From Deroplatys truncata (lineage: Eukaryota > Arthropoda > Insecta > Mantodea > Mantidae), in the NCBI GenBank assembly GCA_030765065.1, contig CM060988.1:202841565-202905564 (forward strand): DNA of 64,000 nucleotides, read 5' to 3'. Positions 1 to 64,000 of this stretch are shown piece by piece; positions within the stretch are counted from its first letter, which is position 1; each line of letters starts with the position of its first letter. The notes below the pieces were generated by a model. That model did not search any database, had not been told where the DNA came from, and saw nothing but the letters and a program-made list of their open reading frames with translations. The position numbers and the translations under genes were made by a program.

Positions 1-1215
1 TCCTCGCTATTTAGTGAGTCATAGAACAGAGGAAGTAAGGAAATTTACATCGGTGAACCCTTTTACAGTTCAAAAGGGTCTCGGTAAGATTGCTGGTCCC
101 GTTAAGTCATGCATTAAGATGTCGTAATGGCATGCTCCGGGTTGAAAAAATTCAGCATCCAAGGCAGCGATTATCTTGATAGCCAACTTGTTAGCCAGCT
201 ATCACATATGAGTCGCGATGCAGAAGACCTTGAACTCTCCGCGCGGTGTTATAAACACCCGTGCATTGGACGGTAAACCCCATGAGGAGATTCAAGGGAA
301 TCTGGAAGAACTAGGTGTGACATCCATATATCGGTTTCAGCGGAAAGAAAAAGGTGAAGTAAGGCCTACTCGTACCCTGCCCCTTCCCTTTTATCGGGTA
401 GATCTGCCTCAAAGGATTAATACGGGATATGAAGTGAATGAAGTTAGGCCATATATACCGAATCCGCTGAGATGCTATAAGTGTCAGTGCTTTGGACACA
501 CTAGCGAATTTTGTAACGTGCGTTAACTGTGGAGACATCTCTCACGATGGAGCATATACATCAGCTCCAACTTGCGTTAACTGCAGCGCTGACTACCTAT
601 TCAATTCCCGAGAATGCCCGTTTTGCAGAGGAGAGAACGATCCAGGAGATCCGAGTTAGAGAGGTGTCTTCGAAAGCCGGAAAATTCTACGTCTCCGTCA
701 ACCCTCTGTCTCGAAGACCGGTATCCATACCTCAGTTGCAAGAGTCGAGAAATCGCACCTCCGACCAGGGATATAAACGGAGCCACTATTTCAGAAACGA
801 TTCTCGTAGTTAGAGCATTTCCAAAGCAGATAAATCAACGCTCACATCTGCATCAACATCTGCCAAATCCGTTACTGGGAAGATCATATAAGTAAAATCA
901 CCTGCGAAACCATCGACTTCAACCAACAGGACTGGCAAGACGGTAATATATAATGCATCGCCGAAGAAGTTCAACAGCAGCTACGACAGAACCGGTTTCT
1001 TGAAGGAAAATAAAAGGCCTGTACCCGGAACATACAAGTCCACGATCATCTCCTCGGAGATCCTCTTCTAAGGAATCCTCTGGGAAGGACTCACATCGGC
1101 GATCTCCACTTCAAACCAGTTCGAGATTCTCGAACCGAAATTTTCAACTGGAAAACGGTCTTCCCCGAGGATCTGCCCACACTGCCAGAACAAAAGTGAA
1201 AAAGAGGCAGACCAT
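1..1215 (+). pseudogene. Jockey LINE ORF1 (gag-like) remnant
   Basis: Degenerate coding sequence for the nucleic-acid-binding ORF1 protein of a Jockey-type LINE, which coats the element RNA. The best stretch is 218-526, which includes RGVINTRALDG, then YIPNPLRCYKCQCFGHTSEF. That is the typical Jockey run into the first CX2CX4HX4C zinc knuckle. A frameshift near 510-540 moves the following Cys-rich knuckles (CVNCGD, then a second CVNC) into another frame. Upstream, NPFTVQKGLGKIAGPVKS (about 50-110) matches the RNA-recognition-like part of the family. Several stop codons follow after 640. The true start lies left of the window. Confidence 0.75.
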
Positions 1216-1276
1216 ATAATGAGTTAAAAGTGTTAGCAAGTACCAAAGAAAAAGGGTGATTCGACGCTATCTCAAT

Positions 1277-1293
1277 GTAGTAGAACCTTACAA
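1277..1293. repeat. Left target-site duplication of SINE-1 copy 1
   Basis: GTAGTAGAACCTTACAA is repeated at 1576-1592 with one mismatch (C to T at the tenth base). The two copies exactly bracket the SINE, as expected for LINE-driven insertion. Confidence 0.85.
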
Positions 1294-1575
1294 AAAATTA
1301 AATTGTGTTTTATTTATAGACGCTTTTAACTGCTGCGGTCCTTGGCGTCTCTTTCTATATCGGGGGTGAAAGACCGTTAATTTTACTCAGAGACCTCCTT
1401 ATCAGGCTTGAAGTTCGTTTATGTGCCGTAAATATACTATACGGGAGCACCAGCTTTATTACCCTTCCGAAAGAATCCATGCTAAGGAATTTTACCCCAT
1501 CGTCCTCCGCCGGGTTTCAACCCGCAACCTCGGGTACTAGAGGCTAGCATGGTAACCATTACACTACAGAGGACG
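1294..1575 (-). mobile_element. SINE-1 copy 1 (tRNA-derived SINE)
   Basis: About 282 bp in minus orientation. On the minus strand it opens with a tRNA-like head (CCGTCCTCTGTAGTGTAATG), an A-box-like TAGTGTAATGG and a B-box-like segment whose complement lies at 1512-1523. A body follows with CCGTGTCGTAG-type and CCTGATAAGGAGG-type motifs, ending in an A-rich tail (CTATAAATAAAAC on the minus strand). The other copies in this window are at 10607-10805, 28966-29219 and 55405-55670. It is noncoding and would be transcribed by RNA polymerase III. It lies between ORF1 and ORF2 of the Jockey element and is bracketed by a 17-bp target duplication (1277-1293 and 1576-1592). Confidence 0.85.
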
Positions 1576-1600
1576 GTAGTAGAATCTTACAATTGAGAAC

Positions 1601-3955
1601 TTACCACATTATAATTACTATGGCTATTCTACAAGAAATATACGTGGAATTAGAGCACATCAACCAGAGCTTGAACTTTTGCTCAACAAGTATGAGCCTT
1701 TGGTCGTATTTTTGGAAGAGAATAAACTCCGTCCGCAAGACAGTTTTCAACTTAGATGGTATACCCCTACACGGTGTGATCTTACACTGCAGGAGGGTAT
1801 TCCTGCGCACGGGGGCACTATGATGCTCATTAGAGATGATATATTCGTGGAACCTGTACCTAAATAGTCTGACGTCCAGTCAGTCGCTGTAAGCATTAAA
1901 CTGCCATCCATTCAATTTATCATTTGTAGTATTTATCTGCCTCCATCTGATAACATCTCGCTCACTGATTTGGAACATCTAGTTTCTCAGGTATCAACAT
2001 CTTTTCTGTTGGTGGGAGACGCCAATGCGCATCACCCTCTTTGGTGCTCACCTCGGGCTTGGCCCAGTGGTAAACTCGTCGCCGATTACTTGGACACTTA
2101 TAACCTACTTTTCCGAACACCGAAGAGCCTACATTTCCTTCAGACTCATTCAACGCTTATTCACATCTTGATATTGCAGCTTGTTCACTACAGCTAGCAG
2201 TTTCTTTACAAGGAATGTCATCTGTGATTCACATCCTAGTGACCAATTACCATGTCTTATTAGTCTCTTAACACAAGATATATGTTCCACACTTTTGCCT
2301 AGATGGCGCTTGGATCAAGCCATGAAACCTTTACCCCAGTTGGCTGTGTGTAATTACAACGAGCATGACCCTGTGAATATTTTAGCCGAACACCTCATAA
2401 AGATAGTTCTTTCTGCTGCTGAGCAATTTATTTCTCGATCGACTGCCTACGTCGGCGATTTCCGGTCCCTTAGTGAATAGGTGAATGTTGAAGGGCCATT
2501 CGTGCTCGTCGTTGTGCTCTTAAGATTTGCCAGCGTCGCTCTACCATGGATAAACTGATCGAATACAAGAAAGTGCGTGCAAAATCTAGACAAATTATTA
2601 AGGATAGCAAAAAGACAACATGGAGCAAGTTTGTACCTAAATTTAATCGACATACACCTTCCTCTTTCGTATGGAATAAGTTAAGGCGTGTAGCCGGAAA
2701 ATCGATTCACATGTCATTCTAATTGCCGGCCTTAAAACAGCTACAAAGGCTGTTGTTAATACATCTGACGTAGCAAACACATTTGGCGTGCTTTCGCTCA
2801 AGTGTCTAATTGGGGTAACTTCGCGTAAATTCCTTCAGGTTAAGGTTCGGGTGAACTCTAATGATTTCTCGTTTCATTCTGGAAACCTTGAGGATTACAA
2901 TCGCCTTCTCACCATGCCGGAGCTAGAACACGCTCTTTCATCGTCGCGACTATCCGAAGCAGGATCAGATCGTATCCGCGTAAAAAGTTGCAACAGCTCT
3001 CTCCTGAGGGTAACGCTTTCCTGCACGAGGTCTATAATAGCGTTTGACGCTACATACCTGGAATATACTTGGACGCTTAGCACTGTTCATTCAGGAGTTT
3101 ATGAAGGACCGCGTTTTCCGAGTAAGGGTCGGTTCGGTTTTTTCGAACCTTTTTGTTCAAGAGAACGGAGTACCTCTGGGATCGGTACTAAGCGTTATAG
3201 AATCAATTGCTATAGCAATTGATTCTATCTCGAAATGTGTTCCATCAGGGTATCATCATGCTTATTCGTAGACGACTTTGCCGTCTATTGTACTTCTCAG
3301 CGTACGCTCTATGCAGCAATGTTTAGGTAATCTTCAAGAATGGAGTTCTAAAAACGGCTTTCGTTTCTCAACTGAGAGAAGTCAATCTGCGTTACTTCTG
3401 GCGCCGTAGGAGACGATTACCACTCTCACTCCGATTCGGTCCAGATTTATTACCATTCGCAGATTCAGCGAGATTCCTGAGGTTGACTTTTATAGAAAAC
3501 GTAGCTGGCCATCGCATATAGAACAGTTGAAAGCGCGATGTGACCGCTCTCTGAATATCTTGCGGATACTAAATGGCAAATCTTGGGTGCGGATCGGACA
3601 ATTTTGCTGCAGCTTATCGCGCACTGATCCGATCCAAGTTAGACTATTGGTATATCATTTATTCCTCAGCACGACCATGAGTGCTAACCGGGGCATTCCA
3701 GTGGCTATTGGTGCTTCTCCCACTAACCCATTTATGATACTTTACGCCGAATAGGCAGAACCTCCCCTGCGATATTCTCTTAGGAAATCATGGCTGTGCG
3801 CTTAAATATATGCCAAAATATCCAACCTTCGCTTCTTTTTTCCCACATCGGCTGGACGAACGTTATCGGAATAACTCCATTAATGCAAGGCCTGCAGGTA
3901 TTCGTTTCCGGGAGCTTCTTAGAAATCATGACATTGAAATGCCTAACATGTTTCC
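1601..3955 (+). pseudogene. Jockey LINE ORF2: endonuclease and 5'-deleted reverse transcriptase
   Basis: The AP-like endonuclease is recognisable from RNIRGIRAHQPELELLLNKY (about 1640-1700) through GGTMMLIRDDI (about 1812-1845), IYLPPSDN, and the catalytic GDANAHHPLW (about 2013-2045, usually GDFNAHHPLW). A linker region with SSFVWNKLRRVAGKS (about 2660-2705) follows. Near 3030-3060 the sequence jumps from the pre-fingers region to RDRVFRVRVGSVFSN-like residues, so most of the fingers and palm motif A are deleted. Palm motif B (GVPLGSVLS, about 3166-3192) and the metal-binding VDDF (about 3266-3278) remain. The thumb then runs to MPNMF at 3943-3955, where the second LINE interrupts it. Multiple stops and frameshifts make it non-functional. 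Confidence 0.8.
3949..3955. repeat. Target-site duplication of the inner LINE (left copy; right copy 8787-8793)
   Basis: TGTTTCC occurs immediately before the inner LINE and again at 8787-8793 immediately after its A-rich 3' end. Joining the flanks through one copy gives an uninterrupted Jockey frame reading MPNMFPPWLRATSHL across the junction. That makes the assignment secure although the duplication is only 7 bp. Confidence 0.85.
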
Positions 3956-4070
3956 TAAGACCGAGTTGTGCTCTGGCTCTTGGCCGGTGCACATCGCGAG
4001 TTGGAGAGCGCTTGGTTGTTGCCGCGCCTCTTGTTTTCGTGTTGGTGGTGTATTGAGTGTCGGCAGTGAA

Positions 4071-5093
4071 ATGGAGCAACAGAAGGCAGTACGTAAAAAT
4101 ACTATAAAAGTTGCGTTTAATAAGAGTATGCAACGGCCCACGGCTTTTGAAATTCACGAATGGATGCACCACACTTTGGAACACTCTCCAACGCAGGTAC
4201 ATACAATTCAGTTGGTGGGAAGAGAAAACGCTGTTTATATAAAGTTTCAACAGTGCAGTGTTTATGAAGAAGTACTACGTAAATACGAGGGAGCATTCCA
4301 ATTTGCTTTAATGTCCGGTGAAGTGACGGATGGGCAACTTACGGCGGCAGATAAAGAATATACTTTGGTTCGCGTCTACAATGTGCCACCTGAAATCAGT
4401 AACGACAGGGTAGTTTACGAGCTTCAACATTACGGCAAGACACTGCACATCACTACTGACGGATGGTCTGGCCGTTATAGATTTCCAGTTTACACTGGTA
4501 TACGTTTAGTGCATATTCAACTTACTAAACCGATACCTTCCACGTTAAAGATTGCCGGGTTTGAGGCCTACATTACCTACAGTGGACAAGAACAAGTTTG
4601 TTTCATTTGCAAGGATAACACACATCTGAAAACAGATTGTCCTCAACGCTGGTTACGGGCATCTGTTCCTCCTCAATCCCGGCTACAGCATCAACTGATG
4701 AGTGAGTTGTTTAAACCAATCTCCGAGAAAGACGTTGTTTCACATGATGCGGTGCCTCCAGCGGACGTGACAATGGTTGCTGCAGTTCCTTCGGCGGTTA
4801 CGGCTGCCGAGGTGCCAATCTCGGTGACTTCAGTGTCTCCTGCTAATGACCAGACGGCAGCACCTTCCATCACATCTGACAGTGCTGTTACGGACTCTTT
4901 GCAACGCAGTCATCCGGAAGGCGAACCTGATTCCAAGAAGCTGAAAGGTGAGGCAGTAACCTCTCAAGCACCGAGAGTTGCGACTGTAAACCGGCAAGTG
5001 CTACCTGAGAAAGCGACGCAGTCACGGGATCCACGGCTTCGCAAAACAGAACCTCCACCTCAGGACGGCGATACGATGCCTCAACCCTGGTAA
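4071..5093 (+). CDS. Inner LINE ORF1 protein with CCHC zinc knuckle (340 aa)
   Basis: An intact ORF of 340 codons. The chosen start is MEQQKAVRKNTIK at 4071. The open frame continues upstream to 3810, but that extension is 5' UTR plus foreign Jockey sequence across the insertion junction. The N-terminal half (FEIHEWMHHTLEHSPTQVHT, VGRENAVYIKF) looks like the RNA-recognition-like region of LINE ORF1 proteins. A CX2CX4HX4C knuckle, CFICKDNTHLKTDC, falls at about residues 178-191. The C-terminal third is low-complexity, rich in Val/Ala/Thr/Ser and then Pro/Arg/Lys, with no fold that I recognise. The expected role is binding element RNA in the ribonucleoprotein. ORF2 begins about 300 bp downstream in the same orientation. 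Confidence 0.75.
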   Translation: MEQQKAVRKNTIKVAFNKSMQRPTAFEIHEWMHHTLEHSPTQVHTIQLVGRENAVYIKFQQCSVYEEVLRKYEGAFQFALMSGEVTDGQLTAADKEYTLVRVYNVPPEISNDRVVYELQHYGKTLHITTDGWSGRYRFPVYTGIRLVHIQLTKPIPSTLKIAGFEAYITYSGQEQVCFICKDNTHLKTDCPQRWLRASVPPQSRLQHQLMSELFKPISEKDVVSHDAVPPADVTMVAAVPSAVTAAEVPISVTSVSPANDQTAAPSITSDSAVTDSLQRSHPEGEPDSKKLKGEAVTSQAPRVATVNRQVLPEKATQSRDPRLRKTEPPPQDGDTMPQPW

Positions 5094-5395
5094 GAGGACG
5101 TGGACCGCGCCTTACCGTTGGTGGCAAACGAATTGGACACTTCCGAGTTGCCTGGCCTGCCCGCCGTGACTCCGGATGGTTATTATGAGAAAGCTGATAC
5201 ACTGAAAGACAAATCTTTGCAGAAACACAGAGTGCATCCGTATGTCTTACCTACGGTGCCGCGAGACAAACCAGGCGAGAAAGGTGGCAGATCAGTTTAA
5301 ATCTCCCGTTCTTGGTGTCCGGTCCCGTAGTAGTGCTGTATTTCCTCGTCTGTGCTTTTCCTTCTGGAGACCCTTTCATTCGTGGTTTTTCTTAT

Positions 5396-8300
5396 ATGAC
5401 ACTTCTTCACGTCTTTGTTTCTATAAATGTTAATGGTCTTCGTAATCCGGTGAATCAGCGTTTACTTGCTGCATTTCTACACTTATATGATGTGGATGTT
5501 GGATTTTTACAGGAAGTCAATGTGCCCAATCTTGATTTTCTGTCATTATGAGAACATCGTCTATGTTGGACCGGACGGCCGAGGAACGGCGTTGCTTTAC
5601 CGCAAAGGAATGCCTCTTACCAACGTCGACCTTCATCCCTCTGGACGCCTCACCTCCGCCCTGTACACTGACATAGTCTTGATCAATTTGTATTAACCTT
5701 CTGGCTCTCAAAGTCGGTCTGAACGGGAATTATTCTTCAAAACCGGTCTTCTCAATGCCCTTTCTAAGGGTTCTACATATCTCATTGGTGGTGATTTTAA
5801 CTGTACTGTTGCTGCCAAAGATCAGCGTGGGTTGCCCAACCTTAGTCCTATGCTCAAGCAAATCGTGACGCATTTTGACCTTGTGGATGCCTGGGAGTAC
5901 AAGTATGGTTCTCGTGTGGACTTCACCTTTGTCCGTGGATTGTCGGCTTCTAGAATTGACAGATTTTATTTCTCTCGCACCTTGGTTCTTACGGTCCATG
6001 ATCTACGAGTACATCCCCTTGCGTTCAGTGATCACCATGCAGTCGTCTGTCGGATTACGCAGATTGCACCTGTTCCCTCGCCTGGGAGAGGTTACTGGAG
6101 GATTCCTGTATCCATTTTCGCGGAGGAAGATTCCTATCAAGAATTCCGCTTACTGTGGGGGAAGTTGCATCCCTCGTTCCTCAATTCCCGCAGCAAACTT
6201 TCCTGGTGGCTTTATAAGGCTAAACCAGCAATTATTTCCCTTTTTAAACGGACAGTTCCCCAACGAGCTAGGGAACGGCGAGAGCTACTGGATTTCTATT
6301 ATGCTGCGCTGAACTGCAAAGAGCCGGTCATGATGTGTCCCAACGTCTGCATGCTTTTAAGGAACAAATTTCGTTAAAGCAATTGGAAATGCTCCGCCTT
6401 CGAGACGTCTCCCATCGTCGACATATGGCTGCAGAAGAAACCTTCTCTCTTTTTCATCTTGCCGGAGAGCGCCAGCAGGGCAGGCAGCGTTTTATACCTG
6501 AACTTTGTCACGATGGGCGGATAATTTCTGGATCCTGTGCTATCATCCGCTGCTTTCATGACTATTTCAGTGCTATGTTTTCCAAAGCTTCCGATACCGG
6601 TGCCGCCTCGTTCCCGCTGCATTATCATCTGCCTTCGCAGAGCGGCTCCTCTCTTTTGCGACCTATTACCTCTACAGAACTAGCGGCAGGGTTCCAGAGT
6701 GTGAAGCAGAACACTGCTTCTGGCCGGATAGTATTCCATACGCCTTCTATTCCACGTTTTGGGACGTCATTGCTACCGAACTCACAGCAGTTTTTGCAGA
6801 AATTCAGCGCTCCTCTGAGGTTACAGAGAAGTTTGTGGAAGGCGTAATACTACTGCTTCCGAAGCATCGATGTGCGAGAACCGTTGCAGAGTTTAGGTTG
6901 CTCAATTGCGACTACAAGTTACTGGCGAAAGTGTTTTCTTCAAGGCTGAATCTGGTTTATGGAGCAATTCTCTGCAACGTCCAGACTGTGGTTCCGAGTG
7001 GCAGGAACATCATCCAAAATATTGGCTTATTGAGGGATGTTATTTGTCATGTTGAAACCGAGAAACTTCCAGTGGCATTGGTTAACCTTGACTTTGAAAA
7101 GGCCTTTGATAACGTTAGTCATTCTTACCTTTGGTCGCTTATGCGATACTTGGGGATCCCAGGGCACTTTCTTTCATTCTTACAAAACCTTTATGCTGCT
7201 GCGACATCCAGGATACTCTGCAACGGATACCTTTCTCCGATTCTCCGCATAGAGCGGTCAGCCCGACAGGGTTGCCCACTGTCTATGGGTTTATTTGCGT
7301 TGAGTCTCGATCCCCTTTTGAGACAACTAGTCATCCCTCGGCGGCGTAGAACTGCACGGTCAGCGATTCCAACTTACCGCCTATGCGGATGATGTGACTG
7401 TCTTCCTGGCAAACAACGCGGACATGGTCACCTTACATCGGTGTCTACGCGACTATTGTTCCGTTTCTGGTGCCCAATTAAATGTTACCAAGTCGGAGGT
7501 GTTACAGTTTGGTCATTCTCCAGAACCCCTGAACCTTCATGGTTCAGTTAGCCGCACGAAGGTCTTGGGCGTTGTGTTTACGCACTGTTTTCTCGACACT
7601 GTGCCACTTAATTGGGCTGACAAGCTGACGAAGTTACGGGTGCTCTTAGTAGAGCAGCGGACTCGGTCACTCAACCTTTTCCAACGAGTGTGGTATGTGC
7701 ATACTTACGCGCTCAGTAGAATTTGGTACATTGCTCAAGTATTGCCTATTACCAAGCAATTTTCTCAGAGGATCGAATGCCTTATTGGTTATTTTCTCTG
7801 GTCCGGAGCTGCTTATCGGGTTTCCAGGGAACAACTACGTCTACCAGTTAATAAAGGTGGTTGTGGTTTGATCGCAGTGGATAGGAAATGTCTGGTACTT
7901 CTTGGGAAAACTATATTGCGTGTTCTGGACGGTGAGGGCCTTCCGCTACAGCAATCTCTTTGGGCAGCTCAACTTCGTCTTCCAGATAGGCGGCTACAGG
8001 AATTTCGGCGGTGGTGGAAGACATTTGCGAACCTACCCACCATTACTACGCAGAGGTTGGCCTTTACTCGGTCAGCCTTCTTTTACAAACATCTGATGTC
8101 TACCACCAGTGTTCTACCGCGGGTACAACAAAACTCTTCGCTTAGACGATGGAGTACAATTTGGAATAAATTTCAGAATCCGAAGATCCCCACTGACTGG
8201 AAAGCTGCGGTTTACTCGGCTGTCAATGAGGTTGTTCCGACAGCTGACAAATTGTGGCGGCATGGCAGAGCAACATCAAATCTCTGCCTCAGGTGTTCTG

Positions 8301-8698
8301 CGGTGGAGACCTTGAGTCACAAGTTGGTGGATTGTGCCGTCGTACGCCCAATATGGGACTGGGTATATGGACGCATAGGAGTGATTTGTAGTGGCGTGCA
8401 GATGTTTCCACGGGAGGTCTATCTGAATCTCGAATTCAAGCACGGTGGCAAGAAATTGAGATGCCCTTACTTGGCTCATCTTTGCCACCTATTTTTGGGT
8501 ACTAAAAGTTGGGGACGCAGTGAATCTACAGGCCTTCCAGATATTTATCCGGAAGGAACGCTGGGAGTTGGACAAAAGGACCACTTTGGCCTTGGATCTC
8601 CCGCATTTAAGGAAGTTCTAAGTGTCCACTGCAGGAGGGCATATGATAAGAATAGGGATAAGAAGAAGAAGCAAAAGAGCTCTATCCTTCTTGTGTAG
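5396..8698 (+). pseudogene. Inner LINE ORF2: endonuclease, reverse transcriptase, C-terminal CCHC; five lesions
   Basis: Endonuclease motifs appear in order: INVNGLRNP, FLQEV, LIGGDFNCTV (about 5785-5813), SRIDRFYFS (about 5950-5976) and SDHHAV (about 6028-6045). The RT follows with LLPKHRC, EFRLLNCDYKLLAKV (about 6887-6931), motif A LDFEKAFDNVSH (about 7087-7122), RQGCPLSMGLF (about 7265-7297) and the catalytic YADD at 7382-7393. A CX2CX8HX4C segment (CLRCSAVETLSHKLVDC, about 8285-8335) is near the end. Lesions are a frameshift near 5545, a TAA at 5694-5696 where the family has the residue after NLY, and frameshifts near 6320, 6727 and 7335. Translation stops at 8698. All catalytic motifs survive, so the decay is recent relative to the Jockey host. 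This copy cannot make a full protein. Confidence 0.85.
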
Positions 8699-8786
8699 TA
8701 GTTTTCATATTATCCTAAAACCTATCCCAAAATAAAGTAAATAAATAAATACATTGCACAAAAATTAAAAAAAAAGAGGGAGAGGG

Positions 8787-10200
8787 TGTTTCCCCCTTGG
8801 TTACGTGCGACATCTCACCTAGATCTTAGGATGACAGTATACCGGAAGTATACGCTGCCTACGTTTAGTATCCGCTCCTCTTTTTTACAATTTCTGTCTG
8901 GTTTACAATGACCGAATTTTGATCTACACCGATGGATCTAAGTGCACCAGCGGTGTTGGATGTAAACACGGGACTGGATTTCTGACTCTCGGAGTCCAGT
9001 TCCCTCACAACCCGGGAGAAAAGTCTCGCGGATTTTTTCCATTAGGGCAGTACCTATTTTATAACCCGCCGCCCTGCGTGGTCGGGGTTGAGTTAGAACA
9101 CCGTCCTGCCCTCATCCCTTCCAGACAGGGACGGAAGTGGATACGCCACTTACGCGCGTCAGGCCGATAGGGGAATAACGTACTGGGGGAGACTACCGAA
9201 CAACCTCGGTGGGGGCGACAGTACCTAGCTACTGCCTACCAGCTCTCCTTCATGGCTGGTGCCGGAGAACATTGGGGCGTCTCGTAACCCCGCCTGGGCA
9301 AATAAACCAGCCGGGCGTACCCAATCTCCCATGGTTATCGGGAACCACTGCCCGGCCGAGTGCAACCCAATCCGAACAAATCCCTTACGGGAGGGGCTCG
9401 AATTTTCGGCCCGGCGTACTTCTAGTAACGTCAGAAATACCACGAGTGCTAAGGGTCCGCAGCGCCCGCACCACGGCAATTGAAGAGGTCGGAACCCCTC
9501 CTCTATGGGGGTGTTGGATGTGCTTATGTTCATGGAACCGACCCCATACATTCGGTTTTCATTGTAGACATCCATTTATAGTGCAGATCTGTACGCCATA
9601 TACCGAGCCATTTTGTATGTGGGCTGTCGAAAATTGGGAGACTGTCTCAAATTAAGTGATTCTGTTAGTGCACTTCAGAGCCTTCGTGAACTGTACAATT
9701 ACCACACCATTGTTCAGCGAATCCAGGTTGTCCTCCATGTTTTATACGATTCCGGCGTTAATGTGGGATGTGCTTGGATACCTGGTCATATTGCCTTGCC
9801 GGAGAATGAACTGGCGGATTTGGCAGCTAAGGCGGCTACCACAGAACCCAGTGTTACAATATCTCGCGTAGCGTCGGAAGACTATAGACTTGTTGTGCAG
9901 AGAGTGGTGCTGTCGTGCTGGCGCGAGCAGTGGTTAGCTCTTCGCGGAAATAAGCTTAGAGTAGTGAAGTACATTCCGATAAGCTGGGTAACTTCCTCTT
10001 GTGCATCTCGTCGTGAGGAGGTGATTTTCGCTCGGTTGCATATTGACCACTGCAGTTTTACGCACTGTTATCTTTTTAAGAGTGACCCTGCTCCTATTTG
10101 CCCGCTTTGTAGGTTCGTCACGTGTTGCTCTAGTACATCATCGGGACTCTCTACAACTGCTGGCCGGTGCAGAGGTCTCAGCGGACGATACGGAAGCGGT
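8787..10200 (+). pseudogene. Jockey LINE RNase H domain and C-terminal tail, split by an insert
   Basis: Continuation of the outer Jockey ORF2 after the inner LINE. FPPWLRATSHLDLRM (from 8790) is followed by RNase H start IYTDGSKCTSGVG (8921-8960). The 546-bp insert 8964-9509 breaks the domain. RNase H resumes at 9510 with GVGCAYVHG. Later come AWIPGHIALPENELADLAAK (about 9772-9830), which holds the conserved His and catalytic Asp, and the tail SFTHCYLFKSDPAPICPLC (about 10050-10107). A frameshift near 8905 and another near 9590-9620 are present, and the reading frame decays after 10110. RNase H would remove the RNA strand during cDNA synthesis, but this copy is inactive. Confidence 0.8.
8964..9509. 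mobile_element. Unidentified GC-rich 546-bp insertion inside the RNase H domain
   Basis: It is flanked by the 12-bp direct repeat GGTGTTGGATGT (8952-8963 and 9510-9521), and removing it plus one copy rejoins the RNase H frame. The insert is markedly GC-rich. It has no terminal inverted repeats that I can see, no A tail on either strand (plus-strand ends AAACACGGGACT and CTATGGGG) and no recognisable domain. A 12-bp duplication suits a LINE-mobilised fragment. The 147-codon open frames in it do not resemble a protein that I know. Confidence 0.65.
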
Positions 10201-10260
10201 TGACAGTTTTTTTTTTAATTTTGTGTCAAAGGTTAATTTCCAAATGCGGATATAGTCAGT

Positions 10261-10594
10261 TCAATACCAGGTGTTGCATACCTTTCGTTTTAGTTTTATA
10301 TATTTATATTTATTTCTGATGTTTGCTATGTTTTATACTGATCTTTTGCTATGATCTTTTGCTATGATTTTTACATTCATCTTTATATCTGGCCTCTGTT
10401 ATGATATTTTGTTATGATCTTTATCTCTGGTGTTTGCCATGATCTGTTTTACAAGGGCGTTAATGACCTGCAATTGAGCGCCCTTAAAGACAAATCATTA
10501 CATCAAGCAATGGTATAAAAGATCCTTCAAATTGAAATTTTAGGCAAAAATTGGATGTTGGTAAGACAGACGTTTGTTTTCGATTACTTACACC
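10261..10594. other. 3' UTR of the Jockey element and short flank
   Basis: T-rich DNA with a few imperfect repeats of TTTTGCTATGAT (10335-10440), then the GGGCG/CGCCC inverted repeat and a presumptive element 3' end near 10505. No coding signal. Confidence 0.5.
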
Positions 10595-10606
10595 ATCCGC
10601 ATTAAA

Positions 10607-10805
10607 TGTCGTCCTCCATGGTCTAGGGGTACTAATTCCCAAGGTCGCAGGTTCAAACCCGGCGGAGGGCGTTAAAATCCTTAGCAGTAAAGCCGGTGGT
10701 CCCGTGTCGTAGACAGAATCTCAAGCCTGATAAAGAGGTCTCTGAGGGACATTACCGGTCCTTCACGCCCATAACGATAGCACTTAAACAGCGTCTATAA
10801 AAAAA
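10607..10805 (+). mobile_element. SINE-1 copy 2, internally shortened
   Basis: Plus orientation. The tRNA-like head has an A-box-like TGGTCTAGGGGT (10619-10630) and B box GGTTCAAACCC (10650-10660). The body has GGTGGTCCCGTGTCGTAGA, CTCAAGCCTGATAAAGAGG and CACTTAAACAGCGTCTATAA before an A tail. It is about 80 bp shorter than copy 1. The missing part is the middle section around the TTCCGAAGG and TTTACGGCACG motifs. It is flanked by a perfect 12-bp duplication, ATCCGCATTAAA (10595-10606 and 10806-10817). Confidence 0.85.
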
Positions 10806-10852
10806 ATCCGCATTAAAATCAATCCACCATTCCCCATTAATATCACTCCATA

Positions 10853-11082
10853 GAATTTCGTGAAAATCTTCGTATTGATCCTTGAATGGATTCTGAGTTA
10901 TAAGTGAAGTTTTTATCCGACTTTTCGTTTCTTATGCTATTCACGGATACAGACTCGTGCATCGAAGTAAGGCCTTTAGGGGTTACTTCCGGTGACGTCT
11001 TGGTATCCGATTTTTGGGAGGAATACAACACTTCCTCTACCTGTCTTTGGGAAATTGTAGAGAAAGTAATAAATAGATAAAT
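10853..11082 (-). repeat. AB repeat fragment (A-end half)
   Basis: Diverged minus-orientation piece. It matches the AB body around TTATCCGACTTTTCGTTT (10911-10928) and ends with GGGAGGAATACAACACTTCCTC and AGAGAAAGTAATAAA, the complement of the A end. The B half is missing. Confidence 0.6.
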
Positions 11083-11444
11083 ACAGTGTTGTTTTGTCAT
11101 GATCTCATATTTCTACGTTCATTCGACATAATAGGACCATAAATAGCAATTTGATTCAACAAGGTGTTTTTATTGAATTTCTGTAAGGTGAAATCACTGT
11201 AGGAAATTTTGTTGGCTGCCTGAAACCTTTCCCTGCTCACGCCATGACCATAATTCCCTGGGGTGGTCACATTCCTCATCAAGACTCGAACACAAACGAG
11301 ACTTCGTTACCTCCCTTAGAGCTCGAGATCCGACCCCAAGTTTTTCACAGCTAATTGCGGAATATGTTGCACCTTCACGTCTTAAGGCAAATTACTCGAG
11401 TAGTTATGAACTACACAAAATCCGACAAACTGGTCAAATATTAT
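11083..11444. other. No recognisable feature
   Basis: Between two AB fragments. Short open frames only, with no motif that I recognise. Confidence 0.4.
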
Positions 11445-11965
11445 CAAATACTACTCTTCACCCCAAACTACCCTTCACATGGAAAATGTTTCCTTATTTT
11501 GCAATTTGTCATGATTGTTCTAACGATTTTGATTAAAATACCATATGTTTACGATATTTTCATAACAAATAAAATCTTGAATTTTCTGGGAATGTCCAAT
11601 TAAGTCCTCTTCATTCTGGATAACTAGATATAATTGGAAAACTATAACAGATAGATGAAATCTTACAACACAAAAAAGTAGATCCCGTTAAAGCAGAAGT
11701 TATGTTAAACAACATTCTTTTATTTCCCAGATATTCTTTGCTATATGTTTGAATTTTCCAATACTTATACTCTGTTCAAGTGGTAAATCGCTATTCGTTT
11801 TTTCTCGTGGGCATGCAAAGAACATGGAACTTCATAGCGATCCGATTTTTAAAACCTGACTATCACTCTAGCCTGCTGTACAAAATGTGTAATCAAAGTT
11901 TATCTGGATTAACAAGAAGTACATAGATCAATAAGCTTTTATAGAGGAGTGAATGCAACACAGCA
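11445..11965 (+). repeat. AB repeat fragment (B-end two thirds)
   Basis: Plus orientation, old copy. It matches the body at CCCCAAACTACCCTTCACAT, TAACGATTTTGATTAAAATA and AATTTTCCAATACTTATACT, and the B end is reduced to GAGGAGTGAATGCAACACA. The A end is missing. Confidence 0.6.
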
Positions 11966-12883
11966 GAAGTTGTTTTATTTCTTTTTCATGTAAATATCGT
12001 AAACATGCGGTATTTAAACACAAATCGTTCCCAAGAGGAGTTTGGGAGGGTGACAAGTTTGGTTAAGAGCTGAAGCTTTCCTGGCGGCCATTTGCCTGGC
12101 TAGAAGACCGAGAAAACTTAAAAGTTAACAAGTTTGGTGTTTATCACAGTCACACACAAGGTACCTAATAGTCTCTTTAAAGATAGAGGTATAATTTTTG
12201 TGTTGAGAAGATGCTTCATCTTTTGACATGTTTTCTTAGACAGAAAAGGTGGAGATGTGTGTGTGTGGTAAGATTCTAAAAGAGTAATTTATCCTAATGT
12301 ATGCTACAGGCAGGCTTGTGTGGCTGTGACAATTAGCTATATCTGATGTGCCCGTCGACACTAGTTTCCTGTCCCATTGAGGAGACCTTGCTGATAAAAA
12401 CAACGTGCTCGTTATGACGTCGGGAAGCCTAGACATGACGTCACTTTACACCTCGGTTTTCAGTCAAGGGCTCGCGGATGCAGCCACAAAATCGATAGCA
12501 ATCCAGATGCACCGTGCAACCGGGGGCTTCCAGGCAACACACTGCTCCGTCATTTTAACTACCCCATGCAGTGCCATCATTACTTTCTGTAATGAGTTCA
12601 AATTATAATACTTGTATATTAACATTTTAGGATTACGATTCTGAAGTTTAAGCCCTAAACTCCAACTAAAAGCAGCTCCCAGCATGCACAAAATGTATGG
12701 CGAGCCTTGTGTTATTTACTGATACTATGATATATATACAGCTAATGTGGACCAGGATGACATTCTCTTCTCTCTTTCAATATGAAGAATACTAGAAGAT
12801 CCGAGGTCCTGTAGCAACACATAGAGCGATGGGTGTGTAAGACTCAAACATGCTCAACCAACACATTATTATCAAGAAATGAA
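11966..12883. other. Unrecognised AT-rich DNA
   Basis: About 0.9 kb with no supported gene, RNA or repeat. A short GT run lies at 12255-12268. Confidence 0.4.
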
Positions 12884-13440
12884 ATACATTCACAACACTT
12901 TCTCTATCCTCTATCGTTTATTAGTGGGTATGCAAACTATTCTTAAGAAAGAATCAATGCCATAGCCGGGATTTGAACCATGGATCTCCCGGTCTCCGTC
13001 CGGTTGCTCTAACCACTGAGCTACCATGGCAACATGCCGACACGACACTGAATTCTCCAGGGACCTAAAGTACTTACAACATTGTAAGTCGCCATTGGGG
13101 TATGTCATCTCAGTACAATTTGAGATCTCCTTGTGGTTTACCGGGAAAAATGCGAATCAGCTGGAGAATTTAGTGTCGCTCCGGCATGTTGCCATGGTAG
13201 CTCAGCGGTTAGAGCAACCGGACGGAGACAGGGAGATCCGTGGTTCAAACCCCGGCTATAGCATTGCATTTTTCAGTCGCTTGATTCTACCTTTCCACTC
13301 CTGTCCAACAGGCAGCTTGTGTGGAAAAACAATTAATTATAATTCTTAAGAAAGTTTGTTTTTCTATCTGCTCCATTTTAATCGAACAGAAATAGCTACA
13401 TTACACATTTATTATAAATGCAAAGGGAATAGCGATCCTC
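12884..13440 (-). repeat. AB repeat fragment (B-end part) carrying an insertion
   Basis: Minus orientation. ATACATTCACAACACTTTCTC begins the B end. The body continues with TTAGTGGGTATGCAAACTATTC, then is interrupted at 12952-13341 by a tRNA-headed element, and resumes at 13355 with TTTGTTTTTCTATCTGCTCC until about 13440. The A half is missing. Confidence 0.6.
12952..13341. mobile_element. SINE-like element with two tRNA-like heads in inverted orientation
   Basis: A 390-bp insert flanked by a perfect 13-bp duplication, ATTCTTAAGAAAG (12939-12951 and 13342-13354). The left part holds a tRNA-like sequence on the minus strand (about 12958-13030). The right part holds the same sequence on the plus strand (about 13191-13262). 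The inverted similarity spans about 105 bp per arm, including CAACATGCCG and GACACTGAATTCTCCAG on the left. The tRNA-like units have a pairable D arm (GCTC...GAGC), an A box (TAGCTCAGTGGTTAGAG), a B box (GGTTCAAATCC), and in the left arm a seven-pair acceptor stem (GCCATGG/CTATGGC). The T stem is mismatched, so these are SINE heads rather than working tRNAs. It ends on the right in an AATTAATTATAA-type tail. Confidence 0.75.
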
Positions 13441-14150
13441 ATTTTTAACTCTTCTACATTAGCAGGCCTTGTAACAAAGACTCTACGTTTCAAATATCCC
13501 TATAAAAAGTAATCATGTGGAGAGAGGTCTGCAACCAAACCTATTGTATGAGACAAATGAAACTGTTCACACAACTAAATGAGATAAATTACCTTTCATT
13601 GAAAAAATGAAAAAGCAATATGTTAACTTTAAAATTTTTGTCGATCACGTCACACCCCTTAGAATAATGGCTGAAAATTTTGTTTCTTTTTTGTAAAATT
13701 TTCCTTTCCAATAGGAAATTTGACCTTTCCGAGCATTCTTTTTATAAATGAGTTAATTATAGTTTTATTTACATTGTTCCTTACTTATGAAAGACCCTTT
13801 ATGTGAATTTTGTCATGTAGATATTTTATACTTTGCTCGGAGATTGTGACTCATTCAAAATCCCAAGATTTTCGCCGCAGTTAACACCGTGGTACTAACG
13901 GAAAGCATCCACAAGCAGGTAATTGGTTCATTAAAGAACAAAGGTATCTTGTGCCTTTATGGCTCATTAGAAACGCCAGTTTTTATGCAATTTAGCAGAG
14001 TCGGAGTGCTCCCTTTCGGAGAAAACAGACTTCATAATGAAGAAATACTCACTTCTGCCTTTGAAATAGCTTGTTATTTACCTGCAAGTAACTGAAGACA
14101 TCACACCATGACAGTATTCATACCTACCTCGTTAGCTTACTCCCTATATA
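13441..14150. other. Unrecognised AT-rich DNA
   Basis: No supported coding region. A 68-codon open frame at 13889-14095 has no homology that I recognise and lies in repeat-rich DNA. Confidence 0.4.
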
Positions 14151-14935
14151 TTTACTTTCACAAGCACATGCCTGGAGAAAGTGTAAAAAGTGTTGTATTC
14201 TACACAAACATTTTGGGATTTCTGAATACAAAAACAGCACTTAAAAAAACGTGTTTGTGTGAACAACATAACTAAAAGACAAACACCTAACTTGGTATTC
14301 AAGTTAAGCGTTTTGCATAGATGCGACACTAAGACTTCCAAGATAATCCCCTCACCCCGAAGTACCTGTTACATTGAACATTTTGGTTATTTTTGGTTTT
14401 CTTAAAAATGGCTCCAACGATTTTGATTAACGTATATCATAGCCTGTGAAGTACTCTTCATTCGGAAGGAATTTTGTGTAAATCTGCGTAACTAATATAC
14501 AATAAGAAACAACAAATGTATGACTGCCTCGGTGGTCGAGAGTTCCGGCTGGGGAGAATCATTCCCTGTTCTCCGCCGGCTCAGGAAGTATCAATGTGAA
14601 TAAATTGAACTACCGTTAAGGAAACCTATAGCACAGCGAGTAAAAACATCAACTGTTTCTCAAATCAAAGCCCCCGTTATTACCACAGAACTTAAAGGGG
14701 GCTCTACAAATGAAACAAGAGAACATATATCTCTCTAGAACACACAATTTATTTCAAATAGTTTTTGTGGCATATAAGAAGAGTATGGAGTTTCAAAGCC
14801 ACCATATAGCGATCCACTTTTTAAACATTTGCCTATTACTTCAGCTTTCTACAACGAAATCTGTAATTATTATTAAGAAAACTCTACTGTACAATATAGT
14901 TGCGCTCATTTATAGAAAAATTAAATTAGTTTGAA
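14151..14935 (+). repeat. AB repeat, diverged, with an internal foreign segment
   Basis: Plus orientation. TTTACTTTCACAAGCACATG is a decayed A end. The body (AAAAACAGCACTTAAAAAAA, ACATAACTAAAAGACAAAC, CTCCAACGATTTTGATTAA) runs to about 14515 and resumes near 14765 at GCATATAAGAAGAGTATGG. The intervening 14516-14760 includes GACTGCCTCGGTGGTCGAGA and does not match the family. It may be another insertion, but I see no clean target duplication. Confidence 0.55.
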
Positions 14936-15007
14936 ACACGTGTTTGGGTTGATACCTACTGGTAGTCCCAGTATATGTTTACTGCCATCACATTAGCTCT
15001 ATTGGTC

Positions 15008-15889
15008 TTTTTACTTTCTCTACTACGTATAGTAAGTAGGGGAAGTATTGTATTCCACCCAAAAATTCGATACCGAGATTTCACCGGAAATACACGTTTT
15101 GAAACCTCCTGAATCCAAAAAAGGCATTTTTGGAAACATGTCCGTGTGTGTGTCTGTGTGTGTGTGTGTCTGTGTGTGTGTGTGTGTGTGTGTCTGTGAA
15201 CAGCATAACTCAAAAACGAACAATCGGATAAACACCAAACTTGGTATTTAGGTTCAGTATCTTCCAGAGATGCGACACGAAGGTTTTCAAGAAAATCCCC
15301 CCACCCCAGACTACCCTTTACATGGAAGATTTTTCGAAAATTTTAATTTTCTCAAAAATGGCTCTAACGATTTTGATGAAAATATCATATGTTTAGGGTA
15401 ATGTCATGAGAAATGAAATGTATATCTCGAATTTTCTGGGAATGTCTCCAAAAGTATTCTTCATTGTGAACGACTTTTGCATAACTGGTAAACCATAAGA
15501 GATAGACAAAATTTTACTACACAAAAAATGTAGATCGCGTTAAAATACACAACTTATGTCATATACATTTCTTTTGTTGAGTGAACCGTTTTCGAGATAT
15601 TGCTTGTTATTTCCTTAAATTTTCCAATACTTATACTTTTTCTCAAATGCGTTATTCATTTTTTTAATGTCCTAGACATGCAAGAGAATGGAATGCGTCA
15701 CATAGCAACCAGCGTTAAAATATTTGACTATCGCTTAAAACCTACCATATTCCCCTTGCATCTACAAGAAAATTATCAATAAGATTGACATCTCGATATC
15801 TCGATTAACATGAAGCATATGGAGAATAAGCGTTTGTAAAAATAGGTTGTACAAGAGTAGAGAAAGTCATGTGAGTGTAACACATCAGA
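15008..15889 (+). repeat. AB repeat, full-length reference copy
   Basis: The best plus-orientation copy (about 880 bp). The A end TTACTTTCTCTACTACGTAT (from 15011) includes a hairpin, CTACTACGTATAGTAAGTAG (15020-15039). The B end includes CATGTGAGTGTAACACATC (15869-15887), another hairpin (ATGTG/CACAT). The motif ACTTTCTCTACT near the A end recurs inverted as AGTAGAGAAAGT near the B end (15857-15868). It is bounded by T runs (15008-15012 and 15890-15895). No open frame or tRNA promoter boxes are visible. It could be a non-autonomous Helentron/HINE-like element or a MITE, and the evidence does not decide which. A GT microsatellite has expanded inside it at 15143-15196. Confidence 0.75.
15143..15196. 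repeat. (GT)n microsatellite within the AB repeat
   Basis: Mostly GTGTGT interrupted by GTCT steps. Other AB copies have only a short GTGTGTGTCTGTG at the same place, so this is a local expansion. Confidence 0.85.
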
Positions 15890-15895
15890 TTTTTT

Positions 15896-16810
15896 CTTTA
15901 TAGTCTTCTGTTGACGTAATTAGGTGTAGGATTTGCTGGCATCTGTGGCAGTAAAGGATTGGTGTGTTGTAGTGTGCTGCATCAGAGAAATCTGTTATGT
16001 AGAGTTTGTATTCTTCGGATTTGTGATGTAGCGGAACCCAGATTGCACAGCGGATGAGGCTATAACAGTCTTTTGTACTGCAAAGCAAAAGCGATTTCCT
16101 TGACGTGATTGGCTTCAGAGGAAGAATGCGATACCTGATTTTCTGAACCAAGTTGGTGACGTGGTCATTCCATGTGCATCTGCTATCTCAAATTAAGCCG
16201 AGATATCTAACCGTTTCTGATGTGGGTATTACTGACTCTTTATTTTAACAGGATGATCACTGAAATTTATCTCTTATGTGAACTTGACTAATTTTGATTT
16301 AAAAGGATTTATACTGAGTGTTAAGCTGTTAACTCACAGATGCCTTTGCTCAGAATTGTAATGTCATCAGTGCAATAGTCAAGTTTTCATGTGTTGGAAA
16401 ATCTGATGTATATATGAAGAGCCTAAGAATGCTTCCCTGAGGTACACCAGATTTTATTGCACGTGACGCTCACTGCGCATATTCACATTTTACAGAATAG
16501 ATGCGATTAGATAGATATGATTAAATTATTCTGCAATATGTATCTCAAGTATAATTTTTAATTTTGTACAGTAACCCATCATGCCACGCCTTGTCAAAAG
16601 CCTTTTCTGTGTCCAAGAAAACACCTAAGCAAACGGATTGTTCTTCGGAGCCGTCAAGTATAGTGCCAATAATACTATGCAACTGTTGCGGACAGAATGT
16701 GCGATTTAATCCAAACTGAAAAGGAAGTATAATTTCATCTAGGTCAGTTAGTAAGAGAGGTAAGAGCATGTGTTGAAATGTGTAATACAACCAGTTGTTC
16801 AAACGTTTAT
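15896..16810 (-). pseudogene. Reverse transcriptase relic of a Jockey-like LINE
   Basis: On the minus strand from 16802 downward. A stretch with FQFGLNRTF and VFLDTEKAFDKAWHDGLLYK contains motif A (LDTEKAFD). A frameshift follows. SGVPQGS (about 16432-16455) is motif B, YCTDDITILS (about 16347-16377) is the YxDD metal-binding motif, then TVRYLGLI and CTWNDHVTNLVQKIRYRI (about 16130-16210) follow. These are the palm and thumb of a Jockey/CR1-type RT. Stops and frameshifts throughout make it dead. The relic ends where the AB copy begins at 15889, so it is probably truncated there. It is unrelated to the plus-strand LINEs at 1-10505, with only modest similarity in motifs. Confidence 0.75.
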
Positions 16811-17285
16811 TAAATTAGCATAAACTACACAGAAATTAGAAGAGTGGGTGATTACAATACACCAATTTGCACATATGGCAGAAGTGTAGAAGTGATAACT
16901 GTTAGCGACGACGGAGGGGAAACGTTTCTGTTAAAACACAAGTTTGTGTTTTCCAATACGCACACAGAGAAGCTTTTAGCTAAAGCGGTCTGTATGTAAC
17001 ACGTGTCGCGATATTCACAGGGTAAAGGAACATCACAAACTTCGAACCTCTGTTCTTTAATTCCTTTCATTTCGTTTTCACCCACAGTTATACTTTTCGT
17101 CTACTACCTATGGTTTCTCAAATTACAGTACAGTTTGGCGTTTAAATGTTTCCTAATGTAAACATTGTGTTTATGATACAAATTACGTTACTAGGGGCCG
17201 ATACATTTGCCTTTAAAATGTAGAAAACGTTCGCTGACACCGGAGGTGTTTCACCTATACCTGTTATTATTTCAGGCACAGACGA
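16811..17285. other. Unrecognised DNA between the RT relic and an AB fragment
   Basis: No motif or open frame that I can support. Confidence 0.4.
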
Positions 17286-17830
17286 CAACAAAGTTACTTA
17301 TTTCAAATAAACTGTGTGATTCAAAGAGATATGTATTTGTTCTGTAGTAAGTTTATATTTCTGAAATGTTTACCAGTTATACTGAATTATACCAAAATCA
17401 TTCAGAATGAAGAGGACATTTTAGGCTATTCAAAAAAAATCAAGGTATACATTTTATTTGTCATGAAAGTATATTAAACATATGATGTACTAGTCAAAAT
17501 CGTTACAGCAATTATTGAGAACATTTACATTTTCGAAAAATTGTCCATGTAACAAGTAGTTTGGTGTGGGGAATTTTCTTTGAAATCTTCGTGTCGCATT
17601 CTTGGAATATAATGAACTTCAAAAAAATCAAGCTTTATATTTATCAAAATTTTCATTTTCGTTATGCTGCTCACAGATAAACGTACATTTGTCTTTGTCT
17701 AAAATGCTTGTTTTTTTATTCAGGGAGTCTCAAAGCGTGTACTTCCATAAAATCTCGATATAGAAGTTATAGGTGGAATACAACACTTTATCTATTAGAA
17801 GTAGGCGCTAGAGATAGTAATACACTCGTG
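17286..17830 (-). repeat. AB repeat fragment (A-end two thirds)
   Basis: Minus orientation. The body includes ATACATTTTATTTGTCATGA, AATCTTCGTGTCGCATTCTT, then GGTGGAATACAACACTTTATC and CTAGAGATAGTAATA at a mutated A end. The B end is missing. Confidence 0.6.
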
Positions 17831-17890
17831 AAAATGTAAAGTAAATCTAAGTGTTGATGTAACAAAATTGTATTTATTTGTGCACTAACT

Positions 17891-19164
17891 GTCTGAATAG
17901 TTTCCGACCTAATAAAGATACAGGAAATTTTTTCAGAAATTTTGTTTTTATTTTTCAACATAGTTTCCTTGTAACTCTACACACTTCTCCCAGCGATGCT
18001 CCCATCTCTGTAACCCGTCCAAATAGTACTCGGCGTTTTTCTCTGCAAAATAACTGTTCACGAAGGTGATTGCCTCTTCATTTGACCAAAATCTCTGTCC
18101 TCCGAGCGCAATTTTCAGATGAGGGAACAAAAAGAAGACGCTTGGGGCTAGATCTGGTGAGTAAGGCGGATGGTCAAGCAGTTCAAACCGTAATTCGTGG
18201 ATTTTCGCCATTGAAACCGCTGAGGTGTGAGACGGTGCGTTGTCTTGGTGAAACGGGATTTTCTTTTTCAGCAAATGTGGCCATTTTTCCGCAAGTTCTG
18301 CCTTCAGCTTGTCAAGTAATGATGCGTAGTATGCTCCTGTAATGGTTTTTCCTTTTTGAAGATAATCGATTAAAATAACTCCATAACTATCCCAAAAACA
18401 GTCGCCATCACTTTCCCAGCCGAAAAAAACAGTTTTTGCTTTTCTTGGAGCCGGTTCCCCCTTTGCAGTCCACTGTTTGGACTGTATTTTTGTTTCGGGC
18501 GTATAATGGTGTATCCAAGTTTCATCTACAGAAATTAATCGGCGCCAAAACTCGGATTTATTGCGTCTAAACTGCGCCAACAGAGCGTTGGAAATGTTCA
18601 TTCGAACACGTTTTGGTCTAACGTGAGCAAACGCGGCACCCAACGCGTGGACAGCTTTCTCATGTCTAAATGTTGACTTAATGTGACAAACACGTCCTTT
18701 TGACATGTTCATAGCCTCTGCTATCTCTCTCACTTTAATTCGGCGATCGTCTAGCACCATTTGGTGAACTTTGGCGTTGTTTTCATCGGTAGTTGCAATT
18801 TTTGTACGTCCCGAACGTTCATCGTCTCCCAAGCTCTTACGGCCACGTTTAAATTCAGCTGCCCAAAGTTTCACTGTGGTAAATGATGGTGCAGAGTCCC
18901 CATACACAAAATCCAACTCATCTTTGATTTGCGTAGGCGTATTGCCTTTCAAAAACAAATATTTAATAACAGCTCGATACTCGATTTTGTCCATTTTCAT
19001 AAAAACACTCACATCACCTCACTCAAACGACTGTTATATAACAACTGAGCGTCCAAAATGGCCGAAACTTTGGTGAGTAGCTGTCAACAGATGAACAACG
19101 AAATTCACTAGTTTTTATTTACGAGTGCTGCCATCCTCATGTTGAGGTCGGAAACTTTTCAGAC
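17891..19164 (-). mobile_element. Mariner element (irritans-like), complete with TIRs
   Basis: 1,274 bp bounded by 20-bp terminal inverted repeats. The left TIR is 17891-17910, GTCTGAATAGTTTCCGACCT. The right TIR, 19145-19164, is its complement with one mismatch. A TA follows the right TIR (19165-19166). The left flank is CT, so the expected TA duplication is mutated on that side. A single transposase ORF fills the element (17948-19012, minus strand). The transposase has lost its third catalytic Asp, so it cannot move itself, although its ends could still be substrates for a related enzyme. Confidence 0.9.
17948..19012 (-). CDS. Mariner transposase, full-length ORF but catalytically dead (354 aa)
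   Basis: An N-terminal paired-like HTH region (about residues 1-110, with IEYRAVIKYLFLKG and TVKLWAAEFKRG) is followed by a DDE domain. The first Asp is D163 in SVDETWIHHY. The second is D257 in FHQDNAPSHT. The third position of the DD34D triad, residue 292, is Val (SVFFLFP instead of the family SDFFLFP). The codon is GTC at 18137-18139. Residues about 112-134 read HEKAVHALGAAFAHV, but the overlapping frame at 18611-18679 encodes the conserved KLSTRWVPRLLTLDQ. Two compensating indels therefore scrambled this linker without closing the ORF. The length is normal for the family, whose usual M start is at residue 5 or 7 (MKMDKIEYR). The protein would cut and paste DNA in the nucleus if intact. 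Confidence 0.9.
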   Translation of the reverse strand: MSVFMKMDKIEYRAVIKYLFLKGNTPTQIKDELDFVYGDSAPSFTTVKLWAAEFKRGRKSLGDDERSGRTKIATTDENNAKVHQMVLDDRRIKVREIAEAMNMSKGRVCHIKSTFRHEKAVHALGAAFAHVRPKRVRMNISNALLAQFRRNKSEFWRRLISVDETWIHHYTPETKIQSKQWTAKGEPAPRKAKTVFFGWESDGDCFWDSYGVILIDYLQKGKTITGAYYASLLDKLKAELAEKWPHLLKKKIPFHQDNAPSHTSAVSMAKIHELRFELLDHPPYSPDLAPSVFFLFPHLKIALGGQRFWSNEEAITFVNSYFAEKNAEYYLDGLQRWEHRWEKCVELQGNYVEK

Positions 19165-19166
19165 TA

Positions 19167-19400
19167 CCGTACTTAAAACCGTAACCAAAGTTGCCTCCAG
19201 ATTCCTCAAACAGTGACAATTTGTGCATTAGGGGTTGAAAAATATGAGTTTTTCAATTTGTATAATTTTCGCCAAGTCTTGTCCAAGTTCACTGGTTGAC
19301 CAAGCAGTATAGTTTTATCTATTAGAGGTTGAAAATAAACCAAGGGTAGCTTTTAAAAATGTTGAGTACTCTATATTCAAAATTAATATATACAAGTCAG
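19167..19400. other. No recognisable feature
   Basis: AT-rich flank between the mariner element and the microsatellite. Confidence 0.4.
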
Positions 19401-19469
19401 TGTATGTATGTATGTATGTATGTATGTATGTATGTATGTATGTATGTATGTATGTATGTATGTATGTAT
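19401..19469. repeat. (TATG)n microsatellite
   Basis: About 17 perfect tetranucleotide repeats. Confidence 0.97.
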
Positions 19470-21185
19470 TCTAAGAGGTCGAACATTGCCTACGTAAGAA
19501 TAACAATTACTTAGACTAGAACAATTCGTTGATGATCATGGAGCAACAACACAGTCAAATAAATAACTACCACTGCTATGCTAGCGGTAAACTGTATTAT
19601 ATTAGACTGTGATAACAGCAACAGCATCACACTAGACTAAATACCACTCATTATTATTTATCGTGTAACCTTAACACAAGGATTTAACATAATCGCATTG
19701 ATTACAAAAGTTTCTATGGTACTTAAGAATAGTAAATAAAATGAAGTTAGTATCCATACATTCTACAATCATACTCGGATGTTCCAATATTCACTTATTA
19801 TAATTTGTAGTTTCTCATTCTTCTTCTTTGAATGTTAATTTGGCCTTTTGCTTTGTGTTTCTTGTGCTTTCCTAGTAGTTTACTGAAGATAAACAAGGCT
19901 ATATTGACGTCACTAAACTCCCAACTCTCAATAAACGGACAGCCCGTGGAAGTCACTCAGCTGCATCGTTACAAATTGTGCTATTTGTGCTTGTTTGACA
20001 GTGTTTTCTCAGTACTTCTATTTTATTCTTTATAGTGTTCTGAGAGTTTTAATTAAGTGTCTTGCAGTTTGATAAAGAATGGGAAGTTAGATAAATGAAA
20101 TGAATTATATTGTCATTCGAGTACAAAAAGCTGCCCGTGCAACGTTGTGTAAACCAGCTAGTTCAAAATAAGGATTAGGTGGTGTTTGGAAGTTGTAAGG
20201 TCACCTGTTCGTTTTGCCAACTTTTGTTGCGTAATAGTGCAATATTTTGACCATATGGTTTAAACACTGCAAACTTCTACATAAAGGGTCGGAAATATTG
20301 TAGGGGTAATTTTCACAGTTGTAAGGTAGCTTATAATTTTCGTTGGGTCCTATAGTATAAGCGTACAAACTATCATCAAGATAGGCCAAAGAATGTTGAT
20401 TTCTATGTTAGGGATTGAATGTAAGGATAGCTTATCATTTGTGTGAGTTTCTAGAATAATCCAAATACACCCAGTTTTGTGGTATTACTTGATAACCGGA
20501 AATGTGGTGATATGAAGGATATAAATAAAAACCCCGTAATCCCCTAAAATAACTCACTTTTCTAAATATTTCAAAGCTCCCTATTTATCCCTCTAGGCTT
20601 GAAGTCTGCTATATTTGAAATAAAGAACCGAAAGCAGCCTCTAAAATCCATATTCAAAAAAACGAAATTGAAATTTGGATACATAAGTATACAAAAGATG
20701 CCCCTAACCCGCAGATTACAAAATTTCGGGAACATTACATAGCCTATAACCATCTGGAAAACCAGGACTTTTCAATGGGAAAGGAATTATCAGAATCGCT
20801 TGAGTGATTTTTCAGATTACCCTGCACACACAACTTTTCAGTCGCTGTGATACCATGGATTTGAAAGTGCAGGGAAATATTTCAATTAGTGCACATATCG
20901 CAGTCTGCGTGAACTGACAATTAATCTAACGAGCACCGCGCATAAACTCATCTAGTGTTTAAGATCGTGACACGTCACGTTGACCACATACATATGCAAA
21001 CAAAAATGTCGTCGTCACGTCGCAGCAGCGCGCGGTGTGAATCAATAGCCTTGCTCCTAATTATCTGCAAAACCCATTACCTTGCCTTCCTTGACACGAG
21101 GGGCGTGGGTCGATACAACTCCTGGGCAAGCGTAGCCCCGGTGACGATTTCAATTAATGCTCCTAATGTATCCTTTACAACAGGC
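19470..21185. other. 1.7 kb of unrecognised AT-rich DNA
   Basis: Only short open frames, no codon pattern, no known repeat. The last 250 bp (20960-21185) are more GC-rich and border satellite 1. Confidence 0.4.
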
Positions 21186-23855
21186 GAGAGCACTTGGCTG
21201 CGCCTAGCTTCACAGTGAGATGCCTGATAAAGAAATACATCAGCAGTGTACGCACACCACTATACTAGCTACAGTTTCTCTGTCAGTTACATAAGGTACA
21301 GCACTTGGCTGCACCTAGCTTCACAGTGAGATGCCTGATAAAGAAATACATCAGCAATGTACGCACACCACTATACTAGCTACAGTTTCTCTGTCAGTTA
21401 CATAAGGTACAGCACTTGGCTGCGCCTAGCTTCACAGTGAGATGCCTGATAAAGAAATACATCAGCAATGTACGCACACCACTATACTAGCTACAGTTTC
21501 TCTGTCAGTTACATAAGGTACAGCACTTGGCTGCACCTAGCTTCACAGTGAGATGCCTGATAAAGAAATACATCAGCAATGTACGCACACCACTATACTA
21601 GCTACAGTTTCTCTGTCAGTTACATAAGGTACAACACTTGGCTGCGCCTAGCTTCACAGTGAGATGCCTGATAAAGAAATGCATCAGCAGTTTACGCACA
21701 CCACTATACTAACTACAGTTTCTCTGTCAGTTACATAAGGTACAACACTTGGCTGCGCCTAGCTTCACAGTGAGATGCCTGATAAAGAAATGCATCAGCA
21801 ATTTACGCACACCACTATACTAACTACAGTTTCTCTGTCAGTTACATAAGGTACAGCACTTGGCTGCACCTAGCTTCACAGTGAGATGCCTGATAAAGAA
21901 ATACATCAGCAGTGTACGCACACCACTATGCTAGCTACAGTTTCTCTGTCAGTTACATAAGGTACAGCACTTGGCTGCACCTAGCTTCACAGTGAGATGC
22001 CTGATAAAGAAATGCATCAGCAGTTTACGCACACCACTATACTAACTACAGTTTCTCTGTCAGTTACATAAGGTACAACACTTGGCTGCGCCTAGCTTCA
22101 CAGTGAGATGCCTGATAAAGAAATGCATCAGCAATTTACGCACACCACTATACTAACTACAGTTTCTCTGTCAGTTACATAAGGTACAGCACTTGGCTGC
22201 GCCTAGCTTCACAGTGAGATGCCTGATAAAGAAATACATCAGCAGTGTACGCACACCACTATACTAGCTACAGTTTCTCTGTCAGTTACATAAGGTACAG
22301 CACTTGGCTGCACCTAGCTTCACAGTGAGATGCCTGATAAAGAAATACATCAGCAATGTACGCACACCACTATACTAGCTACAGTTTCTCTGTCAGTTAC
22401 ATAAGGTACAGCACTTGGCTGCGCCTAGCTTCACAGTGAGATGCCTGATAAAGAAATACATCAGCAATGTACGCACACCACTATACTAGCTACAGTTTCT
22501 CTGTCAGTTACATAAGGTACAGCACTTGGCTGCACCTAGCTTCACAGTGAGATGCCTGATAAAGAAATACATCAGCAATGTACGCACACCACTATACTAG
22601 CTACAGTTTCTCTGTCAGTTACATAAGGTACAACACTTGGCTGCGCCTAGCTTCACAGTGAGATGCCTGATAAAGAAATGCATCAGCAGTTTACGCACAC
22701 CACTATACTAACTACAGTTTCTCTGTCAGTTACATAAGGTACAACACTTGGCTGCGCCTAGCTTCACAGTGAGATGCCTGATAAAGAAATGCATCAGCAA
22801 TTTACGCACACCACTATACTAACTACAGTTTCTCTGTCAGTTACATAAGGTACAGCACTTGGCTGCACCTAGCTTCACAGTGAGATGCCTGATAAAGAAA
22901 TACATCAGCAGTGTACGCACACCACTATGCTAACTAGTTACTCTGTCAGTTACATAAGGTACAGCACTTGGCTGCACCTAGCTTCACAGTGAGATGCCTG
23001 ATAAAGAAATACATCAGCAGTGTACGCATACCAGTATGCTAACTACAGTTTCTCTGTCAGTTACATAAGGTACAGCACTTGGCTGCGCCTAGCTTCACAG
23101 TGAGATGCCTGATAAAGAAATACATCAGCAATGTACGCACACCACTATACTAACAGCAGTTTCACTGTCAGTTACATAAGGTACAGCACTTGGCTGCACC
23201 TAGCTTCACAGTGAGATGCCTGATAAAGAAATACATCAGGAGTGTACGCACACCACTATGCTAACTAGTTACTCTGTCAGTTACATAAGGTACAGCACTT
23301 GGCTGCGCCTAGCTTCACAGTGAGATGCCTGATAAAGAAATACATCAGCAGTGTACGCACACCAGTATGCTAACTACAGTTTCTCTGTCAGTTACATAAG
23401 GTACAACATTTGGCTGCACCTAGCTTCACAGTGTGATGCCTGATAAAGAAATACATCAGCAGTGTACGCACACCACTATACTAACTACAGTTTCTCTGTC
23501 AGTTACATAAGGTACAACACTTGGCTGCGCCTAGCTTCACAGTGAGATGCCTGATAAAGAAATACATCAGCAATGTACGCACACCACTATGCTAACTAGT
23601 TACTCTGTCAGTTACATAAGGTACAAACTTAGCTGCGCCTAGCTTCTAAATTGACAGTGAGATGCCTGATAAAGAAATACATCAGCAATGAACGCACACC
23701 ACTATGCTAACTAGTTACTCTGTCAGTTACATAAGGTACAAACTTAGCTGCGCCTAGCTTCTAAATTGACAGTGAGATGCCACATAAAGAAATACATCAG
23801 CAAAGTACACACGTCAGTATACTAACTACAATTTCTCTGCCGCTTACATAAGGTA
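21186..23855. repeat. Satellite 1: 111-bp tandem repeat, about 24 units
   Basis: The unit contains CACTTGGCTGCGCCTAGCTT, GAGATGCCTGATAAAGAAAT, TACGCACACCACTATACTA and TCTCTGTCAGTTACATAAGG. The starts of CACTTGGCTG at 21191, 21302, 21413 and onwards are exactly 111 bp apart. Variants (CGCC/CACC, TACATCAGC/TGCATCAGC, GTGTAC/TTTAC, CTAGC/CTAAC) recur in order with a period of nine units (999 bp): the series starting at 22190 repeats the series starting at 21191. The right third is less regular (104-111-bp units, ACTAGTTACTCTG variant), and the last two units carry a TAAATTGA insertion. No coding potential is supported. Confidence 0.95.
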
Positions 23856-23987
23856 GAACCGATATTCCAATCGACCTCGATATTGAGATTGCCCTAAAGA
23901 TCCTGTGAATGAGAAATCTACATCTTTTAACGAAGGCAATGATTTTGAGGAATTTTCCCACCATTATTGATAAATGTTCATTTTTAT

Positions 23988-25060
23988 TTTCTCTACGCTT
24001 ACCTATAGTAAGTACCTACAAAAAATATTGCATTGCACTCAAATATTCAAAACCGAATACACACATTTTGAGCCTCTCTAAATTAATAAATCTGATGTGA
24101 TAAACTCACTTGATCTTCTCTCCCGTTTATCTTTATTAGTGGGTACAGAAACAGTTTTTACTAAAGCTTATTTTTCTATCTACTACAGTTTAATCCAAAT
24201 AAATTTTTGCAGAAATAGTTAAATTGCAGATTTTGTTATACACACAAAGGGAACAGCGATAGTCAAATGTTTAAGAACTGGACGCCATATGCTGCCTTAA
24301 AATTCCATACTGTTTCCATAAAATTGCGAGAAACAACTGAATTTTGACAGGACTTCAAGAGAATGGCCAAGTAATGAACAATTCGAACCATTAATAACGG
24401 TTATCTAAAACACAAAAAAGTTATTTGAAATAAATTATGTGTTTTAAAGAGGTCTACATTTTTGTGTATTACGTTTTCGTCTATGGCTTGACGTTTACCA
24501 GTTATATCAGATTATACAAAATTCCTTCCGCATGAAAGGACTTCATAGGCTATCCACAGAAAATTCAAGATATACATTTTATTTGGCATGTAAATATCTT
24601 TAATATATGGCGGTTTAATCATAATCGTTAAAACCATTTATTATAAAATAAAAATTTCGAAAAATGTTCCATGTAAAGAGTAGTTTAAGGTGGGGGATTT
24701 TCTTGAAAATCTTCGTGTCGCATCTTTGAAAGGTATATTTATACCAAGTTTAGTATTTATCCGACTTTTCGTTTGTGAGTTATGATGTTCACAGACACAC
24801 ACGTATACATTTTTCTAAATGCCTATTTGTGTGGTTTTTTTTAATCAGCAGGCCTCAAAACTTGTATTTCTGGCCAAGTCCTGATACCGAATTTCTGGGT
24901 GGAGGTACAAGGTGCGTGGTAGAGAATGTGAAAGACGCATTTCAAAAAAAGAAAACAAAACTGTGAGATTGAAACCTGAGAACCGAAAAGTTGGTTAAAT
25001 ACTTGGTATTTAAGTTGAGTATTTTCCAAGGATGCAACAATTCAAATGCTATATTTTTTG
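23988..25060 (+). repeat. AB repeat split by another AB copy
   Basis: Plus-orientation pieces at 23988-24085 (A end TTTTCTCTACGCTTACCTA, then CATTTTGAGCCTCTCTAAAT) and about 24955-25060 (GAAAAGTTGGTTAAATACTT, GTATTTAAGTTGAGTATTTT). They are consecutive in the family consensus. Between them lies a whole minus-orientation AB copy (24088-24945), so one member inserted into another. The rest of the outer copy is not recognisable after 25060. Confidence 0.6.
24088..24945 (-). repeat. AB repeat, nearly full length, nested in another AB copy
   Basis: Starts at TCTGATGTGATAAACTCACT (B end complement) and ends at GGTAGAGAATGTGAAAG (A end complement). The internal body matches at TTTCCATAAAATTGCGAGAA, TTCATAGGCTATCCACAGAA and AAATCTTCGTGTCGCATCTT. 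Confidence 0.7.
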
Positions 25061-25934
25061 AAGAATCGATTGTAACACCGACCCTGGACATTTGTTTCTT
25101 CCATGGAACAAGGTCACGTAATTACAGTCGCCTGCGCATAGACAACCCTCTTGTCAATAGCGTCCACTTCTGTGTTTACATGGGCACTGGATTTTGTCTG
25201 TTGTACGAAATATTGCTTCCCTATTCACATTTACCTCAAAGTACACAATTTCAAGTCCCGTTTACGGCAATGTACTTATAAAATGTGGTACAAATGTTGT
25301 CATGTTCCAGTTTTTTTATTATACTTTGATTTTAATAATTGTTTTCAACAGCAACAATTTTTAAAGACACAAATGGCTATTTAATTGGATGTGTACCATT
25401 TAGGTAAAGCACCGCGCTGAACTTTAAACTCCATTTTTCTCAACTCCTTTTTCAGCATTTTCAGTATTCAAAATGTATCTTGGACCACAGTTTATAACTT
25501 ATTAGCTTAAAACTTTCAGGAGAGCGGGTCTCAGGAATTACAATTAAAATTGTTGTGTACTATCTAAAATATATTAAATATATTAGCTATTTTCCATTAC
25601 TGACATTGGAAAAGTTAAAAAATGTCTGCAAAAAATGTCTTTACGTTTGTAAATTAACTCAAATTAAAAATTTGGGAGCGATATGATAAACCTAGGATCC
25701 AAGGAGTATTAATTCATATTACCACATCAAAAATTGCGAATAAAACAATTAATACATCAACAACGGTTTGACACGGCTTGATAAAATCTTGTGCGCACTA
25801 TATGTTTTATGTTCTGAATATGAAAAAGTCAGAGCAATCGGAACAAAGCTGTGCATTTTTGGATTTGTATAGATAATTGCCTTAATGTATTTATTATTAT
25901 AGAAGCGGAATATACGCATATTTTAAACTAAAAC
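25061..25934. other. Unrecognised AT-rich DNA
   Basis: No supported gene. Two overlapping open frames of 77 and 96 codons (25151-25384 and 24991-25281) have no recognisable motif. Confidence 0.4.
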
Positions 25935-26230
25935 TTACCATTTCAGTTTTTCCTCTACCTTTCATTGTTTTTTATTTCTTAATATGCATTTAATTCGCAC
26001 ATCATGTTGGTATTCACATTAGCATACCAGGCGAATGACCTTATTCTTAGCACTTTCTGAATGTAACACATACTACTGATTTGGATTTTTAGGAACCAAA
26101 TAGCACATCCTATTTGCCATGCCATGATAGCAACTTCTCAATGTTTTCCTAATAAGAGGCGAAAGTAATCGATCTGGCATTTATTTGAAAATGGAACAGA
26201 CATTCATATGCAGCATTCTGATCGAGCAAC
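25935..26230 (+). repeat. Interspersed repeat X, copy 1
   Basis: Shares an ordered series of blocks with the reverse complement of 43640-44005: GCACATCATGTTG, TCACATTAGCATACCAGGCG, CACTTTCTG, TTTAGGAACCAAA, AGCACATCCTATTTGCCATG, CAACTTCTCAATGTTTTCCT, and TCGATCTGGCATTTATTTGA. This is a diverged noncoding repeat of about 0.3 kb, class unknown. Confidence 0.7.
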
Positions 26231-26987
26231 ACTGATCATATATACACGTACAGGTATAACAGAATCTCGACTTGACAACCTAATGTCGCAATAATTGGAA
26301 AAGTTAACCTTAAACAAGTTGTCGTAGCTTCGTGCTGGCGATGTTTACTGCAAACAATTTTAATTGCGTTATTTACAATTAACGATAACCAATAGGCTTA
26401 GATTCTGTTTATATGAACAAAAGCTCAGAGCTCTTGTGTCTTTTTCTCTCCTAATTGTTTTCCGCTTTTTATGCTTGCATTAGCGCCCTAAGGGAATAAC
26501 AAATACATTATCCAATCAAGATAGTGGCTTTTCGAATAAGCCGGAAATTAAAAAAATATATATATTAAGGTATGCACAAGCCTCGAGTTCGAATCCTGCG
26601 AAACAAAACTAATCTGGAGAAATGGAAAGCTTGAACGAGGAAGTAATGAACACAAAACAAAGAGACGGCTTCACTATATGGAAGAATGAAAGGGTGAAAC
26701 AAATCAATGGAAACGAGAGAGACGTAATATATAAAGAGCTGCAAGGAGTTGGAACGGTAAATAACACCAGTTCGAACTCTTGCCAGTATTCACACCGCAT
26801 TATTAAGTTGCAGAGAATAAAAAACAACAGACAAAAGGCACAAGTCGCCTTTTCTTCAACATCAAAAGAGGAACGTTGTATTTCAAGCTATGGAAACTAT
26901 AACAAGGATTTGGGGTAACTTTAAGGCAAGATTTACGCGTTTAAATGTATCTGTGGCAGAAGTAAATCTGATAATCACAAATTTTCT
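26231..26987. other. No recognisable feature
   Basis: AT-rich. GAGTTCGAATCC at 26586-26597 resembles a Pol III B box, but no A box or SINE body is clear. Confidence 0.35.
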
Positions 26988-27779
26988 TGATTGTTACGTT
27001 CACATGACTTTCTCTATTCACTCTTGTACGCACTATTCTTATGAAAGTTTATTTTTCTGTCTACGTTTTTAGGAATCATTTCATTACACATTTCGCTGTA
27101 GATACAAGCGAGATACAGGATGCTGAGTGATAGGTAAGTATTTAATAAGCGGGTGGCTGTATGCTAGCTTTGAGATTCCATACTGTTTCCATAACAACCT
27201 GAGAAACAAATGAATGGTAACTCACCATTTCAAATTATAATAAAATATTGGTAAATGGAAACTATAGCAACGAATACCTCCGAAAAACTTAGTACCACAA
27301 TTACTCACTCCAAATTTTATAGAAGTAAGTTTGTCATGATTTACCAGTTACACACACTTGTACAAAATTCGTTCAGAATGAAGTCTTAACAAGCTATTCC
27401 CACAAAATTCATGAAATCCATTTTATTTCTCATGCAAATATTTTAAACATATAGTATTTTAATGAAAATATGAATTTTTGAGAAAATCAAAAAGAGCTAA
27501 AAATGTTCTATGTAAAGGCTAGTTTACGGTAGAAAGATTTTCTTGGAAATTTTCATGTCGCATCCTTGGAAGATGCTGAACTTAAATGCCAAGTTTTATA
27601 TTTAACTAGCTTTTAGTATTTGAGTTATGCTGTTCACACACGCGCACCTTCTCCTTTTATTTTCTGTCTATTCAGGGAGTCTCAAAACATGTATTTCCAT
27701 CCCTATCGAATTTTTAGGTAGAATGCAATACTTTCTCTATTTACTACAGGTAAGTGATAGAAACAGTAAAAAGCTAAAG
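26988..27779 (-). repeat. AB repeat, near full length
   Basis: GTTCACATGACTTTCTCTAT (B end complement) through TTCCATACTGTTTCCATAAC, TTTTCATGTCGCATCCTTGG and AAAACATGTATTTCCATCCC to GATAGAAACAGTAAAAA. It ends in AAAAA like other copies. Confidence 0.7.
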
Positions 27780-28107
27780 ATCCTTTAAATAACATAGCTT
27801 CAAATATAAATATTTATTTAATTGCCCCTTTCAGAGAGCAGTTTATGCAATTGCACTTGTTTGCTGCGTTTAAACGATTTAGCAAGAAAACTTGAGCTTG
27901 TAGGTAATTAGCATTGCGCCCGCACCGACCAGGAGAAGGAAACAGAGCTCGCCTTGTGTATAGGCAACTTCTCCACCTCGAGAGTAAGGCGGGCATCTTG
28001 CAAGTCGCGTCTCAGGCGCAAACAGTGAGCAGGCACATTCGCATTCTCAACGAAATTTCTGAAATATAACAAGACTGTAGCAGGCAAAAACAACCCAACA
28101 TGACAAT
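27780..28107. other. Non-repetitive insert of unknown origin between two AB copies
   Basis: Moderately GC-rich segment (TCTCCACCTCGAGAGTAAGG, AGTCGCGTCTCAGGCGCAAA). No domain or repeat match that I recognise. Confidence 0.35.
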
Positions 28108-28585
28108 TTCTAACTTTCTCTACTAAATGCAACCTATAGTAAGTAGAGCAAATGTTTCTTTCCAACAAAATATTAGATATCGAGATTTCATTGGAAACAC
28201 ATGTTTTGAAGTTCCCTGAATAAATAAAAAAAAACATTTTTAGAATAACACCCCTGTATTTGTGTGAAAAGTATAACTCAAAAACAAAAAGTTGGATAAA
28301 TACCAAACTTGGTATAAAAGTTCAGTATCTTCCAAAGATACAATACAAATATTTTTAAAAATCTTTGTATGGACAATTTTTTCATTACTTATATTTTGAC
28401 AAAAATGGATCTAACAACTTAATCTCGTTATAACACATAATGTATATAAAAAGTGACATTAACCATTTTCGGGATATTCGTTGTGATTTGAATTTACAAA
28501 TACTTTAAAACGCTTTTTGAAGTTGTAAGTGACCACGACTCGCGATGTCATGCAAGAGTATGGCATTTCAAAGTTTCCTGCACCC
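28108..28585 (+). repeat. AB repeat, internally deleted
   Basis: A end AACTTTCTCTACTAAATGC, then CGAGATTTCATTGGAAACAC, GTTGGATAAATACCAAACTT and GTTCAGTATCTTCCAAAGAT. The later body is shortened and the B end is not clear. Confidence 0.65.
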
Positions 28586-28965
28586 CTTTTGTACCTATAA
28601 TGAAAATGTTTCTACAAACTTTCTGCAGTTTTTGTAAGAATAAAACAGTAGATGGCAAAAACAACACATCACGTTTTCTTCTTCATATCCATATGTCAAT
28701 GCTCCTTATCGTTTTCCTTATCCTTTGTGAACTTTCTGGTACACGTTTTCCTCCTTTCCTTTATCGGTTGATATGCATGCGATTCCTATATCCCTTGGTT
28801 TGTGGAACAGTGTAAAACACGTTAGATCACATTTTGCTTGTGGCATGTAGCCAAGCTCGTTCTTACGCCGCACATGCGTATGGCAGTCTCAACAGAATGT
28901 GAACATGATCCCCATTCATTTCAGCTTCAGTAGGGAAATAAGAATGGATATCAAGGAATGGATAT
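28586..28965. other. No recognisable feature
   Basis: A 71-codon open frame at 28600-28815 looks hydrophobic but has no context or motif supporting a gene. Confidence 0.35.
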
Positions 28966-29219
28966 TGAGTTTTATTTATGGACGCCCTTTAACTGCTGTG
29001 GTCCTTAGCGTCCCATTATATTTTGGGCGTGTAGGACCGGTAATTTTGCACAGAGGCCTCTTTATCAGGCTTGAGGTTCTTTTACGTGCCGTACATCTAC
29101 GACACGGGACCGCCAGCTTTACTTTCCTTCCGAAGGAAGCCATACTTGAAACCATTTTTGAAGCCGCGAACTTGGGAACTAGAGGCCACCATGGAACCTC
29201 TAGACCATGGAGGACAACG
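28966..29219 (-). mobile_element. SINE-1 copy 3
   Basis: Minus orientation. The tail (TTTTATTTATGGACGCCCTT) is on the left and the head (ACCATGGAGGACAAC) on the right. The body keeps AGGCCTCTTTATCAGGCTTG, TTTTACGTGCCGTACATCTA, GACACGGGACCGCCAGCTTT and TTCCTTCCGAAGGAAGCC. The B box is degraded. I found no clear target duplication. Confidence 0.8.
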
Positions 29220-29630
29220 TAACTACATCCGTTATATATAATAGCATTTATATACAAAGAGATTTTTCTATAAGCTTTACATATTTAAGTAGAAATTATT
29301 TCAAATTCAGCAATATGTACGTGTAACTTGCGGATACAATATTCCATATTTGCCAAATTCCTGCAATTAAAAACCGTAAACCTTTCCCTCGTTTAGCATG
29401 CGATGACATGCTATTTAGAGTGGATTAAATGTGCAACAAATACATGTAAAATAAATGGAAATTCCGTTTTATAACAGTCCTTGAAGACCTGCTAGTACTG
29501 GTTCCTTTTATTAGACATGCTGAAACTCCTCCTGATACTTATATCCCTCAGACATAGCATGCGAATATAACACACAATTTACGTACACTTCACAACTCAC
29601 GTCGTCCATTACTAAACGTTCGCACCATTG
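29220..29630. other. No recognisable feature
   Basis: AT-rich spacer between SINE-1 and satellite 2. Confidence 0.4.
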
Positions 29631-32600
29631 TTACAAGAGGTCATTACTGGTACTATAGCTTTTGTTCCAGCCCAGTGCAGTGGGATCCTTATCGTGCCGA
29701 AGGATAGACACACAGATAAGCTCTGGTCTATCATAGTACTGTATACCTTTACTAGAGGTCACTAGTGGTGCTCAACATTTTGTTGCAGCCCAGTGAAGGG
29801 GACCATGATCATGATGAACGAAAGATATACAGATAAGCTCTGGTCTATCATAGCACTGTATACCATTTACTAGAGGTAACTAGTAGTGCTATACATTTTT
29901 TTGTAGCCCAGTGAAGGGGATCATGATGAAGGATAGACACACAGATAAGCTCTGGTCTAGCATAGCACTGTATACCATTTACTAGAGGTCACTAGTAGTG
30001 CTATACATTTTTTGTAGCCCAGTGAAGGGGATCATGATGAAGGATAGACACACAGATAAGCTCTGGTCTATCATAGCACTGTATACCATTTACTAGAGGT
30101 CACTAGTAGTGCTATACATTTTTTTGTAGCCCACTGAAGGGGATCATGATGAAGGATAGACACACAGATAAGCTCTGGTCTATCATAGCACTGTACACCA
30201 CTTACTAGAGGTCACTAGTAGTGCTATACATTTTTTTTGTAGCCCAGTGAAGGGGATCATGATGAAGGATAGACACACAGAAAAGCTCTGGTCTATCATA
30301 GTACTGTATACCTTTACTAGAGGTCACTAGTGGTGCTAAACATTTTGTTGCAGCCCAGTGAAGGAGAACCATGATCATGATGAAGGATAGACACACAGAT
30401 AAGCTCTGGTCTATCATAGCACTGTATACCATTTACTAGAGGTCACTAGTATTGCTATACATTTTTTTTAGCCCAGTGAAGGGGATCATGATGAAGGATA
30501 GACACACAGATAAGCTCTGGTCTATCATAGTACTGTATACCTTTACTAGAGGTCACTAGTGGTGCTAAACATTTTGTTGCAGCCCAGTGAAGGGGGACCA
30601 TGATCATGATGAAGGATAGACACACAGATAAGCTCTGGTCTATCATAGTACTGTATACCTTTACTAGAGGTCACTAGTGGTGCTATACATTTTGTTGCAG
30701 CCCAGTGAAGGGGGGAACATGATCATGATGAAGGATAGACACACAGATAAGCTCGGACCAATCATAGCACTGTATACCATTTACTAGAGCTCACTGGTGG
30801 TGATATACATTTTGTTGTAGCCCAGTGAAGGGGACCATGATCATGATGAAGGAAAGACATACAGATAAGCTCTGGTCTATCATAGCACTGTATACCATTT
30901 ACTAGAGGTCACTAGTAGTGGTATACATTTTTTGTAGCCCTGTGAAGGGGATCATGATGATGGATAGACACACAGATAAGCTCTGGTCTATCATAGCACT
31001 GTATACCATTTACTAGAGATCACTAGTAGAGCTATACATTTTTTGTAGCCCAGTGAAGGGGATCATGATGAAGGATAGACACACAGATAAGCTCTGGTCT
31101 ATTATAGTACTGTATACCTTTACTAGAGGTCACTAGTAGTGCTATACATTTTGTTGCAGCCCAGTGAAGGGGGGACCATGATCATGATGAAGGATAGACA
31201 CACAGATAAGCTCTGGTCTATCATAGTACTGTATACCTTTACTAGAGGTCACTAGTGGTGCTAAACATTTTGTTGCAGCCCAGTGAAGGGGGACCATGAT
31301 CATGATGAAGGATAGACACACAGATAAGCTATGGTCTATCATAGCACTGTATACCATTTACTAGAGGTCACTAGTAGTGCTATACATTTTTTGTAGCCCA
31401 GTGAAGGGGATCATGATGAAGGATAGACACACAGATAAGCTCTGGTCTATCATAGCACTGTATACCATTTACTAGAGGTCACTAGTAGTGCTATACATTT
31501 TTTGTAGCCCAGTGAAGGGGATCATGATGAAGGATAGACACACAGATAAGCTCTGGTCTATCATAGTACTGTATACCTTTACTAGAGGTCACTAGTGGTG
31601 CTAAACATTTTGTTGCAGCCCAGTGAAGGGGGACCATGATCATGATGAAGGATAGACACACAGATAAGCTCTGGTCTATCATAGCACTGTATACCATTTA
31701 CTAGAGGTCACTAGTAGTGCTATACATTTTTTGTAGCCCAGTGAAGGGGATCATGATGAAGGATAGACACACAGAAAAGCTCTGGTCTATCATAGTACTG
31801 TATACCTTTACTAGAGGTCACTAGTGGTGCTAAACATTTTGTTGCAGCCCAGTGAAGGGGATCATGATGAAGGATAGACACACAGATAAGCTCTGGTCTA
31901 TTATAGCACTGTATACCATTTACTAGAGGTCACTAGTATTGCTATACATTTTTTGTAGCCCAGTGAAGGGGATCATGATGAAGGATAGACACACAGATAA
32001 GCTCTGGTCTATCATAGCACTGTATACCTTTACTAGAGGTCACTAGTGGTGCTAAACATTTTGTTGCAGCCCAGTGAAGGGGGACCATGATCATGATGAA
32101 GGATAGACACACAGATAAGCTCTGGTCTATCATAGTACTGTATACCTTTACTAGACGTCACTAGTAGTGCTATACATTTTGTTGCAGCCCAGTGAAGGGG
32201 GGACCATGATCATGATGAAGGATAGACACACAGATAAGCTCGGACCAATCATAGCACTGTATACCATTTACTAGAGCTCACTGGTGGTGCTATACATTTT
32301 GTTGTAGCCCAGTGAAGGGGACCATGATCATGATGAAGGAAAGACATACAGATAACCTCTGGTCTATCATAGCACTGTATACCATTTACTAGAGGTCACT
32401 AGTAGTGGTATACATTTTTTGTAGCCCAGTGAAGGGGATCATGATGAAGGATAGACACACAGATAAGCTCTGGTCTATCATAGCACTGTATACCATTTAC
32501 TAGAGGTCACTAGTAGTGCTATACATTTTTTTGTAGCCCAGTGAAGGGGATCATATGAAGGATAGACACACAGATAAGCTCTGGTCTATCATAGCACTGT

Positions 32601-35600
32601 ATACCATTTACTAGAGGTCACTAGTAGTGCTATACATTTTTTTGTAGCCCAGTGAAGGGGATCATGATGAAGGATAGACACACAGATAAGCTCTGGTCTA
32701 TCATAGCACTGTATACCATTTACTAGAGGTCACTAGTAGTGCTATACATTTTTTGTAGCCCAGTGAAGGGGATCATGATGAAGGATAGACACACAGATAA
32801 GCTCTGGTCTATCATAGTACTGTATACCTTTACTAGAGGTCACTAGTGGTGCTAAACATTTTGTTGCAGCCCAGTGAAGGGGGACCATGATCATGATGAA
32901 GGATAGACACACAGATAAGCTCTGGTCTATCATAGCACTGTATACCATTTACTAGAGGTCACTAGTAGTGCTATACATTTTTTGTAGCCCAGTGAAGGGG
33001 ATCATGATGAAGGATAGACACACAGAAAAGCTCTGGTCTATCATAGTACTGTATACCTTTACTAGAGGTCACTAGTGGTGCTAAACATTTTGTTGCAGCC
33101 CAGTGAAGGGGGACCATGATCATGATGAAGGATAGACACACAGATAAGCTCTGGTCTATCATAGTACTGTATACCTTTACTAGAGGTCACTAGTGGTGCT
33201 ATACATTTTGTTGTAGCCCAGTGAAGGGGGGACCATGATCATGATGAAGGATAGACACACAGATAAGCTCGGACCAATCATAGCACTGTATACCATTTAC
33301 TAGAGCTCACTGGTGGTGCTATACATTTTGTTGTAGCTCAGTGAAGGGGACCATGATCATGATGAAGGAAAGACATACAGATAAGCTCTGGTCTATCATA
33401 GCACTGTATACCATTTACTAGAGGTCACTAGTAGTGGTATACATTTTTTGTAGCCCAGTGAAGGGGATCATATGAAGGATAGACACACAGATAAGCTCTG
33501 GTCTATCATAGCACTGTATACCATTTACTAGAGGTCACTAGTAGTGCTATACATTTTTTGTAGCCCAGTGAAGGGGATCATATGAAGGATAGACACACAG
33601 ATAAGCTCTGGTCTATCATAGCACTGTATACCATTTACTAGAGGTCACTAGTAGTGCTATACATTTTCTTGTAGCCCAGTGAAGGGGATCATGATGAAGG
33701 ATAGACACACAGATAAGCTCTGGTCTATCATAGCACTGTATACCATTTACTAGAGGTCACTAGTAGTGCTATACATTTTTTGTAGCCCAGTGAAGGGGAT
33801 CATGATGAAGGATAGACACACAGATAAGCTCTGGTCTATCATAGTACTGTATACCTTTACTAGAGGTCACTAGTAGTGCTATACATTTTTTGTAGCCCAG
33901 TGAAGGGGATCATGATGAAGGATAGACACACAGATAAGCTCTGGTCTATTATAGTACTGTATACCTTTACTAGAGGTCACTAGTGGTGCTATACATTTTG
34001 TTGCAGCCCAGTGAAGAGGGGACCATGATCATGATGAAGGATAGACACACAGATAAGCTCGGACCAATCATAGCACTGTATACCATTTACTAGAGCTCAC
34101 TGGTGGTGCTATACATTTTGTTGTAGCCCAGTAAGGCGGACCATGATCATGATGAAGGATAGACACACAGATAAGCTCTGGTCTATCATAGCACTGTATA
34201 CCATTTACTACAGGTCACTAGTGGTGCTATCATTTTGTTGCAGCTCAGTGAAGAGGTACCATGATCATGATGAAGGATAGACACACAGATAAGCTCTGGT
34301 CTATCATCACTGTATTCTATTTACTAGAGGTCACTAGTGGTGCTATACATTTTGTTACACCCAGTGAAGGGGGACCATGATCATGATGAAGGATAGACAC
34401 ACAGATAAGCTCTGGTCTATCATAGCACTGTATTCCATTTACTAGAGGTCACTAGTGGTGCTATACATTTTGTTGCAGCCCAGTGAATGGGGACCATGAT
34501 CATGATGAAGGATAGACACACAGATAAGCTCTGGTCTATCATAGCACTGTATACCATTTACTAGAGGTTACTAGTGGTACTATACATTTTGTTGTAGCCC
34601 AGTGAAGGGGGACCATGATCATGATGAAGGATAGGCACACAGATAAGTTCTGGTCTATCATTGCACTGTATACCATTTACTAGATGTCACTTGTGGTGGT
34701 ATACATTTTGTTGTAGCCCAGTGAAGGGGGATCATGGTCATGATGAAGGATAGACACACAGATAAGCTCTGGTCTATCATAACACTGTATACCATTTACT
34801 ACAGATCACTAGTGGTGGTATACATTTTTTTGCAGCCCAGTGAAGAGGGACCATGATCGTGATGAAGGATAGACACACAGATAAGCTCTGGTCTATCATC
34901 ACTGTATTCCATTTACTAGAGATCACTAGTGGTGCTATACATTTTGTTACACCCAGTGAAGGGGGACCATGATCATGATGAAGGATAGACACACAGATAA
35001 GCTCTGGTCTATCATAGCACTGTATACCATTTACTAGAGGTTACTAGTGGTGCTATACATTTTGTTGTAGTCCAGTGAAGGGGGACCATGATCATGATGA
35101 AGGACAGACACACAGATAATTTCTGGTCTATCATAGCACTGTATACCATTTACTAGATGTCACTTGTGGTGGTATACATTTTGTTGCAGCCCAGAGATGC
35201 TGGACCATGATCATGATGAAGGACAGAGACACAGATAAGCTCTGGTATATCATAGCACTGTATACCATTTACTACAGATCACTAGTGGTGCTATACATTT
35301 TGTTGCAGCCCAGTGAAGAGGGACCGTGATCATGATGAAGGATAGACACACAGATAAGCTCTGGTATATCATAGCACTGTATACCATTTACTACAGATCA
35401 CTAGTGGTGCTATACATTTTGTTGCAGCCCAGTGAAGAGGGACCGTGATCATGATGAAGGATAGACACACAGATAAGCTCTGGTATATCATAGCACTGTA
35501 TACCATTTACTAGAGATCACTAGTGGTGCTATACATTTTGTTGCAGCCCAGTGAAGGGGGACCATGATCATGATGAAGGATAGACACACAGATAAGCCTT

Positions 35601-35752
35601 GGTATATCATAGCACTGTATACCATTTACTACAGATCGCTAGTGGTGGTATACATTTTGTTGCAGCCCAGTGAAGAGGGACCATGATCGTGATGCAGCGT
35701 ATAGACGCAGTAAAGAGGTGGCCTATCATAACACTGTATGCCATTCAACCTG
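29631..35752. repeat. Satellite 2: 110-119-bp tandem repeat, about 53 units
   Basis: The unit contains GGATAGACACACAGATAAGC, TCTGGTCTATCATAGCACTG, TACTAGAGGTCACTAGT, TGCTATACATTTT and GTAGCCCAGTGAAGGGG. Short units (about 110-112 bp) carry GGGGATCATGATGAAGG. Long units (up to about 119 bp) carry GGGGACCATGATCATGATGA. A marked variant with GCTCGGACCAATCATAGCAC starts at 30751, 32238, 33267 and 34057, and neighbouring unit orders repeat with it. That indicates higher-order amplification. The right end (34800-35752) is more mixed and the last unit is degraded. Recurrent open frames of 63-75 codons on the minus strand are by-products of the repeat. Confidence 0.95.
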
Positions 35753-36099
35753 TAATCTTAAGTTGCACTACAATGCAACAGAATATATTGCTTTGTCATG
35801 TTCGTGGTGAAAATCTTTAACACTTTGAATCTGCCCACTAAGCCGTAGAAACGCCTCTTTACGTTGAAAAATTGTGAAGGGATTTTCGCTAACGTATATT
35901 TTATGGGTAAAACGCAAAATTTGGCAAGTGTGATATTCAAATATTTTAGCATAAGTCTGTTTTCATTCCTAAGCAGGTCAAGTAAAAGTAACGGAAAAGA
36001 ATGGGGAATCTTTCAAGCATATTCGAAGGCTCAACCTTTACTTGGAAGAGGGAAGCATAAAACAATAGTTTAGAAACAACTAATTCCATGAAAAAGAAT
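35753..36099. other. No recognisable feature
   Basis: AT-rich DNA after satellite 2. The short open frames on both strands overlap and have no motif. Confidence 0.35.
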
Positions 36100-36415
36100 A
36101 TTTGATACAACTATGTACTTAAATGACTACACTTTTCCGTAATAAGTTTTTATCTCTAATCTATTTTTAAGAGTGAACAGGTCTTCACAGACTATTCACA
36201 AACATTCGAGATATACATTGTATTCATGCCAAATATGTACTTTTAGCCAAAATGGTTAAGGCTATTTTTGAAGAAATAAAAAATAACGAAGATTGTGCAT
36301 GTAAAATGTTGTTTAAATGGGGGTACACGGACACCTCAAAACGTGATGTGATATTTTTGGGTGAAGTACACATCCTCTACTTCCCATATGTAAGCGATGT
36401 AGAAAGTACAAATAT
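36100..36415 (-). repeat. AB repeat fragment (A half), old
   Basis: Minus orientation. ATTCGAGATATACATTGTAT, AGAAATAAAAAATAACGAAG and ATGTAAAATGTTGTTTAAAT, then TTTTTGGGTGAAGTACACAT and TGTAGAAAGTACAA at the decayed A end. Confidence 0.5.
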
Positions 36416-37549
36416 TGTGAACTTTTAAAGTGGCCACGATATTCCATTACCTAGAGAAAATTCTGCAATATAGGTATGTACTTCGTTTTCCGCTAAAACG
36501 CTAGTTTCAAATATATCCCAACAGCACGGTAGCGCCCTCCAACTCTAGCAATATTTCACGCACTGGAAGCAAAAATGCTTTTGCTTTTAGAAAAAATGAA
36601 GAGCATAGCAAATTACTGAGCGAAATGGACCTGTATTCAGAAGGTGCTAGGTTCAGATCACATGTGTCACTGCAGTTTGAATATACTGGTTTGAATATTT
36701 TAAATTCCACGAGGTGTATTAAATAAAACAGAAATAAGATAGATGTTACAGGAAGGGTACTGCGCAACTGAGGCCGGATTACATGCGTCAAGGTATCTGT
36801 TTAGTTATGCATATACAGTGACTGCATAAAGTATTCGTCTGCAATTTAAAAAAATGTTGGCATCCAAATTAACGGAGAGAAAATTCACATCTTTAATATA
36901 CAAAAGGAACAAAGATTTCTTGAAAACTGTACCAATTTATCACGTTTTTTATATGTGGTATTTATATGAATTTAGTAGAACGAACTTTAATAGAACACTT
37001 GACAATGTCAACGACACATGATTTACACTGACGGAGAAAATAAATTTGTGATGTCGTAAAAACTGAGGCGTTGATGAGGAACTTCAGTAAAATCGTTGAT
37101 AATTCCTGACTTTGACATTTTCGATTCCTCCTTCAGTATCGAAACCAATTTTCACTGTAATTTTGGGTATTATATCAAAATGTTGGTCTCCTTAATGCAT
37201 GTAAAACAATTTTGTAAACACCGCGGTGCAATTTTCAAATAAACAACTAATAAAGCACACTGTTGTTTGTGCGTATTAAAGATGGGAGTTTTCTCTGCGT
37301 TATTTTGGCTGCTAGTGTTTACATCATCTTAAATTTAATTATTCCAATGCTTGAACTTTTATTCGGTAGCTAGCTGTCAATGTTGACAGGGGCTAAAACA
37401 GCATGTTACTTGCTTTTCGCTTCTAACATTTGACAAGTGGACCAGATTCTACCAACATCGTACACTATGTTTTAAACAGACAGAATTAAATAAACTAGCT
37501 AGCTCACATGATCTGCAAGGGCGGCTTTTACATTCTTTATGAATTTATT
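36416..37549. other. Unrecognised AT-rich DNA
   Basis: No gene or repeat supported over 1.1 kb. Confidence 0.4.
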
Positions 37550-37900
37550 GTAAAGGACGAACGGAGGGGCAGAGCACCGCAACGGCCCATTTTGTTTTTA
37601 CCGCGAACCCTGGAAAAGACCATATCCGGATGACGAGGGCGGGACCCCTAACGTTTCCAGGTGAAACGAATGCGACGCCGCCCGGACCCACCCACAAGGC
37701 ACCGAAACCCCAGGGCGAGAACTAACTGAGCAGTACCTACAGAGCACAAAGCCAAAACCCGCCGAACACCGTCGCCTGGTCCTACAACCCTGAAAAAGTT
37801 GATGGGTACAGGAAATGATGAACCACCCCAGCATTCACCTGCTGACCATGGATCAGAGTGGGTGGTTGCCGGAAGTCGAGCCCGTGACCCCCACGTTATT
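37550..37900. other. GC-rich segment of unknown origin
   Basis: About 350 bp, clearly richer in GC than its flanks (GGACGAACGGAGGGGCAGAG, AATGCGACGCCGCCCGGACC). On the minus strand it ends in ACAATAAATTCATAAAGAAT, which could be a 3' tail. It might be a SINE or LINE 3' fragment. I see no target duplication, Pol III boxes or convincing open frame. Confidence 0.4.
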
Positions 37901-38815
37901 GTACCTTTGCCTCTTATAGCTATAATTAGGTCCCAGAAATGTAGGATACCTATTAACCTTGCAAGTTGGGGAAATGTTTAGATAATGTGTACCTACCTTT
38001 TCTTCGGTCCCGTCTTCCACATCGATATACGGGAAGCGGAGAGAAACATAATATTCTGGCTAGTTAGATGTACCTCGCCTTGGATCGGAATGCCCCTCTT
38101 GTTTAGAACCGTATCTGTCATGCTTACTGCAGTAAAACATCTATACTATTTTTTGTGCACACAATTGCCTGTTTTCATTTTCATACGTCTCTTTGTTATT
38201 TGTTTGCAATGAGAACTTTTATCAAGATTTTTGCCTTATTTTCGTTATTGGTGGTTATTTTAACGCACTGTTACCCTTGTTTACAACGTGCCTGAAGAAG
38301 TTTGTAATTCCGGCATTTCTTTGCTAACGTCGCAGTTGCATCGTTTCGTATAATAATAACATAGCCGTTACAGCACAATACGACTGGGAAATCGATCGTT
38401 TTAGTATTAAGTCATCGCTTTGTTCAATCATATGGTGGCTTTATTGTTTTTGGCGAAAACACAATACTCACCTAAAAAGACCGGACTTCTTTCCTTCCAA
38501 ATGCCTGTTTAACATCACACATAACAGACTCAATAATGATTACAAACCAGCGTGGGAGTGTAAAATGTATTCAAAAAACTGGTAATAGGGTTTGCCATTA
38601 CATAGTAACTGAAGTGTGTAAATTTAAAGAAATGGTGTTTATAGTTTACACTCCATTAATAGGATGGTGGAATTTAATAGTATATGGGAAATAGCTATTT
38701 GATACTTCTGCACTGTTCTGTCAAGTCCAAATGTGTTTTAAGTGGTAAATTGAGGCAGTATTTTTAACACTTAAATGATATCAGTCTAATTATATAATAT
38801 AAAATATAATAACAG
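37901..38815. other. Unrecognised AT-rich DNA
   Basis: A 75-codon open frame at 37985-38212 is not supported by any motif. Confidence 0.4.
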
Positions 38816-39510
38816 CCCGCCTTAAAGCAATATGTATAGAATATAATATAAAATGTATGTAACAGTCATTGTATTATGTTTATATTAATACGTACATGTA
38901 TAATAATGTTATGTGATTGTATTATGTAATTTAACAATGTAGGAGCTGTGAGAATAGAAGCAAGCTGCTTTTCGTAGCAAACAGAATTATAAAGTAGAAG
39001 CCGAAAGTTGCCAACAATGAGGTAACAATAAAGTAACCTTGAGACAACAATAAATTAGAAAGTTTAATAATGCTACTAATAATTCTTGGAACAATAATAT
39101 AATATTTAAAACAGTTTATTAATAGCCAATCAAAAAACTAGAAAAGCTTTAAGTTACATAAAAGTATTCTATTGGAGTAGGCTTAGCCAATCAGAGACTT
39201 GAAATAGAAGAAATGTGCAAATTCAGGCGGTAGACGCTATAAGATAGCGTACCCAGTCAGATTTGGTGAGACATGAAAATTCATTGCGGTGAGAATAATA
39301 TAAAGTTTACGTGTTAAAAAGTACAATTAACAATAATGTCACAGCTCTACAGTAGGATACATCAGTGAAGTGTTATTTAATCGTGTGAAGGATTAATAAA
39401 CAAAGTACAATACAATTATAATTTGTGTAAGCCTTGTTCTTTAGCCGTACCAGCCCTGCTAAGAGATACGTGTTCTAAAATTACTAGACGCAGCCGAGGC
39501 ATACATATAT
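38816..39510 (+). other. Possible solo LTR
   Basis: About 0.7 kb with an LTR-like order: AT-rich U3, CCAAT-like TAGCCAATCAGAGAC (39186-39200), a TATA-like GCTATAAGATAGC (39236-39248) followed by CCAGTCAGATTTGG, then AATAAA (39396-39401), and a CATACA-type end near 39505. I could not fix TG...CA ends with a target duplication and there is no internal coding region, so this is tentative. Confidence 0.25.
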
Positions 39511-40484
39511 AATATTTAAATAAACATTAAAATACAAAGTTGTTTCTTAAACGTCGGGCGAAGGCCACCGGAAAGTTTGTATCGTACGTGGGGCGAACAT
39601 TCCTAGAAATAATCTCCCGCAAGTTTGGCATCCATTACGTGCGTGGTCTAAAACATCCTTCAAAAACTCATAGTGCCCAAATTAGTGCCTATGTTAGCCT
39701 TTAGCATATTACGCCGAGCTCTAATTTGTAGACCATCATCTTCCTATACTTCTGCCGTGAGCATGAGGTCGGCAATCGACCGTAAGGCTGTGATGCCACG
39801 GATTATTAATTTCTAATGTTACACTGTGTCTGATGTTTTCTAGGTTTGTTAGTTTTATTGCGTTTTGTTTGAAACTGGCACTGACTTTTTAGGTCTTTCA
39901 TGTGTGATTTCCCAAATTATTTTACATAGTTTTAGTACAGTAAATCTTTCAGTATAACAGCTGAAATTGCAGTCAAAATGATTTTCATCCGACGGAAGAA
40001 ACACATGTCCAAGTTAGGAATTATTTAACTTTTTACTGAACTTCCTCAGAAAAGAGCCCGATGAGCGAATTTTGAAAATTTTAAACTACGAATTTTTGCG
40101 AACTACTCGTAATTGACATTTTTGCCACATACACATAATATGTAAGTAGGCAATATGCTCACCACGCTTCAAAACTATAGTACTAACAGTTCTTTAATTA
40201 TTCATTTTATACCTTTTCTTTTAGCTGCACCATTAAAATGTTCCTTGTTGCAACATGGGCTATTAATATTTTATTAACACATTCCCCATAATTTGAAAAA
40301 CTTTACGAAAGAAAACAAATTAACGTTGAGCAGGTTCATTTTTCACCAGAAATTTTAAAAATTTATACTTTTAATATTATAAAACAATATGATTACAGTA
40401 GATAAAACTAAATTCCGAGCAATTATAACAACATATATTATAGTAAGCTTATTTACCAAATTTCAGCTTATTATAACAAAAATT
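39511..40484. other. No recognisable feature
   Basis: AT-rich, apart from 39545-39800 which is more GC-balanced. No motif recognised. Confidence 0.4.
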
Positions 40485-41325
40485 CTTATGTGATACATTC
40501 ACATGCATTTCTCCACCCTCTATCTTTATTACTGGTATACAAACTATTCTTACTAAAGCTTGTCATTCTATCTAGTATACTTAATCCAAATAAACCTTTA
40601 CAGAAATATCTACATTACACATTTCGTTATAGATACAAAGAGAACAGCGATAGTCAAATGTTTAACAACTGGACGCTATATGCTGGCCTTAAAATTCCAT
40701 ACTGTTTCCATGACATCGCGAGAAACAACTAACTGAATGTTGACAGGACGTTAAAAGAATTCCAAGTGTTGAACAATTCAAACCTTTAATGACGAATATC
40801 TCAGAAACGGCTTATGTCACAAAAAACTTATTTTAAGTAAATTGTTTTTCTTAAAGAGATCTAGTTTTCGTGTGGTACGTTTTCGTCTATCGCTTAACGT
40901 TTACAAGTTATACAAGATTATACAAAATTCCTTTCGAATGAAGAGGGCTTCACAGGCTATTCCCAGAAAATTCAAATGTACATTTTATATTTGTCTTGTA
41001 AATATCTTCAGTATATAGCATTCTAATCAAATCATTAGTAATTTTTTTTAGAAAACGATAATTTTCGAAAAATGTTCTTGTAAAGGGTAGTTAGGGGTGG
41101 GGAGATTTTCTTGAAAATCTTCGTGTCGCATCCTTGGAAGATAGTATGGTATTTATCCGACTTTTCGTTTTTGAGTTATGCTGTTCACAGACACACACAC
41201 GGACATGTTTCCAAAAATGCTTTAATTGGATCCAGGACGCCTCAATACATATATTTCCGGTGAAATCCAGGTATCGAATTGTTGGGTGGAATGCAATACT
41301 TACTATACGTAGTAGAGAAAGTAAA
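40485..41325 (-). repeat. AB repeat, full length
   Basis: TTATGTGATACATTCACATG (B end complement) to ACTATACGTAGTAGAGAAAG and TAAAAA (A end complement). It is flanked by AAAAA on the left (about 40478-40482) and ends in AAAAA on the right. Confidence 0.75.
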
Positions 41326-42159
41326 AATGTTACCAAGCAGGGAGTTTACTCATCCTAGAACTACCCTCATTTTCTGGGCGTGGTGGCACACTTAATATCA
41401 CAACCATATTAATACCTGATTTTGTCACATAAAAATCCTAATTTCGTTATTATATGCTCCCATTTTAAACTATTACTGCGCTCTAAACTTGAACAGTAAC
41501 ATGGCTCTGGAATAAAATTAGCCCTCTTTCTGAGAGACGAGCAGCATTTTTCACCAAATTTCTCTCATCCAGACCTCAGTTTTTACGATTTCACACATGC
41601 ATTCTCCGTAAATTGAAAAACGGGAGAACATGTAAATGGTATTAAAATGTCGTAAACTCACGTATCGTGAACTTGCAGCAGCCACCACCCTCTGCAGGGA
41701 ACTTACCTGAAACAACAACAAACAATTCAATTGCATCCACTCTCATACTAACGCCATTTGGAAGCAGATTACCAACTAAACCTCTGTAAGTGGATACCGT
41801 GATTAACATTACCAACGTGCATTATTAAAACATACGTACAGTGTTGCCAAGTGCTCTTCCACGAGGCAAATTGATATCACTTTTATTGCTAACTGGATCA
41901 CGGTGTTTTCATGTTTATAAATTGTACTTCAACTGTTTTTAATGGTGCTTTAACATTCACTTCTCGTGGTATATGCAATTGTCCAAACTTGGTATTTAAT
42001 AGCCTCGAGAATCTCATATTGTCCATGTTCGATTGCGATGAAAAGTTTAAACAAACTTCACACCTAAGAGGTTAATCAAAATATAAACGAGATTTACTAG
42101 AAAATTGTGGTGAAAAAATTATCATTTCCGTCAGAATTTTACAACCTTCTGCCCCCCTC
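41326..42159. other. No recognisable feature
   Basis: No supported gene or repeat. Short open frames only. Confidence 0.4.
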
Positions 42160-42737
42160 CTTTTAGTTTCTCTACTACTTACTTACAGTAAGCAGAGGAA
42201 TTATTGCATTCCACCTAAAAATTCTATATAGAGATCTTACTGCAAATACACGTTTTGAGGTCCCTGAAACCAAAACATCCGTATGTGTTTGTGTGTGAAC
42301 ACTATAATCCCCCACCACACTAGCCTTTACATGAACAATTTTCGTTATTTTATTTCATCAAACATTGCTGTAACGATTTTTATTAAAATACCATAAGTAT
42401 GACAAATGAAGTTATCTTGAATTTCCTTGCAATAGCCCGTGAAATCTTCTTCATTGAATGACTTTTGCATAATTGGTAAACCGTAAGAGATAGACAAATC
42501 TTACTACATAAAAGTCTAGACCTCATATGCCAAATATAATTGTTTCTGGCATTTTGAATTTTCATATGCTTATACTTTATTCAAGGGTAAATCGCTATTC
42601 GTTTTTTCTCTGGAACTTCAAAGCCATCACATTGCGTGTGTGTCTGTTTCTCACAAGATTAACAAGAAATGGATAGAAGAAAACGCTTGATAAAGAAAAA
42701 GTCGAGAAAGGCATGTGAATGCAACACATCAGATACT
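42160..42737 (+). repeat. AB repeat with both ends and internal deletions
   Basis: A end TAGTTTCTCTACTACTTACT, then TTGCATTCCACCTAAAAATT, with the middle shortened. The B end is GGCATGTGAATGCAACACAT followed by CAGA. About 580 bp instead of 880. Confidence 0.7.
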
Positions 42738-43164
42738 GTTTCTACAAAATTATGCAAAAAGCTGCGTCTCATTTTATTAAATATTTGTAATAGCCTTTTC
42801 TCAGTTTTTCATTTTGATATTACTTTGTGCCCTCCTACAATACTTGTGCTAAGGACATTAAATATATGAGTAAATGTTATTTCCAATGGTATTCATTTCT
42901 ATAATTACACCTGCATAAATAGTAAAGTGTATTATTTATAGACTTGCACAGTTATTCCTTATTCTTAAATACGATAAAATGTTTGCTAGAAAAGAACGCT
43001 GCTGGACTTAATATTACATTTATTCCTCCAAGCAGGATGCGGAAACCTGTTTATATAACGTCATGAGGTGTGAGAAAATGGATAATTACTGGTTCAAACG
43101 TTAGTGGATGACAATCCAGTCTAAACCCAAACACAAAGTACGATTGTTTTGATAAAGGCTGATG
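42738..43164. other. No recognisable feature
   Basis: AT-rich, nothing supported. Confidence 0.4.
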
Positions 43165-43480
43165 TTCACATTTCAAGACACAACTTTTATTTGTCATGCA
43201 AGTATCTTAAACATATGGCGTTTTAATCCAAATCATTAGAACCATTTTTGGGGAAATCAAATATGTTAAGGGCAGTTTGGGATGGAGAAATTTTCTTCAA
43301 AAACTTCGTGTCACACGCCCTTGGAAGACGCTGAGCTTACATACCATTTTTCGTTTTTGAGTTGTGCTGTTCACAGATCACATGCGCTAAAATGCCTTTT
43401 CTGGGACCGCAAAACGTGTATTTTCGGATAAATTTCTATATCGAATGTTCGGGTGGAACACAATATCCTCTAAATATTTG
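43165..43480 (-). repeat. AB repeat fragment (A half)
   Basis: Minus orientation. TTTATTTGTCATGCAAGTAT, AAACTTCGTGTCACACGCCC, TTTCGTTTTTGAGTTGTGCT, and GGGTGGAACACAATATCCTC. The hairpin end is missing. Confidence 0.6.
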
Positions 43481-43639
43481 CATACATTATACAGAACTTT
43501 ATTTTCATCCAAAGGCGTTACTTGCGGAATGGGAATCAGCAAGCGATGACATTCGTCACTTCTTGGCGTGTATCTATAGAATATTTTTCAAGATAAAACA
43601 GGAAATATTACATACCTAAACTTGAGCGATCGATGACAA

Positions 43640-44005
43640 TTGTTATATTATGTTGCAACTGGTTCAAGTATGAGAATGGCTGACCGGAACCATGAATTCC
43701 TCTTCCATGACCAAGTTTATTTTCAAATAAACGCCAAATCGATTGAGCCACGAAAGTTCATTGCTATCGACTACTCTCAGCTGGTATTAGGAAAACATTA
43801 AGAAGTTGTTATATGATGGAAACTGAAGAGACATGGCAAATGGGATGTGCTTCTTTGGTTCCTAATAAATCCAATCAAGACACGATAGAGCATATGCTAT
43901 ACCCAGAAAGTGGTTCGGCTAGTTTCGCCTGGTATGTAATGTGATAATCAACATGATGCGCGAAATAATAACATAAGTAAACACTGAAATGGTGAAAAAT
44001 GTAAC
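43640..44005 (-). repeat. Interspersed repeat X, copy 2
   Basis: Its reverse complement matches 25935-26230 block by block, for example ATTAGGAACCAAAG, AGCACATCCCATTTGCCATG and AACTTCTTAATGTTTTCCTA. Noncoding, class unknown. Confidence 0.7.
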
Positions 44006-45060
44006 TAAAAATCTAACTATACCCACGTCAATTTTAAAGCTTATGTCTGTGATACAGACTACAAAAGCAGTAGGTTATGGATGGATGCTAAGTTAATGAA
44101 AAAAGCATAAGCGTCCAAAATATATTTTAGTTGCTTAAGCCACAGCCAAGGCTTGAGTTCAAGTACCGCGCACCAACTAATGTGATTCAGAATTCACCGT
44201 GGTTTGCTCAGTCGCCAGGACTAGGTCTCACCCAACGGTAAAGGAAATGGTGCCAATATACCCACATGATCAACTTTTCAGAATAACCCACTGCACTAGA
44301 GTATCCATAGTTCTGCATCAGGGCAGTTTTAGATATGGAATTCATTTTTCGAGTTTAAGTTGCTTCCACAGAAAAACAATTTCAGGTATTTTTAGTGATA
44401 ATACATTAGTTTTCAAACAATATTCCTGCATACTCTGAAACTTACGATAGACAGGTCTAAGAAGAGGAAAAAGAAATAGAAATTCTGTATAGCCTATTAT
44501 ATAAATTTGATTGTGCAGCGTAAACATCAAATTCAAGAGGCGGCTGTAGCCTCTGTTTCATATCAAAGAGTACTCCATATTTGGTCAGAAAACGTCTGAT
44601 GAAGGTAGTGGGTGTGAGTTACACATCCCAAATAAACTCTCTGGCTCCACGAGTTCCATAACAAGGAAAGGAAAAACAGTAATCGTCACCTGGCAACGAA
44701 GAAACAGCCAAGATAAGCATACAATCAGCCACATCTCGTTACCCAGTCATAACTCTGATAACACTAGTTCTGCATTTTCAAACTTTTTGTCACATGATTT
44801 CTTAAAAGTACGTGTTCTAGAATCAAGTTTTTATGCTGATTCCAGAAATAACTTCCGTTTTTTTTTCTATCACGTCAGGTTTTTACACAAAATAAGAATT
44901 AATGCTTTGATAACTTTACTAATGAGCGTAGAAAAGTATTCAAATACCATTTCACACAAGGTAAGTTTTTATTCAAGAAACATTTTAAGAATACTCTCAA
45001 GAACTCCCCTAATTTATTTCAGACTACATATTAACAAAGCAAGAAGCCAAAGTGTTTCAT
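44006..45060. other. No recognisable feature
   Basis: AT-rich. The 122-codon open frame on the plus strand (44787-45155) overlaps the 3' end of a minus-strand relic and is not supported. Confidence 0.4.
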
Positions 45061-45640
45061 TTAAATTTTTTCAAACTTTCTCTTCTTTGACTTCCTTGCA
45101 GATCCTTGAAGATGACTGTCCCTCCTCAACATCCAACAGTAGTCGGCCATCATAGTTTCATTCTATCTCCCTTGGTACCTCCACTCCATTTCCTTAATAT
45201 CTTGGTGAAAACATTCACCCTGCTCTTCACTATAATGTCCCAGATTTTCTTGAAAGTAGTCGATATGTGAATGCAGAAAATGCACCTTTACACTCATGTT
45301 AAAAACCCATCTTCTTGAAATTTTCCAACATTGTTTCGACAATGGCCTTGTAATTAGGATCTTTGTTATTGCCTAAGAAGTTTTCAGTAACTGATCAGAA
45401 GGCGGTCCATGCTTCTATTTCTCTCTCATTCATTGTCTTCTCAAAATCTTCATCCTTCATCAATTTCTTTATTTGAGGACCAACAAAAATTCCAGCTTTT
45501 AGTTTGTCTTGTGTAATGAAGGGAAATTTCTTGGAAAGGTACTTGAAGCAGGGTCCATCCTATGGCAGAGCCCTTACAAATTGCTTCATCAAGACCAATT
45601 TTATGTGTAGTGGCGGAAGCAATATCTTTATATCTCTATA
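45061..45640 (-). pseudogene. Decayed arthropod repetitive ORF (LPPLHIK...ADYCW family), function unknown
   Basis: Minus strand, in order: RDIKILLPPLHIKL (about 45600-45640), LMKQFVRALP, FVGPQIKKLMKDEDFEKTM (about 45440-45500), EREIEAWTAF, then SVTENFLGNNKDPNYKAIVE, a frameshift, FLHSHIDYFQENLGHYSEEQ (about 45220-45290), CFHQDIKEMEWRYQG, MMADYCWMLRRDSHL, and KKRKFEKI with a TAA at 45061-45063. From memory, proteins with this motif order recur as uncharacterised, multi-copy predictions in insects and spiders, so I take it for an element-borne gene. In-frame stops (after VRALP, after WTAF and after RYQGR) and the frameshift show that it is dead. The N-terminal part is missing, cut off by AB copies that begin at 45684. 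Confidence 0.65.
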
Positions 45641-45683
45641 CTTTTGAAGTTAAATTGTGAAAAAAACTGTACGTGATAGAAAA

Positions 45684-45723
45684 TACTTCCACTACTTACT
45701 ATACGTAGTAGAGAAAGTAAAAA
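45684..45723 (-). repeat. AB repeat stub (A end only)
   Basis: ATACTTCCACTACTTACTAT and GTAGTAGAGAAAGTAAAAA. It directly abuts the B end of the next copy at 45724, sharing the A run. Confidence 0.75.
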
Positions 45724-46570
45724 TCTGATGTGTTACACTCACATGACTTTCTCTACTCTTGTACAAACTATTTTTACAAACGCTTATTCTCCATATGGTT
45801 CATGTTAATCGAGATATTAATCCTATTGCTAATTTTCTTGTAGATGCAAGGGGAATATGGTAGACTTTAAGCGATAGTCAAATATTTTAAGAGCTGGTTG
45901 CTATGTGGAGTATTCCATTCTCTTTGCATGTCCAGGACATAAAAAAATGAATAACAAATTCCCAATTGAGAAAAAGTATAAGTATTGGAAAATTTAAGGG
46001 AATAACAAGCAATATCTCGAAAATGGTTCACTCAACAACAACAAAAAAATGTATATGACATAAATTGTGTATTTTAACGCGATCTACATTTTTTGTGTAG
46101 TAAAATTTTGTCTCTCTCTTATGGTTTACCAGTTATGCAAAAGTCGTTCAAATTGAAGAATACTTTTGGAGACATTCCCGGAAAATTCAAGATATACATT
46201 TTATTTGTCAAGAAAGTATCTTAAATATATGATATTTTAAGCAAAATCGTTAGACCCATTTTTGAGAAAATTAAAGTTTTCGAAAAATGTTCCATGTAAA
46301 GGTTAATCTGGGATGGGGGGATTTTCTTGAAAACCTTCGTGTCGCATATCTGTTAGATACTGAACCTAAATACCAAGTTTGGTGTTTATCCGACTGTTCG
46401 TTTCTGAGTTATGCTGTTCACAGACACACACACACGGATATGTTTCTAAAAATGCTTTTTTTGGATTCAGGGGGCCTCAAAACATATATTTCCGGTGGAA
46501 TCTCGGTATCGAATTTTGGGTGAAATACAATACTTCCCCTACTTACTATACGTATTAGAGAAAGTAAAAA
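45724..46570 (-). repeat. AB repeat, full length
   Basis: A clean minus-orientation copy of 847 bp from TCTGATGTGTTACACTCACA to ACTATACGTATTAGAGAAAG and TAAAAA. AAAAA precedes and ends it. Internal landmarks are CCAGTTATGCAAAAGTCGTT, ATATACATTTTATTTGTCAA and CTTCGTGTCGCATATCTGTT. Confidence 0.85.
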
Positions 46571-47279
46571 TTAAAAGCAGTTCTGAAATCAGTATAACAA
46601 TAGTGAGTCAGAATCACTTATTAGTTTTCAGTCATCCGATATCATGCAGACTAGTGTAATCCTTTTAAAACTGCATTATATACACACAAATATGTCAATA
46701 TAAAAGCATTAAGACATGTTGACGTGAATAAAAATATTGTGGAAACCATATGAGTTATTTAAGTGATCAAAACTTATGTTAGGATATACTGCTGTAACCA
46801 AGCTTAGTAGTTCTCTTTTACTTTTGGCACGATTGCACAAAAAAAGCTCTTCCATGCTACTGAGCTGGATGATCTGAACTTTTAACTGGAGAACGATTGG
46901 GAACTTGCAGCAATATTTTCGCTACAGAATTTAAAAAACTATTAACGGTTGAATATTTTGAAACGCTTTCCTTAATGTAAGTTAGTAGGTTACATTTTTA
47001 TAAATATTAAGAGGTACTAAACAATAACACTTACACTAGTTGAAATCAATTCCGAGAACTCCTAACAGCCACCTTCATACCGTGAGGGAACGGCTACAAG
47101 ATGAAGTGGAAATTGGCCGACGTGACATGAGCTACATCAGTGTTGTCAAGTTTCAAGACTGACTCAACGGCGCATATTGTTTGGTGATATCGTATTTGTA
47201 AATCAAATATGAAAAAGAAACGCATAAAATAAAATATACATGTAAAACAAGCAAATTTGCAAACTGCTGAAATAATATA
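46571..47279. other. No recognisable feature
   Basis: AT-rich flank of the DD41D transposon. Nothing supported. Confidence 0.4.
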
Positions 47280-48563
47280 GGGTCTTTCAACAAGAGTGTC
47301 CTATCTCTGAACTTAAATAAAACACGTTCTATAAATGATAGATGTTTATTTTGGAACATAATTAATGTCATTACGTGTGGAAGGGAACATCAGTTAAGTG
47401 ACCGCCACGACTTCGTTGGGTTGCGCGTATACGGTTGACCCAATTTTCAATGACAGAAGAACTAAATTAGGTCCAACTTCACGAATAACACGCGTGATGT
47501 TATTCATAAAATCATTTACTGTTTCTGGCTTCTTGACATAAACTCGAGATTTAACATAACCCAACAAGAAGTAATCCAACGGCGTTAACTCACATGACCT
47601 CGGGGGCCAGTTAACATCACCACCACGGGAAATGATGAAACCTCTGAACTTCTCCTTCAAAAGATCGATTGTTTCGAGAGCAGTATGACATGTGGCTCCA
47701 TCTTGCTGGAACCAGATGTTTCTGAGATCCATGCTATCCAATTGAGGCCAAAAATAGTCCCTTATAAGAACCCGGTATCTTTCTCCATTGACACTTAGAG
47801 CTTCTCCATCTTCATCTTGGAAAAAATATGGGCCAATGATTCCACCATACCAAAATCCACACCACACAGTAACCTTTTGGGGATAAAGTGGTCGTTCTTG
47901 AATCTGCATTGGATTGTGATTGCTCCAATAGCGGCAATTTTGTTTGTTAACACAACCATCCATCCAAAAGTGGGCTTCGTCGCTGAAGATGACTTTTCGA
48001 CAAAAATCCGGGTCAGCTTCCAATTGCTCCATAGCCCAGTCAGCGAATACACGGCGCAACCTATGCTCGTTGGACTTTACTTCCTGAATTAATACCATTT
48101 TGTAAGTGTGAAACTTCAAGTCCAGATGCAGAATTCGCCAAGTTGTGGTCGGCGAAAGCCCCAATTCTTGCGCTCGACGAGCAATTGATTTGTTTCCGTT
48201 CTCGCGTACACTCTCACGAACGGCGCCTATGTTTTCGTTGGATCGCTTACGTCGATTACGTACAGGCGTTCTTTGATCGCTGACAGAACCACTTCTTTCA
48301 AATTTATCGATCAAACGCCGAATCGTTCTCTCGCAGGGATGATTATGCACACCGTAAACTCCACGCAATACACGGAAGGTTTGGCGAACAGATGATCCAG
48401 TTTGATAATAAATTTTCACAATTTCTACGCGTTGCTGAATGCTGTAACGTTTCATGGCTATTTGTCAATAACAATGTAACCACATGAAAAAAATGACTGC
48501 TGTAACTCAATAACAACGGCAGCTGTCACATGTTAAAGATAGGACACTCTTGTTGAAAAACTC
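47280..48563 (-). mobile_element. DD41D Tc1/mariner-superfamily transposon with TIRs
   Basis: About 1,284 bp with 27-bp terminal inverted repeats (47280-47306 and 48537-48563) sharing TTCAACAAGAGTGTCCTATC. The left end is preceded by TA (47278-47279). On the right a TA is found two bases outside the repeat, so the boundary or duplication has drifted. It holds one transposase gene on the minus strand. The 41-residue spacing between the last two catalytic residues matches the DD41D (rosa/Visitor-type) lineage as I recall it. Confidence 0.85.
47371..48455 (-). pseudogene. DD41D transposase with DUF4817-like N-terminus; one C-terminal frameshift
   Basis: It opens MKRYSIQQRVEIVKIYYQTG, a DUF4817-type HTH. 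A second HTH (SIARRAQELGLSPTTTWRIL) follows at about residues 90-109. The DDE domain has D159 in FSDEAHFW, D252 in FQQDGATCHT and D294 in LTPLDYF, with 41 residues between the last two, so the catalytic triad is complete. The uninterrupted frame ends at 47394 after 353 residues. Its last stretch (SLKIGSTVYAQPNEVVAVT) is out of frame. The overlapping frame reads ENWVNRIRATQRSRGGHLTD to a stop at 47371-47373, the expected C-terminus. One indel near 47450-47460 is therefore the only lesion that I see. Activity of the truncated form is uncertain. Confidence 0.85.
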
Positions 48564-49186
48564 TTTACTTAAACATATTAACAAAACAGGCAAAATATTA
48601 CATAAAATACGGTTTAAATTGTTGGAAATGTAGTAATTAGGTCGCATACGTATAGCAAAGAATAAACATGCATTTGCATTACAACCCTGTCCTTATTCAT
48701 AACAAAACTACTTCACACTCCTACCTAATTTCAAGAGAGTGTGAGGTATTCAAGGGTATTTTAACAGTATAACCCAGAGAGAGACATATTCATAACACTA
48801 AGCAACAAAAAAGTAATATTTCTGCAGTTCAGAACTGCCTACTAAGTGTTTCATTGCATGGCCTATTGTGGATTTAACTTCTCTAGTTTTTACATAGTTC
48901 TAATTATTGCCACTTATCCCCCTTGTTATGCAACACTTGATTTTTCTAATGTTATGTCATAAGTTTTAAGTATGTATTATATCGCATTATTACCGCGAAA
49001 TTGTGGGACCTAAAATAAATAAATAGCACAGAAGGTGTTCTGCATCAACTGAAAAGTATTTAAAATTTTTATTTAAATAATTTATTACTTAGGCGACGTC
49101 TTAAAGATCAATATAGCATTCAACGTCTTCAGAGCGTTTCAGTCCTCCTCATTATGAATACGTCGCTTGACTGACGCGACGTTGGA
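48564..49186. other. No recognisable feature
   Basis: AT-rich spacer between the DD41D and hAT elements. Confidence 0.4.
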
Positions 49187-49194
49187 ATGATAAC
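49187..49194. repeat. 8-bp target-site duplication of the hAT element (right copy 53440-53447)
   Basis: ATGATAAC directly abuts both ends of the element and is identical in both copies. Eight base pairs is the usual hAT duplication length. Confidence 0.9.
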
Positions 49195-49940
49195 CAGGGT
49201 TAGGATTTTTAGGTGCGCACCTTTTTTCTTAGGGTAAGTTAAAGCTGTGCGGAAAGATATCACAGTGTGAAATTTTGTTTCTATTTGCGAAAAGAGGCAT
49301 TTTTCGCGAACCTTTTTCCCTTTTTTGGGACCTTTATCCCATTCTCCCCCAACCATGCCCATAATCCTCTTTCCCCCCTTTTTTCTTTTAAGTTTCATTC
49401 CAATTTATTCTTTAACTTTCAATTAACGTCTCCTCAGCTTGCTCTGTACGTGCGAATAGTAAGCTTACCTCTTTCAGTAAATGCCGCGCGGGAATTGAAA
49501 GCAACAATGGAAAATAACTGTGTGTTCGACGAAAACCTCTTTCTCTCGCTTTACCGCTATAAAGAAGTCCGCAATAATGCAATTGACAATGAGCGATTCT
49601 ATCCCACCAGAATCAGTAGTCTGCTGTTCGTGAATGTGAGTTTGTTACTGTGAGAGACGTCATCTGTTTGCGTGGAGGCGAAGGCTGGGCACGCAGAGAC
49701 GGCAGTAACCTCACCCGCGCAGTTCCGAGAATTATTAAGACTGGTTTCTGCTCGAAACTACTAGAAATCGCTGAGACTGAAGTTCCAGCATGAATGAGCA
49801 CATTCTGGTAATTGTCGCGGTGTTACAAGAAAATGTGGACAGCGAATGGGCGCAAGAGTGAGTTATGTGACAGTCGCATTGTGTTAGCAAGTCAGCTAGT
49901 GTTAGCTCTCCAAACGAGTGTACTAGTACTAGATTTTATA

Positions 49941-51381
49941 ATGCCAAAGGTGCCCAGGGCTCGATTTATTGTTCTGGTTGAGGTATTCAAACAAGATTTC
50001 ATAGACACTGATGGAACTGTTATGCGATGTACTATTTGTGATTCAGGAATTTTGTTAGATGAAAAACACCAGCGAGATCGCATCAAACAACACATTTCCA
50101 GCTCTAAGCATCAAATGAACAAGACTCTTCAAGCAAACAAATCACGGCAACCTCTATTACGAAATGCGTTTCAACAGAGTCCTACAAAAAGCCAAAATTT
50201 GAAGGAATTAAACATTGATTTGTGTGCAGCTCTTACACAAGCAGGTATTCCGCTCAATAAGGTGAACCATCCAGCGTTCAAGGGATTTCTTGAAAAATAC
50301 AAAAAGATGTCAATGCCCGATGAGAGTACTTTAAGAAAAACTACATGGAGCCTGTTTACCAAGAAACCATAGAAAGAATAAAGTCTGATTACGATGTGGG
50401 AATCATTGTGGATGAAACGATAGACTCAATGGAACGATATGTTTTGAACATTTTAGTTTTTCCCTTAGAAGGGGAGAAAGTTAAGCCCATGTTGTTAAAA
50501 ATGTACGAGCTGCAGAAAGCCAATGCCGGTACAGTAATGCAATCCATTATGGACTTCTGCCAAAAACTCTGGCCTACTGGTATCGAGTTTGAAAAACTTC
50601 TTCTTGTGGTTACGGACCAGGTTCCATACATGGTTTCAGCTGTTAACCAATTGAAACCTTTATTTCCTAACATGAAGCATGTGACATGCTTGGCTCATGC
50701 CCTTCACAGGGTTTGTGAATCCATAAGGAACGAATACGACATCGCAAATCAATTCATCTCTGCCCTGAAGAAGATTCTACTGAAAGCTCCGAGCCGTGTT
50801 GTTTACTACAGGGAAATCACTGGCCTGCTCCTTCCAAATTTCCCGGTCATTACTCGCTGGAGATCTTGGATTGAGTGTGCTGCTAGGTTGTGTGAGAATT
50901 TTGACAAAATTAAAGAGTTTGTGCTTTCTATGGATCCATCTGATGCAGGTGCAATTTCTATGGTGCAGCAACTTCTGTTACCGGAGAAAATACATAATTT
51001 GCAGACAGAACTATATTGTGTCCATAGTTACAAGTACCTGCCTGCAGCTATTGAACGATTGGAATAACAAGGTCTGGAGAAGGAAAAACAATTGGATATT
51101 TTTACTTCCGTGAGGGAGCAGTTAGATGGCTTTGCCAAAGACAAACTTGAATCTAGTCTTCAGAAGAATCCAGACATTGAGGAATTCGCCACATTTGTAG
51201 AGTTGCCATTTCAAGTGAATACAAGGTTTGCCCAATGCTTTCTGTGGATGTTGAAAGAAGCTTTAACATCTACAAAGACATTCTATCTCCTAATAAAACA
51301 GAACTTACTTTTAAAAATGTGGAGATGCTTAATGTCTTGAAGTACAACTGCTTCATGTTTTTCCCTTCTTTTGATGAGTGA
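49941..51381 (+). pseudogene. hAT transposase (CGGBP1-like zinc finger plus DUF659-type core), broken
   Basis: The start MPKVPRARFIVLV at 49941 is chosen because the family-like sequence begins there, although the frame is open from 49812. The zinc-finger-like region has MRCTICDSG and IKQHISSSKHQ (CX2C...HX5H). After a 1-nt frameshift near 50335-50345 the core continues: YDVGIIVDETIDSMERYVLN, LLVVTDQVPYMV, NMKHVTCLAHALHRVCESIR (about 50670-50735), APSRV and PVITRWRSWIECAARLCENF. A premature TAA at 51065-51067 follows AAIERLE, and the frame then resumes. A last frameshift near 51225 precedes LSVDVERSFNIYKDILS, the conserved hAT dimerisation segment, with a stop at 51379-51381. Together these give a nearly whole transposase of about 480 codons with three lesions. 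It resembles the family from which the vertebrate CGG-repeat-binding protein is thought to derive (recalled, not checked). Confidence 0.8.
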
Positions 51382-51733
51382 TAATTTTAAGTACTTGTTT
51401 GTAGTTCAATAAATTAGAATAGAGGAAAGAGAAATCGTTGAATTACTTAAGTGAATGCATAACTGAAATTAACCCAAAATCTAAAAAAAATCTAAAAAAC
51501 AAATGCTTGTAATTTTAGAATCCACTTTTATTACTTTCTGTACTACGTATAGTAAGGGAAGTATTGTATTCCACCCAAAAATTCGATACCGAGATTTCAC
51601 CGGAAATACATGTTTTGAGACCCCCTGAATCCAAAAAAAGCATTTTTAGAAACTGTCCGTGTGTGTGTCTGTGAACAGCATAACTCAGAAACGAACAGTC
51701 GGATAAACCTCAAACTTGGTATTTAGGTTCAGT

Positions 51734-51747
51734 ATCTTCCAAAGATG
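51734..51747. repeat. 14-bp target-site duplication of SINE-2 (right copy 52127-52140)
   Basis: ATCTTCCAAAGATG versus ATCTTCCAGAGATG, one mismatch, bracketing the SINE exactly. Confidence 0.85.
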
Positions 51748-52126
51748 GCGGCGCCGTGGCCGAGTGGTTAGACCGCTCGCCTCCCAACGAGGCGGCCCGG
51801 GTTCAATCCCAGGGACCTGCATGTGGGATTTGTGGTGGACGAAGCGGCGTCTGGGCGGATTTTCTCCGGGTTCTCCGGTTTCACCCGCCATTCATTCCAC
51901 CAACTGCTCCATCATCACCTTTCCTTTCATCCATTTCACCACCATTTTGTTTCATCTACTTCCTTCATCCCATACCAGGCATCGGGCTGATCACCCATCC
52001 TGGATGCTCTGTCTGATCCATGAGTGTCTGCTCCTCGATGGGCCTCTGACCCCAGGCACCCGCTTGTAAGTCCTGGGGGGTGTAAGTCCTACATAAGAGG
52101 AGGGTAAACAGATAATGAATGAATGA
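51748..52126 (+). mobile_element. SINE-2: tRNA-derived SINE (379 bp)
   Basis: The head is GCGCCGTGGCCGAGTGGTTA with A box TGGCCGAGTGG (about 51756-51766), an anticodon-like hairpin (CGCCT...AGGCG) and B box GGGTTCAATCCC (about 51799-51810). The body includes GGATTTTCTCCGGGTTCTCC and pyrimidine-rich CATTCATTCCACCAACTGCT. The 3' end is an (ATGA)n-like tail, GATAATGAATGAATGA. It is unrelated to SINE-1 in the body and tail. The D-arm sequence suggests a Leu/Ser-like tRNA ancestor, but the anticodon loop is altered. Confidence 0.85.
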
Positions 52127-53576
52127 ATCTTCCAGAGATGCGACACAAAGGTCTTCAAGAAAATCCCCCCACCCCAGACTACCCTTTACATGGAAATTTT
52201 TCGAAAATTTTAATTTTCTCAAAAATGGCTCTAACGATTTTGATTAAAATATCATATGTTTAACATATTTTATGACAAATAAAACGTATATCTTGAATTT
52301 CCTGGGAATGTCTCCAAAAGTATTCTTTATTGTGAACGACTTTTGCATAACTGGTAAACCATAAGAGATAGACAAAATTTTACTACACAAAAAATGTAGA
52401 TCGCGTTAAAATACACAATTTATGTCATATACATTTTTTTAGTTAAGTGAACCATTTTCGAGATATTGCTTGTTATTTACTTAAATTTTCCAATACTTAT
52501 ACTTTTTCTCAAATTCGTTATTCAATTTTTTATGTCCTGGATATGCAAACAGAATAGAATGCGCCACATAGCTACCAGTGCTTAAAAGATTTGACTATCG
52601 CTTATAACCTACCATATTCCCCTTGATCTACAAGAAAATTAGCAATAAGATTGACATCTCGATATCTCGAGTAACATGAAGCATATGGAGAATAAACGTT
52701 TGTAAAAATAGTTTGTACAAGAGTAGAGAAAGTCATGTGAGTGTAACACATCAGATTTTTTTTTTACCTAGCGAACGCTTCGGGATCGTTACGAGACATT
52801 TAAATACCCTTGCGCATTTGGTTGCTAGCTGTTTATATTTTTAAAACTTGATTTTAAGGCGTTTGTTATTTTCAGCATTTGTGCATATTCAAAATGTTCC
52901 ACACGATGTAGTTTTCATTCATTCATATTGACGTTTTTTATGCTTATTTAAAAAACCCAAATAAATAAAACTCATGTAATTTTTCTGTGTAATGAATCGT
53001 TTTTGCACTACTAATTTTTGAAGATAACAACGCGTACAAAAAAAAAACATAAAAATGCAAATACAAAACTGCAAAACTTTTTTTCTCTTAAACTAAGAAT
53101 GGTAGAAAAAAATTATGACAGATTTGTAGTTCCTTGACATAGAAGCAACACAAGTTTTTTTCTTTTTGAAAAATGCATCATGTATTGCATTTTGCATATG
53201 TGCATAATTTTATATTTTGAAAATTAATAACCTGAAAACTAATTAAGATTTTGGATTGAAATTCACAAAACAATTATATCTAAAGAAGGCTGACATGTGG
53301 TTATAAATTTCAGCCCAATTGAATGGATAGTTTAGGAAATAGCAATTTCAGTTAAAACAAACCAGCACCTTATTGTCCTTTTTTCAGCTTTTCCGTTCCT
53401 TTTTTCATCTGAAATTTGCACCTAAAAATCCTAACCCTCATGATAACCTAGGTAACATAGAGTGTCATTGTTACACACCGGAGAAATGGCCTTTTATTGC
53501 GGTGCACTTCTATGATCAATATGTTAAAGATATGCAGGCATACAATGGAGGCTCGGGCGAGTGTATTGTTAAAACA

Positions 53577-54300
53577 TCTGGTGCGTCACATTCACACTAG
53601 TGGGTATACAAACTATTCTTACAAAGTTTATTTTCATATGTGCTTCATTTTAATCCAGATAAACTTTTACAGAAACAGCTACATTACACATTTCGTTATA
53701 GATACAAAGAGTACAGCTGGACGCTATATGCTGCCATACTGTTTCCATGACATCGCGAGAAATAACTGAAAATCGACAGGACTTTAGAATGGCGAAGTAT
53801 TGGACAATTCGTTAATAATCGACATCTAGGAAATGGCTGTCGCCACAAAAACGTTATTTGAAATAAACTGTGCGTTTTAAAGAGATCTGCGTTTTTTTGC
53901 GTACTTCGTTTCCGTCTGTTACTTAACGTTTACCAGTTATACAAGATCACACAAAATTCCTTCCAAATTAACAGGACTTCAAAGGTTATTTACAGAAAAT
54001 TCAAGATATACACTTTATTTGTCACGTCAATATGTTTAGTATATAGTATTTTAATGGAAAGCTTTAGAACAATGTTTGAGAAAATCGAAAATTTGGAAAA
54101 ATGTTGCACATAAAGGGTAGTTTGGGGTGCGGGGAATTTGTTGAATATCTTGTTGTCGCATCTTTGGAAAGTACTGAACCTAAATGCAGGTTTTGTATTT
54201 AACCTCAATTGCTTCTTTGAATTCAAGTCTGAAAAGATATATTTGCGGTGTAATGTCGGTATCGAATGCAATACCTTCTCTATCTACTACGTTACGTAAA
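53577..54300 (-). repeat. AB repeat with internal deletions
   Basis: TCTGGTGCGTCACATTCACA (decayed B end complement) to CTATCTACTACGTTACGTAA (A end complement). It lies just outside the right end of the hAT element. Confidence 0.65.
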
Positions 54301-54695
54301 AACACTCCAACTGCCTTGATGTTGCAACGACGAGAAGCAAAATACGGATGTAGGAATTTCAAAGTTGTATTTTTTAAAATATCGCGCAGGACAAACATCT
54401 GCAATTTTAATGAGCTATATCTACATGTTTGCCGGCAGTATGATGATATTTATATCTTCATTTCCTAATTATATAATATTCACTCGTAATGAGAAGAATT
54501 TCAAAGATTATACAAAAAATTTCAAATGTACATTTTATTTGCTATGCCAGTAGTAAAACATATTTTAATCGACATTTTAAGGGTATTTTTGAGAAAATCA
54601 TAAAGAACAGTTATTTTTCCAAGTAAATTGATTGTCTAGGGTGAGAGGGTTTTGTGTAAATATTCGCATTGCATCCTGAAAGATGCGAGGTATTG
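54301..54695. other. Likely an older AB fragment (54440-54670), otherwise featureless
   Basis: ACAAAAAATTTCAAATGTAC, ATTTTATTTGCTATGCCAGT and AGGGTGAGAGGGTTTTGTGT resemble the minus-orientation AB body but are strongly diverged. Confidence 0.4.
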
Positions 54696-55353
54696 ATACA
54701 ACTTTCTCTACTACTTGCGCACACTAGGTAGAGGAAGCATTGCATTCCACCCAAAAATTCATTATCGAGATTTCGCAGGAAATGCATGTTTTAAGATTCC
54801 TGAATAAAATTTTTTTTTAGAAAAAGTCCTTGTATGTGTGTGTGTGTGTGTGTGTGTGTAAGTGAACAGCAAAAACCAAAAACGAAAATTCGGGCTTGGT
54901 ATTTAAGTTCAGCATCTCCCATGCGACACGAACATTTTCAACAAAATCCCCCCAGTCCAAACTACCCTTTCAATAGAACATTTTCGTTATTTTTATTTAT
55001 ACAAAAATGACTTAAGTATTTTGATTAAAATACCATAGAATATTTTCGATTGGTATTTGCAATGCAAATAAAATGTATATCTTGAATTTCCTGCGAAGTG
55101 CTCTTCGTTCTTAGTGACTTTGACATAACTGGTAAACCGTAAGAGATAGACAAAATTGTAGATCTCGTTAAAGCACACAATAACCATTTCTGAGATATTC
55201 TTTGTCTAACACTTTAGCGTACTACTCTTCTTGTACCTGCAATGAAGTATGTAATGAAAGTTTATTTCCAATAACAAGAAGTACATAAAAGAATAATTTT
55301 TATAAGAATAGTTTGCGAAAGATTGAGAGAATCTTGTGAATGCAGTGCATCAG
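54696..55353 (+). repeat. AB repeat, both ends present, shortened
   Basis: A end AACTTTCTCTACTACTTGCG, CATTGCATTCCACCCAAAAA, a (TG)n run at 54835-54860, TAACTGGTAAACCGTAAGAG, then the B end TGTGAATGCAGTGCATCAGA. Confidence 0.7.
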
Positions 55354-55404
55354 ATTTTTAAAGTTATTCATCTCTCTTTGACATACATCTGCACGCGTAC
55401 TTTC

Positions 55405-55670
55405 GTCATCCTCCGTGATCTAGGGGTACCATATTCCCGAGGTCGCGGGTTCAAACTCGGCGGAGAGCAATGAAGTTTTTTCGGGCATAAAAATCCTTAG
55501 CGTGGCTTCCTTCGGAAGGGAAGTAAAGCGGGTGGTCCCGTGTCGTAGATTTACGGCACATAAAAGAACCTCAATCCTGATAAACAGGCCTCTGAGCAAT
55601 CTTTCACGCCCAATATAGAATGGGACGCTAAGTACCATAGCAGTTAAAGAGCCTTCATAAATAAAACTCA
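55405..55670 (+). mobile_element. SINE-1 copy 4
   Basis: Plus orientation. The head is CATCCTCCGTGATCTAGGGG with B-box-like GGTTCAAACTC (about 55449-55459). The body has TCCTTAGCGTGGCTTCCTTC, CGGGTGGTCCCGTGTCGTAG, TTTACGGCACATAAAAGAAC and CAATCCTGATAAACAGGCCT, ending in CATAAATAAAAC. It is the most complete copy of the middle segment. The target duplication is unclear. Confidence 0.85.
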
Positions 55671-55689
55671 ATTTAAATTACACGTCATT

Positions 55690-55776
55690 TTTATAAAATG
55701 CTTTTCTGGGTACAGGAAGTGTATTTTGGTTGAAATGTCTACTTTTTGGGGTAGAGCTTCCTTAGAGAAAGTAACA
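55690..55776 (-). repeat. AB repeat stub (A end)
   Basis: TGGGTACAGGAAGTGTATTT and CTTCCTTAGAGAAAGTAACA. Minus orientation, A-end part only. Confidence 0.5.
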
Positions 55777-56084
55777 GATCTTTAGAATCTATCAATGAAG
55801 TCGTGGTAAAGAAATGGAGCATTTGCTTTTCTTGTTTAATAAAGACGGAAACCTACACATAATCGATGCCATTAATACCTGTAGCCTCTAGTTTGTTTGT
55901 TACTATTGAATTAACCGGAAGATGGACCAATGTGTTGGTACTGAGGCAACCCCGACCTCGGTAACTGGTTGGTTGCCAATGTACCTTATCTTATCTGGAC
56001 TGGAGGGATGGTCCACTCTTTCACATTATCGGTCACCTTCCACATCCTACCGACACGTTACAGAGTAATGAATCAGCAATTCAA
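55777..56084. other. No recognisable feature
   Basis: Mixed-composition spacer, nothing supported. Confidence 0.4.
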
Positions 56085-56768
56085 TGTGCTTGTGATACAT
56101 TCACACAACTTTCTCACATATGTCTTTTATATGTTAATATAAACTTATTGTTTTATCCTCACTACATTCTCGCCATATATTTTTACCTAGCCATCGTTTC
56201 AAATTAAGCGGAAACAGTATTCAAATATTATGGAAAGAAAAGAAAGGGGAGAAAAGCAAGAATCACAGACTTTTAAGCATGTCTGTTAGATGACGTTTAG
56301 GAAAGGTCTAAGTTTACAACATGGAATATTTCGAAAACGGCTGACGCTGCGAAAAAATTAACGCAAATGGTCTCATTTTCCCGTGGTAAATTTTTGTAAA
56401 TCTTCTAACATTTCCTTGTTATACTAAATTATACAAAATTTCTTTCTTTAGACACATTCTTAAATACGAATTTGGTCATAACGAATAGCTAAATTTCAGA
56501 TTGGATTTGGCAGAAAGCTTTGCGATCTATTCAGCTCTCTCATCTCCAACAATTCCAGCATGGCCTTTAACCTACGATAGACAAATGTGTTGGTATTTTG
56601 AATAATGCTCCTTCTAATTGTATTTGCCGCCAAAGGATTGTTGTTGAATGGGTAGAAGAGAGGCGTTTGGTATTTAGCCGTCTTTATGCCATTTACCCAT
56701 ACATCTACAGCGAATTCTCCGTATAGAATTTTTGGGTGGAATACAAGTTGCTAGAGAAAGTAAAAAGA
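56085..56768 (-). repeat. AB repeat, diverged, both ends partly present
   Basis: TTGTGATACATTCACACAAC (B end complement) to TTGGGTGGAATACAAGTTGC and TAGAGAAAGTAAAAA (A end complement). The middle is strongly diverged. Confidence 0.6.
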
Positions 56769-57041
56769 ATGAGTTTCCCTTTAACAGCATTCCGATATCT
56801 GCATTAACATCAAGCTTTCGCAACGGAAATTTGCCTTTCCTCTCTGCCAAGAAAGGATATTTTTGCAGAATAGCAAATGAGCCGGGTGTTGTTGCATAAA
56901 TAAAGGCTTCCTAATTAAAAATTGAGCATCGCGTCCGCCTCTCCACTTAGCCAGCGCGATGCGAGCACATGTTGACCTGCATGCAGCACAGACCACGGAG
57001 ATAATGGCTTCTGTCGAGGAGCGAAGCTGTCACATTCCACT
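56769..57041. other. No recognisable feature
   Basis: Short open frames only. Confidence 0.35.
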
Positions 57042-57110
57042 TTACTTTTTCTACTACTTACCTAACGCAAGTATTGTATTACACCCAAAAATTCCATACC
57101 TAGATTTAAT
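57042..57110 (+). repeat. AB repeat stub (A end)
   Basis: ACTTTTTCTACTACTTACCT and GTATTGTATTACACCCAAAA, then unrelated sequence. Confidence 0.6.
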
Positions 57111-57595
57111 GAATGAAAAAAGAAAGAAAGAAGGGGAAACAACTTTTTTAGAAAAAGATCCGTGCATTAGGAATATGACAATTATCTTCGGGTACTGTTA
57201 CAACTGTCGTAAGGATTAAGTTATTTGTTTTGATGGCATCGCGTTCGCACTTACACTGCCGCTTCAATATGAACGACGTTATTTGATGCAGTCTAACAAG
57301 AAGTTTATAATCTCAAAATGCATTCGCACTTGCTTCTACATTCCCGCACGTTTGTACAGATGAAATGAGCTAAATATAAACATAGGTAATGCCATGTTGC
57401 TAGAGAAGAGAGACAACACAGATGCAAATAACTCGGTTGGTTACATGTTTGTAGCAAAGCAGGAGCTTTTCTCGCCAAATGGTATATTACGCCATTCACG
57501 GTCTCTTGCGGAGGAGATTGATATTTAACGAGTTCAGGTAACTAGTTCCTAACATAAGGGATACAGTGCACAAGCAGTGAATGATATCACCTAAA
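57111..57595. other. No recognisable feature
   Basis: Spacer before satellite 3. A few GTAACTAGTT-like motifs appear from 57536. Confidence 0.4.
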
Positions 57596-60215
57596 CTTGG
57601 TGACCGTTAAACGAATAACTAGTTGCTGTCTTTGTTATTTTGATAACCGTTATTGGACAACTAGTTACTTTTGTAACAGTTAATGGGTAACTAGTTACTT
57701 TGTATTATTTACCTTTGTAACCGTTACCGGATAACTAGTTACTTTGTATTCGTTAGTTTTGTAACCGTTACCGGATAACTAGTTACTTTGTATTCGTTAC
57801 CTTTGTAACCTTACAGTGTAACTAGTTACTTTGTAACCGTTAATGGGTAACTTACTTTGTATCGTTATTTTGGTAAGCGTAACCGCGCAACTGGTTACTT
57901 TGTATTCGTTACATTACTTGTATAACCGTTAATGGGTAACTTACGTTATATCGTTACTTTTGTAACCGTTACCGAGTAACTAATTAATTTGTATCGTTAC
58001 TTTTGTAATCGTTACCGACTAACTAATTACTTTGCATCCTTACGTTTGTAATCGTTACCGAGTAACTAATTACGTTATATCGTTACTTTTGTAATCGTTA
58101 CCGAGTAACTAATTACTTTGTATCCTTACTTTTGTAATCGTTACCGAGTAACTAATTAATTTGTATCGTTACTTTTGTAATCGTTACCGAGTAACTAATT
58201 ACTTTGTATCGTTACTTTTGTAATCGTTACCGAGTAACTAATTACTTTCTATCGTTACTTTTGTAATCGTTACCGAGTAACTAATTACTTTGTATCGTTA
58301 CTTTTGTAATCGTTACCGAGTAACTAATTAATTTGTATCGTTACTTTTGTAATCGTTACCGAGTAACTAATTACTTTGTATCGTTACTTTTGTAATCGTT
58401 ACCGAGTAACTAATTACTTTGTATCGTTACTTTTGTAATCGTTACCGAGTAACTAATTACTTTGTATCGTTACTTTTGTAATCGTTACCGAGTAACTAAT
58501 TACTTTGTATCGTTACTTTTGTAATCGTTACCGAGTAACTAATTACTATATATCGTTACTTTTGTGATCGTTACCGAGTAACTAATTACTTTGCATCCTT
58601 ACGTTTGTAATCGTTACCGAGTAACTAATTACGTTATATCGTTACTTTTGTAATCGTTACCGAGTAACTAATTACTTTGTATCCTTACTTTTGTAATCGT
58701 TACCGAGTAACTAATTAATTTGTATCGTTACTTTTGTAATCGTTACCGAGTAACTAATTACTTTGTATCCTTACTTTTGTAATCGTTACCGAGTAACTAA
58801 TTAATTTGTATCGTTACTTTTGTAATCGTTACCGAGTAACTAATTACTTTGTATCGTTACTTTTGTAATCGTTACCGAGTAACTAATTACTTTGTATCCT
58901 TACTTTTGTAATCGTTACCGAGTAACTAATTAATTTGTATCGTTACTTTTGTAATCGTTACCGAGTAACTAATTACGTTATATCGTTACTTTTGTAATCG
59001 TTACCGAGTAACTAATTACTTTGTATCCTTACTTTTGTAATCGTTACCGAGTAACTAATTAATTTGTATCGTTACTTTTGTAATCGTTACCGAGTAACTA
59101 ATTACTTTGTATCGTTACTTTTGTAATCGTTACCGAGTAACTAATTAATTTGTATCGTTACTTTTGTAATCGTTACCGAGTAACTAATTACTTTGTATCG
59201 TTACTTTTGTAATCGTTACCGAGTAACTAATTACTTTGTATCCTTACTTTTGTAATCGTTACCGAGTAACTAATTAATTTGTATCGTTACTTTTGTAATC
59301 GTTACCGAGTAACTAATTACGTTATATCGTTACTTTTGTAATCGTTACCGAGTAACTAATTACGTTATATCGTTACTTTTGTAATCGTTACCGAGTAACT
59401 AATTACTTTGTATCGTTACTTTTGTAATCGTTACCGAGTAACTAATTACTTTTAATCGTTACTTTTGTAATCGTTACCGAGTAACTAATTACTATATATC
59501 GTTACTTTTGTAATCGTTACCGAGTAACTAATTACTTTGTATCGTTACTTTTGTAATCGTTACCGAGTAACTAATTACTATATATCGTTACTTTTGTAAT
59601 CGTTACCGAGTAACTAATTACTTTGTATCGTTACTTTTGTAATCGTTACCGAGTAACTAATTACGTTATATCGTTACTTTTGTAATCGTTACCGAGTAAC
59701 TAATTACTTTGTATCGTTACTTCTGTAATCGTTACCGAGTAACTAATTACGTTATATCGTTACTTTTGTAATCGTTACCGAGTAACTAATTACTTTGTAT
59801 CGTTACTTTTGTAATCGTTACCGAGTAACTAATTACTTTGTATCGTTACTTTTGTAATCGTTACCGAGTAACTAATTACTTTGTATCCTTACTTTTGTAA
59901 TCGTTACCGAGTAACTAATTAATTTGTATCGTTACTTTTGTAATCGTTACCGAGTAACTAATTACTTTGTATCGTTACTTTTGTAATCGTTACCGAGTAA
60001 CTAATTACTATATATCGTTACTTTTGTAATCGTTACCGAGTAACTAATTACTATATATCGTTACTTTTGTAATCGTTACCGAGTAACTAATTACTTTGTA
60101 TCCTTACTTTTGTAACCGTTACCGGGTAACTACGAGTAGTTACTTTAAGTTCGTTACTTTTGTAACCATTACAAGGTAAGTAGTTAATGTCTCCATTAGT
60201 TCTTTAACCGTTATG
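57596..60215. repeat. Satellite 3: 43-bp tandem repeat, about 60 units
   Basis: The core unit is TTGTAATCGTTACCGAGTAAC followed by TAATTACTTTGTATCGTTACTTT, 43 bp in total. Nearly identical copies fill about 57960-60110. Units differ mainly in a short window: TTACTTTGTATC, TTAATTTGTATC, TTACGTTATATC or TTACTATATATC. Each unit is built from GTTAC/GTAAC inverted pairs (GTTACCGAGTAAC, GTAACTAATTAC), so single strands could form small hairpins. The left edge (57596-57960) and right edge (60110-60215) are diverged and contain GTAACTAGTTAC. No coding potential. Confidence 0.95.
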
Positions 60216-61204
60216 TTATTTTCTATCCATCCCAGCCTTGCCTCATGAGGAATATTTTGAAGTGACAAAGGTTAAAAGAACAAGATTGCCAGAAAATCAG
60301 TTTTAAACTTCCACACCCTATTTGCACATTTAAATGGTTACAACATATAAATCCAAAAATGGATCAGAATTTTACAATGTTTAAGCAGTTTTTATACAAA
60401 CATTTTAAAATGAGCCTGGAACTTCATCTTTTAAAAATTAGACAGATATGTAGAACCATGAAAATTAATTTTCGGCCATAATTATGTTGACTTCTCCATT
60501 CGTACATGATATTGACCAATTACGTTTAGCAATACACCAATCATGGTCGTTTTTGTCTTATACTCTGCTTGCACGGATGCGATTCTATTGCTGCACCGTA
60601 ATAGTATCAGTATGCAGTGACTAATAGGCTCCTCATTCAACTGCGTCTTTAATCAGTGTCACTTTCAAAATAAATACTGCTCTTGAAAAATATATCTATT
60701 ATTATTACTCTATTTATTTTACGTCGCCATAACTCCTTGGTAAAATCGCGACGGATCTTTTAGTGGATAACTCTTAGAACCATGTGTGATGAACAGTTAG
60801 CCTTCTAGGTCTCATCCCTGTAACCACCTGCTTCGTGTAGTCCAGTTTAACCGCCGCCAAGCTCAGAAAGGTGGACAGTTAGCCTTCTTGTTCTCATTTT
60901 AGCTTAACTTAATTTTCAAGTTAAGTATTTTCTCATTCCCATTGTTGCTTTTACGTGGTCTGACAGCAGATTAGAATTTATGCAACACAAGAAAGTAAAT
61001 TATTATTTATATAATCTGCTACATATTATTCACATAATCTATACTAAAACTATAAAGAAAGAAAATTTGCATGTATGTTAAAATGCGTGTATGCAGGGAA
61101 AACTTAAAAACCACTCAACCGATTTTGCTCACCACTGGAAAGCTCTATTCTTTCTGGAACGCACGGACTATAAAACATCTAATTTCAATTGATAAATTAC
61201 TTAA
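60216..61204. other. Unrecognised DNA between satellites 3 and 4
   Basis: TTATTTTACGTCGCCATAAC (60714-60733) to GCGACGGATCTTTT resembles, from memory, a 3' tail motif of some insect retroelements. AAAACCACTCAACCGATTTT (61108-61127) is also a motif common in arthropod repeats. Neither is enough for a call. Confidence 0.35.
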
Positions 61205-62990
61205 AGACTAAAAGGATTTACAAAGCCTTTGTTGAGAATGCCATAGCTGCTGTGTTCCACAGAGAAATGCGTGCAGAAACAAAACCCAGTTAGCTACTAA
61301 ACTACACAGAGAAATGTGTATAGAAAACAAAGCCGCATAGCTGCTGCACTCCACAGAGAAATGTGTATAAGACAAAACCCAGTTAGCTACTAAACTACAC
61401 AGAGAAATGTGTATAGAAAACAAAGCCACATAGCTGCTGCACTCCACAGAGAAATGTGTATAAGACAAAACCCAGTTAGCTGTTACACTTCACAGAGAAA
61501 TGTGTGCAGAAACAAAACCCAGTTATCTGCAGCACTCCGGAGAGAAATGTGTGTAGAAACAAAACCCAGTTATTTGCTGCACTCCGGAGAGAAATGTGTG
61601 TAGAAACAAAAGCCAGTTATCTGCTGCACTCTACAGAGAAATGTGTGTAGAAACAAAACCCAGTTATTTGCTGCACTCCGGAGAGAAATGTGTGTAGAAA
61701 CAAAAGCCAGTTATTTGCTGCACTCCGGAGAGAAATGTGTGTAGAAACAAAAGCCAGTTAGCTGCTGCACTCTACAGAGAAATGTGTATAAGACAAAACC
61801 CAGTTAGCTGTTATACTTCACAGAGAAATGTGTGCAGAAACAAAACCCAGTTATCTGCTGCACTCCGGAGAGAAATGTGTGTAGAAACAAAACCCAGTTA
61901 TTTGCTGCACTCCGGAGAGAAATGTGTGTAGAAACAAAAGCCAGTTAGCTGCTGTACTTCACAGAGAAATGTGTGCAGAAACAAAACCCAGTTATCTGCT
62001 GCACTCCGGAGATAAATGTGTGTAGAAACAAAACCCAGTTATTTGCTGCACTCCGGAGAGAAATGTGTGTAGAAACAAAAGCCAGTTATCTGCTGCACTC
62101 TACAGAGAAATGTGTGTAGAAACAAAAGCCAGTTATCTGCTGCACTCTACAGAGAAATGTGTGTAGAAACAAAACCCAGTTATTTGCTGCACTCCGGAGA
62201 GAAATGTGTGTAGAAACAAAACCCAGTTATCTGCTGCACTCTACAGAGAAATGTGTGTAGAAACAAAAGCCAGTTAGCTGCTGTACTCCACAGAGAAATG
62301 TGTGTAGAAACAAAACCCAGTTATCTGCTGCACTCTACAGAGAAATGTGTGTAGAAACAAAACCCAGTTAGCTACTAAACTCCACAGAGAAATGTGTGTA
62401 GAAACAAAAGCCAGTTATCTGCTGCACTCTACAGAGAAATGTGTGTAGAAACAAAAGCCAGTTAGCTGCTGTACTCCACAGAGAAATGTGTGTAGAAACA
62501 AAAGCCAGTTATCTGCTGCACTCTACAGAGAAATGTGTGTAGAAACAAAAGCCAGTTAGCTGCTGTACTCCACAGAGAAATGTGTGTAGAAACAAAAGCC
62601 AGTTAGCTGCTGTACTTCACAAAGAAATGTGTGTAGAAACAAAACCCAGTTATCTGCTGCACTCTACAGAGAAATGTGTGTAGAAACAAAACCCAGTTAG
62701 CTGCTGTACTTCACAAAGAAATGTGTGTAGAAACAAAACCCAGTTATCTGCTGCACTCTACAAAGAAATGTGTGTAGAAACAAAAGCCAGTTAGCTGCTG
62801 TACTCCACAGAGAAATGTGTGTAGAAACAAAAGCCAGTTATCTGCTGTACTCCACAGAGAAATGTGTGTAGAAACAAAAGCCAGTTAGCTGCTGTACTCC
62901 ACAGAGAAATGTGTGTAGAAACAAAAGCCAGTTAGCTGCTGTACTCCACAGAGAAATGTGTGTAGAAGAAAGCTGGTTAGTTGTACACCG
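61205..62990. repeat. Satellite 4: 47-bp tandem repeat, about 37 units
   Basis: The unit contains CTGCTGCACTCCACAGAGAA, ATGTGTGTAGAAACAAAAGC and CAGTTAG or CAGTTAT. Variants are TACAGAG, CCGGAGAG and TTCACAAAG in the middle, and ACCCAGTT/AGCCAGTT at the end. Left-edge units are more diverged (ATAGCTGCTG, AGCTACTAAACTACACAG). The period is not a multiple of three and short open frames across it are not genes. Confidence 0.95.
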
Positions 62991-63600
62991 CAGATAATGC
63001 GGTTACGTTTAATTGCAAGCAATAGACATAGATAGGTATGATGTAACACTTAAGCAGACAGAGCTTAAAAAGCGACAATCGATTATGTTTATAACGTAGC
63101 AACAGAGGTTATATTTATTTAATTGGCATCTATCAAATAGTATTGATGTCTGTGTAATAGAGAAGCAGAGCCAGAGCCTCAATACGCTTTTTTCTAATTC
63201 TATGTATGTATGAACTGAAGTTTCTGGATGGCGAACCCTTCTAAAAGTCCTCATGTAAAAAAGGTTTTCTTTATTTGCTTTGTACTTCGTTAGCAGGGCA
63301 AGTTAAATAATGGTATAAAGACAGAAATTAGCTAACATTAAAAATGAAATATGTTACGTATAATTAACAAGTGAGAAGGTTATTTTTCTTGATGGTTGCC
63401 GACTATGCGTCTTTACCCAAAGGTTAACTTGTTGGCCTGGGATTTGGGAATCTTCATATTCACCATGTTCATTTCTATCTCGCAAATGTTAAGGTTTCTG
63501 TAGTATGTGAAAATTATGTGGTTTTAATGTGTTAAATAACTACGGGACCAAAGTGAGGGCACGAAGTTTTAAAATTTCACTTACTGTAATTACCTAAAAA
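62991..63600. other. No recognisable feature
   Basis: AT-rich spacer. An 81-codon minus-strand open frame at 63009-63254 has no motif. Confidence 0.4.
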
Positions 63601-63601
63601 A

Positions 63602-64000
63602 TCTGATGTGTTACACTCACATGACTTTCTCTACTCCTGTACAATCTAATTTTACAAACGCTTATTCTCCATATGCTTCATGTTAATCCAGATATCGAGA
63701 TGTCAATTTTATTGGTAATATATGGTAGCTTTTAAGCGATAGTCAAATATTTTAACGCTGGTTGCTATGTGGCGCATTCCATTCTCTTTGCATGTCCAGG
63801 ACATAAAAAAATGAATAACGAATTTGAGAAAAAGTATAAGTATTGTAAAATTTAAGGAAATAACAAGCAATATCTCGAAAACGGTCCACTCAACAAAAGA
63901 AATGTATATGACATAAGTTGTGTATTTTAACGCGATCTACATTTTTTGTGTAGTAAAATTTTGTCTATCTCTTATGGTTTACCAGTTATGCAAAAGTCGT
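63602..64000 (-). repeat. AB repeat, cut by the window end
   Basis: Starts at TCTGATGTGTTACACTCACA (B end complement) after a run of A and follows the 45724 copy closely through TTGCATGTCCAGGACATAAA and CCAGTTATGCAAAAGTCGT at the window edge. Confidence 0.85.

Follow-up and report, generated by a model that had tools for sequence, protein, structure and literature searches.

DINE-1 of Drosophila, the Helentrons and HINEs, and the Helitron2-type elements are the closest described systems, and our account of them follows the pertinent parts of three papers (PMC2374699, PMC4067079, PMC5148889). DINE-1 carries 13-bp subterminal inverted repeats (subTIRs), the 5' one accompanied by a partial inverted repeat. 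It also has a GTCY-rich microsatellite and a stem-loop right after the 3' subTIR, inserts between TT, and lacks a significant open reading frame (ORF) (PMC2374699). Canonical Helitrons are bounded by 5'-TC and 3'-CTRR, while Helentrons and HINEs possess subterminal inverted repeats, a 3' palindrome, T-strings, and TT or T-rich targets (PMC4067079). The HINEs of one mite have subTIRs of 12-15 bp, a 3' palindrome and T-rich targets that are left unmodified, and the members of one family have in common 11 bp or more of identical subTIR (PMC4067079).

Here we describe the AB repeat, which occurs in a 64,000-base stretch of DNA from Deroplatys truncata (the window, analysed as a whole). The HINE/DINE-1 features found in AB are subTIRs within the 11-15 bp range, a 3' stem-loop, a 5' partial inverted repeat, and TT or T-rich insertion with a T-string at the border. 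We are highly confident that AB is a non-autonomous rolling-circle transposon, of the HINE/DINE-1 type by its structure; the protein of its partner would be needed to separate a Helentron from a Helitron2 affiliation. The initial annotation had pointed towards Helitron or Helentron derivatives, and the ends of AB do fit the Helentron/HINE anatomy as given in the part of PMC4067079 used here. The identification gives a name to 18% of the window, sequence that might otherwise be classed as unknown or taken for a MITE. Should this density hold genome-wide, it would amount to a large HINE expansion in an insect, and the conserved ends provide a handle for finding an autonomous partner. The general picture of rolling-circle transposition is unchanged by AB.

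Copies of AB in the window

A profile built from the repeat and iterated three times detected 30 pieces, which cover 11,518 bases (18%) of the 64,000-base window. At an E-value of 1e-3 it had no match in five first-order Markov shuffles or in the reversed window. When 15008-15889 was searched against the window with blastn, 31 rows were returned, one of them being the query. The profile pieces were merged by hand into 22 insertions, and the 23rd, a lone 5' end at 57039, came from blastn and an end-only profile. The resulting total of 23, nine on the plus strand and 14 on the minus strand, agrees with the earlier estimate of about 23 copies in both orientations. The copies and pieces are listed below, with the evidence in parentheses.

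10852..11072, minus strand: AB copy, 5' part (profile)
11420..11967, plus strand: AB copy, 3' part (profile)
12883..13435, minus strand: AB fragment 13342-13435 and 3' end 12883-12949, read as one insertion (profile; end-only profile, E 5e-4)
14149..14869, plus strand: AB copy in three pieces (profile)
15008..15889, plus strand: reference full-length AB, 882 bp including five 5' Ts (sequence, blastn, profile)
17275..17823, minus strand: AB copy, 5' part (profile)
23981..25123, plus strand: older AB copy A, pieces 23981-24090 and about 24935-25123, split by copy B (profile, alignment)
24091..24934, minus strand: AB copy B within copy A; paralogous empty site, no visible duplication (alignment)
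26986..27772, minus strand: AB copy, nearly full, with a degraded 3' end (profile)
28108..28605, plus strand: AB copy with deletions (profile)
35923..36408, minus strand: damaged AB copy with a weak 5' end, E 0.0023 (profile, end-only profile)
40484..41327, minus strand: full AB copy of an older subfamily (profile, pairwise comparison)
42160..42733, plus strand: AB copy with both ends and internal deletions (profile, end/flank table)
43170..43496, minus strand: AB copy, 5' part (profile)
45668..45723, minus strand: first 56 bp of a second unit, fused to the 3' end of the neighbouring copy in a head-to-tail junction (blastn, profile)
45724..46570, minus strand: full AB copy of the young group (blastn, profile, pairwise comparison)
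51528..52755, plus strand: full AB copy of the young group with a SINE-like insert at about 51748-52126 (blastn, profile)
53577..54290, minus strand: AB copy (profile)
54405..54686, minus strand: AB fragment (profile)
54696..55354, plus strand: AB copy with both ends and an internal deletion (profile, end/flank table)
56091..56766, minus strand: damaged AB copy (profile, end-only profile)
57039..57107, plus strand: AB 5' end alone (blastn, end-only profile)
63602..64000, minus strand: AB copy of the young group, crossing the window edge (blastn, profile)

Six units are full or nearly so, with a range of 787-882 bp; the initial annotation had given 850-880 bp for full copies. Their lengths are 882 bp (15008), 844 bp (24091), 787 bp (26986), 844 bp (40484), 847 bp (45724), and 849 bp for the copy at 51528, not counting its insert of about 379 bp. 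The other 17 insertions are incomplete or run past the window edge (63602). In a pairwise comparison of eight copies, a young group (15008, 46570, 51528, and 63602) showed 92.9-97.0% identity, and the older copies (24936, 26992, 40484, and 54290) showed 62.3-80.8% identity both mutually and against the young group.

The insert at 51748-52126 in the copy at 51528-52755 is SINE-like by eye, has a short (ATGA)n-like tail, and is flanked by ATCTTCCAAAGATG and ATCTTCCAGAGATG, a 14-bp duplication with one mismatch. Between the AB pieces 12883-12949 and 13342-13435 lie two tRNA-like Rfam matches, at 12958-13030 on the minus strand and 13191-13263 on the plus strand; they are perhaps tRNA-type SINEs inserted in opposite orientations into one old AB copy (12883-13435). 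Taken alone, 12883-12949 resembles a 3' end lacking a body, but together with the fragment 13342-13435 it is read as one interrupted copy.

The window also contains other repeats, which presumably resemble cockroach or termite contigs. A second dispersed repeat with recurring peptides is present at 1320-1544, 10487-10720, 28851-29219, and 55423-55677, and its pieces beside AB copies are linked by three blastn rows of 50-64 bp with about 86% identity. Four tandem arrays (21189-23855, 29631-35745, 57634-60132, and 61256-62967) have units of about 111, 119, 43, and 47 bp.

Anatomy of the AB unit

On the plus strand, the reference copy (15008-15889) has the layout TTTTT-ACTTTCTCTACT ... AGTAGAGAAAGT-CATGTGAGTGTAACACATCAGA. 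The order at the 5' end is TTTTT-ACTTTCTCTACT-10-nt spacer-AGTAGGGGAAGT, and that at the 3' end is AGTAGAGAAAGT-C-ATGTG(AGTGTAA)CACAT-CAGA. The parts are as follows.

15008..15012, plus strand: 5' T-string TTTTT (T profile of the 5' ends, junction, nested site)
15013..15024, plus strand: 5' subTIR ACTTTCTCTACT (motif count, inverted pairs, shuffles)
15035..15046, plus strand: AGTAGGGGAAGT, the inverted partner of the 5' subTIR (the 'IR' of DINE-1), forming the 5' hairpin (two mismatches; fold)
15144..15198, plus strand: (GT)n/GTCT microsatellite (Tandem Repeats Finder)
15856..15867, plus strand: 3' subTIR AGTAGAGAAAGT (motif count, inverted pairs)
15869..15885, plus strand: 3' hairpin ATGTG-AGTGTAA-CACAT, followed by 4 nt (CAGA) to the 3' end (alignment, fold)

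The 12-bp motif ACTTTCTCTACT/AGTAGAGAAAGT occurs 33 times in the window with up to two mismatches, against 8.43 expected and a maximum of 18 in 100 shuffles. None of 5000 mononucleotide shuffles reached the perfect match of 12 bp that the two 45-nt ends of the reference copy share. The hairpin at each end and the inverted subterminal motif of the initial annotation are present where it placed them. Long terminal inverted repeats, which it described as absent, do not occur among the 25 listed of 57 inverted pairs. The GT stretch starts at about position 122-139 in eight of the ten copies examined and is the only feature that Tandem Repeats Finder reported within 15008-15889. About 657 bp separate the microsatellite from AGTAGAGAAAGT, and no stop-to-stop ORF of at least 70 aa lies wholly inside them.

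The ends are largely fixed. End-only profiles, built from 12 of 14 5' places and 10 of 10 3' places, located 14 5' ends and 10 3' ends at E-values below 1e-4, and nothing appeared in six control sequences up to E = 1. Variation of the ends between copies had been named in advance as evidence against the initial annotation; the ends recur in these 14 and 10 places, but the 3' ends of older copies have drifted. The 3' subTIR is exact in only four of 12 aligned 3' ends and is decayed in the older copies.

The folding of the ends was examined in single copies and in alignments. The 5' hairpin has 15 pairs in the single-copy fold, and the single-copy fold energies are modest (z -0.72 to -2.26 for six stretches). 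At the 3' hairpin, nine distinct rows were compared: columns 18-30 pair in 8 of them and columns 19-29 and 20-28 in all 9, whereas each of the three remaining pairs forms in 3 to 6 rows; 427 of 500 shuffles pair at least as well, giving no support from covariation. At the 5' hairpin, 78.1% of the cells are paired in 14 copies, compared with 41-56% in slid versions, a figure biased in its favour because the structure was drawn from one of these copies; 46 of 500 shuffles pair at least as well, which is not significant. Since neither hairpin has significant covariation, both are based on consensus and position.

The termini bear directly on the class of the element. A canonical Helitron (Helitron1) derivative would insert between A and T and have 5'-TC and 3'-CTRR ends; the hairpin near one end of AB and the lack of a clear target duplication would suit it. 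However, the 3' terminus of AB is CAGA in nine of 11 ends and CTRR in none, its 5' end is a T-string followed by ACTTTC, and subTIRs together with a 5' hairpin are Helentron/Helitron2 traits in the consulted parts of PMC4067079 and PMC5148889. We consider this derivation extremely unlikely. The minus-strand TC that had been likened to the 5'-TC of Helitrons is the complement of CAGA and sits at the hairpin (3') end, so it does not correspond to a Helitron 5'-TC. The GTAAAAA terminus is the reverse complement of TTTTTAC, that is, of the 5' T-string. The absence of CTRR had been counted as a doubt over the Helentron lead; CTRR belongs to canonical Helitrons (PMC4067079), and therefore its lack in AB is no argument against a Helentron/HINE.

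A short, noncoding unit with 12-bp inverted repeats and numerous copies could also be a MITE mobilized by a cut-and-paste DDE transposase, and a 2008 paper did class DINE-1 among the MITEs and argued that it duplicates TT (PMC2374699). However, the inverted repeats of AB are internal and placed asymmetrically, 5 nt from the 5' end and 22 nt from the 3' end, and each end has a separate hairpin. With the evidence from the insertion sites given below, a MITE appears very unlikely.

Insertion sites and a model of transposition

TT lies directly 5' of 13 of the 16 AB 5' ends in the end/flank table, whereas TT makes up 10.5% of the dinucleotides in the window. The frequency of T at these 16 ends is 0.69-0.94 at positions -1 to -5 and 0.31-0.50 at -6 to -10. 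At the 3' ends, T occupies +1 in eight of 11 cases and TT follows in six of 11; the T frequency is 0.64-0.82 from +1 to +6, compared with 0.31 window-wide. TT does not adjoin the remaining three 5' ends or the remaining five 3' ends. Degraded ends were left out of the table, namely three 5' ends (43496, 54290, and 36408) and two 3' ends (56091 and 12883). The T-string at 45724/45723 enters these statistics twice, once for each side of its junction. The five Ts are probably part of the AB element. If they are, the upstream Ts carry no information on the target; on the 3' side of AB, the target appears to be T-rich.

The longest exact adjacent repeats in the eight two-ended copies are TTTTT, TTT, ATTTTT, TTT, TTTTT, TTTTA, none, and TTT. 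These flank repeats are T-runs with at most one A, and a duplication of Ts only is possible at each site, which would also be compatible with a MITE. The nested pair, spotted in the profile table, provides the single empty site: copy B (24091-24934, minus strand) lies inside copy A (from 23981, plus strand). When the rejoined copy A is aligned with the consensus, no gap remains at the junction if copy B takes the five terminal nt; otherwise, a 5-nt gap is left. The site fits an insertion without duplication, contrary to a MITE, although the same picture could result if copy A had long carried a 5-nt indel. For 19 of the 23 copies, the nested one included, searches with the rejoined flanks gave no blastn row extending more than 15 nt past the junction on both sides.

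Alternatively, the T-rich flanks could represent an A-tail seen on the complementary strand, as expected of a non-LTR retrotransposon or SINE. Yet the 5' ends of AB are retained as often as the 3' ends (14 and 10 places), the eight two-ended copies have no flanking repeat beyond the T-runs, the 3' end is CAGA in nine of 11 cases and not an A-tail or simple repeat, and a search of Rfam at gathering thresholds detected no tRNA part in any AB copy. In the window it marked two tRNA-like places, neither of them inside an AB piece. The probability of a retrotransposon origin is negligible.

A head-to-tail junction, ...CACATCAGA-TTTTTACTTTCTCTACT..., is present at 45724/45723, where CAGA is joined to TTTTTACTTTC with exactly five Ts between CAGA and ACTTTC. 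It may have arisen as a rolling-circle product, or one unit may have inserted into an older copy's T-string; it speaks against a MITE. Comparable partial tandems are known for Helitron2-type elements, and the Fusarium paper offers the same two readings, rolling-circle product or insertion, for a tandem triple in Metarhizium (PMC5148889, in the part used here). This one junction would also be in line with a satellite unit scattered by recombination. However, it is the single abutting head-to-tail pair among 23 insertions in the profile table, and the copies lie on both strands; a satellite has virtually no likelihood. Tandem Repeats Finder, with a longest period of 500, gives no verdict on this point. 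The canonical Helitron, MITE, SINE/LINE, and satellite readings were rejected on ends, asymmetry, flanks, and dispersal.

As a non-autonomous rolling-circle transposon, AB would depend on a partner elsewhere in the genome for the Rep/Helicase. This enzyme would recognize the 5' T-string and the subTIR hairpin and nick there. Rolling-circle replication would then peel one strand off, and the 3' subTIR with its hairpin would act as the stop signal. The single-stranded copy, or a putative circular one, would be joined between the Ts of a T-rich site without target duplication. The enzyme and the intermediate in this scheme are modelled on published rolling-circle transposition, and AB itself contributes the unit with its largely fixed ends, the arrangement of subTIRs and hairpins, T-rich surroundings, a nested insertion with no visible duplication, and a head-to-tail junction.

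No autonomous partner emerged when 20 ORFs, picked from the longer ones of the 152 stop-to-stop ORFs of at least 70 aa in the window, were scanned against Pfam: they yielded no Rep or Helitron helicase. The matches were of the LINE, mariner, DUF4817, and DUF659 types, and two were weak (PH_32 and SNF5). A 356-aa open frame at 17948-19018 (minus strand) has mariner matches (Transposase_1 and Mos1 HTH). Another 356-aa open frame, at 47394-48464 (minus strand), matches DUF4817 at its N-terminus only and by eye resembles a Tc1/mariner-type transposase.

Comparison with known rolling-circle elements

AB had no blastn match at E 1e-5 in phage and plasmid records, and its exact patterns had none in viral contigs (three patterns) or in bacterial and archaeal genome contigs (two patterns). 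Insect DNA is not expected in these collections and records close to the window may have been left out, so these absences are weakly informative. Letter strings from the ends and core of AB retrieved nothing on transposons from open papers, as judged by title. By the subTIR rule, AB would be a family of its own unless its subTIR is already listed, a judgement made from open papers and not from RepBase or Dfam. The earlier suggestion that the repeat may be undescribed is possible for the family, while the kind of element is already published. There is a slight chance that AB represents an unsampled rolling-circle branch, intermediate in structure between the mite HINEs and DINE-1; its partner would then be distinct from the known Helentrons and Helitron2 elements, and AB could occupy a double-digit share of the genome.

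Compared with DINE-1/INE-1 of Drosophila, as presented in the relevant part of PMC2374699, AB shares the 12-13 bp subTIRs, a 5' end able to fold because a partial inverted repeat adjoins its subTIR, a microsatellite within the 5' half, the stem-loop a few nt past the 3' subTIR, the TT or T-rich insertion, and the lack of a significant ORF. The letters of the subTIR differ, ACTTTCTCTACT in AB versus ATACCCGTTACTC in the DINE-1 of D. melanogaster, D. simulans, and D. sechellia. DINE-1 has a variable central repeat region, whereas in AB Tandem Repeats Finder reports a GT stretch only; the likeness described here is structural.

The HINEs and Helentrons of Metaseiulus and Culex resemble AB in their subTIRs of 12-15 bp, which begin close to the 5' terminus (after 2-4 nt in the mite and after 5 nt in AB), their 3' palindrome, and their T-rich targets, with border strings of 2-5 Ts in Culex (PMC4067079). 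In the mite, the subTIRs are themselves palindromes and the distance to the 3' end is about 38-60 bp, whereas those of AB are non-palindromic and the 3' one lies 22 nt from the end. The 5' inverted repeat of DINE-1, absent from mite HINEs according to the consulted part of the same paper, is present in AB.

Helitron2/FoHeli elements of Fusarium also have inverted repeats that are asymmetric, insert adjoining Ts, and in some groups carry a hairpin at either end; one copy has inserted 2 bp upstream of another copy's partial 5' end. Their ends start with TCAG or TGCCT, whereas AB starts with TTTTTAC (PMC5148889). From these comparisons, what looks new is the AB family, while the HINE/DINE-1 kind of element to which it belongs looks already known from the parts of PMC2374699, PMC4067079, and PMC5148889 considered here.
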